A stretch of DNA of 42,856 bases from NCBI RefSeq assembly GCF_014196205.1, contig NZ_JACIDE010000026.1:1-42856 (forward strand), written 5' to 3'. Positions 1 through 42,856 of this stretch are shown here, in pieces. Numbering within the stretch: the first letter of the stretch is position 1; every line of letters begins with the position of its first letter. Source of the DNA: Anoxybacteroides voinovskiense. Its GTDB lineage: Bacteria > Bacillota > Bacilli > Bacillales > Anoxybacillaceae. Below the pieces are notes generated by a model. That model was not told the DNA's origin. It saw nothing but the letters and a program-made list of their open reading frames with translations, and searched no databases. Position numbers and translations under genes: made by a program.

Positions 1-10
1 TTTTGCTCAT
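1..10 (-). CDS. Start of a gene running off the left edge (partial)
   Basis: On the minus strand an ATG at position 10 is followed by codons for Ser and Lys and is preceded by a purine-rich Shine-Dalgarno-like stretch (AGAAGGGGG at about 12-20). Only three codons are inside the window, so the product cannot be identified. In B. subtilis the neighbouring gene would be yjbI (truncated haemoglobin), but nothing here proves that. Confidence 0.4.
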
Positions 11-99
11 CCCCCTTCTGTTCAAGGAATCCTCCCCTTGAAACATATGGAAGAGGATTTAGCTTCCTCCCACAAACATTTTACTCATACGAATTAATA

Positions 100-127
100 A
101 GAAAAGCGGAGGCGACTGGTTAGCTGC
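100..127. repeat. Fragment of a Bacillaceae-type interspersed repeat
   Basis: The stretch starting GAAAAGCGGAGGCGACTGG resembles the left end of the GC-rich intergenic repeat seen more completely at 7194-7300 (GAAAAGCGCAAAGTGCCCG). Only the first 25-30 bases are present, so it is probably a truncated copy. The similarity is judged by eye. Confidence 0.35.
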
Positions 128-135
128 GAAAATAC

Positions 136-162
136 AACACCTCCCTTGTCATGGGAGGTGTT
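136..162 (-). terminator. Hairpin at the end of yjbJ
   Basis: A perfect 10-bp stem (AACACCTCCC / GGGAGGTGTT) with a 7-nt loop reaches the yjbJ stop codon. On the minus strand there is no long U-tract after it, so it may act as an mRNA-stabilising or weak termination hairpin. Confidence 0.6.
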
Positions 163-763
163 AGGAATAATAGGTGTTTAATATTTTCTCGACATACGCT
201 TTTGTTTCGCGAAACGGTGGAATTCCTCCGTAACGGTCGACATTTCCTGGTCCGGCGTTGTAGGCAGCGAGCGCAAGTTCAAGATCGCCATCGTATCGAT
301 CGAGCAACTGGCGTAAATATTTCGTTCCGCCTTCAATATTTTGCGCTGGGTCAAATACATTCGTGACACCAAGCATTTTCGCCGTACTTGGCATGAGTTG
401 CATTAAGCCCGCAGCACCTACACGGCTCACGGCATTTGTACGGAAATTCGACTCATGGCGAATAACGGCTTTAATAAGCTGTGGATCGATATTATATTTT
501 TCCGCTGTTTTTTCAATGATGTCATCGAGCGATTTTGTGGCTAGCGGCGCTACTTTTAGTTCGTTTGAGCTATAGGTTGCTTCAAACGGCATTGGCGAAA
601 TGCTCGGTTGTTCTTGTTTGTCTATGGAAGGGAGTGAAAATTTTGTTAACAGCTCTTGGAAAGACGTTCCCTCCTCGAACAATTGGCTTGGCGGTGACGG
701 CTGATTAGAAAAAGACCGCAGCGCCTGAAGTTCCATCCACATTTTTACTTGTTGAATGTTCAC
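161..763 (-). CDS. yjbJ: Lytic transglycosylase, YjbJ-like
   Basis: The 200-aa protein has a C-terminal SLT (goose-lysozyme-like) domain from about residue 80. The visible motifs are IRHESNF (catalytic Glu), [13 protein letters not shown] and [12 protein letters not shown]. Enzymes of this family cleave the MurNAc-GlcNAc bond of peptidoglycan to give 1,6-anhydro-muropeptides. No clear signal peptide is visible at the N-terminus, so the export route is uncertain. The start is GTG at 763, which overlaps the stop of the upstream CYTH gene in a GTGA arrangement, indicating translational coupling. Gene order matches B. subtilis yjbK-yjbJ. Confidence 0.88.
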
Positions 764-1350
764 CGTTGTTCCTCCGCTTCATATTTTTTCGCATAAAATC
801 GCTTTATTTTGTTTTTCGTTGGACGAATAGGAATATTCATTGTAGTAAGTAACTGCTCAAATATCGCTTTTCCGCGCACACGATCAGTCGCCTCGTATTC
901 GATTTCATAGTCTTCCGTTTGCAAATAAAGGCTGTGGTCAAGCACAAGCAGACCGCCTTCATACGGCAATTCGGCGCGATAAGTAGCTAATGTGCCAAAA
1001 TAGCGAATGGTATTAGAAACGACACCAAGCGACTGCAATAGTGCTGCCATTTCGCTTGGAAAAGCGCTTGCTCCTTTCAATAGCATTTCCGCTTCTTCTG
1101 TCGTCAATGGCTCATGTGTTTCTAGTAGCCCTTCCTCTATTGTTTGTTTTAATGTTAACGTGTAGGTGTGTTGTTTCATGCGAATGCGCAGCGCCGCTCC
1201 TTTTTCTTTGAGCGAAAACGTTGGTGTGTCAAAATAATGGTTTTCTTGATACGAAAAAGCGTCGTCATCGATGTGAAACGCTTGCTTCATACGTAAAAAC
1301 TCATCTTTCGTCAACATATTTTTAAATTCAATCTCTACTTCTTGCCTCAT
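760..1350 (-). CDS. yjbK: CYTH-domain protein, YjbK-like
   Basis: The protein has about 196 aa. It carries the CYTH (triphosphate tunnel metalloenzyme) signature EIEFK (ExExK) at residues 5-9, followed by alternating charged beta strands such as ALRIRMK and YTLTLKQ that would line a phosphate-binding tunnel. Family members hydrolyse inorganic triphosphate or act on other phosphate esters; the substrate here is unknown. ATG 1350 is preferred over GTG 1353 because it sits better behind GGAAGGGG. It is coupled to yjbJ and divergent from yjbL. Confidence 0.88.
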
Positions 1351-1473
1351 CACTCTAACCCCTTCCTTACATTTATTATGAAATGTTTCCGTTGGAATAG
1401 CAATGGTTTATTATGCATAGGTTGAGTATGGTAAAATAGAAGCTGGATTGTTTGATGGGAAGGAGATTATGCG

Positions 1474-1848
1474 ATGCGAAAAACGATACGAATTACTAGA
1501 GCAGAAAAACGAGGCAATGAGCTTTGGTTAGTGAGTGATACGCCATCATTTTCGATAGAAGGAGCTGTCCCGAAATGCTACATGCTTGTCAATTCGGATG
1601 AACAAGCGTTTGTTTATATCATAGAGAAGGACGATGAATTTGTGTACGTGTCCATTCCACAACCGTGCTGGAAAGAAATAAAAGAAGTGCTTACAGAGCC
1701 GTTGACGGTCTGGCTACAAGATGGAACGAACCAGCTTGAACTCATTGGATTTTCCGAAGAGCTTGCGTATTTAATTGAAAATATTGCAGGAAATGCGAAC
1801 TACGGTGAAGAAATGGAGAAAGCGGTAAAAGAGACGTTTCTTACATAA
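1474..1848 (+). CDS. yjbL: YjbL-like hypothetical protein
   Basis: This 124-aa soluble protein is mostly beta strands in its first 90 residues and acidic at the C-terminus. I recognise no catalytic motif. It has a good Shine-Dalgarno (AAGGAG) and lies 17 bp before the alarmone synthase gene, the same position as yjbL in B. subtilis. The assignment rests on synteny and length, and the function is unknown. Confidence 0.75.
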   Translation: MRKTIRITRAEKRGNELWLVSDTPSFSIEGAVPKCYMLVNSDEQAFVYIIEKDDEFVYVSIPQPCWKEIKEVLTEPLTVWLQDGTNQLELIGFSEELAYLIENIAGNANYGEEMEKAVKETFLT

Positions 1849-1865
1849 TCGGTGGTGGTGGAAAT

Positions 1866-2504
1866 ATGGTGAAGCATTGGGATTTATTTTTAGCTCCGTA
1901 TAAACAAGCAGTGGAAGAGTTAAAAGTAAAATTAAAGGGGATGCGGACTCAATTTGAAATGCAAGGTCTTCATTCCCCAATTGAATTTGTGACGGGAAGA
2001 GTCAAGCCAATTGCAAGCATTCTTGATAAAGCGCAAAAGAAAAATATTCCGCTTGATCAGCTAGAAGAAAAAATGCAAGATATCGCCGGCATTCGTATGA
2101 TGTGCCAATTTGTTGATGATATAAAAACGGTTGTCGAACTATTGCGCCGGCGCAAAGACTTCGAAATCGTGGAAGAGCGGGATTATATTACGCAAAAAAA
2201 AGAGAGCGGCTATCGCTCGTACCATGTCGTCATTCGTTATCCGGTGCAAACGATTGATGGAGAGAAAAACATTTTAGCGGAAATTCAAATTCGTACGCTA
2301 GCGATGAATTTTTGGGCAACAATTGAACATTCTTTAAATTATAAATATAGCGGCCGCTTTCCAGAAGATATTAAAGCTCGTCTGCAACGAGCAGCGGAGG
2401 CAGCGTATTTGTTAGATGAAGAAATGTCGAAAATCCGTTTCGAAATTCAAGAGGCGCAAGCAGTTTTTTCACGAAAACAAGAAGCAAAAGGGGACGAACG
2501 ATGA
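1866..2504 (+). CDS. yjbM: Small alarmone synthetase (RelQ/YjbM type)
   Basis: The protein has 212 aa, the usual length of small single-domain (p)ppGpp synthetases, which transfer pyrophosphate from ATP to GTP/GDP without a hydrolase domain. Visible RelA/SpoT synthetase motifs include [14 protein letters not shown], the [12 protein letters not shown] strand and the EIQIRT motif with the catalytic Glu near residue 140. It ends with ATGA overlapping the NAD kinase start, so the two are co-translated. The Shine-Dalgarno is weak (GGTGGTGG), which could keep expression low. Confidence 0.92.
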
Positions 2505-3316
2505 GGGAGAAACAACAACCATTAAAATTTGCCGTTACTTCCAAAGGGGACGCCACGTCCAATTCACTCATGCAAAAAATAAAAAACTACTTAATCGATT
2601 TTGGACTTATTTACGATGAAGACGGACCGGACATTGTCATTTCTGTTGGCGGAGATGGAACGCTATTGTATGCGTTCCACCGCTATTGCCGCCGGTTGGA
2701 CAAGACGGCGTTTGTCGGGGTGCATACTGGGCACTTAGGATTTTACGCCGATTGGGTGCCAGAAGAAATTGAAAAGTTAGTCATTGCGATTGCCAAAACC
2801 CCATATCAAATCGTCGAATACCCGTTGCTTGAAGTGATTATTCGTTACGTAAGCGGCGGAAAAGAAGCGCGCTATCTAGCGCTGAACGAATGTACGGTTA
2901 AGAGTGTGAGCGGCACATTAGTGATGGACGTAGAAATTAAAGGGGAATTGTTTGAAACGTTTCGTGGCGATGGTCTTTGTGTATCCACTCCTTCCGGGAG
3001 CACCGCTTATAATAAAGCATTGGGAGGAGCGATTTTACATCCGTCGCTAGAGGCGATTCAAGTAGCGGAGATGGCGTCCATCAATAATCGCGTGTTCCGG
3101 ACGATTGGTTCCCCGCTCATTCTTCCGGCGCACCATACGTGCATGTTAAAGCCGGTAAATCAAGTCGATTTTCACGTTTCTGTTGACCATTTATCGCTGC
3201 TTCATAAAGACGTGAAATCGATTCAATTTCGCGTCGCAGACGAAAAAATCCGCTTCGCCCGCTTCCGCCCGTTCCCGTTTTGGAAACGAGTGCGCGATTC
3301 GTTTATTGCGGACTAA
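2501..3316 (+). CDS. nadF: NAD kinase
   Basis: The 271-aa protein is an ATP-NAD kinase (PpnK family) that phosphorylates NAD to NADP. The hallmark GGDGT motif lies at about residues 50-54 ([14 protein letters not shown]), followed by [16 protein letters not shown] and the Gly-rich nucleotide-binding stretch [16 protein letters not shown]. It overlaps yjbM by four bases and precedes the pseudouridine synthase gene, as in B. subtilis. Confidence 0.95.
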
Positions 3317-3334
3317 TAAAGAAGGATGGCAGAC

Positions 3335-4240
3335 ATGTTGAAGCGGTTTACATTGCAATGGACGATAGGGGAAAAAGAAGGCGGAAAGCTCGTTCGTGAT
3401 TTTTTAAAAGAGCAACAAATTTCTCGGACGGCATTGACCGATATTAAGTTTCGTGGTGGGGCGCTAGAAGTAGATGGGAAAGAAGTTACCGTCCGCCATC
3501 TTTTGCGGCGTGGCGAGACGTTGACTGTGTTTTTTCCGCCGGAAGAACGAAGCGAAGATATGAAGCCAGAGCCGCTCCCGTTAGAAATCATATATGAAGA
3601 TGAGTACGTATTAGTGGTGAATAAACCTCCTCATATGGCGACGATTCCGTCGCGTGAACATCGAAATGGGACGTTAGCTAACGCATTGTTACATCATTTT
3701 GATGCCCAGCAACTACCATCCACTGTTCATATTGTCACACGGCTTGACCGCGACACGTCAGGTCTTGTGCTTGTTGCGAAACATCGTCATGTGCATCATT
3801 TATTGACCGAATGGCAAAAGCGCGGACACGTGAAACGGCAGTACGAAGCGATTTGTCACGGCATCATTCATGAAGAAAATGGAACAATCGACGCGCCAAT
3901 CGGGAGAAAAGAGGATAGCATTATGGAACGGGAAGTTCGCGCAGATGGACAACGGGCGGTGACGCATTTTCGCGTAGTAGCTCGCTTCGAGGCGTATACG
4001 CATGTCGCGCTGGAATTAGAAACTGGGCGAACGCATCAAATTCGCGTCCATCTTGCGCATTTAGGTCACCCATTACTTGGGGACGATTTGTATGGAGGAA
4101 GCCGCGCGCTAATTGCTCGACAAGCGCTCCATAGTAAAGTGCTCACCTTTTACCATCCGTTCCATCACCAAACATATCGCTTCGAAAGCTCGCTTCCTGA
4201 AGATATGCAATTATTAATAAACGGGCCACGTCATTCGTGA
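3335..4240 (+). CDS. yjbO: RluA-family pseudouridine synthase, YjbO-like
   Basis: This protein of about 301 aa isomerises uridine to pseudouridine in RNA, probably rRNA. The catalytic motif RLDRDTSGL lies near residues 136-144, with the active Asp in it. Further family signatures are the [28 protein letters not shown] region and a short S4-like N-terminal part (residues 1-75). ATG 3335 is preferred because the Shine-Dalgarno AAGAAGG abuts the earlier in-frame ATG at 3326. Its 3' end overlaps the convergent prpE gene by 10 bp. Confidence 0.93.
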
Positions 4241-4251
4241 GCCCGTTTTTC
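4219..4251. terminator. Bidirectional terminator shared by yjbO and prpE
   Basis: A hairpin with arms AAACGGG / CCCGTTT, extended by CACG / CGTG after one mismatch, is flanked by T on one side and A on the other. It overlaps the stop codons of both convergent genes, so the terminator lies inside coding sequence. Confidence 0.75.
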
Positions 4252-4986
4252 AGCAAACGATCGAAATTTTTCTGGTACGTATGGCATCGAGGAAGGGATT
4301 GAAACCGTCTCCATTTCCGGATAGCGAAGCGCAGTTAGCGCGCCACCGAAGACACAACCTGTATCGATATTAACGGTTCGGTTCACAAACCGCGGCGCTT
4401 GGACAGGGGTATGACCGTATACGATCCATGCCACCCCATGGTAATGTTTCGCCCAGTCGCGACGGACTGGCGTACCGTCCGGATTCGTTTCCCCAGTAAT
4501 ATCTCCGTACAAGACGAACGTCTGCACTTTTTTGTCACGCCTGCCGATATACTCTTGACGAATGCCGGCATGAGCGATAATGACCTTTCCGTCGTCTAGG
4601 CGGGCATATAATGGTGCCTGCTCATAAAGCGTCATAAATTTCTTTTTGATGGTCTCCTGCTCTGTTAGTGATAGTGCTTTATATTCCGCGACGGTTGTTT
4701 CAAGCCCGTGCGTAATTTGCACGTTGCGCCCAAGAAAAAAACGGTACAACTTATTACAATGATTTCCTGGTACGTAGTAAGCTAACTCGTTTTCGACAAG
4801 CGAATAAACGGTCTCGATCGTTTGCAACGACTGTGGGCCGCGGTCGGTTAAGTCGCCGACAAATCCGAGTTTCCGACCTTTTGGGTGAATCGGAATGCCG
4901 CTTTCCCATTTGTAGCCTAGCGTTTTCGTTAATGCGACAAACTCGGCATAACAGCCGTGAATATCACCGATGATGTCGATGTTCAT
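4231..4986 (-). CDS. prpE: Bis(5'-nucleosyl)-tetraphosphatase / PPP-family phosphatase PrpE
   Basis: The 251-aa protein is a metal-dependent PPP-family phosphatase. It shows the three metal-site motifs GDIHGCY (residues 7-13), [10 protein letters not shown] and VPGNHCNKL, and the later HAG and YGHTPV motifs. B. subtilis PrpE hydrolyses diadenosine tetraphosphate and protein phospho-tyrosine and is reported to affect spore germination. It is monocistronic and convergent with yjbO. Confidence 0.93.
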
Positions 4987-5032
4987 TTTCTCACCTGCTT
5001 CTACTTTTTACGATGTCACCATAACACGCGGT

Positions 5033-6208
5033 TTATTCGTCTGAAGAAAACATAAATTTTTTCGTGCGGGAACGGACGTTTAAGACGAGACCAATCGCCA
5101 ACATATACGTCGCCAATGAACTTCCTCCGTAGCTGACAAACGGAAGTGGTAAACCAGTTATTGGAAGTAACCCGATCGTCATTCCAACGTTTTGGAACAC
5201 TTGAAACGTAATCATGCCGATAACGCCGGCGCATAAGTAGCTGCCATATACGTCGTGGCTTTCGAGCGCAATATGAATCATTCGGTAGACAAGCAAGAAA
5301 AAGAGTGAAACGACGATGCTAGCACCAACAAACCCAAACTGTTCGGCGATAATGCCAAAAATAAAGTCGGTATGCGCTTCTGGCAAATAGACATCTAAGT
5401 TTTTATATCCTTTGCCATACATCTCTCCTGATCCGATCGCTAAAAGGGAGCGAATAAGCTGAAACCCTTGCTCGTTCGAATATTCGTACGGCGCTAGCCA
5501 ACCGTAAAATCGGTCAAGTTGATACTCTTTCAAAATATATTTATGAAAAAAGTCAGGGAATTGAAAGAAAACAAATACGAGCACAGAAACCGCAAATACT
5601 CCACTGAATAAAATTCCTAAAATAATGCGCCAACGAATGCCCGATACAAGTACGAGCGAAGCGGCAATCGCCATATACACCATCGACATTCCCATGTCCG
5701 GCTGACGAATTAAGAGAAATAGCGGTGGAGCTAGCGCAAGTGCAATTTTCCCTAATAGTTTAAAATCGTCTTCAACCGTCGGCTCCGGATATGTTTCCCG
5801 ATGGTTGACGATCATTCGGCTAATGACAATAATCATAAAAATTTTCATTAATTCGGATGGCTGGAAATTTCCCGCTCCTGGGATGGAATACCAGCTCGTT
5901 GCCCCTTTAATCGTCACCGTTCCAGGAACGTTTAGCTCAAGCCCGAGCAGTAGCACCATGCCAAAGCCGTATAAATACCACGCCACGTGGAAAAGCCGGT
6001 CGTAATCCACTAACATGGTAATGGCGATAACGAAGGCGCCAATAACATACCATTGTAGTTGCTTAGCCGCAAAGTTAATGTGTTGCAATTTTTCCGGTAA
6101 AGACGGTTGAGCGCTATGAATCGCAATCGCGCTGACGATCGCGATTAAAAATAATAGAAATAGCAAATGGTAGTCTAGCTTTTGTTGCGGCAATTTATCT
6201 TGTTCCAT
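5033..6208 (-). CDS. SEDS-family protein (FtsW/RodA/SpoVE)
   Basis: The 391-aa polytopic membrane protein has about ten hydrophobic helices. It has the conserved SEDS stretches GATSWYSIPGAGNFQPSEL and the C-terminal LPITGLPLPFVSYGGSS. SEDS proteins polymerise lipid II glycan strands together with a class B PBP. The GKGY and LPEAHTDFIFGIIAEQFGFVG motifs fit the RodA-like subgroup best. No PBP gene is adjacent, so its division, elongation or sporulation role cannot be decided. It has a good Shine-Dalgarno (GGAG) before ATG 6208. Confidence 0.9.
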   Translation of the reverse strand: MEQDKLPQQKLDYHLLFLLFLIAIVSAIAIHSAQPSLPEKLQHINFAAKQLQWYVIGAFVIAITMLVDYDRLFHVAWYLYGFGMVLLLGLELNVPGTVTIKGATSWYSIPGAGNFQPSELMKIFMIIVISRMIVNHRETYPEPTVEDDFKLLGKIALALAPPLFLLIRQPDMGMSMVYMAIAASLVLVSGIRWRIILGILFSGVFAVSVLVFVFFQFPDFFHKYILKEYQLDRFYGWLAPYEYSNEQGFQLIRSLLAIGSGEMYGKGYKNLDVYLPEAHTDFIFGIIAEQFGFVGASIVVSLFFLLVYRMIHIALESHDVYGSYLCAGVIGMITFQVFQNVGMTIGLLPITGLPLPFVSYGGSSLATYMLAIGLVLNVRSRTKKFMFSSDE

Positions 6209-6327
6209 TGTTCAATTCACTCCATTATAAAAAACTCGTCATATCCATATTAGCCAATTCCATCATTTTTGCAAAGGAAACGGCGAAAATCAAGCGGAAA
6301 AATTTTGGCGGCAGTCGAGAAATGTTA

Positions 6328-6377
6328 TTTTGCCATTTGCATTTTTTTGTTATAATAAAATTAATACTTGGTACTAA
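6328..6377 (+). promoter_or_regulatory. fabI promoter with FapR operator
   Basis: A TATAAT -10 box lies at 6351-6356, with a weak -35 around 6328-6334. Directly downstream, 6361-6377 reads TTAATACTTGGTACTAA, which closely fits the palindromic FapR box (TTAGTACC-n-GGTACTAA type) and sits over the transcription start, as in known FapR targets. FapR represses fatty acid synthesis genes and is released by malonyl-CoA. Confidence 0.78.
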
Positions 6378-6416
6378 TAACAAATAATAAATGCGGACGA
6401 TATAGGAGGAAGGCGA

Positions 6417-7193
6417 ATGACATTATCATTAAAAGGACGAACGTATGTCGTCATGGGAGTAGCAAATAAACGAAGCATTGCATGGGGGATTGCTCGCTCG
6501 CTTCATGCGGCTGGGGCACGGCTTATTTTTACATATGCGGGAGAGCGATTTGCAGATGAAGTACGAAAATTAGTGGAAACGCTTGAAGATGATACGGCGC
6601 TCGTTTTGCCGTGCGATGTGACGAGCGATGAAGAAATCGTTCGTTGTTTTGCGGAAATCAAAGAAAGAGTTGGCGTCATTCACGGGATTGCACACTGCAT
6701 CGCGTTTGCCAACAAAGATGATTTAAGCGGCGAGTACATGAACGTCAGCCGTGATGGCTTTTTATTAGCACACAATATTAGCTCGTATTCGCTAACGGCG
6801 GTAGCGCGGGCGGCGAAAGAGTTAATGACAGAAGGTGGAAGCATCGTCACGTTAACATACCTTGGCGGCGAGCGGGTCGTACAAAACTATAACGTCATGG
6901 GAGTTGCAAAAGCATCTTTAGATGCGAGCGTGAAATATTTAGCGAACGATCTAGGGAAATATGGTATTCGTGTCAACGCAATTTCTGCTGGACCAATCCG
7001 GACGTTATCTGCGAAAGGGGTTAGCGACTTTAATTCTATATTAAAAGAAATTGAAGAGCGCGCCCCACTTCGTCGGACAACGACACAAGAAGAGGTCGGG
7101 GATGCAGCGTTGTTCTTGTTCAGTGACTTATCACGCGGCATCACTGGCGAAATTATTCACGTCGATTCTGGGTACCACATTTTAGCACGTTAA
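6417..7193 (+). CDS. fabI: Enoyl-[acyl-carrier-protein] reductase (NADH), FabI
   Basis: The 258-aa short-chain dehydrogenase reduces the enoyl-ACP double bond in the last step of each fatty acid elongation cycle. It has the FabI-type cofactor motif GVANKRSIAWGIA near residues 14-26, the catalytic Y-x6-K as YNVMGVAK near residue 160, and ISAGPIRTLSAKGV, which would form the substrate and triclosan-binding loop. The start has a strong AGGAGG, and expression is probably FapR-controlled through the operator just upstream. Confidence 0.96.
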   Translation: MTLSLKGRTYVVMGVANKRSIAWGIARSLHAAGARLIFTYAGERFADEVRKLVETLEDDTALVLPCDVTSDEEIVRCFAEIKERVGVIHGIAHCIAFANKDDLSGEYMNVSRDGFLLAHNISSYSLTAVARAAKELMTEGGSIVTLTYLGGERVVQNYNVMGVAKASLDASVKYLANDLGKYGIRVNAISAGPIRTLSAKGVSDFNSILKEIEERAPLRRTTTQEEVGDAALFLFSDLSRGITGEIIHVDSGYHILAR

Positions 7194-7300
7194 GAAAAGC
7201 GCAAAGTGCCCGCCTATCGGCGAAGATCGCACAAGCCCCACCGAGGAGGGAACGCCTCGAGCCGATGGCGCTTGGAGCTAGATAGCGCTCTACCTAATCG
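7194..7300. repeat. Interspersed GC-rich intergenic repeat (REP-like)
   Basis: The stretch begins GAAAAGCGCAAAGTGCCCG and ends near GGCGCTTGGAGCTAGATAGC. It is markedly more GC-rich than its flanks and can fold on itself (GCGCTTGGAGC pairs in part with its start). I recognise this layout as a family of repeats common between genes in Geobacillus and Anoxybacillus. A partial copy lies at 100-127. Confidence 0.55.
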
Positions 7301-7327
7301 TAAAATTTTATACTTTCTTACCTTTTA

Positions 7328-7369
7328 ATAAAAATCACCTAACGGCAAGTCCGTTAGGTGATTTTTTTG
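7328..7369. terminator. Strong intrinsic terminator
   Basis: A near-perfect stem (AAAATCACCTAACGG / CCGTTAGGTGATTTT) with a 5-nt loop runs into a T-tract, with an A-tract on the other side. It ends the fabI transcript and separates it from cotO. Confidence 0.9.
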
Positions 7370-7407
7370 CCAAATGACGTAAACGAGTCGCTTTTGCCCA
7401 GTCAACG

Positions 7408-7416
7408 CATACATTA
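7408..7416 (+). promoter_or_regulatory. Possible sporulation sigma (E/K) -10 element before cotO
   Basis: CATACATTA fits the -10 pattern of the mother-cell sigma factors (sigma-E CATACAnT, sigma-K CATAnnnTA), 31 bp ahead of the cotO start. I find no convincing -35 element at the expected spacing, so this is only a candidate. Confidence 0.4.
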
Positions 7417-7446
7417 TGGTATAGACTACCGCAAGGAGGAGTAAAG

Positions 7447-7797
7447 ATGAAACAAAGCGTTCCGAACGAACCGCTTCTTTATATTGTCCAGCCGAAATTA
7501 GAGCCGAAAACGTCATATATGCAACAGCTATTTCAAACGAAAAAAACAGCAAGCCGCACAAGAGGGATGAAACAATTTCAAGAAATGACGCTAGAAGAAC
7601 AGGTGCAATTTTTAGTGAAACTTCCGCAGCAGCTCGCTACAAAATGCAAAGTTGTTACGAAAAAAGGAGTGTATGAAGGCTTTATCGCCGAATACCGAAA
7701 CGGACATATCCAATTTCAAATCGAAAAAGGGGAGAAAATTACGATTCCGTTTAAACAAGTAGAATCGGTCTCACTGATTGGACTAAAAGGGAATTAA
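7447..7797 (+). CDS. cotO: Spore coat protein CotO
   Basis: The 116-aa protein has the YjbX/CotO pattern: a basic N-terminal half (EPLLYIVQPKLEPK) and a C-terminal small beta-barrel-like half from about residue 60, with KVVTKKGVYEGFIAEYRNG and GEKITIPFKQVESVSLIG. In B. subtilis CotO controls assembly of the outer coat and crust in the mother cell. It has a strong Shine-Dalgarno (AAGGAGG) and follows fabI, as in B. subtilis. Confidence 0.85.
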   Translation: MKQSVPNEPLLYIVQPKLEPKTSYMQQLFQTKKTASRTRGMKQFQEMTLEEQVQFLVKLPQQLATKCKVVTKKGVYEGFIAEYRNGHIQFQIEKGEKITIPFKQVESVSLIGLKGN

Positions 7798-7817
7798 CCA
7801 GTCCCTACTCGTTGCTT

Positions 7818-7849
7818 CTGCCAGTGGTTAAGCTGGCAGAGTTTTTTTA
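7818..7849 (+). terminator. Terminator after cotO
   Basis: The stem TCTGCCAG / CTGGCAGA with an 8-nt loop is followed by seven or more T residues. Confidence 0.88.
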
Positions 7850-8104
7850 TACATATTATTCAAGGCGAGAGTAATAGAAAAAATGCCTTTCTTAGGATAG
7901 GCGTCTATGCATCATAAAAAACCAATCATATGTTATTAGTAGTATTTCAGCACACGAGTGTTGATTATCCATTGTTTTACGAAAAAACACAAAATCATAC
8001 GGCAGAAACGCTAGGAATCGAACGGTAGCAACTGAATGGTTAACCAACACGCCTAATTTCAGCAAATGGAAAACGCACGTGCTATTTCATAAGGAGGGGA
8101 TTGT
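7850..8104. other. Intergenic gap, possible decayed coding remnant
   Basis: No intact gene lies between cotO and cotS. A 32-codon stretch from ATG 7930 (MLLVVFQHTSVDYP...) ends at a stop, and another frame further on reads LTNTPNFSKWKTHVLFHKEG. Together they look like pieces of a frameshifted gene, but I do not recognise the family. CATATGTTA at 7927-7935 also fits a sigma-K -10 box, without a clear -35. Confidence 0.3.
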
Positions 8105-9199
8105 GTGGAACGAACGACCATCGAACCATGGATTGTCGATGAAACGACCGATGATTTTTTTGTACCTGATTATATTGAAGAAATTGCCGAGGACGTGTTA
8201 ACACACTACAATTTATCGGTAAAAAATCGGCAAGTGGTTACTACGAAGCCAGACAAAGGCGGAGCTATTTGGAAAATGGAAACAAACGAAGGACCGAAAA
8301 GCTTAAAACTATTGCATCGCCGGCCAACAAGGAGCTTATTTAGCTTAGGAGCGCAAGCGTATTTAGTCGAAGAGAAAGAAGCAAGAGTGCCGCCAATTAT
8401 TAAAACAAAAGCGGGAGAGAACTATGTAGAAGCAGGGGGGAAATTATGGTTCGTTGCCGAATGGATTGAGCCATTGACGCCGGTCACGAAAGATTTAGAA
8501 GGAGCAAAACAGCTTTGTTACGCACTTGGCGAATTTCATCGCTTAAGCAAAGGCTACACGCCACCAAAGCAGGCGGAAGTTGCTTCTAGGGTGCGAAAGT
8601 GGCCAAAAAGCTACCAAAAAATGATGACGAAAATGGCATGGTTTCGCAATATTGCTAATGCGTATCGCGAACTGCCAGCAAGCCCTTCTTTATTGGAAGT
8701 CGTCGATGAATTTGCCGAACAAGCAAAACGAGGGCTTGAACGGCTACATCAATCAAGCTACGACGAATTAAGTAAACTCGGCAATGCATATTGGGGACTT
8801 GTGCACCAAGACTACGGATGGTCAAACGGACAGATGGGGAAAGATGGGATGTGGATTATTGATTTAGATGGGGTTGCATTTGATTTGCCGATTCGTGACT
8901 TACGTAAGCTCATTAGTGGAACGATGGCTGACTTATACCGCTGGGACGCTACATGGGTGCGAGAAATGATTCAGGCATATGATGAAGCGAATCCCCTTAC
9001 GAAAGAGCTATATGAAATTTTGCTCATTGATTTAGCGATGCCGAACGAATTTTACAAAAATATAAAAGAAATCGTCTATGAGCCGGAAGCATTTCTTGGA
9101 GAAGAAACGAAGCTGCTCATTCAAACGATTGTTGACACCGATCAGTCGAAATGGCCGGTATTAGAAGACATTCAAAATGACTGGAAAGGGAGGGGATAG
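8105..9199 (+). CDS. cotS: Spore coat kinase-like protein, CotS family
   Basis: The 364-aa protein belongs to the CotS/CotI/YutH family, which has a choline-kinase-type fold. The catalytic-loop-like motif VHQDYGWSNGQ (HxD...N) lies near residues 233-243 and the metal-binding IIDLDG near 251. A basic, Lys-poor N-lobe precedes them. In B. subtilis CotS family proteins are coat components made in the mother cell, and one member, CotH, phosphorylates coat proteins by a different fold. Start is GTG 8105 after AAGGAGGGG. It is followed by cotSA with a 2-bp gap, the pairing known from B. subtilis. Confidence 0.85.
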   Translation: MERTTIEPWIVDETTDDFFVPDYIEEIAEDVLTHYNLSVKNRQVVTTKPDKGGAIWKMETNEGPKSLKLLHRRPTRSLFSLGAQAYLVEEKEARVPPIIKTKAGENYVEAGGKLWFVAEWIEPLTPVTKDLEGAKQLCYALGEFHRLSKGYTPPKQAEVASRVRKWPKSYQKMMTKMAWFRNIANAYRELPASPSLLEVVDEFAEQAKRGLERLHQSSYDELSKLGNAYWGLVHQDYGWSNGQMGKDGMWIIDLDGVAFDLPIRDLRKLISGTMADLYRWDATWVREMIQAYDEANPLTKELYEILLIDLAMPNEFYKNIKEIVYEPEAFLGEETKLLIQTIVDTDQSKWPVLEDIQNDWKGRG

Positions 9200-9201
9200 C
9201 G

Positions 9202-10671
9202 GTGAAAATTTTAATGGTTTGTACAGAAAAACTCCCGGTTCCTCCGATATTGGGCGGGGCGATTCAAACATATATTGCTAGCATTCTTCCCCATTTGCGG
9301 CCATTTCACGACATAACGGTATTAGGAGTGAACGACCCGGCGTTGCCAGACGAAGAAACGGTCGATGGCATTCATTACGTGCGCATCCCTAGAAAAGTAT
9401 TTGAAATTTATCGGGATAATGTCGTCCGTTACATTGAATCCCATCCATTTGATTTCATCCATATTTTTAATCGTCCACGCCTTGTGTTGCCAATTCGCCA
9501 AGTGGCTCCCCATGCTAAACTAATAATAAGCATGCATAACGATATGTTCGATGCAGAAAAAATTGAACCGGAAGAAGCAAATGCGGTCATCGCTACTGTA
9601 TCAGGCATTGTTACGATAAGCAACTATGTCGGAAATGTCATTCGCGAACTATATCCGCAAGCAGCCCCTAAACTTCGTACGATTTACTCTGGGGTAGATG
9701 CCGAACGGTTTTTGCCTGGGACGCACCAAAAGATGCAAAAAATTCGCAACGAACTTCGCAAAGCGCACGGGCTAGAGAATAAAACGGTTATTTTATTTGC
9801 TGGCAGGCTTTCGCGCAATAAAGGAGTCGATAAACTGCTAGAAGCGTTGCCAGCGCTTGCGAAAAAACATAAAGAGTTAGCGCTAGTCATCATCGGCAGT
9901 AAATGGTTTAGCGAAAATAAAGTCAATGATTACGTTGCCTACGTCCGCGCCCTAGCAGGAACCCTTTCGATTCCTGTCGTGACAACGGGGTTTGTAGCAC
10001 CTGATGAAATTCAAAATTGGTTTGCAGCGGCTGATCTATTCGTATGCACGTCACAATGGCAAGAGCCGTTAGCCCGCGTACATTACGAAGCAATGGCAGC
10101 AGGGCTTCCGATTGTTACGACGGCAAGGGGAGGCAATCCAGAAGTAATTTTTGCGAACGAGAACGGATTAGTTGTGGAAAATCCAGAAGACCCGAACGGT
10201 TTTGTTGCTGCGATTTCTCAGCTATTATCGGATAAGGCGAAGATGAAGAAAATGGGGGAAAAAGGAAGGGAATTAGCGCTTTCGCTGTATACGTGGGAGC
10301 GGGTTGCTTCCGAGCTATTAGAAGTGTGGGAACAGGCAGACGAACTAACAGACACGGAAATGACGATCGCTGCCGTTGAACTAACGGAGGCTACACAAAC
10401 AGAAGCGATAACAGAGCAAGAGGAAAAACAAGTAGACGAGAAACAAGCGAAGAAAGAAAAGAAAAAGGAAAAGAAAGAAGAGAAAAAAGCAAAAAAAGCG
10501 GCCAAAGAAAAAGACAAGGAATCGACGCAACCAAACGAAGAAAAAACAACAAAACAGAAGCGGCAACCGTTTATTTTATCTTCTTCTTATACAGACACTT
10601 CCGATTCGAAAAAGAAAAAGAAGGGCGGTTCGAGTGATAGAAAGACGGGAAGCGGATTTATCATCAGCTAA
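9202..10671 (+). CDS. cotSA: GT4 glycosyltransferase, CotSA-like, with charged tail
   Basis: The protein has 489 aa. Residues 1-380 form a GT-B fold of family GT4, with ILFAGRLSRNKGVDKLLEAL (donor phosphate binding), SQWQEPLARVHYEAMAAGLPIVTT (E-x7-E region) and a glycine-rich acceptor loop GGAIQTY. The remaining 100 residues are low-complexity, with runs of Lys, Glu and Ala (about 425-460), and end in GSGFIIS. B. subtilis CotSA is about 377 aa, so the tail is an addition. It could tether the enzyme to the coat. Start is GTG behind GGGAGGGG; cotranscribed with cotS. Confidence 0.88.
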   Translation: MKILMVCTEKLPVPPILGGAIQTYIASILPHLRPFHDITVLGVNDPALPDEETVDGIHYVRIPRKVFEIYRDNVVRYIESHPFDFIHIFNRPRLVLPIRQVAPHAKLIISMHNDMFDAEKIEPEEANAVIATVSGIVTISNYVGNVIRELYPQAAPKLRTIYSGVDAERFLPGTHQKMQKIRNELRKAHGLENKTVILFAGRLSRNKGVDKLLEALPALAKKHKELALVIIGSKWFSENKVNDYVAYVRALAGTLSIPVVTTGFVAPDEIQNWFAAADLFVCTSQWQEPLARVHYEAMAAGLPIVTTARGGNPEVIFANENGLVVENPEDPNGFVAAISQLLSDKAKMKKMGEKGRELALSLYTWERVASELLEVWEQADELTDTEMTIAAVELTEATQTEAITEQEEKQVDEKQAKKEKKKEKKEEKKAKKAAKEKDKESTQPNEEKTTKQKRQPFILSSSYTDTSDSKKKKKGGSSDRKTGSGFIIS

Positions 10672-10672
10672 A

Positions 10673-10701
10673 AAAGACGCCTAATAAAGGCATCTTTTTT
10701 T
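10673..10701. terminator. Bidirectional terminator between convergent glycosyltransferases
   Basis: Arms AAAAAAGACGCCT / AGGCATCTTTTTT form a stem with a short loop, flanked by A and T tracts. It overlaps the last codons of the minus-strand gene. Confidence 0.88.
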
Positions 10702-11832
10702 TGCCGCTTCTTCGTAGACAGCCATGAGTCGTTCAGCGACGTGGGAAAAGAAAAATTTTTCTTCTACTTCTGTGCGCGCGCGGCGAGCCATCGCTTGCGC
10801 TTCGCTCTCATGAACGAGCATGTAATGAATCGCCTCGGCAAAGGCAGCAGGATTGGCATAGTCATCGATGACGAATCCAGTTTTTTTATGTTGAATGATT
10901 TCAGCATTGCCGCCGCGGTTGGTCGTAATCATTGGAATGCCGGCAGCCATCGCTTCATAATGAACGCGCGCGAGCGGTTCATGCCATTGCGAGCTGCAAA
11001 CGAAGACGTCAGCGCTAAGCAATAGATGTGGGATTTGCTGGGCAGGGACGTAGTTCGTAAAAAGAACTCGATTTCCAAATGGCATAGCGAGACGATGCAG
11101 TTCGCGAACATAATCGTCCCAACTATTTTCGCTAAACCAGCGACCGCCAGCGATAACAAGCACCGCGTTTCGATAGCGGGAAAGAACAGTACGCATCGCG
11201 CGAAGGAGGACGTGTGGCCCTTTCGTTTTACTTAACCTCCCGATAAATAAAATGACTTTTTCGTCTTTTATTCCGAGTATTTTCCGTATTTCGTTTCTTT
11301 TTTGCTGTCCTTCTTCTGTCCAAACCGGAACGAATATTTTTTCATCGACTCCTGAATAAATGACGCGTATTTTTTCTTCTGGCACGTCGTACCGTTTTCG
11401 TACCGTTTGTTTAATATAGTTACTGACAGTAGTAAGCATTGTGCTATCTTTCAGCGCTTGTTCAGCTTTTTCTTTTGTTATCTTCAACGGGGAAAACATA
11501 TCGTTGTGCAAGCTTAATACAATGGCGCTTTGCGGCGCTGCTTCTTTATATTGGCTGACGCGAGCGGGGCGGTTAAACACATGGATGACATCAAACGTCC
11601 GCTTCGTTAACGCATTGGCAACGTCTTGTTCGTACGTTTCTTTCGGAAAGCGTATATATTCAATTCCGTTCGTCACCTCGTTCATCGGCAATGATGGATC
11701 GGTAATCGAAAAAATCGTTAAATGATGTGCTTTTGCAATAAAAGGAGCGATCCCGTCAATCATTAGCTGGATCGCTCCGCCTTTCACGGCGGGGGAAGGC
11801 AACTTTTCTGTGCAAATATACGCAATATTCAC
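10681..11832 (-). CDS. ytcC: GT4 glycosyltransferase, YtcC-like
   Basis: This protein of about 383 aa is a close paralogue of the convergent CotSA. Both begin with CTEKLP, GGAIQ and continue with the FNRP and SQWHEPLARVHYEAMAAGIP motifs, and both have an ILFIGRLSKTKGPHVLL-type donor site. It lacks the charged tail. The start is GTG 11832, overlapping the epimerase stop as GTGA with Shine-Dalgarno GGGAGG; longer readings upstream lie inside the epimerase gene. Third gene of a ytcA-ytcB-ytcC-like operon, so it probably uses the sugar made by the two enzymes upstream. Confidence 0.88.
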   Translation of the reverse strand: MNIAYICTEKLPSPAVKGGAIQLMIDGIAPFIAKAHHLTIFSITDPSLPMNEVTNGIEYIRFPKETYEQDVANALTKRTFDVIHVFNRPARVSQYKEAAPQSAIVLSLHNDMFSPLKITKEKAEQALKDSTMLTTVSNYIKQTVRKRYDVPEEKIRVIYSGVDEKIFVPVWTEEGQQKRNEIRKILGIKDEKVILFIGRLSKTKGPHVLLRAMRTVLSRYRNAVLVIAGGRWFSENSWDDYVRELHRLAMPFGNRVLFTNYVPAQQIPHLLLSADVFVCSSQWHEPLARVHYEAMAAGIPMITTNRGGNAEIIQHKKTGFVIDDYANPAAFAEAIHYMLVHESEAQAMARRARTEVEEKFFFSHVAERLMAVYEEAAKKRCLY

Positions 11833-12785
11833 TCGTATTCCTCCCGATAAAGGTTGCGAATATATTCGATTTCCCTTAGTAGTCCTTCTTTTAATGTCAC
11901 TTTTGGACAGTATTGTAAATAGTGCTCGGCGCGGGAAAGATCGGCCCATGTGTGTTTCGGTTCTCCGATCGCAGACGCTACATATTTTCGAATCGCTTTT
12001 TTTCCCGTCAACTCTTCTAGCAATGCGATGACGTCATTGACGGAAGCTCTTTCTTTGCCGCCGATGTTCATCGTTTGGCCGATCGTTGCTTCATTGCCTA
12101 ATACTGAAGCGGTGCCATCGACGCAATCGGAAATATATGTGAAGTCGCGGGATTGCGTGCCATCGCCAAAAATCGTGAGCGGTTCATTGTTTAATAGCTG
12201 TTTAATAAAGCGATGAAACGACATATCCGTCCGCTGCCGCGGACCATATACGGTAAAATAGCGAAGAACGACTGTTGGGATGCCGAACGTCGTATAATAT
12301 ACGCGACATAAATGTTCCCCTGTTAGTTTCGTAATGCCGTATGGCGAGAGGGGAGCTGGCTCCATCGTTTCAGATAATTTTCCGTCTTTTTCGCCATACA
12401 CGGAAGAAGTGGAGGCGTAAATAAATTGCTGAATCTGTGTATGTTTGCACGCTTCTAACAATTGTTGGGTGACGGAAATGTTATGAAGTGCGTACGCGGC
12501 GAACTCGCTTCCCCAACTTGTGCGCACGCCTGGCATTCCTGCTAAATGGTAGACGACATCGGCATCTTTTAGCAGTTCATGTAACGGTGCGGTTAGTAAA
12601 TTTTCTGAAATAAACGTAAAGCGAGGATGGGCAAGTAATGATTGAAGGTTGAATGCTTTTAGGTGGGCAGGTGTCGGACCAACCCACCCATCAATGCCAA
12701 CGACGGTATGTTGTTCGTCTTCGAGCAATTTTTCACATAAATGTGAACCGATAAAGCCTGCTGCTCCAGTAACGATAATTTTCAC
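11829..12785 (-). CDS. ytcB: NAD-dependent sugar epimerase, YtcB-like
   Basis: The 318-aa extended short-chain dehydrogenase has the Rossmann motif GAAGFIGSHLCEKL at residues 7-20, Ser/Thr catalytic STSSVYG, and the catalytic YGITK (YxxxK). The closest known activity is UDP-glucuronate 4-epimerase, giving UDP-galacturonate, which fits its position right after a UDP-glucose dehydrogenase; UDP-glucose 4-epimerase activity is the alternative. Start is GTG 12785, overlapping the dehydrogenase stop as GTGA. Probably supplies a uronic acid sugar for the spore surface. Confidence 0.88.
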   Translation of the reverse strand: MKIIVTGAAGFIGSHLCEKLLEDEQHTVVGIDGWVGPTPAHLKAFNLQSLLAHPRFTFISENLLTAPLHELLKDADVVYHLAGMPGVRTSWGSEFAAYALHNISVTQQLLEACKHTQIQQFIYASTSSVYGEKDGKLSETMEPAPLSPYGITKLTGEHLCRVYYTTFGIPTVVLRYFTVYGPRQRTDMSFHRFIKQLLNNEPLTIFGDGTQSRDFTYISDCVDGTASVLGNEATIGQTMNIGGKERASVNDVIALLEELTGKKAIRKYVASAIGEPKHTWADLSRAEHYLQYCPKVTLKEGLLREIEYIRNLYREEYE

Positions 12786-14065
12786 CCGACACCAACTCCT
12801 ATATAATGTAATCCCACTTCCTCAAGTTTTGTGCGGTTCAAACAATTGCGCGCATCTAGCACGACGATCCCGTTCATTCGTTGTTTCACTTTTTCCCAGT
12901 CTAATTGCTGAAACTCCGGCCAATCGGTCGCGATGACGAGTACATCCGCTTCGTGTAACGCTTCCATAATAGTGGATGTTTGCACGACGTTTGGCATGTC
13001 GCTACTTAATGTTGCTTTTGGATCATAGGCACGGATGGCGCAGCCAACCTCGCTAAGTTTACGGATAAATCGTTCCGCTGGCGATTCACGTGTATCGTCG
13101 GTATTTGGTTTAAAGGCGATGCCAAGCACAGCAATCGTTTGTCGCGGCAAATCATGGACGGTTTCATGTAGCTTGCGGAGATATACGTCGATTTGTGATT
13201 CGTTGACACGCTGAGTGGCTTGCAATAGGAGCGGTTCAATGTTTTTCCTCCGGGCTGTTTGCTCAAGGGAGCGAACGTCTTTCGGAAAACACGACCCTCC
13301 GTAGCCGAGCCCTGCTTGTAAAAAATGCGGACCGATGCGCGGGTCACAACCGATTCCTTTCGCGACATCGTTGACGTTAACGGAGAACGCATCGCAAATG
13401 CGGGCGATTTCGTTAATAAAAGAAATTTTCATCGCTAAAAATGCATTCGATGCATATTTAATCATTTCCGCTCCTGTAAGGCTTGTGACGATATACGGTG
13501 CCGAAATGCCTGTATACATCGTTTTCATTACTTCGAGCGATTGGTCGTCGTCATTGCGAAGACCGACGACAATTTTGTCAGCGTTCAACATATCGGAAAT
13601 GGCTGAGCCTTCCCGCAAAAATTCTGGATTAGAAACAATATGGAATAAATGTGGAGGAACTCCTTTTTCGATAAGCGTTTCATAGACCCATTCGTTTGTC
13701 CCCGGCGGCACGGTGCTTTTTATAATAATCGTTTTATGCGAATGAATGTGTGGGGCTAATTGGTCGAGAGCCGATTGAAGGAAGCGTAAATCGGTGCTCC
13801 CATCCGGCAAGGACGGCGTTCCGACACAAATGATAATAACAGGAAATGTCGCCCCTTCTGCCAAGGACGTCGTAAAGAAAAGCGATGATTGATTTTTTTC
13901 GATTAGTTCATGCAATCCTGGTTCATAAATGGGCACATGCCCACTAGTTAGTTGCTTGATTTTATGCGCATCTCGATCGACGCAGCAAACCGTGTGGCCA
14001 AGTTCTGCTAAAACGGCTGCGGTCGTCAGTCCGACGTATCCTGCTCCGATAATAGTGATTTTCAT
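12782..14065 (-). CDS. ytcA: UDP-glucose 6-dehydrogenase, YtcA-like
   Basis: The 427-aa protein oxidises UDP-glucose twice with NAD to UDP-glucuronate. It has the N-terminal GAGYVGLTTAAVLAELGH cofactor site, KSTVPPGT, the SNPEFLREG region and the catalytic Cys in GYGGSCFPKD near residue 257, followed by FKPNTDDTRESPA in the C-terminal UDP-binding domain. It is first in the three-gene minus-strand operon, with a strong AAGGAG. TuaD is the vegetative paralogue in B. subtilis; the context here favours the sporulation-linked YtcA. Confidence 0.92.
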   Translation of the reverse strand: MKITIIGAGYVGLTTAAVLAELGHTVCCVDRDAHKIKQLTSGHVPIYEPGLHELIEKNQSSLFFTTSLAEGATFPVIIICVGTPSLPDGSTDLRFLQSALDQLAPHIHSHKTIIIKSTVPPGTNEWVYETLIEKGVPPHLFHIVSNPEFLREGSAISDMLNADKIVVGLRNDDDQSLEVMKTMYTGISAPYIVTSLTGAEMIKYASNAFLAMKISFINEIARICDAFSVNVNDVAKGIGCDPRIGPHFLQAGLGYGGSCFPKDVRSLEQTARRKNIEPLLLQATQRVNESQIDVYLRKLHETVHDLPRQTIAVLGIAFKPNTDDTRESPAERFIRKLSEVGCAIRAYDPKATLSSDMPNVVQTSTIMEALHEADVLVIATDWPEFQQLDWEKVKQRMNGIVVLDARNCLNRTKLEEVGLHYIGVGVG

Positions 14066-14085
14066 GGAAACACTCCTTTCATTAG

Positions 14086-14114
14086 ACGGAAAAAACCAGG
14101 CGTATACCTGGTTC
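14086..14114 (-). terminator. Terminator between the small coat-type gene and ytcA
   Basis: AACCAGG / CCTGGTT form a stem with a 6-nt loop. On the minus strand it is followed by a run of T, so it ends the transcript of the gene at 14120-14413. Confidence 0.75.
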
Positions 14115-14119
14115 TTCCG

Positions 14120-14413
14120 TTATTCCTCTTCTTCATCTGATTGAGCGGAAGATGGTGTATCAAGCGAGGTAATTGTTCCGACGGGAACGGTAATCCGTTT
14201 TTCTCCATCTGGATAAAACGAGTCGGTTACTAAAGTAACCAACCATTTTTTAGGATGAAACGATTGGAAAATAGCGTTATAATACGTCTGTTTTTTTGTA
14301 TGGACGTTGATTTCTGTCCCAGGCTGCAGCGTTTGTAGCTGGGCAATAATCGCTTCGTCTGCTGCGGTTAATGTTTTCTTCAGCGGTTTCGTATGCACAA
14401 ATACGCTATACAT
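14120..14413 (-). CDS. Small protein resembling the CotO C-terminal half
   Basis: This protein of about 97 aa begins MYSVFVHTKPLKK and ends in an acidic tail (DEEEE). Its middle (TKKQTYYNAIF, then GEKRITVPVGTITSLD) follows the same strand pattern as the C-terminal half of CotO (TKKGVYEGFI, GEKITIPFKQVESVSL). Both look like a small Sm-like barrel. The start at 14413 is chosen because the upstream ATG at 14431 overlaps the Shine-Dalgarno AAAGGAG. A coat role is inferred from the neighbours and the resemblance only. Confidence 0.65.
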   Translation of the reverse strand: MYSVFVHTKPLKKTLTAADEAIIAQLQTLQPGTEINVHTKKQTYYNAIFQSFHPKKWLVTLVTDSFYPDGEKRITVPVGTITSLDTPSSAQSDEEEE

Positions 14414-14563
14414 GACAGTCACTCCTTTCATCGTGCAACACCTACTGTATCATATGAAACGTTGGGAAAATGGCTTAGACAGACGCCTAACGTGGTGTAG
14501 AAAACGGGAAACTAGTCGTTGTTGCTGACATATAATGGGGAAAAAAGCGGTGGAGGAGAAGAC

Positions 14564-14911
14564 ATGGGGAATCCGTTTTTCTTTTTCGTGTTTTCACTAG
14601 CAAGTTTCCGTTTAACGAGATTGATTGTGTACGATACGATTACATCGTTTCTTCGTAAGCCGTTTCATGAAATAGTGGAGGAAACGATGCCGGACGGAAC
14701 GACAGAAACGTTTCTTGTTGTAAAGGGAGAAGGGGGGAGAAAGTGGATTGGGGAGTTGCTAAGTTGCTATTGGTGCACAGGAATATGGTGTGCGGGGGGA
14801 TTGTACGTCGGCTATACGATATGGCCGGACGTATTTGAACCGTTGATTATTGTGTTAGCGATAGCTGGATGCGCTTCGTTTTTCGAAACAATTGTCCAAA
14901 AGCTTTCATAA
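14564..14911 (+). CDS. yjcA: DUF1360 membrane protein, YjcA-like
   Basis: This protein of about 115 aa starts at ATG 14564 behind GGAGGAG. It has an N-terminal hydrophobic segment with SFRLTRLIVYDTITSFLRKPF, then a soluble patch, then GELLSCYWCTGIWCAGG with three Cys residues, and a last hydrophobic helix. These are the DUF1360 hallmarks. In B. subtilis yjcA is a sporulation-expressed gene downstream of the cotVWXYZ cluster, and this gene sits in the equivalent place. Its molecular role is unknown. Confidence 0.72.
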   Translation: MGNPFFFFVFSLASFRLTRLIVYDTITSFLRKPFHEIVEETMPDGTTETFLVVKGEGGRKWIGELLSCYWCTGIWCAGGLYVGYTIWPDVFEPLIIVLAIAGCASFFETIVQKLS

Positions 14912-14914
14912 CAA

Positions 14915-14943
14915 AAATCTCTCCTCATATCGATGAGGAGAGG
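14915..14943. terminator. Bidirectional hairpin between convergent genes
   Basis: CTCTCCTCA / TGAGGAGAG with a short loop lies between yjcA and the convergent coiled-coil gene, with A-rich sequence on one side. Confidence 0.6.
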
Positions 14944-15684
14944 TTATTTGTTAAGAACGATGCGGTTTAGCGAAGCGACGCCGTTAGGAAGCTCATTTCC
15001 ATAAACAAACCCGTCAATAACGGTCGAAGGGGCGTTTTTTATCCGAATTTGCAGATTAGTAAGCCGGAGTTGCTCGTTTGGGAGCAGTGGTTTTTGCTGA
15101 AATGGCTTAATCCAGTATTCCCCATCGTTTTTAATTCGTTCGCGCCAATTTTCATACGCAAAAATCCACTCGGCATCGTCCACTTCTTTCGTTGAATATG
15201 TAGCGATTTTTCCGCTTAACTCGGCTGCTGTATTTGGGCGGATGTGAAGGCAGACGATGATGTTTTGCAGCGGTTCTGTTCCGATGTTTTGCACGAAAAA
15301 ATCGCTAATAACGAGCGTTTCTTCTTCAGAAGTTTCAGGAAGAACAACGGAATAGGCAAAAAATGCTTGCACGTTCATTACCGTTTGCTTTTTCTCTTCG
15401 GGCACTTTCCATTTTTTTAATTGCTGAATTTGCCGCTCTGCTTCTTCTAAAGCAACTTCATACGATAGTAGCTGCTGTTCAAGCTGGGCGATTTGTTTTT
15501 CGTACGTTTCTACATGCATAGACTGTGTCTCATACAGTTTATCAAGTAACAACTCGTTGCGCAGTTTTTCTTTTTGCAATTCTGTCTCTAACGTCTTTAT
15601 TTGTTGCTCGTATTTAGCGATTTCCGCGCGGTAATAAATTAATTTTTGCTGCAGCTGAATATGCTCGTTTGGGGGTTTTTTTCC
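14944..15684 (-). CDS. Coiled-coil protein of the spore gene cluster
   Basis: The protein has about 247-249 aa (MGKKPP or MQMGKKPP start, both behind GGAGGGG). Residues 10-110 form a long coiled coil rich in Gln, Glu and Lys, opening with QQKLIYYRAEIAKYEQQ. Residues 120-247 form a beta-rich globular domain with no motif I recognise. The opening helix resembles that of the gene at 16684 (KQRIIYLQSELARYKAK). No signal peptide is seen. Its placement beside coat genes suggests a sporulation role, not otherwise supported. Confidence 0.7.
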   Translation of the reverse strand, partial: GKKPPNEHIQLQQKLIYYRAEIAKYEQQIKTLETELQKEKLRNELLLDKLYETQSMHVETYEKQIAQLEQQLLSYEVALEEAERQIQQLKKWKVPEEKKQTVMNVQAFFAYSVVLPETSEEETLVISDFFVQNIGTEPLQNIIVCLHIRPNTAAELSGKIATYSTKEVDDAEWIFAYENWRERIKNDGEYWIKPFQQKPLLPNEQLRLTNLQIRIKNAPSTVIDGFVYGNELPNGVASLNRIVLNK

Positions 15685-15744
15685 CATCTGCACCCCTCCT
15701 TTACAGCTATATATATGTGCTTATCATTCATCCGATGAGAAAAA

Positions 15745-15778
15745 ACAAAAAAGGCTGTTGAATGTGGCAACAGCCTAA
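15745..15778 (-). terminator. Terminator of the 238-aa coat-type gene
   Basis: AGGCTGTTG / CAACAGCCT form a 9-bp stem followed on the minus strand by a long T-tract. Confidence 0.88.
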
Positions 15779-15788
15779 CTCGTAAAGT

Positions 15789-16505
15789 TTAGCGGCTCGG
15801 GAATACTTCAGGGCATTGCGGTGGGAATTTGTCTGTTGGGCAAAGCGTTGCTTCTAAAATTTCTTCGCGCGGTTTGCAGAAGCGAGCTTCGACTTCGATT
15901 TTTACTTCTGCTTCCATTTGCACTTCTAAGCAAAGGGTAATCGAAACGTCTAGTTGCGAGAAGTTGTTTGTGCAAATAAGGCTCGCGTCGCATTCGAAGA
16001 AGGAGATGTGGCAGTCGAGCGTTGTTCCTTCTGGTGCGCATAAAATAAATGTTTGTGCGGTAGCGAATGGAATAGCATTTGATTCGCAAACGACTTGCCC
16101 GTTAGCGTTTAAAATTTGCACGACGACATGCCCTTTGACAAGCACTTTTACTTTTTGCAACGTGACTTCATCGCCTGACGGAAGTGTAACGGTAACTGGT
16201 TGGCGACCGTTTGGTTGGATAATTTCTTGGCAAATGAGCGCATCGTTGTCGACGACTGGATCAATTCGATTGCCGTCTTCATCAGATAAGAAGCAGCGGA
16301 TTGTAAAATCGTGTGGGTTCATTCCGTTCGATGTGAAGAAGTCACAAATGCTTTCGTGGTTTCGCGGACATTTGTCGCTTGGGAAGATTGTTTCTAGTTC
16401 ATTGTTCGAAAAGCTTCTGAGCGGCACATCGACTTGGCGTGTAACCCAGTCGTACACTTTACGAGTCTTAATACATACTTTTTCTTTATGATGAGAGTGA
16501 CCCAT
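15789..16505 (-). CDS. Cys-containing beta-rich protein, probable spore surface protein
   Basis: The 238-aa protein begins MGHSHHKEKVCIKTRKVYDW; the start is fixed by CAGGAGG upstream. It is made of repeated short beta strands with Cys spread along the chain (VCIK, DKCPRN, SICDFF, IRCFL, LICQEI, VVCES, FILCAP, LDCHI, FFECD, LICTNN, ITLCLE, RFCKP, LCPTD, PQCPE). This recalls secreted or coat-type SPOCS-like or jelly-roll proteins that become cross-linked. I do not recognise a named family. It is monocistronic with its own terminator. A structural spore role is inferred. Confidence 0.65.
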   Translation of the reverse strand: MGHSHHKEKVCIKTRKVYDWVTRQVDVPLRSFSNNELETIFPSDKCPRNHESICDFFTSNGMNPHDFTIRCFLSDEDGNRIDPVVDNDALICQEIIQPNGRQPVTVTLPSGDEVTLQKVKVLVKGHVVVQILNANGQVVCESNAIPFATAQTFILCAPEGTTLDCHISFFECDASLICTNNFSQLDVSITLCLEVQMEAEVKIEVEARFCKPREEILEATLCPTDKFPPQCPEVFPSR

Positions 16506-16683
16506 AACTTTTTCCTCCTGTTTAAAATTTTTCCCACAGAAATATGTGGGTGTTAGGACTACTGTATAGTATGAAAAAGTTAGGTAAATGTGCCGTGACA
16601 AAAGCGGAAATTTCATTTTTTTGGTCTAAACAGCTGGGCAGGTGAATTTGTTGTAAGTAGAACGATGGAAAGGGGGACTGTGT

Positions 16684-17127
16684 GTGAAAGCGAAGCAGGC
16701 AGACGATATTGTTCTTTTAAAACAACGGATTATTTATTTACAATCTGAGCTAGCACGCTACAAGGCGAAAGCATACGAGGAAGGAGATATTGTCTTAGAG
16801 AATGAGCGATTAAAAGAAGCGCTCGAAAAGGCGGAGGCAAAAATAAAAGAGCTAACGAAACAAGTCGAAGCTGTGATAGCGGAAAACGTTGTGTTGAAGG
16901 AGCTTGCTTTATTAAGCGAACAGCGTTATGAACAATTAGAAAAGGTAAAGCGAGAAAAAGCAGAGTTGGAGCAGCAGTTGGGGCAATCTCGATCGAACAG
17001 AAGTGCAGAAGAAAGCGAAAGCTGGTTTTTGCATACGCTGAGACAGCAAAACGCAATCGCCAAGCATGAAAAAAGGGAACCATCATCGCTTTCAAGCCCG
17101 TTTTCGTTTAGCGGAGAAGAGGATTAG
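16684..17127 (+). CDS. Short coiled-coil protein
   Basis: The 147-aa protein starts at GTG 16684 behind AAAGGGG. Residues 8-105 are one nearly uninterrupted coiled coil (KQRIIYLQSELARYKAKAYE onward) and the rest is polar and Ser-rich. The first helix shares the pattern Q-x-x-I-Y-x-x-x-E-[LI]-A-x-Y with the gene at 14944-15684. No catalytic motif, membrane segment or export signal is visible. Position suggests a coat or morphogenetic function. Confidence 0.65.
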   Translation: MKAKQADDIVLLKQRIIYLQSELARYKAKAYEEGDIVLENERLKEALEKAEAKIKELTKQVEAVIAENVVLKELALLSEQRYEQLEKVKREKAELEQQLGQSRSNRSAEESESWFLHTLRQQNAIAKHEKREPSSLSSPFSFSGEED

Positions 17128-17218
17128 CCATCCCATGCAGCAAAATGGGAACTTGACCGTTACCAATCGCTTTTTTCCTTCATACAATAACGATAACTTT
17201 ACACATGGAGGGGAAAAA

Positions 17219-17338
17219 ATGAGCGGGAAAAAGCCGATTGTGATTAGCGGGACGAAGGCGTATCCTTTATATTCATCGTCTATGGAGAAAGGGAAAAAAG
17301 GCGGCTGTGGGTGTGGGAAGCCAATTAAGAAAAAGTAA
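17219..17338 (+). CDS. 39-aa Gly/Cys-tailed small protein
   Basis: ATG 17219 follows the strong Shine-Dalgarno GGAGGGG. The protein begins MSGKKPIVISGTKAYPLYSS and ends in a GGCGCGKP box and Lys residues. The size, Tyr residues and CxC tail are common in small coat proteins, but I recognise no family. A terminator follows at once. Confidence 0.65.
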   Translation: MSGKKPIVISGTKAYPLYSSSMEKGKKGGCGCGKPIKKK

Positions 17339-17345
17339 CGAATCG

Positions 17346-17380
17346 TGAGGATTATCGGAAAGGATAATCCTTTTTTTATG
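17346..17380 (+). terminator. Terminator after the 39-aa gene
   Basis: GGATTATC / GATAATCC form a stem with a short loop, followed by a run of seven T. Confidence 0.88.
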
Positions 17381-17459
17381 GAAAATGCCTATACCATATT
17401 CGTGACAAGTGCATAGTCTAATGGTGCAAACCTTTCTATAGATGAAGGAGGAAGTGAAC

Positions 17460-17660
17460 ATGTCAGAACATAAAAAAGCGCGTGTCATTCATGTCGATAA
17501 ATTAATCGTGCATGCGGACGAGGTCGTGATTATCCCGAAAAGACGCTTGCACGACCCATGGTTTTCTCCACGGCGCGATCGTGACGAAGACGTCGAGGAA
17601 ATACAAGAAAACGTAGCCGACGATAATGACGGAGAGCGACGTCCGTTTTCTTGGATTTAA
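17460..17660 (+). CDS. 66-aa charged small protein
   Basis: ATG 17460 lies behind AAGGAGG. The first 30 residues alternate hydrophobic and charged (ARVIHVDKLIVHADEVVIIP), which suggests two short beta strands. The second half is strongly acidic with Arg clusters (RRDRDEDVEEIQEN). No family is recognised. It precedes the membrane gene by 13 bp and is probably cotranscribed with it. Confidence 0.6.
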   Translation: MSEHKKARVIHVDKLIVHADEVVIIPKRRLHDPWFSPRRDRDEDVEEIQENVADDNDGERRPFSWI

Positions 17661-17673
17661 GTGAGGTGAGAGC

Positions 17674-17877
17674 ATGGAGCGATTTAAAAATTACGGCCTT
17701 TGGTTAGCGATCGGTTCGTTTGGTTTGCTTGCGTTGCAAACGTTTGGTGTCGATATTGACTTAGGAAAGTATGAACGGCTGTACGATGCGTTTTTAAGCA
17801 TTTTAGTCATGGCGGGCATTTTAAATAATCCGTCGCTCGGTCGCGGCTATTTAGATAAAGTGGAGAAGAAAGAATAA
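17674..17877 (+). CDS. Small holin-like membrane protein
   Basis: The 67-aa protein starts at ATG 17674 with GAGGTGAG upstream. It has a hydrophobic helix near residues 8-26 and a second near 40-50, followed by AGILNNPSLGRGYLD, which matches the end motif of many phage holins (GILNNPT-x-G-x-G). Here it lies among spore genes, not phage genes, so it may have been recruited for membrane or lysis functions in sporulation. Cannot be decided from sequence. Confidence 0.6.
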   Translation: MERFKNYGLWLAIGSFGLLALQTFGVDIDLGKYERLYDAFLSILVMAGILNNPSLGRGYLDKVEKKE

Positions 17878-17881
17878 ATCG

Positions 17882-17912
17882 CTGCCTCGAATAAGAGGCA
17901 GTTTTTTTTTAG
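17882..17912 (+). terminator. Terminator before the spoVA operon
   Basis: CTGCCTC / GAGGCAG with a 6-nt loop is followed by nine T residues. Confidence 0.9.
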
Positions 17913-17924
17913 TTAAAAATGGAA

Positions 17925-17955
17925 TTCATATTTTGGAGGCAAACGATTCATGCTA
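17925..17955 (+). promoter_or_regulatory. Sigma-G-like promoter of the spoVA2mob-type operon
   Basis: TTCATA (17925-17930) and CATGCTA (17949-17955) are spaced by 18 bp. They match the forespore sigma-G pattern (TGnATA, then CATnnTA) at nearly all positions. Known spoVA operons are sigma-G dependent, and this element lies 35 bp before the first gene. Confidence 0.7.
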
Positions 17956-17990
17956 ACGATTGTAATCCACTTTATTAGGAGGTTTTGACA

Positions 17991-18194
17991 ATGACCGTTG
18001 CAGCACAAGTAAAACAAACGTTAGCGGGATTAAAATCAGCACAAGCAAGTTTTGAAACGTTCGCTTTGCAGACAGAAAACAAAGCAGCAAAGCAAATCTA
18101 TCAACAAGCAGCGCAACAAACGCAAGCAATCGTTGATTTAATTAACTCCCGCGTGCAAGAAATTGAAAACGAAGAACCACAATATAAACAATAA
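17991..18194 (+). CDS. DUF1657 protein (first gene of spoVA2mob-like operon)
   Basis: This 67-aa helical protein starts at ATG 17991 behind TAGGAGG. MTVAAQVKQTLAGLKSAQAS followed by a second helix and EEPQYK is the DUF1657 pattern. It is closely paralogous to the gene at 20602. In the spoVA2mob operon a DUF1657 gene stands first, as here. The biochemical role is not known to me. A 9-bp hairpin follows the stop codon. Confidence 0.88.
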   Translation: MTVAAQVKQTLAGLKSAQASFETFALQTENKAAKQIYQQAAQQTQAIVDLINSRVQEIENEEPQYKQ

Positions 18195-18199
18195 GCTCA

Positions 18200-18222
18200 A
18201 GGTTGGTTTATGACCAACCTTT
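18200..18222 (+). other. Intra-operon hairpin
   Basis: A perfect 9-bp stem (AAGGTTGGT / ACCAACCTT) with a 5-nt loop lies between the DUF1657 gene and the lipoprotein gene. There is only a short T stretch, so it may act as a partial terminator or RNA-stability element, making the first gene more abundant. Confidence 0.55.
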
Positions 18223-18261
18223 CCGCCTTTACAGAAACTACATAAGAATGGGTTGATAGCA

Positions 18262-18729
18262 ATGAAACGATGGATTGGAATCATACTAATCGGATGTTTA
18301 ATGGTCGGTTGTGCGCGTGAACCTGGGGTGAAAAAACAATCATTGCAAGGGAAAAATATGATTCAGCTAAGCACGGACGGAACGGCGAAAACAGCTGAAA
18401 TACGTCAGTCTGTCGCGGAACAAGCGGTCGCGCAAATAAAGCAGCGTGACGATATTCGCGATGCTGTTGCAGTCAGTACAGATAAGAAGCTGTTGCTCGC
18501 TTATCAAGTGAAACAAATGGCGCGGTTTCGCATGAAGCAAATCGCGAAAGATATTCAGCAGCAACTCGAACGTTTATTTCCAGACCACGAGGTGACGACT
18601 TCGGGCGATTTAAAACTATTTTGGAAGACGGATGAATTGCGCGGAAAAATCGAAAAAGACCGGTTGAGCGAACGGCAAATGAATCGGGAAATTGATGAAT
18701 TGAAGCGGCTAAGTGAAGAGCGCACGTAA
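18262..18729 (+). CDS. YhcN/YlaJ-family sporulation lipoprotein
   Basis: This protein of about 155 aa has a lipoprotein signal (MKRWIGIILIGCLMVGCARE) with the lipobox LMVGC, so Cys would be lipidated near residue 20. The rest is a charged YhcN/YlaJ-type domain with QIKQRDDIRDAVAVSTDKK and a long C-terminal helix. It would be anchored on the outer face of the inner spore membrane. Second gene of the spoVA2mob order. The Shine-Dalgarno (ATGGG) is weak. Confidence 0.85.
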   Translation: MKRWIGIILIGCLMVGCAREPGVKKQSLQGKNMIQLSTDGTAKTAEIRQSVAEQAVAQIKQRDDIRDAVAVSTDKKLLLAYQVKQMARFRMKQIAKDIQQQLERLFPDHEVTTSGDLKLFWKTDELRGKIEKDRLSERQMNREIDELKRLSEERT

Positions 18730-18741
18730 AGAGGTGACAAT

Positions 18742-19224
18742 ATGGCAAATGAGAAGCGAAAAAATGTAACCCCTGTCCAACAAGAATACCATTTATTTGA
18801 AAAAGAACGGGAAACGAAACGTCCAGTGGTAAAAAACTGTTTTCGTGCTTTTTTCGTTGGTGGAATCATTTGTGTGATTGGACAAGCGATTTCGTATTTT
18901 TATATGTATTTTTTTGATTTTACGGAACAGACAGCGGGAAATCCAACGGTGGCGACGATGGTCTTTTTATCGATGATTTTTACAGGTATTGGCGTGTATG
19001 ACCGAATCGCACAATTTGCTGGGGCAGGGACAGCGGTGCCGGTTACAGGGTTTGGTAATGCGGTTATTTCCGCAGCGATTGAACATCGGACGGAAGGGTT
19101 TGTTTTAGGGGTTGGCGCGAATATGTTTAAACTTGCTGGCTCGGTGATTTTGTTCGGAACGTTTGCTGCCTTTATTGTCGCATTAGTGAAAACGATTGCC
19201 GTGAAATGGGGGGGACTCGGATGA
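18742..19224 (+). CDS. spoVAC: Stage V sporulation protein AC
   Basis: The 160-aa membrane protein has about four hydrophobic segments and the SpoVAC signatures FFVGGIICVIGQ, AGAGTAVPVTGFGNAV and GFVLGVGANMFKLAGSVI. SpoVAC forms a mechanosensitive channel-like component for Ca-dipicolinate movement across the inner spore membrane. It ends in ATGA overlapping spoVAD. Confidence 0.93.
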   Translation: MANEKRKNVTPVQQEYHLFEKERETKRPVVKNCFRAFFVGGIICVIGQAISYFYMYFFDFTEQTAGNPTVATMVFLSMIFTGIGVYDRIAQFAGAGTAVPVTGFGNAVISAAIEHRTEGFVLGVGANMFKLAGSVILFGTFAAFIVALVKTIAVKWGGLG

Positions 19225-20237
19225 GAAAAGGGCATCGAACGTGGGTGTTTGAAAACCGACCGGTAATCGTAGCGACAGCGACGGTCGGCGGACCGTTTGA
19301 AGCGAATGGCCGTATTGCCGATGATTTTGATTTGTTGCATGAAGATCTTTGGCTTGGGGAAGAATCGTACGAAAAGGCACATAAAGTGTTGCTTGAAGAG
19401 GCATTTTTTAAAGCGATCGAAAAGGGGGGAATTGCGAAAGAGGACGTTCAATTTATGATTGCTGGCGACTTAATTAACCAGATGACGCCATCAAATTTTG
19501 CAGCGCGAACGATCGGAGCACCGTATCTTGGGGTATTTGGCGCTTGTTCAACATCGATGGAAGGGTTAGCGCTTAGCGCGTTTATCGTGAATCACGGTGG
19601 GGCAAACTACATTTTAACGGGGGCGGCAAGCCATAATACAGCGGTGGAAAAGCAGTTTCGTTACCCGACGGAATATGGGGGACAGAAGCCACCGACAGCA
19701 CAATGGACTGTCACTGGTGCAGGAGCGGCGCTTGTCAGCAGCGAAGGAAAAGGACCGCGTGTTGTGGCGGCAACGATCGGGCGCGTCGTCGATATGGGGC
19801 TAAGCGATCCGTTTAATATGGGAGGAGCAATGGCACCTGCTGCGGTTGATACGATTGAAGCCCATTTGCGCGACATGCAAGTGGATATTTCTTATTACGA
19901 TTTAATTGTAACGGGCGATTTAGGAAAAATCGGACGCCAAGTGTCGTTTGATTTGTTGCGGGAACATGGATTGCCAATCGAAGACGAGCGCTACCAAGAT
20001 TGCGGGCTGCTTATTTATCGAGAAGACCAACCAGTATTATCAGGAGCGAGCGGCGCTGGTTGTTCCGCAACGGTTGTGTACGGACATTTATTGAACCGGA
20101 TGAAACGAGGCGAATGGAAGCGAATGCTCGTCGTGGCAACAGGAGCTTTATTGTCACCGCTGACGTTTCAGCAAAACGAAACGATTCCGTGCATTGCACA
20201 CGCTGTGGCGATTGAGTTCGGAGGTGAAGAGAGATGA
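19221..20237 (+). CDS. spoVAD: Stage V sporulation protein AD
   Basis: This protein of about 338 aa has a thiolase-like fold; the motif [15 protein letters not shown] holds the nucleophile-position Cys of that fold and [17 protein letters not shown] lies near the C-terminus. SpoVAD binds dipicolinic acid in B. subtilis. Start ATG 19221 overlaps the spoVAC stop and follows GGGGGGA; the upstream ATG at 19206 lies inside spoVAC. Confidence 0.94.
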
Positions 20238-20590
20238 TCGGGCTGTTTTTTTGGGCGTTTGTTGTTGGTGGGCTTATTTGCGTCATTGGGCAAATAATGA
20301 TCGATGTGTTCAAGTTGACACCAGCGCATACGCTTTCCATTTTAGTTGTGGTAGGTGCGATTTTGGACGGATTTGGTTTATATGAGCCGCTGATTGATTT
20401 CGCTGGTGCGGGCGCGACGATTCCGATTACAAGCTTCGGCAATTCGCTCGTTCACGGAGCGCTGCAAGAAGCGGATAAACACGGGATTATTGGTGTGTTA
20501 ACAGGAATGTTTGAAGTAACGAGTGCTGGTATTTCCGCTGCGATTGTGTTCGGATTTATTGGCGCGTTGTTATTTCGACCGAAAGGATAG
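20234..20590 (+). CDS. spoVAEb: Stage V sporulation protein AE, type b
   Basis: The 118-aa membrane protein has the same repeat layout as Spo[19 protein letters not shown], then [21 protein letters not shown] and [18 protein letters not shown]. It is the SpoVAEb subunit of the DPA channel. Its ATG overlaps the spoVAD stop (ATGA) and follows GGAGGTG. Confidence 0.93.
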
Positions 20591-20601
20591 GAGGGAAAGC
20601 A

Positions 20602-20808
20602 ATGACCGTTGCTTCGCAAGTGAAACAAAGTTTAGCGAGTTTAAAAAGCATGCATGCAAGCTTCCAACAATTTGCCCTTACGTCAACGGATGAAAAGGCG
20701 CAGCGAGCGTTTCATGAAGCGATGCTGCTGACGGAAGAAGTGATTGCCGATGTAAAAGAGCGCGTCAGCCAACTGGAACGAGAAGAACCGCAATATCATG
20801 GAAAGTAA
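20602..20808 (+). CDS. DUF1657 protein (second copy)
   Basis: The 68-aa paralogue of the gene at 17991 keeps the same layout: MTVASQVKQSLASLKSMHAS, two amphipathic helices and the EREEPQYHGK end. It is sixth in the operon, as in spoVA2mob, with a strong Shine-Dalgarno (GGAGGGAAA) 11 bp after spoVAEb. The function is unknown; small helical hairpins of this type may bind one another or the DUF421 protein's tail, which has a similar sequence. Confidence 0.88.
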   Translation: MTVASQVKQSLASLKSMHASFQQFALTSTDEKAQRAFHEAMLLTEEVIADVKERVSQLEREEPQYHGK

Positions 20809-20820
20809 GGTGTATACGCG

Positions 20821-21681
20821 ATGCCGATCTGGTTAGAAGCAGCGATTCGATCCGTTTCGATTTTAATCGGGCTGTTTGTCATTACAAGGATTTTAGGAAA
20901 AAAGCAACTATCGAAGTTGTCGTTTTTTGAATATATTGTCGGCATTACCGTTGGCGATATTGCCGGAACGATGTCGACCGATTTGGATATTAACTTGCAA
21001 GAAGGAATCACAAGTATTTTAATTTGGTCGTTATTCCCTGTTCTTATTTCGTATATTTCGTTGCATAATAAAAAATTTCGCGATTTCGTCGAGGGCAATT
21101 CTACTGTATTTATTAAAAACGGAAAAGTGCTAGAGGAAAATTTAAAGCGGGAAAAATATACGATCGATGAGCTAATGGAGCAGCTAAGGAAAAAAGATGT
21201 TTTTCGTGTCGCTGATGTTGAGTTTGCGGTATTAGAGCCAAACGGCGATTTGAATGTGTTATTAAAACGAGAAAAACAGCCGTTAGCGGTCGGGGATGTC
21301 TTCCCAAATCCTCCATCCGAAAAAGAGCCGCAAACGGTTGTTATGGACGGAAAAATTTTAGACGAGCCACTCGCGACGATGGGCTTAAATCGCGGCTGGC
21401 TGAAAACGGAGCTTGATAAGCAGGGGATTGCGATTGAAAACGTCTTTTTAGCGCAAGTGGATAGCTATGGACAGCTTACGGTTGATTTATACGACGACAA
21501 ACTAAACGTGCAACAGCCGCAAGACAAACAGCTTTTGTTGGCAGCGATGAAAAAAGTGCAAGCTGATTTCGAGTTGTTTGCGTTAGAAACGCAATCGGAA
21601 GAAGCAAAACAAATGTATGAAAAAAATGCGAAAAAGTTGAACGACTTATTACAAAAAATCACCCCACTATTGAAAAATTAA
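20821..21681 (+). CDS. DUF421 (YetF-type) membrane protein with DUF1657-like tail
   Basis: The protein has 286 aa. Residues 1-80 hold three hydrophobic segments (SVSILIGLFVITRIL, FFEYIVGITVGDIAGT, ILIWSLFPVLISYISL), then come the two cytoplasmic DUF421 subdomains with RKKDVFRVADVEFAVLEPNG and LNRGWLKTELDKQGI. Residues about 225-286 (LLLAAMKKVQADFELFALET onward) resemble DUF1657, so the protein is a fusion. This gene closes the spoVA2mob operon and is reported to contribute to spore wet-heat resistance. Confidence 0.9.
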   Translation: MPIWLEAAIRSVSILIGLFVITRILGKKQLSKLSFFEYIVGITVGDIAGTMSTDLDINLQEGITSILIWSLFPVLISYISLHNKKFRDFVEGNSTVFIKNGKVLEENLKREKYTIDELMEQLRKKDVFRVADVEFAVLEPNGDLNVLLKREKQPLAVGDVFPNPPSEKEPQTVVMDGKILDEPLATMGLNRGWLKTELDKQGIAIENVFLAQVDSYGQLTVDLYDDKLNVQQPQDKQLLLAAMKKVQADFELFALETQSEEAKQMYEKNAKKLNDLLQKITPLLKN

Positions 21682-21695
21682 AGGAGGAACGCTGG

Positions 21696-21866
21696 GTGGA
21701 AAATCGACGAGTAAAAACAACCGATGAGGAAATGAAGCTATCATTGAAGAAAAATGACGGGGAGAAGCCTACTTACACGACGGACGAAGAAATAACGATT
21801 GAGTGGATCAACAAAGACGACCATCTCACCCATCAACCGAAAGATTTTGAAGACATTGACTATTAA
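21696..21866 (+). CDS. 56-aa acidic protein at the end of the spoVA operon
   Basis: GTG 21696 lies behind AAGGAGGA, 14 bp after the DUF421 gene. The protein (VENRRVKTTDEEMKLSLKKN onward, ending DFEDIDY) is strongly charged, with about one third acidic residues. No family is recognised and it is too short for common gene finders. The terminator that follows shows that it lies in the operon transcript. Confidence 0.6.
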   Translation: MENRRVKTTDEEMKLSLKKNDGEKPTYTTDEEITIEWINKDDHLTHQPKDFEDIDY

Positions 21867-21868
21867 CA

Positions 21869-21897
21869 GCCGATGCAACCATCGGCTGTTTTTTCGT
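21869..21897 (+). terminator. Terminator of the spoVA2mob-like operon
   Basis: CAGCCGATG / CATCGGCTG with a short loop is followed by a T-tract. Confidence 0.9.
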
Positions 21898-21901
21898 GGT
21901 A

Positions 21902-22219
21902 CTAATAAATCGACTGTAAAAACGTTCGCACTTCTTCTGGCGTTTTGGCATTGGCGCTATGAAGGTGTGCGATTTTTTGTCCGTTTTGAAAGACAAGTAG
22001 GCTCGGAATGCCCATCACTTGATACGTTTCCGCAATGTCCGGCACATTGTCGCGATTGATTTGAAACCAATCGTATTGCGAATATTCACGGACGATGTCG
22101 TCAATAAACATGTCCATTCGTACACAATCCGGGCACCATGTCGTATAAAATTTCACGATCACCGGTTTGTCTCCCGAGATCGTTTCATGAAACTGTTCTG
22201 CCGTTTGTAATTCCTTCAA
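21902..22219 (-). CDS. Thioredoxin-like protein
   Basis: The 105-aa protein has a thioredoxin fold with the active site TTWCPDC (Cys at about residues 29 and 32), and the cis-Pro loop GIPSLLVFQNGQ. It would reduce or shuffle disulfides in the cytosol. The CPDC motif differs from the usual CGPC. The start appears to be TTG 22219 behind GGAGGAAG. It is divergent from the next gene. Confidence 0.88.
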   Translation of the reverse strand: MKELQTAEQFHETISGDKPVIVKFYTTWCPDCVRMDMFIDDIVREYSQYDWFQINRDNVPDIAETYQVMGIPSLLVFQNGQKIAHLHSANAKTPEEVRTFLQSIY

Positions 22220-22328
22220 TTTCTACTTCCTCCTTGTTTACTGTATACGTTTTTACTGTATCATATTTCATCCGCCTTGGCACGTTGTCTGCTTTCGGCA
22301 TACACCATAGTAGAAAGGCGGTGAAAAG

Positions 22329-22565
22329 ATGAGCAAACAATTCGAAAAATCGTTAGAAGCAGTCGCAAAGTCAAAGCAAGAAGGGCATGACCAATTTTTA
22401 AAGCGAATCGAAAAATGGGGGACGGAATTTGATAAGAAAATGAAAGAAATTGAAAAAGTGAACAGCCAATTTTTAAAAGAAGTGAATGGTGACTTGACGA
22501 ACATTGATGGCTGGTTTCGAAAAAAAGAGAAGCAGCTCACACAACTTTTCCGCTATTTTTCTTAA
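22329..22565 (+). CDS. Short helical protein
   Basis: The 78-aa protein starts at ATG 22329 behind AAAGGCGG. It is all charged helix (KQFEKSLEAVAKSKQEGHDQ onward, ending QLFRYFS). No signal or membrane segment is seen and I recognise no family. It lies among sporulation genes and is followed by yjcZ, possibly in the same transcript. Confidence 0.6.
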   Translation: MSKQFEKSLEAVAKSKQEGHDQFLKRIEKWGTEFDKKMKEIEKVNSQFLKEVNGDLTNIDGWFRKKEKQLTQLFRYFS

Positions 22566-22635
22566 GAGCCGCCCATACCGTTCGCTTTGCTTTCGCATAC
22601 GATAACATTACCAACGCGTAAGGAGGTGCAAAGCA

Positions 22636-22761
22636 ATGTTTGGATATTGCGGATACGGATATGGTGGGTATGGATATGGCGGTTACTACGGCTCTACATT
22701 CGTATTAATCGTCGTATTGTTTATTTTGTTAATTATTGTCGGTGCTGCGTTCGTCGGTTAA
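22636..22761 (+). CDS. yjcZ: YjcZ-family sporulation protein
   Basis: This 41-aa protein has a glycine-tyrosine N-terminus ([19 protein letters not shown]) followed by a hydrophobic helix [19 protein letters not shown], the defining pattern of the small YjcZ sporulation proteins. It probably sits in a spore membrane. Strong AGGAGGTG upstream and a terminator just downstream. Confidence 0.9.
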
Positions 22762-22773
22762 AGAAGAAATGGT

Positions 22774-22810
22774 ACGGGCTGTTTCGTCGAAAACAGCTCG
22801 TATTTTTTCT
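22774..22810 (+). terminator. Terminator after yjcZ
   Basis: ACGGGCTGTTT / AAACAGCTCGT form a stem with one G-T pair and a short loop, followed by T residues. Confidence 0.85.
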
Positions 22811-22871
22811 TGCTTCCATGCACAGAGGGCTATTTTTTTCATACGTTAGTAAAACAAGGGAGGTTGACATG

Positions 22872-23126
22872 ATGGATAACCAATTTTTTAAGAACGTGGA
22901 AAAGAAAACAGGCGTCAATATGAAAGACATTTTAGAGCTCGCCAATTCGCTGCAGCACGCCAATTTCAAAGACGAGCAAACGGTTCGCGGCGTCATTAAG
23001 CGCGTTGCGCAAATTGCTAACCGTAAAGTGCCGAAAGAACTTGAGGACAAAATTGTTCAAACGATCATTCAAAACGGCAAACAGCTCGATTTCAATACAA
23101 TTGCCAATATGATTAATAAAAAATAA
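22872..23126 (+). CDS. spoVIF: Sporulation stage VI protein F
   Basis: The protein of about 84 aa (MDNQFFKNVEKKTGVNMKDI onward) matches SpoVIF along its length, including LANSLQHANFKDEQTVR and RVAQIANRKVPKELEDKIV. SpoVIF supports late coat assembly, and is reported to protect or activate the GerE regulon. Two in-frame ATGs (22869, 22872) follow GGGAGG; the second is the usual start. The helicase gene yjcD is convergent, as in B. subtilis. Confidence 0.93.
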   Translation: MDNQFFKNVEKKTGVNMKDILELANSLQHANFKDEQTVRGVIKRVAQIANRKVPKELEDKIVQTIIQNGKQLDFNTIANMINKK

Positions 23127-23136
23127 GCGAGGGGAG

Positions 23137-25329
23137 TTATTTCCGAACTCCCTCGCTCATCTTTACGATAAATTCTTTTAGAAAGCGAGACGGGGACGCA
23201 ACTTTTAACCGGCGCTGTGATGGAATAGAAAGAAAAACGCCATGTTGCGCCCTTGTAATGGCGACGTATAATAAGCGACGCTCTTCTTCTAATGGCAATA
23301 TATCTCCATTTCGGTACGCTTCGAGCGCATAGTCATGTGGGATGCTTCCTTCGACCGCTCCTAAAACATAGACGTATTTGTATTCTAATCCTTTGGCGCG
23401 ATGAATGGTCGAAAGTTGAATCGCGTGGTCGTGCTCGTTTACGTGTTTTGCTGTTTCCGTCATGTCATCGACGTGGCGAAGAAAGGCGGGCACGGTTTTA
23501 AATTTTTTCGCGGCTACTTTAACGTCACGAATGTCATCGGCGCCTCGTTCGATGGCGTTTCCGTCGTTGCCGCGTTTTTTCAGAAATTCGGAAAAGCCCA
23601 TTTCTGTTTCCACTAATTCGATTGCCTCTAACGGTTTTAATTTCGCCAGCTGTTTAAAAAGCGGCACGATTGCCTTTAATTTTTTGCGCTGAAACGGCTG
23701 AATATTGGTTAGCTTGGTGAGCGCCTTAACAAGCGAACAATCTTCGAGAATGCTAAGTGCCCTTAGTTCTTGTAAAATCGTTTGTTTTAAAAATAGCGAC
23801 ACAAGTAAATCGTTCATTGCCTTTTCGTCGTTTGGATTTACGCTTAAGCGCAAATACGCAAGTAAATAGCGGACGAAGCGGCGCTCGTAAAACGATTCGC
23901 TGTCGCTTGCGAGCACAAACGGAAGGTTCGACTGGACAAGCCGCTCAAAAATTGCTCGCGAGGCGGCATTCGTGCGGTATAAAATCGCAAAATCAGCCGG
24001 ATTTGCACCGTTTTTGAGTCGTTCTTTTATATCTTCAACGACCATTGTTGCTTCCTCTTCTTCGTCGTATGGAAAGAAGAAAAGCGGAAGCTCGTCGGAC
24101 GAAAACTGGGCGTTCATTTGCTTTTTCCGCCGCGAGCGGTTGCGAGTGATGACTGCGTTTGCAAGCGAAACGATGCTATGGGATGAACGGTAGTTTTCCG
24201 TCAATGTAATGATTTTTGCTTCTGGATAGTGTTTGTCAAATTCAAGAATAAACGACGGGTCGGAGCCGCGAAACGAATAAATCGATTGGTCGTCATCCCC
24301 GACGACGCAAAGATTGCGCGTGTGTGCACATAAGAGATTAATAATGTCATATTGCACTTGGTTAATATCTTGAAATTCATCGATTAAAAAATAGCGAAAT
24401 CGTTCTTGATAGCGCGCAAGCAGTGTCGGGCGCTCTAAAAGCATATCATAACAGCCGATGAGCATATCATCAAAATCAAACAGCTGACGGGCTTGTTTCA
24501 TTTCTTCATACCGTTTGTATAAATAGACGGTTTGCGCTTCCCATTGTTCCGCTGGGTGGAGGTCATCGACGTTTGTGCGTGTATTTTTCCAGTACGAAAT
24601 TCGCTGGAGCGCTTGGTCGTAGGCAAACTGCCGCTCATCTAATCCGATTTCGCGCCCTGCCTCTTTAATCATTTGTTCTTTTTGCCAATCCCATTTTAAC
24701 AGGCGGCTTGTATGCCAGCGCTCGCGGTCTGTATGAGAAACCATGCGATAAAAGATGCTATGGAACGTACCGGATACAAGCGGTGAGACTACCGACGGCT
24801 GCATCCACGGATAAGAGAGGAGGCGAGCTTTCATTTCTTGTGCTGCTTTTGTTGTAAAGGTGACGAGCATAATGGCTGATGGCGAAATGCCTTTTTCGGC
24901 AATCATATACGCCGTTCGTGCCGTTAAGACGCGCGTTTTGCCACTTCCGGCGCCAGCAAGTACAAGCAGCGGTCCTTCTGTCGTCGTTACGGCCTGCAAT
25001 TGTGCAGCGTCAAGAGAAACGCCTGACCGAGAAAGAAAATCATTTGTTTCTGCATGTGCTCTTCGGCTATGTTGCCGAAACGAAACAAGCGGCTCATAGG
25101 CGATAGGCATCTTCCATGACTGCTTGTTGGAACGAGAAGCGGAGCAGTTGACCCGTTCGTCGTGATAAAAGTGCGGCGGTTGTTGGATGCCTAAATATAG
25201 GTTGACTGGCTCTTTGCAGTGCACACAAACAATTTTCCCACGTAGCGCTGATTCGTAGACAGCTTCATATTTTTCGCGCGCAAGCACGGAAAGGTCAATC
25301 AGTTTTCCTTTGTATAATGCCCGTTCCAT
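23137..25329 (-). CDS. yjcD: UvrD/PcrA-type ATP-dependent DNA helicase, YjcD-like
   Basis: The 730-aa superfamily 1A helicase has Walker A GAGSGKTRVLTART near residue 125, motif II DEFQDINQVQY, motif III GDDDQSIYSFRG, and the C-terminal motifs STIHRAKGLEYKYV and YVAITRAQ. The N-terminus (residues 1-80) has a small Cys domain, CVHCKEPVNL with a later NC pair, not found in PcrA, which may bind zinc. It would unwind DNA 3' to 5'. Start ATG 25329. Gene order as in B. subtilis yjcD. Confidence 0.93.
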   Translation of the reverse strand: MERALYKGKLIDLSVLAREKYEAVYESALRGKIVCVHCKEPVNLYLGIQQPPHFYHDERVNCSASRSNKQSWKMPIAYEPLVSFRQHSRRAHAETNDFLSRSGVSLDAAQLQAVTTTEGPLLVLAGAGSGKTRVLTARTAYMIAEKGISPSAIMLVTFTTKAAQEMKARLLSYPWMQPSVVSPLVSGTFHSIFYRMVSHTDRERWHTSRLLKWDWQKEQMIKEAGREIGLDERQFAYDQALQRISYWKNTRTNVDDLHPAEQWEAQTVYLYKRYEEMKQARQLFDFDDMLIGCYDMLLERPTLLARYQERFRYFLIDEFQDINQVQYDIINLLCAHTRNLCVVGDDDQSIYSFRGSDPSFILEFDKHYPEAKIITLTENYRSSHSIVSLANAVITRNRSRRKKQMNAQFSSDELPLFFFPYDEEEEATMVVEDIKERLKNGANPADFAILYRTNAASRAIFERLVQSNLPFVLASDSESFYERRFVRYLLAYLRLSVNPNDEKAMNDLLVSLFLKQTILQELRALSILEDCSLVKALTKLTNIQPFQRKKLKAIVPLFKQLAKLKPLEAIELVETEMGFSEFLKKRGNDGNAIERGADDIRDVKVAAKKFKTVPAFLRHVDDMTETAKHVNEHDHAIQLSTIHRAKGLEYKYVYVLGAVEGSIPHDYALEAYRNGDILPLEEERRLLYVAITRAQHGVFLSIPSQRRLKVASPSRFLKEFIVKMSEGVRK

Positions 25330-25436
25330 TGCAAAACTCCTTTTTCCGTTTCAATCAATCTCCATCATAACAAAACATACAATAAGAAAAAAGAATTTGT
25401 TCATGCGGAAGCAAATGTGACGAAAAGGAGGGGAAA

Positions 25437-25529
25437 ATGAAACGAGTAGCGAGCTGTTTTCCGGTTGTCGCTGTTTGTTGCGAAAAGAGCGCAACGAAAG
25501 AAAAAAAGCGAGAAGCAGGCAAAAGATAA
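25437..25529 (+). CDS. 30-aa small protein (putative)
   Basis: ATG 25437 lies four bases behind a perfect Shine-Dalgarno (AAAAGGAGGGG). The peptide reads MKRVASCFPVVAVCCEKSAT followed by a basic Lys/Arg tail. It has a short hydrophobic centre with three Cys. A terminator-like hairpin follows at once. Only the strong ribosome site and the terminator support it. Confidence 0.45.
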   Translation: MKRVASCFPVVAVCCEKSATKEKKREAGKR

Positions 25530-25557
25530 GGACCGTATGCACGGTCCTAAAGCGTTT
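25530..25557. terminator. Hairpin between the 30-aa gene and yjcF
   Basis: GGACCGT / ACGGTCC with a 4-nt loop, in the forward direction followed by weak T content. It could serve both convergent genes. Confidence 0.6.
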
Positions 25558-25975
25558 TTACCATCGTGACGTGTGGAATGCCTGCATCCAAAAAAATATC
25601 GGAAATTGTTTCATAGCCGAGCTTTTTGTAAAACGGCTCGGCATGGGTTTGCGCATTTAGCTTTGCTTTTGTCGCACCATGTTGTTTTGCTACTTGTTCA
25701 ATGTGCTCCATTAAAAGGCGACCGGCTCCTGTTTTTCTTGCGGTAGGCAAGACACAAATTCGCTCGATTTTCGCCGTTGTTTCATCTAACAAGCGAAACC
25801 TGCCTGCACCGATTGGCTTCGTTTCGTCATAAAGCACAAAATGAAGCGCTTCGTCTTCGAACTGGTCGATTTCTTCTTCAAGAGGAACGCGCTGCTCGTT
25901 TACGAATACGAGGTGGCGCACATAAAGCGCATCTTCATAAAGCGCCTCCCCTTTTTTTCCAAACATAACGTTCAT
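25547..25975 (-). CDS. yjcF: GNAT-family N-acetyltransferase, YjcF-like
   Basis: This protein of about 142 aa has the acetyl-CoA motif region RICVLPTARKTGAGRLLMEHI and a downstream NAQTHAEPFYKKLGYE. Its opening (YVRHLVFVNEQRVPLEEEID) is typical of the YjcF/ElaA-type acetyltransferases. The substrate is unknown. ATG 25975 overlaps the yjcG stop codon by one base (TAATG), so translation is coupled. Confidence 0.85.
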   Translation of the reverse strand: MNVMFGKKGEALYEDALYVRHLVFVNEQRVPLEEEIDQFEDEALHFVLYDETKPIGAGRFRLLDETTAKIERICVLPTARKTGAGRLLMEHIEQVAKQHGATKAKLNAQTHAEPFYKKLGYETISDIFLDAGIPHVTMVKTL

Positions 25976-26496
25976 TACGATTTTTCCTTTCCAAGCCGAA
26001 ATGTTTCGTACACGGTCCAAGCGCCATCTTCGAGTTGATAAAGCAAATGGAAGCGGTCAGCTGTTTCGGAAAAGTGGACGGTCTGCATTTTTAGTTGTCC
26101 ATAGACGTCAAAATATTCACCGTCGGATAAATCGCGTCCGATGGTAATATGTGGAACAAAAGCGAATTCTGGTTGGTCGGTGAAGATGCCGCTATATAAT
26201 TTTTGATGTAAAGCCGTCAACGTTTCGTTCGGCTCGACTTTTAAATAAATGACTGTATTTGCTGGGTAAAACGAGCTAAATTTCGTAATCGTTAACGGGA
26301 TAACATCCGTTTCTGCTGCGATTCGCTGCAGCTCTTGGACGATTTGGTCGATTTGTTGTTCATCTGCTTCAAACGCGCTTTTTAGTGTAATATGCGGCGG
26401 GATGAGCGCGTAATGGCTGTCGTAACGTTTGCGGTACGAATTGGCGAAATCTTGTACTCGTTTCGATGGAAAAATAGCAATACCATACTTCGTCAT
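25975..26496 (-). CDS. yjcG: 2H phosphoesterase-family protein, YjcG-like
   Basis: The 173-aa protein has two HxTx motifs, PHITLKSAF near residue 35 and PHITIGRDL near 115, the signature of the LigT/2H phosphoesterase fold. Such proteins act on 2',5'- or cyclic phosphate bonds in nucleotides or RNA. Strong AAGGAGGGG before ATG 26496. It is in an operon with yjcF. Confidence 0.9.
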   Translation of the reverse strand: MTKYGIAIFPSKRVQDFANSYRKRYDSHYALIPPHITLKSAFEADEQQIDQIVQELQRIAAETDVIPLTITKFSSFYPANTVIYLKVEPNETLTALHQKLYSGIFTDQPEFAFVPHITIGRDLSDGEYFDVYGQLKMQTVHFSETADRFHLLYQLEDGAWTVYETFRLGKEKS

Positions 26497-26567
26497 CGGA
26501 ACCCCTCCTTATTCGGTATTATTTAATTATAACAAAATTTTGAAAAGGATGACAGCGTTATCTTTCG

Positions 26568-27296
26568 TTAGAGCGCAAGAATCGAAGCGAGCGCCTTCGG
26601 GAGATTTGGTTGCCAATATGTCCACGTATGGTCGCCGGCAAATTCTTCATACGTATAGTCAAATCCTTTTTGTAGAAAACGATCACGCGCGTGTCGGTTT
26701 GGAGTGACAAAATCGCGAACGCGACCGTCCGTTGTTTTGACAGCGGTTTCTTCGATGCCGATAGAATGGTACAGTTTAAGTAAATGCGGTTCGGTAAACT
26801 GCTCGATTTTTTCTAATATCGTGTCATTGATGTATGGCGATTGCATCGCGATTTTGCCAAACGTATGCGGATATGTAAGCGCTGTGATGAGCGATACAGT
26901 CCCACCGAGCGAATCGCCGATGAAGGCGCGTCCCATCCCCATTTGGTATGTCGGAAATTCTCGATCGATGAATGGCGCGAGTTCATTCGCCAAAAATTTG
27001 ACGTAAGCGGCATGCTTTTTTCCGTTTGGATGGTATTTTTCATACCGGTCATCAACATTCGCATACGGAATGCCAACGACAATCGTGCGGTCAATCGCCC
27101 GTTCTTCCATGAGCTGTTCTACGACACGGCCTATTTTGCCAAACATAAAGTAATCTTTCCCGTCTTGCGCAATCAATACGGAATATTTATATAGTGGCGA
27201 AAATGTACTTGGCAAATAAATCAATAACGACACGTCTTCTCCTAATTCATGGCTATAAATCGTTTGCTCCGTCACGGTTCCTTTTTGAATAATCAT
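26568..27296 (-). CDS. yjcH: Alpha/beta-hydrolase esterase, YjcH-like
   Basis: The 242-aa protein is a putative esterase of the Fes/enterochelin-esterase type. The nucleophile elbow is FIGDSLGGTVS (Ser in GDSLGG), the later Asp and His would be in the VRDFVTPN and GDHTWTYWQ segments. It lacks a signal peptide. The natural substrate is not known. Divergent from the met genes. Confidence 0.88.
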   Translation of the reverse strand: MIIQKGTVTEQTIYSHELGEDVSLLIYLPSTFSPLYKYSVLIAQDGKDYFMFGKIGRVVEQLMEERAIDRTIVVGIPYANVDDRYEKYHPNGKKHAAYVKFLANELAPFIDREFPTYQMGMGRAFIGDSLGGTVSLITALTYPHTFGKIAMQSPYINDTILEKIEQFTEPHLLKLYHSIGIEETAVKTTDGRVRDFVTPNRHARDRFLQKGFDYTYEEFAGDHTWTYWQPNLPKALASILAL

Positions 27297-27384
27297 CGTC
27301 TGCCCTCCAGATGTGAAATTCGTCTATTATTGTAGCATGCCCAGAGCACCTTGCACTAGCTTAGAGGTAAGAATAAAAAATTGC

Positions 27385-27413
27385 TTGCAAATTCCAAAAA
27401 AATCGTGTAAATT
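27385..27413 (+). promoter_or_regulatory. Sigma-A promoter of the metI-metC operon
   Basis: TTGCAA (27385-27390) and TAAATT (27408-27413) with a 17-bp spacer lie about 37 bp before the SAM riboswitch. Confidence 0.65.
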
Positions 27414-27449
27414 GATAGAAAATCAGAAAATTCTATATTGTTATTTGTT

Positions 27450-27553
27450 CTTATCAAGAGAAGCGGAGGGACTGGCCCTGTGAAGCTTCAGCAACCAGCC
27501 GGTATCGGCCAGGTGCTAAATCCAGCGAATTGGGTTCAATTCGGAAGATAAGA
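27450..27553 (+). ncRNA. SAM-I riboswitch (S-box leader)
   Basis: The conserved S-box core is visible: AGAGAAGCGGAGGGACTGGC, then CAGCAACC and GGTGCTAA(A)TCC. The basal stem P1 is CTTATC (27450-27455) pairing with GATAAG (27547-27552). It binds S-adenosylmethionine and switches the downstream terminator, turning met genes off when SAM is plentiful. Confidence 0.96.
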
Positions 27554-27574
27554 AGAAGCGTGTTTGTTTCGAGC

Positions 27575-27608
27575 AAAAAGCCTTCTTCTTAGAAGGCTTT
27601 TATTTTTT
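27575..27608 (+). terminator. Regulated terminator of the S-box leader
   Basis: AAAAGCCTTCT / AGAAGGCTTTT form a hairpin followed by TATTTTTT. The spacing after P1 is that of a SAM-controlled terminator. Confidence 0.92.
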
Positions 27609-27626
27609 GGAAAGGAAGAGGAAATG

Positions 27627-28730
27627 ATGAAAAATTTAGAGACATTGCTTGCGCAAATTGGCAATCGAAGCGAAACGGCGACAGGAACGGTTAATCCGCC
27701 GGTCTATTTTTCAACGGCATACCGTCATGAAGGAATTGGGCAGTCTACAGGGTTTGATTACATTCGCACAGGCAATCCGACACGCAAAATTGTTGAAGAA
27801 GCAATCGCAAAGCTAGAGGGCGGCGATCAAGGCTATGCTTTCAGCTCAGGAATGGCAGCGATTCAGACGGTGATGGCGCTGTTTGAAAGCGGCGATGAGT
27901 TTTTAGTATCCGCTGATCTTTACGGTGGGACGTATCGCCTGTTTGAAAAAGGGTGGCGGAAATATGGCTTGGTATTTCATTACGTCGATTTTCGCGACAT
28001 ATCTTTAGTGGAGAGTGCTATTACGGAAAAAACGAAAGCGATTTTTTTAGAAACGCCGACAAATCCGCTCATGCAAGAAACAGACATTAGCGAAGTAGCG
28101 AAGGTAGCGAAGCGGCACGGCTTGTTGCTCATTGTTGACAATACGTTTTATACGCCGGTCATCCAGCGTCCGATTGAAGAAGGGGCAGACATTGTCATTC
28201 ATAGTGCGACGAAATATTTAGGCGGCCATAACGACGTATTGGCAGGGCTTGTTGTCGCGAAAGGTGAAGCGCTTTGTCAGCGGCTTGCCGAATATCATAA
28301 CGCCATCGGAGCGGTGCTGTCGCCGTTTGACTCGTGGCTGCTTATTCGCGGGATGAAGACGCTCGCGTTACGGATGCGAAAGCATGAAGAAAATGCAAAA
28401 GCAATTAGTGAATTTTTAGCAGCGCATGAAGACGTGACGGACGTATTGTATCCAGGACGAGGCGGCATGTTATCGTTTCGTGTGCGCGACGAACGATGGG
28501 TGAATCGCTTTTTACAAAATTTACAGCTCATCACGTTTGCGGAAAGTTTAGGAGGCGTGGAAAGTTTTATTACGTATCCGGCGACGCAGACACATGCGGA
28601 CATTCCAGAAGAAATTCGCGTAGCTAACGGCGTTTGTAATCGGCTGTTGCGCTTTTCAGTCGGCATTGAACACGCCGAAGATTTAATCGCGGATTTGTCG
28701 CAAGCTTTGAAAAAAATGAGGGAGGCGTAG
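27627..28730 (+). CDS. metI: Cystathionine gamma-synthase / O-acetylhomoserine thiolyase, MetI
   Basis: The protein of about 367 aa is a PLP enzyme of the Cys/Met-metabolism family. It has YIRTGNPTRKIVEEAIAKLE, the SSGMAAI phosphate-binding turn, and the PLP lysine in HSATKYLGGHND. It makes cystathionine from an acylated homoserine and cysteine. ATG 27627 is chosen over the adjacent 27624 (GGAAGAGG upstream). Controlled by the S-box leader; followed by metC with a 4-bp gap. Confidence 0.92.
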   Translation: MKNLETLLAQIGNRSETATGTVNPPVYFSTAYRHEGIGQSTGFDYIRTGNPTRKIVEEAIAKLEGGDQGYAFSSGMAAIQTVMALFESGDEFLVSADLYGGTYRLFEKGWRKYGLVFHYVDFRDISLVESAITEKTKAIFLETPTNPLMQETDISEVAKVAKRHGLLLIVDNTFYTPVIQRPIEEGADIVIHSATKYLGGHNDVLAGLVVAKGEALCQRLAEYHNAIGAVLSPFDSWLLIRGMKTLALRMRKHEENAKAISEFLAAHEDVTDVLYPGRGGMLSFRVRDERWVNRFLQNLQLITFAESLGGVESFITYPATQTHADIPEEIRVANGVCNRLLRFSVGIEHAEDLIADLSQALKKMREA

Positions 28731-28734
28731 CGAA

Positions 28735-29907
28735 ATGGGCGAATCGTTTTCGTTTCAAACGAAGTTGTTGCATAACCGCTGGAAAATTGATGAGTATACC
28801 GGTGCCGTGAGCGTTCCGATTCAACATGCTTCGACGTTTCATCAAGCCGATTTTGATACGTTTGGAAAATATGACTATAGCCGTTCTGGAAATCCGACGC
28901 GCGAGGCGCTAGAAGCAACGATTGCGGAATTGGAAGGGGGAGTGCGCGGCTTTGCTTTTTCTTCCGGAATGGCGGCGATTTCTACCGCGTTTTTGCTGTT
29001 GTCTAAAGGGGATCATGTGTTAGTGACAGAGGACGTATATGGTGGTACGTACCGCATGATTACGGAAGTGTTAAGCCGCTTTGGCATTGAGTATACGTTT
29101 GTTGATATGACGGATTTGCATGAAGTTGCTTCCCATATTCGCCCGAATACGAAAGTCATTTACATCGAAACGCCATCGAACCCGTTATTGAAAATTACGG
29201 ATATTCGTGGCATTGTCAAGCTTGCAAAAGCAAACGGCTGTTTGACGTTTTTAGATAATACGTTTATGACGCCGGCGTTGCAGCGCCCGCTTGATTTGGG
29301 TGTCGATGTCGTGCTGCATAGTGCGACGAAATTTTTAGCTGGGCATAGTGATGTGTTGGCAGGGCTTGCTGTTGTCAAAGACGAGGAGCTTGCGAAGCGG
29401 TTGTATAAGCTGCAAAATGCGTTCGGGGCGGTATTAGGTGTGCAAGATGCGTGGCTTGTGTTGCGAGGGTTAAAGACGTTGCACGTGCGCTTAAAGCAAT
29501 CGTCGCAAACAGCGCTAGAGATAGCGCAATTTTTCGCAAAGCATCCAAAAGTAGAAGAAGTGTACTATCCAGGGCTTTCACACCATGCAGGTCATTCCAT
29601 CCATCGGTACCAAGCGTCTGGATTTGGTGCGGTATTGTCGTTTCGCTTAGCGGATGAGGAAGCGGTTCGCACGCTTGTAAAGCATGTGAAAATTCCGGTC
29701 TTTGCGGTCAGTTTAGGAGCGGTCGAATCGATTTTGTCGTATCCAGCGAAAATGTCGCATGCGGCAATGCCAAAAGAAGAAAGAGAAAAGCGGGGGATTA
29801 CGGACGGCTTGTTGCGGTTAAGTGTCGGGTTAGAAGCAGCGGAAGATTTAATGGCAGATTTTTCGGAGGCGCTCGCCTATGTGAAGGCGTCAGAAGCAGT
29901 TTCATAG
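28735..29907 (+). CDS. metC: Cystathionine beta-lyase, MetC
   Basis: The 390-aa PLP enzyme belongs to the same family as MetI, its paralogue, with YDYSRSGNPTREALEATIAE, FSSGMAAIS and the PLP-Lys motif HSATKFLAGHSD. It cleaves cystathionine to homocysteine, pyruvate and ammonia. It is in the S-box operon, and its order matches B. subtilis metI-metC. A hairpin follows. Confidence 0.93.
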   Translation: MGESFSFQTKLLHNRWKIDEYTGAVSVPIQHASTFHQADFDTFGKYDYSRSGNPTREALEATIAELEGGVRGFAFSSGMAAISTAFLLLSKGDHVLVTEDVYGGTYRMITEVLSRFGIEYTFVDMTDLHEVASHIRPNTKVIYIETPSNPLLKITDIRGIVKLAKANGCLTFLDNTFMTPALQRPLDLGVDVVLHSATKFLAGHSDVLAGLAVVKDEELAKRLYKLQNAFGAVLGVQDAWLVLRGLKTLHVRLKQSSQTALEIAQFFAKHPKVEEVYYPGLSHHAGHSIHRYQASGFGAVLSFRLADEEAVRTLVKHVKIPVFAVSLGAVESILSYPAKMSHAAMPKEEREKRGITDGLLRLSVGLEAAEDLMADFSEALAYVKASEAVS

Positions 29908-29933
29908 GCTAGGGGATGCGTCCGCCTAGCCTA
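29906..29933. terminator. Bidirectional hairpin after metC
   Basis: TAGGCTAGG / CCTAGCCTA with an 11-nt loop spans the stop codons of metC and the convergent HD gene. No clear long T-tract follows. Confidence 0.6.
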
Positions 29934-30467
29934 TATAATGTCATCGAGCCGTTCGTGATGCATTTTTCGGTCGACGAGTTCGTCGAGCTGTTTTATTTTT
30001 TTCCAAGCAAGTGTTTCGTCGATTTTCCGGTAATGGTGTTTGCCGCCTGGTTCTTCGTCGGCTTCGTCTGCGAGCTTGATAATTGTTTGCAGCGGTTTTC
30101 GCTTAAATTCTCCTTCTGGGAGATAAGAGTCTGTATGCAAAAGAATGGCGAGGGCAATTTCTTTGGCGTTTTTCGGATGCTCGCCTAAACGGATTAATAG
30201 CTTGTGTGCTCGCTCGGCGCCTTTAATGGCGTGGATATCGTTTTGCTTATATTGCTCGTAGTCCCAAGTTCCGTTTGCATACCACTCATAATGGCCGATA
30301 TCATGCAATAAGGCAGCTTTTGTCGCAAGATCGACATTGACGCCATATTGCAAGGCGAGACGATACGCATGATAAGCCGTGGCGATCGCATGGGCGATCC
30401 CAGACCGCTTTAAATATTTCTGTGCCACCGGATGGGCAAACACGTCTGCTAATGTGACGTATCTCAT
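29931..30467 (-). CDS. HD-domain phosphohydrolase
   Basis: The protein of about 178 aa has an HD domain: the metal-ligand HD lies in LLHDIGHYEW near residue 66, and further His and Asp in LLHTDSYLP and the KLADEADE stretch. HD proteins hydrolyse phosphate esters of nucleotides or similar. The start at 30467 follows GGAGGGG with 6-nt spacing; the more upstream ATG at 30473 abuts it. Substrate unknown. Confidence 0.85.
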   Translation of the reverse strand: MRYVTLADVFAHPVAQKYLKRSGIAHAIATAYHAYRLALQYGVNVDLATKAALLHDIGHYEWYANGTWDYEQYKQNDIHAIKGAERAHKLLIRLGEHPKNAKEIALAILLHTDSYLPEGEFKRKPLQTIIKLADEADEEPGGKHHYRKIDETLAWKKIKQLDELVDRKMHHERLDDII

Positions 30468-30706
30468 CAACATCCCCTCCGTTTCAAGTGTTTCTTTTCA
30501 TCATAGCATAAAAAAGAAACATAGGACAATAGGCGATTGTCTGGCAGATTGTATATTCGTGATAATGATACAAGCTCGAGCCAAACCAACGTTCTTTGGT
30601 TAGCTTTAAACGCTGTTAATCGAAATTCCATTCCTCTTTTCTCTCCGAACAACAAGTTGCTTTCTAAGTTAAAAAAGTGGGAAGAAAATTTTTTTAAAAA
30701 AAGTAT

Positions 30707-30735
30707 TTGACAAATCGTATTTGCGTCTATATAAT
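30707..30735 (+). promoter_or_regulatory. Consensus sigma-A promoter of tRNA-Val
   Basis: TTGACA (30707-30712) and TATAAT (30730-30735) are both perfect, with a 17-bp spacer, 32 bp before the tRNA gene. Confidence 0.9.
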
Positions 30736-30766
30736 TAGAAATGTGTTCGATAGAGCATATGAATAC

Positions 30767-30839
30767 GATTCCGTAGCTCAGCTGGGAGAGCGCTACCTTG
30801 ACAGGGTAGAGGTCGCTGGTTCGAGCCCAGTCGGAATCA
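30767..30839 (+). tRNA. tRNA-Val (anticodon GAC)
   Basis: The acceptor stem GATTCCG pairs with CGGAATC, the D-arm is GCTCAGCTGGGAGAGC, the anticodon stem CTACC/GGTAG holds TTGACAG with anticodon GAC (reads GUC, GUU), and the T-arm is GCTGG TTCGAGC CCAGT. The CCA is not encoded. A phage-type integrase follows, so the 3' end is a likely integration site. Confidence 0.95.
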
Positions 30840-30873
30840 TCAGAATAGTTGTATCAATGGTTCGCTCAATATT

Positions 30874-30895
30874 CACAACATTGAAAAATGTTGTG
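30874..30895 (+). repeat. Hairpin ahead of the integrase promoter
   Basis: CACAACATT / AATGTTGTG with a 4-nt loop. It overlaps the possible -35 at 30891, so it could be an operator or arm-type site. Confidence 0.55.
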
Positions 30896-30918
30896 GTCGT
30901 AGCGAAACTTGCTACAAT
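30891..30918 (+). promoter_or_regulatory. Possible integrase promoter
   Basis: TTGTGG (30891-30896), 16-bp spacer, TACAAT (30913-30918). It is 40 bp before the integrase start. Confidence 0.45.
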
Positions 30919-30924
30919 ACGGGT

Positions 30925-30959
30925 AAACCACTTCACAGAAATGTGAGGTGGTTTTTTTT
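30925..30959 (+). terminator. Terminator whose stem carries the integrase ribosome site
   Basis: AAACCACTTCACA / TGTGAGGTGGTTT pair with one G-T, GAAA loop, then a run of eight T. GAGGTGG in its right arm is also the only Shine-Dalgarno for the integrase TTG start at 30958. It is probably the tRNA-Val terminator. Confidence 0.85.
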
Positions 30960-31875
30960 GTTGCTTAAATTTGCAATTCAAGATTTTTTAGATGACAGAA
31001 AATTTAAAAATGTAACTCCTAAAACGATTGAAACGTATCAAAACATCTTAAAGCATTTTTTAGATTTTTGTATTGAAAATGGAATAGTGAATGTTCAAGA
31101 TGTGACTTCAAGTATAATCAAAAAATATTTACTCTACTGTAAAGAAATAGGAAATGTATCTACTACTACAAACACAAAACTTCAACGAATTAAAGCATTT
31201 TTCAATTATATGATCGAAATTGAAGTGATAAACAAGAATCCAGCCGAAAAATTTCAGCGTGCTAAAGAAGATGTGAAAATTGACGTTTTTTCCGATTATC
31301 ACATTAAGCAAATGTTAAATTATTACAGACGAATCAAACAAAGAGAAAAGGCGTTCTATGCTTATCGTGATTATTCGATCATCGTAACGTTATTAGGCAC
31401 GGGTTTACGATTGAGCGAACTCTGTTCGCTGAAATGGGCAGATGTTGATTTTGTCAATCATACTATGACCGTTTTCGGCAAAAGTCGGAAACGTGAAACT
31501 ATTCCGATGACCGAAAAATTCTCTAAAGAGTTAGCATCTTACAAATTGTATTGTGAACAATATTTCGGTGCTGAAAATTTGAGTGAGTATGTTTTTACAA
31601 ACAGATACAATAAGAAACTTACCCCGAACGCAGTACAAAATATTTTCAAACGCTTAGCAAAGATCATGAATTTCAAGGATGTACGTCTATCAGCACATAC
31701 ATTCAGACACACATTTTGTCATCGGTTAGCCATGTCGGGAATGTCGGCATTTGCCATTCAGAAACTCATGCGACACCAAAATATCAACGTCACAATGCGT
31801 TACGTTGCTATGTGGGGGAACGATTTAAGAGAACAAAATGATAAATATAATCCTTTAAACAATCTAGACATTTAA
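30958..31875 (+). CDS. Tyrosine recombinase (integrase, XerC/XerD-like)
   Basis: This protein of about 305 aa has a SAM-like N-terminal core-binding domain (TPKTIETYQNILKHFLDFC) and a C-terminal catalytic domain with Arg in GTGLRLSELCSLKW near residue 151, HTFRHTFCHRL near 247, His in LMRHQN near 271 and Tyr in TMRYVAMW near 282. It would integrate the element at tRNA-Val by site-specific recombination. The start is unclear: TTG 30958 is best placed after GAGGTGG, and TTG 30961 or GTG 30943 are alternatives. All lie at the terminator, which may limit expression. Confidence 0.9.
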   Translation: MLLKFAIQDFLDDRKFKNVTPKTIETYQNILKHFLDFCIENGIVNVQDVTSSIIKKYLLYCKEIGNVSTTTNTKLQRIKAFFNYMIEIEVINKNPAEKFQRAKEDVKIDVFSDYHIKQMLNYYRRIKQREKAFYAYRDYSIIVTLLGTGLRLSELCSLKWADVDFVNHTMTVFGKSRKRETIPMTEKFSKELASYKLYCEQYFGAENLSEYVFTNRYNKKLTPNAVQNIFKRLAKIMNFKDVRLSAHTFRHTFCHRLAMSGMSAFAIQKLMRHQNINVTMRYVAMWGNDLREQNDKYNPLNNLDI

Positions 31876-31890
31876 GCGGGAGGGGTAAAA

Positions 31891-32052
31891 ATGAAAACAA
31901 TTCAAGTGACTGAAACCGAACTAGCGACATTGAAAGCGGTGCTATACGCACAAATTCAGCAGATGAAGCGTGAAAAAGCAAACGGGGCTAATGTAGATGA
32001 TCTTCTAGAACAGTACCAACAAGCATTTGAAGCATTGAATTTTGCAAAATGA
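31891..32052 (+). CDS. 53-aa helical protein
   Basis: ATG 31891 follows the strong GCGGGAGGGG. The peptide MKTIQVTETELATLKAVLYA continues into a second helix ending EALNFAK. It is all-helical, polar, with no known motif. It lies 15 bp after the integrase gene and is probably cotranscribed; an excision or regulatory role is possible but unsupported. Confidence 0.65.
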   Translation: MKTIQVTETELATLKAVLYAQIQQMKREKANGANVDDLLEQYQQAFEALNFAK

Positions 32053-32060
32053 AAAAAGTG

Positions 32061-32087
32061 GGAGTGATGACGCAAACATCACTCCCA
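32061..32087 (+). terminator. Hairpin after the 53-aa gene
   Basis: GGGAGTGATG / CATCACTCCC, a perfect 10-bp stem with a 6-7-nt loop, but without a clear T-tract. Probably a transcript end or pause. Confidence 0.5.
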
Positions 32088-32179
32088 TAGGATAGATATA
32101 ACTAAACATACGACTAATTAAATCCTACAATTTTTTAAAATAAAAATCAAGTAGGTTTATTTAGTTATATCTATCCTAT
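32087..32179. repeat. 20-bp perfect inverted repeat with 53-bp spacer
   Basis: ATAGGATAGATATAACTAAA at 32087-32106 is repeated in reverse complement at 32160-32179. The spacer is AT-rich, contains the shorter pair CCTAC / GTAGG, and repeats AACATACG around the arms. It lies 32 bp ahead of the next gene. A regulatory or replication role is possible. Confidence 0.75.
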
Positions 32180-32210
32180 CGAACATACGTTTGATAGGAG
32201 GAATGAAAAA

Positions 32211-32996
32211 ATGAAAGCAGGAAGCATTGAGCAATTTAAACATTTATCACAGTTTCGGGATATTCGTGACTTCAATAATCAGATCGAGCAATGGATGATT
32301 GACCTTAAATCAAAATTTACAAAGAGTGAACTTATCGCTTTAAAGCGTATAATTCGTTTCAGTGCCAAAATTGCCGGCGTTTGTAACGCAAAAATTCAAA
32401 CGCTTGTTTCCGCATGTCATGAAGCAGGTCATGAAATTTCACGTTCTACTTTCGAGCGTATGTTGCGAAAAGCCAAAAAATTCGGTCTTTTGATTGTCTA
32501 CAATACAAAAAAAGAAAACGGTAAACAAGCACACAATGTCTATGTATTTCAGCGATACACTTCTATTTCATCTACAAATGACGTAGCAGAAAATGCGAAA
32601 ATTGACGGAGCAGAAAACTATCATTCTTCTTTTGAAACTAACAATAATATAAATAAACGTACAGAGAACGTTGAAACAGAAGATACTCTCGACGCTTCAT
32701 ATACTTCTTCAAGAGTACCAGTCCAATTTCGCGACTTTGTACGTTGTTTTTGGAATGATTTTACAATTATAGAGGAATTATGGAAGGTTATTCAAATTCA
32801 AACATACTACTATACGTATATGACGCTAGAAGAAAAGACACAACTCGGCATTTCGGCACTCAAACAAATGATTCGGAATTTGAAACGTGGACGTAAAATC
32901 ATAAACATTTTCGGCTATTTCTATGCGATTGTGTCGGCTCTACTCGATCGTGAAGCGCAAGAAGCGTGGCGTGAAATGATGTGGGAAGTGGCATAA
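32211..32996 (+). CDS. Helix-turn-helix protein of Bacillus mobile elements
   Basis: The 261-aa protein has an N-terminal winged-helix region: KSELIALKRIIRFSAKIAG and then a recognition-type segment ISRSTFERMLRKAKKFGLLIVY near residues 75-97. A low-complexity linker (130-160) leads to a C-terminal helical domain (FRCFWNDFTIIEELWKVIQI). I recall similar proteins in Bacillus plasmids and elements, usually of unknown or replication-linked role. It precedes the repeat array, so it could bind it. A GATAGGAGG Shine-Dalgarno supports the start. Confidence 0.7.
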   Translation: MKAGSIEQFKHLSQFRDIRDFNNQIEQWMIDLKSKFTKSELIALKRIIRFSAKIAGVCNAKIQTLVSACHEAGHEISRSTFERMLRKAKKFGLLIVYNTKKENGKQAHNVYVFQRYTSISSTNDVAENAKIDGAENYHSSFETNNNINKRTENVETEDTLDASYTSSRVPVQFRDFVRCFWNDFTIIEELWKVIQIQTYYYTYMTLEEKTQLGISALKQMIRNLKRGRKIINIFGYFYAIVSALLDREAQEAWREMMWEVA

Positions 32997-33670
32997 AAAA
33001 ACACTTGACAAAGAAAACGCTTATTTCTCAATACTTTTTCTACACTTTTGCGAAATTTGTCGAAAAGTTTTTTCGTAAATTGTGACAAATTTGTGAACAA
33101 ATATGTAAATAAATGGTAAATTTAAGTGGTGTTTCGAAAAAAATCGCGAAAAATTTTCGTTTAAAAAGCAATATTATAGGAAGGTATGCAATAAAAATAT
33201 AATTTAAGGAAAAATCCTAAAAAATTTTCATTTAAAAACCTATATTATGAAAGGTATGTAAAAATTGTAGATAATATTGTGTCGAAAAAATGGGAGAAAT
33301 TAAGGATTTTTCACAGAATATATAATTATGAGGTGATAATTACAGGAAAAATCGTAAAAATTTTTCATTTTAAAAGCTATATTATGAGGAGTATAAAATT
33401 TCGGCGAAAAATCCTAAAAAATTTTCCTAAAAAAAGCAATAATATGAAAGATATGTACTAAAAATATAATTTAAGGAAAAACCCTAAAAATTTTCTGTTT
33501 AAAAAGCAATATTATGAAAGGTGTGTATTAAAAATATAATTTGGGCAAAAATCCTAAAAATTTTTCATTTAAAAACCTATATTATGAGGAGTATAAAATA
33601 AAAATATAATTTGGGCAAAAATCCCGAAAATTTTTCGTTTTAAAACCTATATTATGAAAGGTATGTATAT
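32997..33670. repeat. AT-rich noncoding region with tandem repeats of about 70 bp
   Basis: From 33139 the unit AAAAATCC-TAAAAATTTTTC, then AAAACCTATATTATGAAAGG, recurs at about 33139, 33210, (33280, degenerate), 33347, 33407, 33477, 33547 and 33617. Spacing is about 70 bp in most steps. Units end in TATGTA and are joined by AAAATATAATTT. There is no open frame of note. Such an array fits a replication origin with iterons, or repeated promoters or binding sites. Confidence 0.8.
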
Positions 33671-33672
33671 TT

Positions 33673-33707
33673 TTCATTGATTGCCGATTTAATCGACAAT
33701 GAATGAA
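33673..33707 (+). repeat. Long hairpin after the repeat array
   Basis: The arms TTCATTGATTGCCGATT and AATCGACAATGAATGAA pair in 15 of 17 positions with a loop of one base. It opens a cluster of three hairpins ending at the terminator at 33825. Confidence 0.65.
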
Positions 33708-33723
33708 GGGTATATCTCCCTTC
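33705..33723 (+). repeat. Short hairpin GAAGGG / CCCTTC
   Basis: A perfect 6-bp stem with a 7-nt loop, just after the long hairpin. The two may belong to one structured RNA. Confidence 0.5.
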
Positions 33724-33796
33724 CTCAACAATACGAGATTCTTTCATGTATCAATGCAAAGTTTTACTAATTCACTTTTTCGCCTCCATTTTCTTG

Positions 33797-33825
33797 GAGT
33801 GGGCTTTTGCCTACTCTTTTTTTTT
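33797..33825 (+). terminator. Terminator upstream of the holin-like gene
   Basis: GAGTGGGC / GCCTACTC with a TTTT loop is followed by nine T. No gene in the previous 800 bp explains it, so it may end a small RNA starting at or in the repeat array. Confidence 0.85.
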
Positions 33826-33874
33826 ATCTCTTTTTTTCTCATATTTATTACTTTTTGGAAAGGGGGCGTTGACA

Positions 33875-34096
33875 TTGGATATTTCATCTATTCCATTAGA
33901 GCAATTCGCAACAAATGGTGTATTCGCTTTATTATTCGTTTGGTTGCTCGCGGATACACGAAAAGAGGCAAAACAACGAGAAGAAAAACTTCTCGCACAA
34001 ATCGAAAAACAGAATGAAGCACAAGAGCGTATCGTCCAAGCAATCGAACGAATTGAGAAAAAAATCGAAAAAATGGAGGTGTCAATGAATGGCTGA
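33875..34096 (+). CDS. BhlA/UviB-like holin-type protein
   Basis: The protein of about 73 aa starts at TTG 33875 behind GAAAGGGGGCG; upstream ATGs lie across the terminator. It begins with DISSIPLEQFATNG, then one hydrophobic helix FALLFVWLLADT, then a charged coil KEAKQREEKLLAQIEKQNEA and repeats of KIE. This is the layout of BhlA/UviB proteins, linked to host lysis or bacteriocin release. It lies before the capsid genes, an unusual place for a holin. It overlaps the next start by 8 bp. Confidence 0.78.
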   Translation: MDISSIPLEQFATNGVFALLFVWLLADTRKEAKQREEKLLAQIEKQNEAQERIVQAIERIEKKIEKMEVSMNG

Positions 34097-34490
34097 AATT
34101 ACGTCAAGCGGATATATTTCTATTCGTGAGCATATCGTAGGAAATTGGAAGAAAGTTGTATTGCTCACATCTGACAATATTCAAGTTTTCTCAACAAACA
34201 TCGGCGGCACAAAAGCAAGTTGGACGCATACAAAAAGCACAGAAGAAAAAGTAGTCGGATATAACGATTTTGGAGAACCTATCACTGAACAAGTCGCCGT
34301 TGAATCGAATCCAAACATGGAAATAACTGTAACTGTAACTGGTGCAGATGTGATGGGTACAGTATCAAAAGTGAGAGTACTTGACACGCAAAATCGTATC
34401 ATGACAGAAGAAACATTCTCACCGTTCACATTTGAAAATAGTGCAGATGAGTTGACATTGAAAGTTAAAATCCAAGTGCCGCAACAATAG
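34089..34490 (+). CDS. Beta-rich protein, probable virion component
   Basis: The 133-aa protein is mostly beta (WKKVVLLTSDNIQVFSTNIG, MEITVTVTGADVMG, ELTLKVKIQVPQQ) with no catalytic motif. It is the first of a run of genes leading to scaffold and capsid, so it may be a capsid decoration, head fibre or neck protein. I recognise no family. Start ATG 34089 overlaps the holin-like gene and follows ATGGAGGTG. Confidence 0.55.
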   Translation: MAEITSSGYISIREHIVGNWKKVVLLTSDNIQVFSTNIGGTKASWTHTKSTEEKVVGYNDFGEPITEQVAVESNPNMEITVTVTGADVMGTVSKVRVLDTQNRIMTEETFSPFTFENSADELTLKVKIQVPQQ

Positions 34491-34502
34491 GCGGTGATTA
34501 AT

Positions 34503-34910
34503 ATGTATATTGAAGTCATTTCAGTCGTTAAAAAAATAATTTCAGATACAAATAGAAGCGAACAAGTGAAAAAAGAGAGCCGACATGTCACGTCATATAT
34601 ATATCCTATCCAGACGCAAATACAGCGTCATAGACGCGAATTTGTCGAGGTGAATAGTTTTATATTTCCTGTCACTTCAGAAGCCCGTATAAGCGAAAAT
34701 CAAACGCTTTCAAAACATGAGAATAGAAATATCGCGTCATATGTACGTCATATGTCGTCATATGCGACAGCGCAGACAACACAAAAAAAAGAAAATATAC
34801 ATATATATGCTCATGCGACAGTATATGAAAATATATCCACGACACATGTCGCTGAACATCGTTCATATGCTCACAGTATTGAAAATCCTTCTTTTACGGA
34901 GGTGACATGA
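34503..34910 (+). CDS. His/Tyr-rich protein of unknown function
   Basis: The protein of about 135 aa starts at ATG 34503 behind GGCGGTG. After an ordinary N-terminus (MYIEVISVVKKIISDTNRSE) it becomes unusually rich in His, Tyr, Ser, Thr and Glu, with spaced HxxxY pairs (RHVTSYI, NIASYVRHMSSYA, IHIYAHATVY, HRSYAHSI). In DNA this part repeats CGTCATAT several times. No family recognised. It overlaps the next gene by one base. Confidence 0.55.
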   Translation: MYIEVISVVKKIISDTNRSEQVKKESRHVTSYIYPIQTQIQRHRREFVEVNSFIFPVTSEARISENQTLSKHENRNIASYVRHMSSYATAQTTQKKENIHIYAHATVYENISTTHVAEHRSYAHSIENPSFTEVT

Positions 34911-35188
34911 TGGCACTTGCAGGCGATACTGTACGGTTGAGATGTCATTTTCGCAGTTTCGATGGGCAAAATATTGATCCTGCTGATGTGAAGTTGCGAA
35001 TATATGACACCCAAAAACAATTGATTGAAGAATTTATTTTAGATGATTCCCAAAAAGAGAATGTGGGGATTTTTTATTTTGATTATATACTCCCCGATGA
35101 CAAACAAGAAATTATTTTCGAGTTTCGAGGGTTATATGATGGGAAACCTATCCTCACACGAGGACAGGTAAAAATCAAATATATTTAA
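34910..35188 (+). CDS. Ig-like / baseplate-type small protein
   Basis: This protein of about 92 aa opens GDTVRLRCHFRSFDG, has alternating strands (VKLRIYDTQKQLIEEFIL, GIFYFDYILPDD) and ends LTRGQVKIKYI. The pattern recalls small phage proteins with a BppU-N-terminal or Ig-like fold. It lies directly before the scaffold gene. Start ATG 34910 follows GGAGGTGAC, and the overlapping ATG 34907 is the alternative. Confidence 0.55.
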   Translation: MALAGDTVRLRCHFRSFDGQNIDPADVKLRIYDTQKQLIEEFILDDSQKENVGIFYFDYILPDDKQEIIFEFRGLYDGKPILTRGQVKIKYI

Positions 35189-35208
35189 TGAAAATGGAGG
35201 TATGAAGT

Positions 35209-35652
35209 ATGAGTGAAAAAGTAGTACAAGAACAAACTCAAGAGCAACAAGAACAAGAGCAAACACAACAACAAGAGCAACAAGAGCAACAAGTAGATAT
35301 GAAAACATATCTCGAACTAGTCGAAAAAATTTCAAAAATGGAACAAACACTTGCGAATGAAGCAGAAAAAGCGCAAAAAATTGCTGAAAAAGAGCAAGAA
35401 CTATTTCAAAAGCAAGTGCAATTGACATTGAAAGAAAATGGACTAGATAAATTTGCAGATATTGTCAAAGTATCTAATGAAAATGAATTGGCTGATGTAG
35501 TGAAGAAACTTCAAAATATCGTTAACGAAATTCGTATCGAAAGTGGTTATGTACCTGCCGATCATGTCAAAACTGATGAATATAGCGTATATGAAAAAAA
35601 GAAAGACGTGGCAGGTATGATTGCCACTAAAATTTCTAAATTATTCCAATAA
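35209..35652 (+). CDS. Capsid scaffolding protein (putative)
   Basis: The 147-aa protein has a Gln/Glu-only N-terminus (QEQTQEQQEQEQ-type, residues 7-28), a coiled coil (residues 30-75, LELVEKISKMEQTLANEAEK) and a conserved-looking C-terminal part with ADIVKVSNENELADVVKKL. This is the usual scaffold layout, and the gene is right before the capsid gene. It ends in five consecutive in-frame stop codons. Strong Shine-Dalgarno ATGGAGG. Confidence 0.75.
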   Translation: MSEKVVQEQTQEQQEQEQTQQQEQQEQQVDMKTYLELVEKISKMEQTLANEAEKAQKIAEKEQELFQKQVQLTLKENGLDKFADIVKVSNENELADVVKKLQNIVNEIRIESGYVPADHVKTDEYSVYEKKKDVAGMIATKISKLFQ

Positions 35653-35676
35653 TAATAATAATAGGAGGATGATAAT

Positions 35677-36540
35677 ATGTTTAAATCTGCAAACTTTACG
35701 AATGCTGAACTTGTGAATTTGTCTAAAGAAATCGCGGTGATCGGAGTGCAAGCAACACCATTCACTTCACTTCTTCTTGCAAAAGGTTTTGAAAAAGCGA
35801 CTTCTACTATCTATACATGGCGTGAAAAAACTCTTTCTCATGATGAAGATATTTCAGCAGTTGAAGGTAGCGAAACAACTGTATTCACAGAAAGTGGACG
35901 CAGAGAATTGAACAATGTACTAGAAATTTTCAAGAAAGGTGTGAGCGTTTCAGGTACGGCTCAAGCGATGCAAACAGCACAATTTGCAAATGAAGTTTCT
36001 GACCGTTTGCTTGAACTCAAAATTAACATTGAGAAAAAATTCATCACTGGCGTGAAAGATGATGGCTCAAGCACTGGAAAGCGTCAAATGGGTGGACTCA
36101 TTTCATTTGCAGATCCTGCTAACGCTGTCAACGTGACCGATACAGTTACAGAAGATACCGTAAAAGAAGTGATGAAGAAATTATGGCTACAAGACCTTGC
36201 TGAAGGGAACTACTATGCACTTGTCAATGCTGAAATCAAGGAACAGATTGATAGTATTTACAAAGATCGTTATTCATATCAACATGTCACTAACGATTTT
36301 GGGCTTGTAGTCGATTCAATTCAAACTAATTACGGAACGTTGAATATGATTTTAAGTAAACATGTTCCAGCCGACAAAATGGTTGTGTTCAATGATGCAT
36401 ATGTACGTGCTGTATTCTTGCGTGAGCCGATTTTCGAGCCACTCGCAAAAACAGGTGACAGCGTCAAAGGACATGTCATCGCAGAAGCAACATTGAAGAT
36501 CGCTTCTCCAAAAGCCGTTGCCGTCGTAACGGTTGCTTAA
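35677..36540 (+). CDS. Major capsid protein (HK97-like, SU10/DUF5309-type)
   Basis: The 287-aa protein begins with MFKSANFTNAELVNLSKEIA and continues with VIGVQATPFTSLLLAKGFEK and EKTLSHDEDISAVEGSE, the layout of DUF5309/SU10-type capsid proteins. Further stretches are RRELNNVLEIFKKGVSVSGT and LELKINIEKKFITG, and the end is a beta-rich HVIAEATLKIASPKAVAVVT. The length is normal for the family. Strong AGGAGG upstream. It is the last gene before a terminator. Confidence 0.8.
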   Translation: MFKSANFTNAELVNLSKEIAVIGVQATPFTSLLLAKGFEKATSTIYTWREKTLSHDEDISAVEGSETTVFTESGRRELNNVLEIFKKGVSVSGTAQAMQTAQFANEVSDRLLELKINIEKKFITGVKDDGSSTGKRQMGGLISFADPANAVNVTDTVTEDTVKEVMKKLWLQDLAEGNYYALVNAEIKEQIDSIYKDRYSYQHVTNDFGLVVDSIQTNYGTLNMILSKHVPADKMVVFNDAYVRAVFLREPIFEPLAKTGDSVKGHVIAEATLKIASPKAVAVVTVA

Positions 36541-36555
36541 TTAAGTACATAGTCA

Positions 36556-36595
36556 AAAAGGGGATACTTGCATTTTGCTTGTATCCTCTTTTTTT
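36556..36595 (+). terminator. Terminator after the capsid gene
   Basis: A hairpin of GGGGATAC / GTATCCTC with inner pairing of TTGC and GCTT is followed by seven T. It closes the scaffold-capsid transcript. Confidence 0.88.
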
Positions 36596-36636
36596 ATAAA
36601 AAATTTACTCATATTTTTGACAGGAGGTGAAATGAA

Positions 36637-36816
36637 ATGAATATCAAATTGCGTGATGAGTATCTTTTGAAGCGCAGGAAAAAACACATTTCGCAAAAAG
36701 AACTAGCAGAATATCTCCAATGCTCTCAGTCGTTACTTTCGAGATATGAACGCGGAGAATGCGGCATGAATCGAGAAAAAGAGAAAATGTATAGAGAGTA
36801 TATTGATAAAAAATAG
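36637..36816 (+). CDS. Small XRE-family (Cro/C1-type) HTH protein
   Basis: This 59-aa protein is almost only an HTH: KHISQKELAEYLQCSQSLLSRYERGE, with the typical QxxLA and SRYERGE core. It would bind operator DNA as a dimer. It sits right after the capsid terminator, an unusual place for a phage regulator. ATG 36637 follows GACAGGAGGTG. Confidence 0.85.
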   Translation: MNIKLRDEYLLKRRKKHISQKELAEYLQCSQSLLSRYERGECGMNREKEKMYREYIDKK

Positions 36817-37072
36817 AAAAATAAAACACATATTTTATTAAAAAGAAACTGGAGGTGAAAAAGTGAAGAAAGACGTACGAAACACGTCATGACCACTCCT
36901 TTTATTCCGAAAAATATAAAATTTTCTTTGGAATAAAAGGAGAAAATCTAATACTGAATAAAGAGTATTAGATGGTTATGATGTTTTAAAAAATTCAATA
37001 TATATTTAGAAAAAATAAGTAATAAATTGGATATAGGAGTGGGAGTGTTTCTCTTTCTTTCACTTGTGAAAG
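36817..37072. promoter_or_regulatory. Structured intergenic leader before the 268-aa gene
   Basis: Besides the small frames, it holds GACGT / ACGTC (36871-36888), a perfect 13-bp repeat CTCCTTTTATTCC / GGAATAAAAGGAG (36896-36942) and ATCTAATACT / AGTATTAGAT (36946-36973). The right arm of the second contains the SD-like AAGGAG, which the left arm would mask. Close to the next start is CTTTCAC / GTGAAAG. Confidence 0.55.
36863..36892 (+). CDS. Possible 9-aa leader peptide
   Basis: GTG 36863 follows a near-ideal GGAGGTG (ACTGGAGGTGAAAAA) and reads MKKDVRNTS, stop. A second tiny frame (MTTPFIPKNIKFSLE, 36889-36936) overlaps its stop as ATGA. Nested hairpins follow. The arrangement resembles a translated leader that controls downstream structure, but the downstream gene starts 130 bp away. 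Confidence 0.4.
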   Translation: MKKDVRNTS

Positions 37073-37879
37073 ATGAAAAAAGAAATTAGAGAACTATTCC
37101 CAAAATGGATTGACGAAACAAACATAAAATATGACCTAATTCTCGGTGATGATGTCGATAGTAGTATTGGATGTAACTTATTAAAAGTTATTACTAACAA
37201 CAAATGGGATATAAACTATTTTTATGATTTTCAAAACTTCTATCGTCACGAAAAAACAGAAAATAAAACGATTGGCGTTGATATGGCGTTTTTGAAAAAA
37301 GTACGATGTTTTGATAATCATTTAAGTAAACGAACGAAAAATGATATATATAATGAACTTTGTGCGAATTTGAATCTTGTATATAATGTTTCATGTGAAA
37401 ACTATACAAAAAAATATTCAATGTCAACGTTGATGTTAATTATGAGTTTATACGATATTCCGTTGCCAAAAACGACAGAAGGTAAAGAAATTTTGCTTGC
37501 AATAGATACTGCGTTCAAGGGGTTTTATTCTGAAACTTTTAGACCGATTCATACCAACTGGTTAGAAACGCTCGGATATACTGAATTGATTGACGTTCTT
37601 AAACAAAGAGATGCAAAATATTTTTATGAGATTATTCAGCAATATGGACTACATAAAAAAATATACATAGACGAAAACGGCTGTTTGCAATCGGAAATTC
37701 GATTCGGTGCAATTCAGCCGTTTTTTGATTTTGAAATAGGGTTGCCGGAACAACAATTTAAACTGATTAAACAGTGCAAAAGAGCAAATCATGATGTATC
37801 GAAACAGATGCCCGAAAGAGAACGGATTATTTCTCTCGCATACACAAAAAGAGATTTTGTATCTTATACATATTATTAA
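37073..37879 (+). CDS. Phage protein of unknown function with DHH-like N-terminal motif
   Basis: The 268-aa protein has ILGDDVDSSIGCNLLKVI near residues 23-40, followed by YFYDFQNFY and GVDMAFL. I recall phage proteins with a DxD-S-like motif of this kind, related to the DHH phosphoesterase N-terminus, but the rest is not recognised and this may be chance. No good Shine-Dalgarno is seen; CTTTCAC / GTGAAAG forms a hairpin right before ATG 37073, so translation may be controlled. The next gene follows by 15 bp. Confidence 0.55.
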   Translation: MKKEIRELFPKWIDETNIKYDLILGDDVDSSIGCNLLKVITNNKWDINYFYDFQNFYRHEKTENKTIGVDMAFLKKVRCFDNHLSKRTKNDIYNELCANLNLVYNVSCENYTKKYSMSTLMLIMSLYDIPLPKTTEGKEILLAIDTAFKGFYSETFRPIHTNWLETLGYTELIDVLKQRDAKYFYEIIQQYGLHKKIYIDENGCLQSEIRFGAIQPFFDFEIGLPEQQFKLIKQCKRANHDVSKQMPERERIISLAYTKRDFVSYTYY

Positions 37880-37894
37880 CGGAGGTAATCAGAT

Positions 37895-38077
37895 ATGAAA
37901 AAGGAATATTTCTTTTGCTATGACCAACGGCTTGCCGATTTTTTGAGGTATGAAAAGAATATTGAATACATTACAAAAGCACGAAGCGTTAAAAACAACT
38001 TCATTTTCTATCTTTTTGAAAAATCTGATCTACTACAAACCGCTATTGACGAGTGGTTAAAAAAAGGGGTACAATAA
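37895..38077 (+). CDS. Small protein resembling DUF5659
   Basis: The 60-aa protein reads MKKEYFFCYDQRLADFLRYE, then KNIEYITKARSVKNNFIFYL and FEKSDLLQTAIDEWLKKG. The pattern 'F-x-CYDQRLA-x-FL ... IFYLFEKS-x-L' occurs in small phage proteins called DUF5659. Role unknown. Good GGAGGT before ATG 37895. Confidence 0.65.
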   Translation: MKKEYFFCYDQRLADFLRYEKNIEYITKARSVKNNFIFYLFEKSDLLQTAIDEWLKKGVQ

Positions 38078-38078
38078 A

Positions 38079-38219
38079 GACCGAAATTTAACTAGTTAAT
38101 TTTTGGGTCGAATTGTGACCATTTTTTAACTAGGGTAGTTAAATTTTGGTCATTTTCGTGACCATTTTTTAACTAGTGGTAGTTAAATTTTGGATCTAAA
38201 ATTGACCAAAAGTTAACTG
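38079..38219. repeat. Iteron-like palindromic repeats
   Basis: Four units begin with GACC and run to TTAACT: 38079, 38117, 38160 and 38204, spaced 38-44 bp. The first three are near-palindromes around TTTAACTA / TAGTTAAA, the middle two separated by GGG or GTGG; the last is a half site. They lie before a putative replication or regulatory gene, so they may be its binding sites. Confidence 0.75.
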
Positions 38220-38248
38220 TATAACAGATATACTATAATAAACAGATA

Positions 38249-38285
38249 AACTTACTTACTAACAGATAGGGTAAGTGAGTAAGTT
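38249..38285 (+). repeat. Hairpin in the leader of the 451-aa gene
   Basis: AACTTACTTACT / AGTGAGTAAGTT with one G-T pair and a 13-nt loop, 38 bp before ATG 38323. Confidence 0.6.
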
Positions 38286-38322
38286 TTAAAGTTAATCTAA
38301 TTAATATAAGGAGGAATCTAAT

Positions 38323-39678
38323 ATGTATATTAAAATCTATAATGTATTCACTCAATTCAACCATGAACAAAAAATTAACGCAAATGAATTGTATTTGTAT
38401 AGTTATCTGTATACACTTCAAACATACGAAAACAAAGTATATACAAATATTGATTTATTGACACAACTAATCCCATTTAATTCAAAAAAATCACAAAACA
38501 TTAAAAAGATCAAAGAGATTCTCGATTCACTTAAATGCAAACATATCATTCAATTTAATGACGTTTCAAGTAATAATGAAATTCTTATCATTCAATTTCA
38601 AAATATTGATGGTGGCTATGAACCGATTACATATGAGAAATTTCGTTCGTTTTCTGATGTATATGATTATTACATTTACGTTTGTGTGGCAAGAACAAAA
38701 GAAAAAATGGTTGAATATTCAATTTCACAATGGGAAACACTACTTGAACTTTCCAGACCGCAGACGGTTGCAAAATTGAGAATGGTAATTGACAAAGGAA
38801 TTATTTGTAAACGCGAAGGAAAATATACAGATGAAGAAGCGCGGAATGGACAGAAAAAACAAGAAAAAAATGTGTACTATATTCCTGTCAAAGAAAAAGA
38901 TGTTGCCAAACAAGTGACAACATCACAAAAAGAAATCGTTCAAACTGTCCAAGAAAATAATAACACAAAAGTCAAAGAAAATCAATGTCAAACTGAAACA
39001 CGTCAACATAATTGGTATGAACATGGTTCTACACTCGATGAATATGACTTCTATGTATATATGACGACGAATGATGAGAAGTTGAAAAAGGCGGCAGAAA
39101 AACGTATTCGAGCATTAGAAAAAAGCGAAAAAGGAAAATATATCGTTGAACAGTTGAAAAAATCGGCTGAGCACCGTGTGAAAGATGAAAAGCAGAAAGC
39201 AGAAAAAGAAAATATGAAACATATGAAAAATGCTGTACGAATGAAAAATAGTGATATTGTTGAGGTTGATGAGAAAAATATAGATCGAATTGATGTGAAT
39301 GATGTAGAGAGTATTTTCTATTCAACAAACGAATATCTCGATGATGAAATGAAAATGTCATCGTTCCAACCAGTTGTAAACGAAAATGGAAAACATGTAC
39401 ATGAAAATCGTTCAGATATGATATGCAGAGGATGGGAAATGTATGTCGAACATGTGAAAACTGGTGCGATGATGACATATGAAAAAGGAATAGAAATCAA
39501 AAATCAAGTGTTTGACGAATTTTTTCCGCCTCAAATAGATGATCGAGAAGAAGAAACAGAGTGGCAAAGAAAAGCACGCGATGAAAATCGAAAGAAGGTA
39601 CTCGAGAGTTTTAGTTTTGCAAAACTAAAACAGAAAGATGACGAAGATGACTGGAGTTGGCTAGATGAATTAAGTTAA
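38323..39678 (+). CDS. Putative replication initiation-type protein
   Basis: The 451-aa protein has a winged-helix-like N-terminal part with ANELYLYSYLYTLQTYENKV and YTNIDLLTQLIPFNSKKSQN, as in phage and plasmid initiators of the RepA-N or DnaD group. A second possible helix-turn region (SISQWETLLELSRPQTVAKL) follows near 135-155. The rest is charged, with low-complexity stretches, and ends DDWSWLDELS. Four palindromic repeats lie in front of the gene. I cannot name the family, and it may instead be a regulator. Confidence 0.5.
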   Translation: MYIKIYNVFTQFNHEQKINANELYLYSYLYTLQTYENKVYTNIDLLTQLIPFNSKKSQNIKKIKEILDSLKCKHIIQFNDVSSNNEILIIQFQNIDGGYEPITYEKFRSFSDVYDYYIYVCVARTKEKMVEYSISQWETLLELSRPQTVAKLRMVIDKGIICKREGKYTDEEARNGQKKQEKNVYYIPVKEKDVAKQVTTSQKEIVQTVQENNNTKVKENQCQTETRQHNWYEHGSTLDEYDFYVYMTTNDEKLKKAAEKRIRALEKSEKGKYIVEQLKKSAEHRVKDEKQKAEKENMKHMKNAVRMKNSDIVEVDEKNIDRIDVNDVESIFYSTNEYLDDEMKMSSFQPVVNENGKHVHENRSDMICRGWEMYVEHVKTGAMMTYEKGIEIKNQVFDEFFPPQIDDREEETEWQRKARDENRKKVLESFSFAKLKQKDDEDDWSWLDELS

Positions 39679-39713
39679 TGGGCTAGCAAAACACTAGTCC
39701 ATTTTTTTTATTA
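39677..39713 (+). terminator. Terminator after the 451-aa gene
   Basis: ATGGGCTAG / CTAGTCCAT with one G-T pair and a 7-nt loop is followed by eight T. Confidence 0.88.
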
Positions 39714-39735
39714 ATCAAATAAAGGGGGAACTCAT

Positions 39736-39873
39736 ATGAATCGTTTAGATCTATTATTTCTTCAAGTATCAAATATAAAGTTAAATCTTTTAGAACAACA
39801 AATGATAACTAGAGATGTAAAAAACGAATTGAAACGGCTAGAAAGATATATTCAAACAAAGGAGGAAAAATAA
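39736..39873 (+). CDS. 45-aa helical protein before the terminase genes
   Basis: ATG 39736 lies behind AAAGGGGG. MNRLDLLFLQVSNIKLNLLE continues into a charged helix ending QTKEEK. It has a heptad-like pattern. It lies one base before the small terminase gene, whose Shine-Dalgarno (AAGGAGG) lies in this gene's last codons, so the two are coupled. Function unknown. Confidence 0.65.
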   Translation: MNRLDLLFLQVSNIKLNLLEQQMITRDVKNELKRLERYIQTKEEK

Positions 39874-39874
39874 T

Positions 39875-40294
39875 ATGCGTAACATCGGCATTCATAAAGC
39901 ACTTGAAAGCGTGGACTGGCGGAAACGAGCATACTTCCAACGAAAATTTCAAATCAAAACACCGAAAAATGAACATATTTTGCGTATGACTGATGAAGAA
40001 TTTTTGCGATGGGCAGAACGAAAAACGATGACGGTGTTTGAGAATTGGGAGCAGACGGATGAGTATTTTTCGCTCTATCTCGAATACATGAAAGGAAAAA
40101 TGCAACGTGACCTTGAAACAGTGTATGACATTGTGACGGAAAAAGCAAAGCAGGGTGATGAAAAGGCGGTGAAACTTTTTCTCCAACTTCATTCAGAAGT
40201 ACAGAAACTTCAACGTGAAATGAATCGGAAACCGAAAGTGAAGAAAGATGAGTCGGTGCAAGAAATTGATGAAGATGATGAGTTAGAAATTTAA
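39875..40294 (+). CDS. Small terminase subunit (putative)
   Basis: The 139-aa protein is helical and charged (LESVDWRKRAYFQRKFQIKT, then FENWEQTDEYFSLYLEYMKG) with an acidic end QEIDEDDELEI. Position directly before the large terminase gene, size and helical content fit TerS, which recognises phage DNA for packaging. No clear HTH motif is readable, so the name rests on context. Confidence 0.65.
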   Translation: MRNIGIHKALESVDWRKRAYFQRKFQIKTPKNEHILRMTDEEFLRWAERKTMTVFENWEQTDEYFSLYLEYMKGKMQRDLETVYDIVTEKAKQGDEKAVKLFLQLHSEVQKLQREMNRKPKVKKDESVQEIDEDDELEI

Positions 40295-40299
40295 ATCAG

Positions 40300-40320
40300 A
40301 CAATATGTCTGTTTTAAGCA
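40300..40320 (+). terminator. Weak hairpin between terS and terL
   Basis: CAGAC / GTCTG with a 5-nt loop and TTTT. A second short stem GTATCA / TGATAC follows at about 40323-40339. They may reduce read-through into terL. Confidence 0.5.
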
Positions 40321-40368
40321 GGGTATCAGAATTGATACATTGCTTTTTTGTTTACAGGAGGTGAAATG

Positions 40369-41967
40369 ATGGCTAAAAAATTGACGAAAGAGGAAAAATT
40401 GCAGATTATTCAAAATGATTTTAAACTGTTTGCAAAAAATTTCATAAAAATCATCGACAACAATGGTGATACAGTACCATTCGTATTGAATCCCGAACAA
40501 GAAAAATATATTAATGAGATGGGAAAATACAACATCATTCTCAAAGGGCGACAAATCGGCTTCACGACACTATCTCTTGCTTATATGTTGTATAGTGCAT
40601 GCACAAAACCCGATACAAACTATATTATTATGACTCATCATGCGTCTGTATCGAAATCTCTTTTCGTAAAACTCAAGAAAATGTATAAAAATCTTCCTCA
40701 TGGGAAATATAATTTATTTCCCAAAGCGTTATTAAACAATCGTGATGAATTATACTTGGAAAATGGAAGTCGTATCATCATCGCAACGGCGCAGGGTGAA
40801 GATGCAATTTCGGGAAACACGTTCCAATTCATACACCTTTCTGAAATGGCAAAATATCCAAACGATGTGCAAGAGGAAATCATCGCAACATGTATTCCAG
40901 CGCTCGCAAAGAATGAATCGTCAATGATATGGATCGAATCGACAGCGTTCGGTTTTAACACGTTCCAAGAAATGTTTATGAAGGCGTACAGAGATAGAGA
41001 GAGTGTGTGGAAGGCATTTTTCTTCAGTTGGCTTGCTGAAGCATATACGAAACAGTTTAAACATACATTTGACGAGGCGGAAGCATGGTGGAAAGCGAAG
41101 AACAACGGTAGACGAATGACATATGATGATCTTGAGCATGATGAAAAGATTTTACGTGACAAATACGGGGCTACATATCGACAACTCATGTTTCGACGAT
41201 ATTATGTTGAAACGAATAGTTTAGAGAAGTTTAGACGTGAATTTCCGACGACACCAGATGAAGCATTCCAAGAGAGTACGAAAAGTGTATTTGATATTGC
41301 GAAAGTGATTGAAAAAATACAATATGCTATTCCGCCGATAGAAACGAAAGATGTATATGATGAATTGCCGGACGTACTTAAACAATATGTAAACAAAAAT
41401 CTATTCATTTATCATCTTCCAAAACCGAAAACAAAATACTATGTAGGTGTGGACGTGGCAAGCGGACAGGGTGGCGACTATTCGACTATGTCTATTTTTG
41501 ATGAAGAAGGGCAACAAGTAGCAAGTTTTTATGCGAATGATATTGCAGTATACAAGTTTGCAGAGATTGTTGATGCTTTAGGAAAGTTTTATAATTATGC
41601 TTTTATTTGTGTGGAACGTAACTCGTACGGTTTGCCGTTGCTGGAGAGATTAAGAAAAGATTACGGTTATTTAAATCTTCTCAAACAAAAAGTATTTGAC
41701 CAAAAAGGAAAACGTAAAATGCAGTTAGGTTTTCAAACGACGAATACAACAAAACCGATCATTATCAACGACATGAAAGAAATGTTTGAGTTGGGTATGA
41801 TTAATATTGAATGTGTTAGAACGCTTGAGGAGATGAAAATCTATCAAGAAGATGCGAAAGGGCGTACTAATGCGAAAAAAGGCGTAAAAAATCATGATGA
41901 CCTTGTGATTGCCGTTGCGATGGCAGTACAAGCAATGAAACAGGGAAAATATTATGTTGAAATCTAG
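40369..41967 (+). CDS. Terminase large subunit
   Basis: The protein of about 532 aa has an ATPase domain with a Walker A variant LKGRQIGFTTLS near residues 58-69, HASVSKSLFVKL, and Walker B-like FIHLSEMAK near 157. The C-terminal RNase H-like nuclease has GVDVASGQGGDYS near 360, VERNSYGLPLLE and KNHDDLVIAVAMA near 508. It cuts and translocates DNA into proheads. ATG 40369 (or 40366) follows AGGAGGTG. Confidence 0.92.
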   Translation: MAKKLTKEEKLQIIQNDFKLFAKNFIKIIDNNGDTVPFVLNPEQEKYINEMGKYNIILKGRQIGFTTLSLAYMLYSACTKPDTNYIIMTHHASVSKSLFVKLKKMYKNLPHGKYNLFPKALLNNRDELYLENGSRIIIATAQGEDAISGNTFQFIHLSEMAKYPNDVQEEIIATCIPALAKNESSMIWIESTAFGFNTFQEMFMKAYRDRESVWKAFFFSWLAEAYTKQFKHTFDEAEAWWKAKNNGRRMTYDDLEHDEKILRDKYGATYRQLMFRRYYVETNSLEKFRREFPTTPDEAFQESTKSVFDIAKVIEKIQYAIPPIETKDVYDELPDVLKQYVNKNLFIYHLPKPKTKYYVGVDVASGQGGDYSTMSIFDEEGQQVASFYANDIAVYKFAEIVDALGKFYNYAFICVERNSYGLPLLERLRKDYGYLNLLKQKVFDQKGKRKMQLGFQTTNTTKPIIINDMKEMFELGMINIECVRTLEEMKIYQEDAKGRTNAKKGVKNHDDLVIAVAMAVQAMKQGKYYVEI

Positions 41968-41998
41968 TCGTCACATGAGTGATGACTTTTTATTTTTA
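41966..41998 (+). terminator. Terminator after terL
   Basis: AGTCGTCAC / GTGATGACT with one G-T pair and an ATGA loop is followed by T-rich sequence. Confidence 0.82.
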
Positions 41999-42021
41999 TA
42001 TTGAAAGGGGTCGATATATAT

Positions 42022-42792
42022 ATGAATCTTCAACAATATATCAAAGAATATCACGATGGGCGCGGTGATTGGTTTGTTGAGGAAGTACAATCAGTACAAG
42101 CACAACAAAGAGTAATGAATGTAATGAATTTAAAAGAATATCTTGACGGAAAACATCGCATATTGATGAAACCGAATGAGAGGTTCGGCGGGAAAGAATA
42201 CGAACCGAGAAAGATTGTCCTGAATCATGCACTAATGCTGTTAAATTTTCAAACGTCGTTTTTGCTTCAGAATCCTATTACAATTACGGGACACGAACGA
42301 ATCGTAAACGAATATCAAAAAGTAAACAAACGAGGTAAATATGATCGGTTGAATTATAAGATTTTAGACAAAATGCTCAAATATGGGCAAGTGTATGAGT
42401 ATGTGTATTTTGACCGAAATACGATTAAATCAAAGTTGATTGATGCAAGTGAAGGTTATCCTATTTTTAATGATGAAAATGAAATGATTGCATTTGTACA
42501 GGCGTACACGGTGAATGGTGTAGATTATTATATTTTATACACAGATGATACGGTTGAAACTTATGATAACAAAGGTGGAGAATTACGCCTAACTGGAAGA
42601 TATGCGAATTTATCGGGATTGCCTTGCGTCTATAAAACGACAAATGAAGTGAATGAGAATGAGGGAAAAAGTGAATTAGAGAATTGGATGAGTATTTTAG
42701 ATTCACTTGAGGATCTATTAAGTAAAGCAACCGATGCATACTACAAATTTATTACGGGTATTCCTGTAAATTATCATTTTATCCCCGAATAA
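42022..42792 (+). pseudogene. Portal protein, SPP1-type, truncated
   Basis: The 256-aa product begins MNLQQYIKEYHDGRGDWFVE, with LKEYLDGKHRILMKPNERFG and the KIVLNHALMLLNFQTSFLLQNPI stretch typical of SPP1-type portals (usually 450-500 aa). It ends at a stop right after KFITGIPVNYHFIPE, about where the family is halfway. The sequence following the stop does not continue the portal in any frame that I read. A frameshift, insertion or contig join are possible. Portals form the 12-subunit DNA channel of the head. Confidence 0.75.
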
Positions 42793-42856
42793 AACGCCTT
42801 CTTTTTTGCAAATTCCTTCGGAATGTCCCCCTCCCCTTTTCTGAAACAGTATGCTA
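42776..42856. other. Sequence of different character at the window end
   Basis: After the portal stop the sequence is C-rich (CCCCCTCCCC) and holds ATTCC / GGAAT, unlike the AT-rich element. It looks like an inserted or foreign sequence, perhaps the end of an insertion sequence. No gene is visible. Confidence 0.4.

Follow-up and report, generated by a model that had tools for sequence, protein, structure and literature searches.

A tRNA-Val-integrated element of Anoxybacteroides voinovskiense and its relatives: apparently an unrecognised lineage of capsid-forming phage satellites in Bacillus-like bacteria

The 42,856-nt window analysed here, which comprises one entire contig (NZ_JACIDE010000026.1) of Anoxybacteroides voinovskiense, contains the left three quarters of an element that apparently belongs to a so far overlooked lineage of phage satellites with their own capsid in Bacillus-like bacteria. 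The element, integrated in a tRNA-Val gene, is probably such a satellite and would follow a cfPICI-like strategy, with a head of its own and a borrowed tail; the helper and the packaging are the parts of this reading that we infer. Its attachment sites, its limits, a head-and-packaging gene set, the lack of any gene recognisable as tail or lysin, and a gene order conserved in many relatives are directly observed. Phage satellites in general do not encode all that is needed to form particles autonomously, yet are mobile and maintained; no recognisable tail, integration, conservation and purifying selection were observed here, and dependence on a helper is presumed. Satellites that form their own capsid were discovered only recently, and searches for them use models derived from known head families; such models may miss the present lineage, which offers a differently organised example of the same own-head, borrowed-tail strategy.

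The contig breaks inside an insertion sequence located within the portal gene, and the rest of the element was found on contig C42, where it ends with the second 51-bp copy of the tRNA-Val attachment site:

30767..30839, + strand: tRNA-Val(gac), the integration site (ARAGORN)
30795-30845: attL, 51 bp, exact direct repeat with C42:3759-3809
42765..42856, no strand assigned: left end of the insertion sequence, where the contig stops (92-bp end common to three other contig ends)
C42:3759-3809: attR, 51 bp, exact direct repeat of attL

Not counting the insertion, the element has a size of approximately 15.6 kb. It runs on to C42, past the end given in an earlier note on this DNA, which had proposed to look for the right attachment site beyond the window, where attR was indeed located. 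That the window element is a capsid fragment of a larger prophage was rejected, because attR is followed by genes reading, by eye, as ribonucleotide reductase, and by a cobalamin riboswitch. The insertion sequence displays inverted termini and a 7-bp target duplication; since it interrupts the portal gene, the window copy is probably inactive, and judging from this interruption it probably cannot form heads unaided.

The head genes fall into a left block, scaffold-capsid, and a right block, terS-terL-portal-adaptor-stopper; genes for regulation and replication lie between them. The gene content and order described in the earlier note were borne out by the ORFs, profile matches and repeats, with corrections to the portal, the BhlA start, the terminator and the end of the element. 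The left arm is composed of:

30943..31875, + strand: tyrosine integrase (PF00589, E 3e-34)
31891..32052, + strand: s53, small conserved protein (same place in 5/5 relatives, 40-49% identity)
32211..32996, + strand: HTH replication-initiator-like protein (phrog_1835, 2e-29; phrog_270, 9e-8)
33393..33667, no strand assigned: about four 70-bp repeats (TRF)
33875..34096 (ORF listed from 33746), + strand: BhlA/holin-like membrane protein (PF10960, 3e-6)
34089..34490, + strand: g133, exchangeable virion-type protein
34494..34910, + strand: g138, repetitive, fibre-like by eye, partner of g133
34907..35188, + strand: g93, small protein (phrog_18294, 3e-22)

Integrases with 90-92% identity are located beside the same tRNA in three relatives (G004, G005 and G007), and those of other relatives go down to 27-30% identity. 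The left arm is not specific for satellites, because the integrase and the HTH gene, the latter present in only 8 of the 40 full elements, also occur in ordinary-looking phage fragments (L074 and L075). The 70-bp repeats are a possible origin or regulatory site; a conserved origin was rejected, as no such array was found at that place in the relatives' intervals examined. The BhlA-like gene (27.4 bits in Pfam versus a cut-off of 22.6), present in 26 of the 40 full elements, probably starts at the TTG at 33875, and related ORFs have 69-80 codons in 13 of 18 cases. The place of g133 is taken in other elements by g116 plus a GLUG-repeat protein of 400-450 aa, and g93 is perhaps Ig-like, its MG2 match being weak and below the cut-off for that family.

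The scaffold-capsid block and the middle block follow:

35209..35652, + strand: scaffold-like protein (homologue in 40/40 full elements)
35677..36540, + strand: major capsid protein, SU10/DUF5309 type (PF17236 (SU10_MCP), E 2.7e-78; phrog_1328, 4e-62)
36637..36816, + strand: XRE-type HTH regulator (40/40 full elements)
37073..37879, + strand: g268, DHH/RecJ-like fold (AlphaFold pLDDT 93.7)
37895..38077, + strand: g60, small conserved protein (phrog_21297, 2e-4; 37/40 full elements)
38093..38218, no strand assigned: iterons, period 43-44 bp (TRF and interval comparison)
38323..39678, + strand: rep451, presumed iteron-binding replication initiator (position beside the iterons)

The scaffold-like profile weakly matches the gene preceding the major capsid gene (MCP) in the Eubacterium eligens plasmid (E 2e-4). 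A terminator had been placed between the capsid and XRE genes in the earlier note, and a simple scan found none on the + strand there. The g268 protein, encoded in 37 of the 40 full elements, is predicted from its modelled fold to be a phosphoesterase or nuclease, its top Foldseek match being RecJ-Cdc45 (prob 0.97, E 4.6e-3); DHH phosphoesterases are characterised by the DHH fold together with metal-binding D-x-D, D and H motifs. When solved structures were searched by sequence with the profiles of g268 and c187, nothing useful was found. For g60, a DUF5659 match (1e-3) stayed below its cut-off. The arrangement of iterons beside a Rep-like gene was confirmed, and the 43-44 bp period was found in all seven g60-rep451 intervals examined (six distinct elements), with two sequence types. 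No family match of its own was obtained for rep451 in PHROGs and Pfam, and its place is occupied in other elements by rep251, which matches phrog_19047 and DnaD-like families, or by other genes. Regulatory and replication-type genes separate the end of the capsid gene from the start of terS by 3.33 kb, in agreement with the earlier estimate of about 3.3 kb.

The packaging and neck block continues on C42:

39875..40294, + strand: terS-like, presumed terminase small subunit (position before terL and small size; homologue in 40/40 full elements)
40366..41967 (ORF listed from 40348; ATG at 40366 or 40369), + strand: terL (phrog_2, 2e-38; PF03237 and PF17289 above cut-off)
42022..42764 (ORF listed from 42001), + strand: portal, N-terminal part (PF05133, 4e-33)
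C42:93-634: portal, C-terminal part (match 3e-24)

The terS-like protein, called only by its position and small size, gave no convincing match in PHROGs and Pfam. The portal ORF in the window comprises only the N-terminal part, as the insertion sequence starts at 42765. Downstream of the portal come an adaptor-like protein, called by position only, and the stopper c187, which combines a stopper fold with a second domain and is the fastest-evolving of the head proteins tested.

The order integrase, scaffold, capsid, XRE, DHH-like gene, Rep, terS, terL, portal, adaptor, stopper was kept, on unbroken stretches, in all five related integrated elements. A scan of genome contigs gave at least three matches. 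Merging loci that share any exact 120-mer reduced 174 loci to 97 contig groups; 30 of these, whose stretch lacks one or more of capsid, terL and portal, were left out of the order count. The remaining 67, which include the window and four of the five integrated relatives, keep the order in 62 cases; in four of the five exceptions the contig start appears to be rotated. The capsid gene lies upstream of the terminase in 65 groups, and the other two (L198 and L212) look like rotated contigs. End overlaps close three contigs at 14.4, 16.3 and 17.6 kb, and a linear genome with short terminal repeats could show such overlaps as well; two of the closed contigs, L076 and L212, showed no match to the integrase profile. 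An assembly join or local inversion as the source of the order was rejected, because the order recurs on the relatives' unbroken stretches and on the self-closing contigs; the relatives share the order of the window, the opposite of the standard-order prophages that the earlier note had named as evidence against its proposal. Its suggestion of a new phage or satellite lineage is supported, the satellite being favoured by size, own head, an order conserved in dozens of relatives and lack of a recognisable tail, and its alternative of a prophage rearranged in one local accident is not supported. The integrase-to-stopper span is about 12-19 kb among the relatives.

That these elements are decaying remnants of complete prophages minus their tail genes, or heads domesticated by the host, would fit the insertion sequence in the window's portal gene, the interrupted terL frame of G007 and the transposase-like genes seen by eye in G026. 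This is most improbable given that terL, MCP and portal are strongly constrained by purifying selection (four elements), and given the common core gene set and similar size of 40 distinct elements, their different attachment sites and divergent integrases, and the contigs that close on themselves.

Tail genes were not recognised by family searches, by one tape-measure family or by gene length: no ORF exceeds 570 codons in the 40 elements, and the divergent member L129 has one 879-codon gene without assigned function. The families shown for 26 non-core ORFs include no lysin, and none was found in the window element either; the 26 ORFs were 22 of the 45 having at least 85 codons, plus two of L076 and two of C42, while the 23 left out were transposase-like, repeated copies of one element, or small or opposite-strand and spurious-looking, and shorter ORFs were also left out. 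As the absence of a tail is judged from families and length, the element may possibly encode a small tail of an unrecognised kind. A very small autonomous tailed phage, building a short tail from the unrecognised g133/g116, the GLUG-repeat protein and the two-domain c187, would explain the BhlA-like holin family gene, the second domain of c187 beyond the stopper fold, and the resemblance of the GLUG protein to a gene of phage Sundance annotated 'putative laminin G domain' (E 6e-13). However, the g133, g116 and GLUG profiles have no match in 20 of the 40 full elements, and the missing lysin family and the closed contigs of only 14.4-17.6 kb also make an autonomous phage very unlikely.

The gene order of cfPICIs is terS-terL-portal-protease-capsid-connectors. 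A cfPICI figure legend speaks of a 'conserved gene order' (PMC13230959), and according to published accounts, cfPICIs are integrated islands that encode their own capsid, portal, connectors and terminase, have no tail and need the tail of a helper (PMC10690885, PMC11389934, PMC10448857). The window element similarly has its own major capsid, portal, connectors, terL and terS (terS and adaptor by position only) and no recognised tail genes, and its size is near that of the cfPICI-like episome TG54; that the lineage is a rearranged subgroup of the known cfPICIs is nevertheless unlikely. It has a scaffold-like gene, and its capsid block lies upstream of, and apart from, terS-terL-portal; no head maturation protease family was among the matches of its 21 proteins (PHROGs 21/21, Pfam 19/21), and no HNH gene was found, the XRE protein only weakly overlapping phrog_8446 (E 0.012). 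AlpA and Pri-Rep, described as cfPICI signature genes (PMC10448857), had no match in the element; weak matches to a DnaG zinc-ribbon and to a primase were obtained in L114, a distant member. The capsid family used for cfPICI trees is PF05065 (PMC13230959), whereas the element has PF17236, and its relatives have PF17236 or phrog_544, with PF05065 absent from all six family records (G043, G045-G049). By the features tested, i.e. capsid family, gene order and the lack of protease, HNH, AlpA and Pri-Rep matches, the lineage is not cfPICI.

Two other systems are comparable. The cf-PISP TG54 of Vibrio is described as an episomal, circular capsid-forming satellite plasmid of 15.8 kb (PMC13230959), and like the closed contigs L076 and L212 it has head genes without a tail; it differs by its PF05065 capsid, protease, HNH, parA/repA and cfPICI gene order. 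The Mulch/Flayer satellites of Streptomyces have a structural module of small and large terminase, portal, capsid, scaffold and head-to-tail adapter (PMC10690885), a similar gene list in a small satellite genome when compared by description rather than sequence; as described, their module forms one region, and they have virulent helpers, direct terminal repeats and hosts in the Actinomycetota. A published account of the present order was not found in titles and abstract openings, which is weak evidence since most subscription papers lay outside the search.

The nearest phages among the matches listed share 29% (TerL) and 31% (capsid) identity. Capsid relatives with 29-33% identity occur in the tailed Enterococcus phage VEsP-1 and Sporosarcina phage Lietuvens, and in a phage-like plasmid of Lachnospira (Eubacterium) eligens. 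All three have a single block that runs from terL through portal, minor capsid and capsid to connector and tail genes, in line with the earlier claim that the order differs from that of tailed phages. Compared with these, the slot between portal and adaptor lacks the scaffold-capsid block and is now a variable stretch of approximately 0.35-3.3 kb, and the order looks rearranged by an old change that became fixed in the lineage. No capsid profile match was found in 16 of 72 contigs, and the ORF at the capsid position matched phrog_544 in all six of those tested. A capsid relative was present in 6 of 41 genomes of the host family, and a g268 relative, counted without regard to gene order, in 9 of 398 genomes of the class; dozens of such contigs are filed in IMG/VR as viruses. 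On balance we lean towards an old, independent kind of satellite, widespread in Bacilli, in which the capsid cassette moved from the portal-adaptor slot to the left block and left a cargo slot, the capsid being exchangeable alone (at least three capsid types at the same place) as terminase, portal and neck stay together, and some members being plasmid-like circles without integrase.

As a satellite, the element would be excised by its integrase on induction as a circle of approximately 15.6 kb, which the HTH and Rep proteins would replicate from repeat-type origins. It would build a small head, into which its own terminase would package the element's DNA, and c187 would close the head and serve as a docking point. 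Tails and lysis would come from a tailed phage, either co-infecting or resident. The lineage makes it testable whether the fast-evolving c187 adapts satellites to different helper tails.

Other prophage genes of the same genome include a portal on contig C10 and a 1041-codon frame with a tape-measure match on contig C18; with respect to a helper, family profiles matched nothing in the 31 kb of C10 examined, and no link to the element emerged. Defence cargo was considered and rejected, as PADLOC gave weak matches only (Cas3-like, 1.7e-10, in one of the 26 ORFs, and KwaB, 7e-5, in one). For the interrupted terL frame of G007 an intron was likewise rejected, no Rfam match being found there, and the genes of G026 that read by eye as transposases are several.

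The genome concerned is a 3.23 Mb draft in which the window makes up the entire contig C26, and the genes that the earlier note had named from integrase to portal were upheld by ORFs and family searches. The capsid protein is a member of SU10_MCP/PF17236 (E 2.7e-78), TerL matches phrog_2 (2e-38), the portal is SPP1-like (PF05133, 4e-33), and the gene at 39875 is a putative terS, named by position and size only. The gap of about 3.3 kb claimed between capsid and terS measures 3.33 kb (capsid end 36540, terS start 39875). The element has a GC content of 33.7%, compared with 44.6% for the chromosome on its left side. Upstream of tRNA-Val lies a perfect consensus promoter (window 30707-30735; 12/12, 17-bp spacer).

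The portal ORF in the window ends after about 260 codons, the final 92 bases of C26 recur at the ends of three other contigs (C8, C13 and C15), and another piece of the portal gene, matching the C-terminal part of the family, is located at the start of contig C42. Inspection of the sequence ends revealed inverted termini together with a 7-bp duplication (42758-42764 and C42:93-99), which indicate that an insertion sequence splits the portal gene and causes the break in the assembly there; there are relatives whose portal is uninterrupted. Following the portal fragment, C42 carries, in this order:

a 206-codon gene
a 176-codon gene
c109, adaptor-like
c187, the stopper gene

The right attachment site, sought beyond the window, lies at C42:3759-3809, where the 3' end of tRNA-Val is repeated exactly over 51 bp. 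With the insertion sequence subtracted, the element is calculated at 15,680 bp, both att copies included. The joined chromosomal flanks match unbroken across the junction, with 86-91% identity, in four of the six other genomes of the genus (G010, G012, G013 and G014), and the match stops at the junction in G011 and G015. Just outside attR, a cobalamin riboswitch (105 bits; L014:4092-4288) precedes genes that by eye are ribonucleotide reductase-like.

The unusual gene order is real and conserved. A capsid search identified relatives in five other genomes (6/41 of the family, counting the window's own), and the same order, which the earlier note had proposed to look for elsewhere, was found in 5/5 of these capsid-bearing relatives: int-s53-HTH-BhlA-(g133 or g116)-(g138 or GLUG)-g93-scaffold-capsid-XRE-g268-g60-(rep)-terS-terL-portal-c109-c187, the c187 end of G007 being taken from L038, which is the same 29,248-bp contig. 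Integration occurred at tRNA-Val in the window's genome (G000), G004, G005 and G007, at tRNA-Leu in G026, and at a different site with a 40-bp repeat in G028. The att-to-att size is approximately 14.0 kb in G004, 15.7 kb in G005, 16.3 kb in G028, and 22.8 kb in G026, which carries inserted transposase-like genes.

IMG/VR scans with TerL, the HTH protein, g268, the capsid and a broader TerL alignment as queries yielded many more loci. Named hosts of the family include at least Anoxybacillus pushchinoensis, Fictibacillus phosphorivorans and Aneurinibacillus tyrosinisolvens. Family-gene profiles built from 18 loci and the window were mapped on 174 loci, forming 97 groups with no exact 120-mer common between them; building the profiles from the family itself influences what is detected, not the order found. 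Capsid precedes terL and terL precedes portal in 65 of the 67 groups having all three genes, a set that overlaps the genome set (its loci include the window's own entry, L040, and entries from G004, G007, G026 and G028) and leaves out the 30/97 groups lacking one or more of the three in the stretch examined. The entire core order is present in 62/67. The five exceptions are L076, where g60 has moved, and L101, L198, L212 and L215, which seem to have a rotated contig start and an identical order on the circle; closure was seen for L101 and L212 only, and L198 was covered in part.

Among the 40 full elements (contig groups with enough upstream sequence), profile mapping placed scaffold, XRE, terS and c109 in all 40, g268 and g60 in 37 each, the integrase in 35, BhlA in 26, the g116/g133-GLUG module in 20 and the HTH protein in 8. 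Measured from integrase to stopper, 35 elements are 12.3-18.8 kb long (median 15.7 kb). Exact end overlaps in L076 (127 bp), L101 (127 bp) and L212 (123 bp), together with a portal gene crossing the ends of L212 and a cut between portal and c109 in L101, argue that these contigs of 17,584, 16,259 and 14,390 bp, respectively, are either circular genomes or linear ones with short terminal repeats. L211, with a 75-bp end repeat, was left uncounted as a closed unit: it carries a flagellin-like gene (by reading) and could be an integrated copy flanked by att repeats.

In the annotated records of VEsP-1, Lietuvens and an L. eligens plasmid, which have a related capsid, terL, portal, minor capsid and capsid are followed by connector and tail genes in a single block. 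The satellites have no scaffold-capsid pair between portal and connector; variable DNA of about 0.35-3.3 kb occupies that slot. This is most simply explained by a move of the capsid block. The capsid types further indicate replacement in place within the lineage. Most members found have the window's SU10 type; a second SU10 type occurs in G026 (26% identical to the window type), L050 and L058, and phrog_544 capsids in 6/6 distant members tested. The best 80 rows of the broad TerL scan comprise 39 contigs at 60-100% identity and a remainder at 34% or less; the best phage TerL has 29% identity (best 20 of 2006 records), and MCP matches have 24-31% (best 20 of 23). The left arm is common to ordinary phages, because its integrase and HTH gene are close to those of contigs L074 and L075. 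Both have the ordinary order terS-terL-portal-protease-capsid with a PF05065 capsid (genes besides capsid, integrase and HTH assigned by eye), and L075 ends in tail-like genes (by eye).

A PHROGs scan of 26 non-core ORFs gave no tail family among the 25 families listed out of 30, and Pfam gave eight families for the same ORFs: helicase parts, HTH, MerR, sigma region 4 and a DUF. Another 20 ORFs from closed contigs matched 11 families, all of them lacking a described function, and none of these scans gave a lysin. The tape-measure family PF10145 gave hits in 0/10 records, compared with 7/14 control genomes. The longest ORF across the 40 full elements has 570 codons, near terminase size; tape-measure genes are usually longer.

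Of the earlier proposal of a new phage or satellite lineage, the satellite side is favoured by the element's own head genes, the conserved order and the lack of recognisable tail genes in these scans. By analogy, the element would work most like a capsid-forming PICI (cfPICI), with its own head and a borrowed tail. It differs in that the searches gave no protease, HNH, AlpA or Pri-Rep, in its capsid family, and in a gene order other than that usual in cfPICIs. By the features given in published descriptions (PMC10690885, PMC11389934, PMC10448857, PMC13230959, PMC10654092), it falls outside the cfPICIs. PMC10654092, which deals with candidate PICIs in mycobacteria, describes some capsid-bearing candidates that SatelliteFinder failed to detect, and unlisted lineages are therefore to be expected. 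Given the likeness in strategy and the mismatch in cfPICI features, we would call the element a previously unlisted variant within the capsid-forming satellite kind, set apart from cfPICIs by their descriptions.

Several single genes and loci deserve description. The g268 protein (window 37073-37879; 37/40 full elements) is predicted to adopt a DHH/RecJ-like fold, in which D27, D29, D70 and H83 are invariant, and is perhaps a nuclease or cyclic-nucleotide phosphodiesterase directed against helper or host. A short motif of two types, NDFGEP-like or TPWGEE, is common to g133 (window 34089-34490) and the second half of c187 (L014:3032-3595), its type agreeing in 5/5 distinct elements readable in both (window, L025, L029/L036/L038, L050 and L054; L051 g133 not included). 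The iterons between g60 and rep451 (window 38093-38218) are also of two sequence types, one in the window and L025, the other in L029, L032, L038, L054 and L058; rep451 of L025 is 65% identical to that of the window, compared with 50-54% for G007 or G028. The terL frame is broken by about 260 bp after query residue 68 in L029 (16154-16415), L038, L054 and L055, the interruption being identical in L029, L038 and L055, with L054 a separate element; Rfam gave no match for that of L029.

On a 55.9 kb IMG/VR contig (L276 and L277; G441:1-38500), a satellite lies directly 3' of genes that by eye resemble those of a different, larger prophage, including terL-like, portal-like and amidase-like genes and one of 1428 codons; the two are a possible helper pair. 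The uncharacterised phrog_8308 has matches in L129, to an 879-codon protein encoded left of the capsid (2881-5520; 7e-85), and in L076, to one of three candidate proteins (3e-135). Homologues of c187 of about 390-400 codons, double the usual size, occur at L039:15801-16976 and L129:1354-2559, the latter adjoining the integrase.
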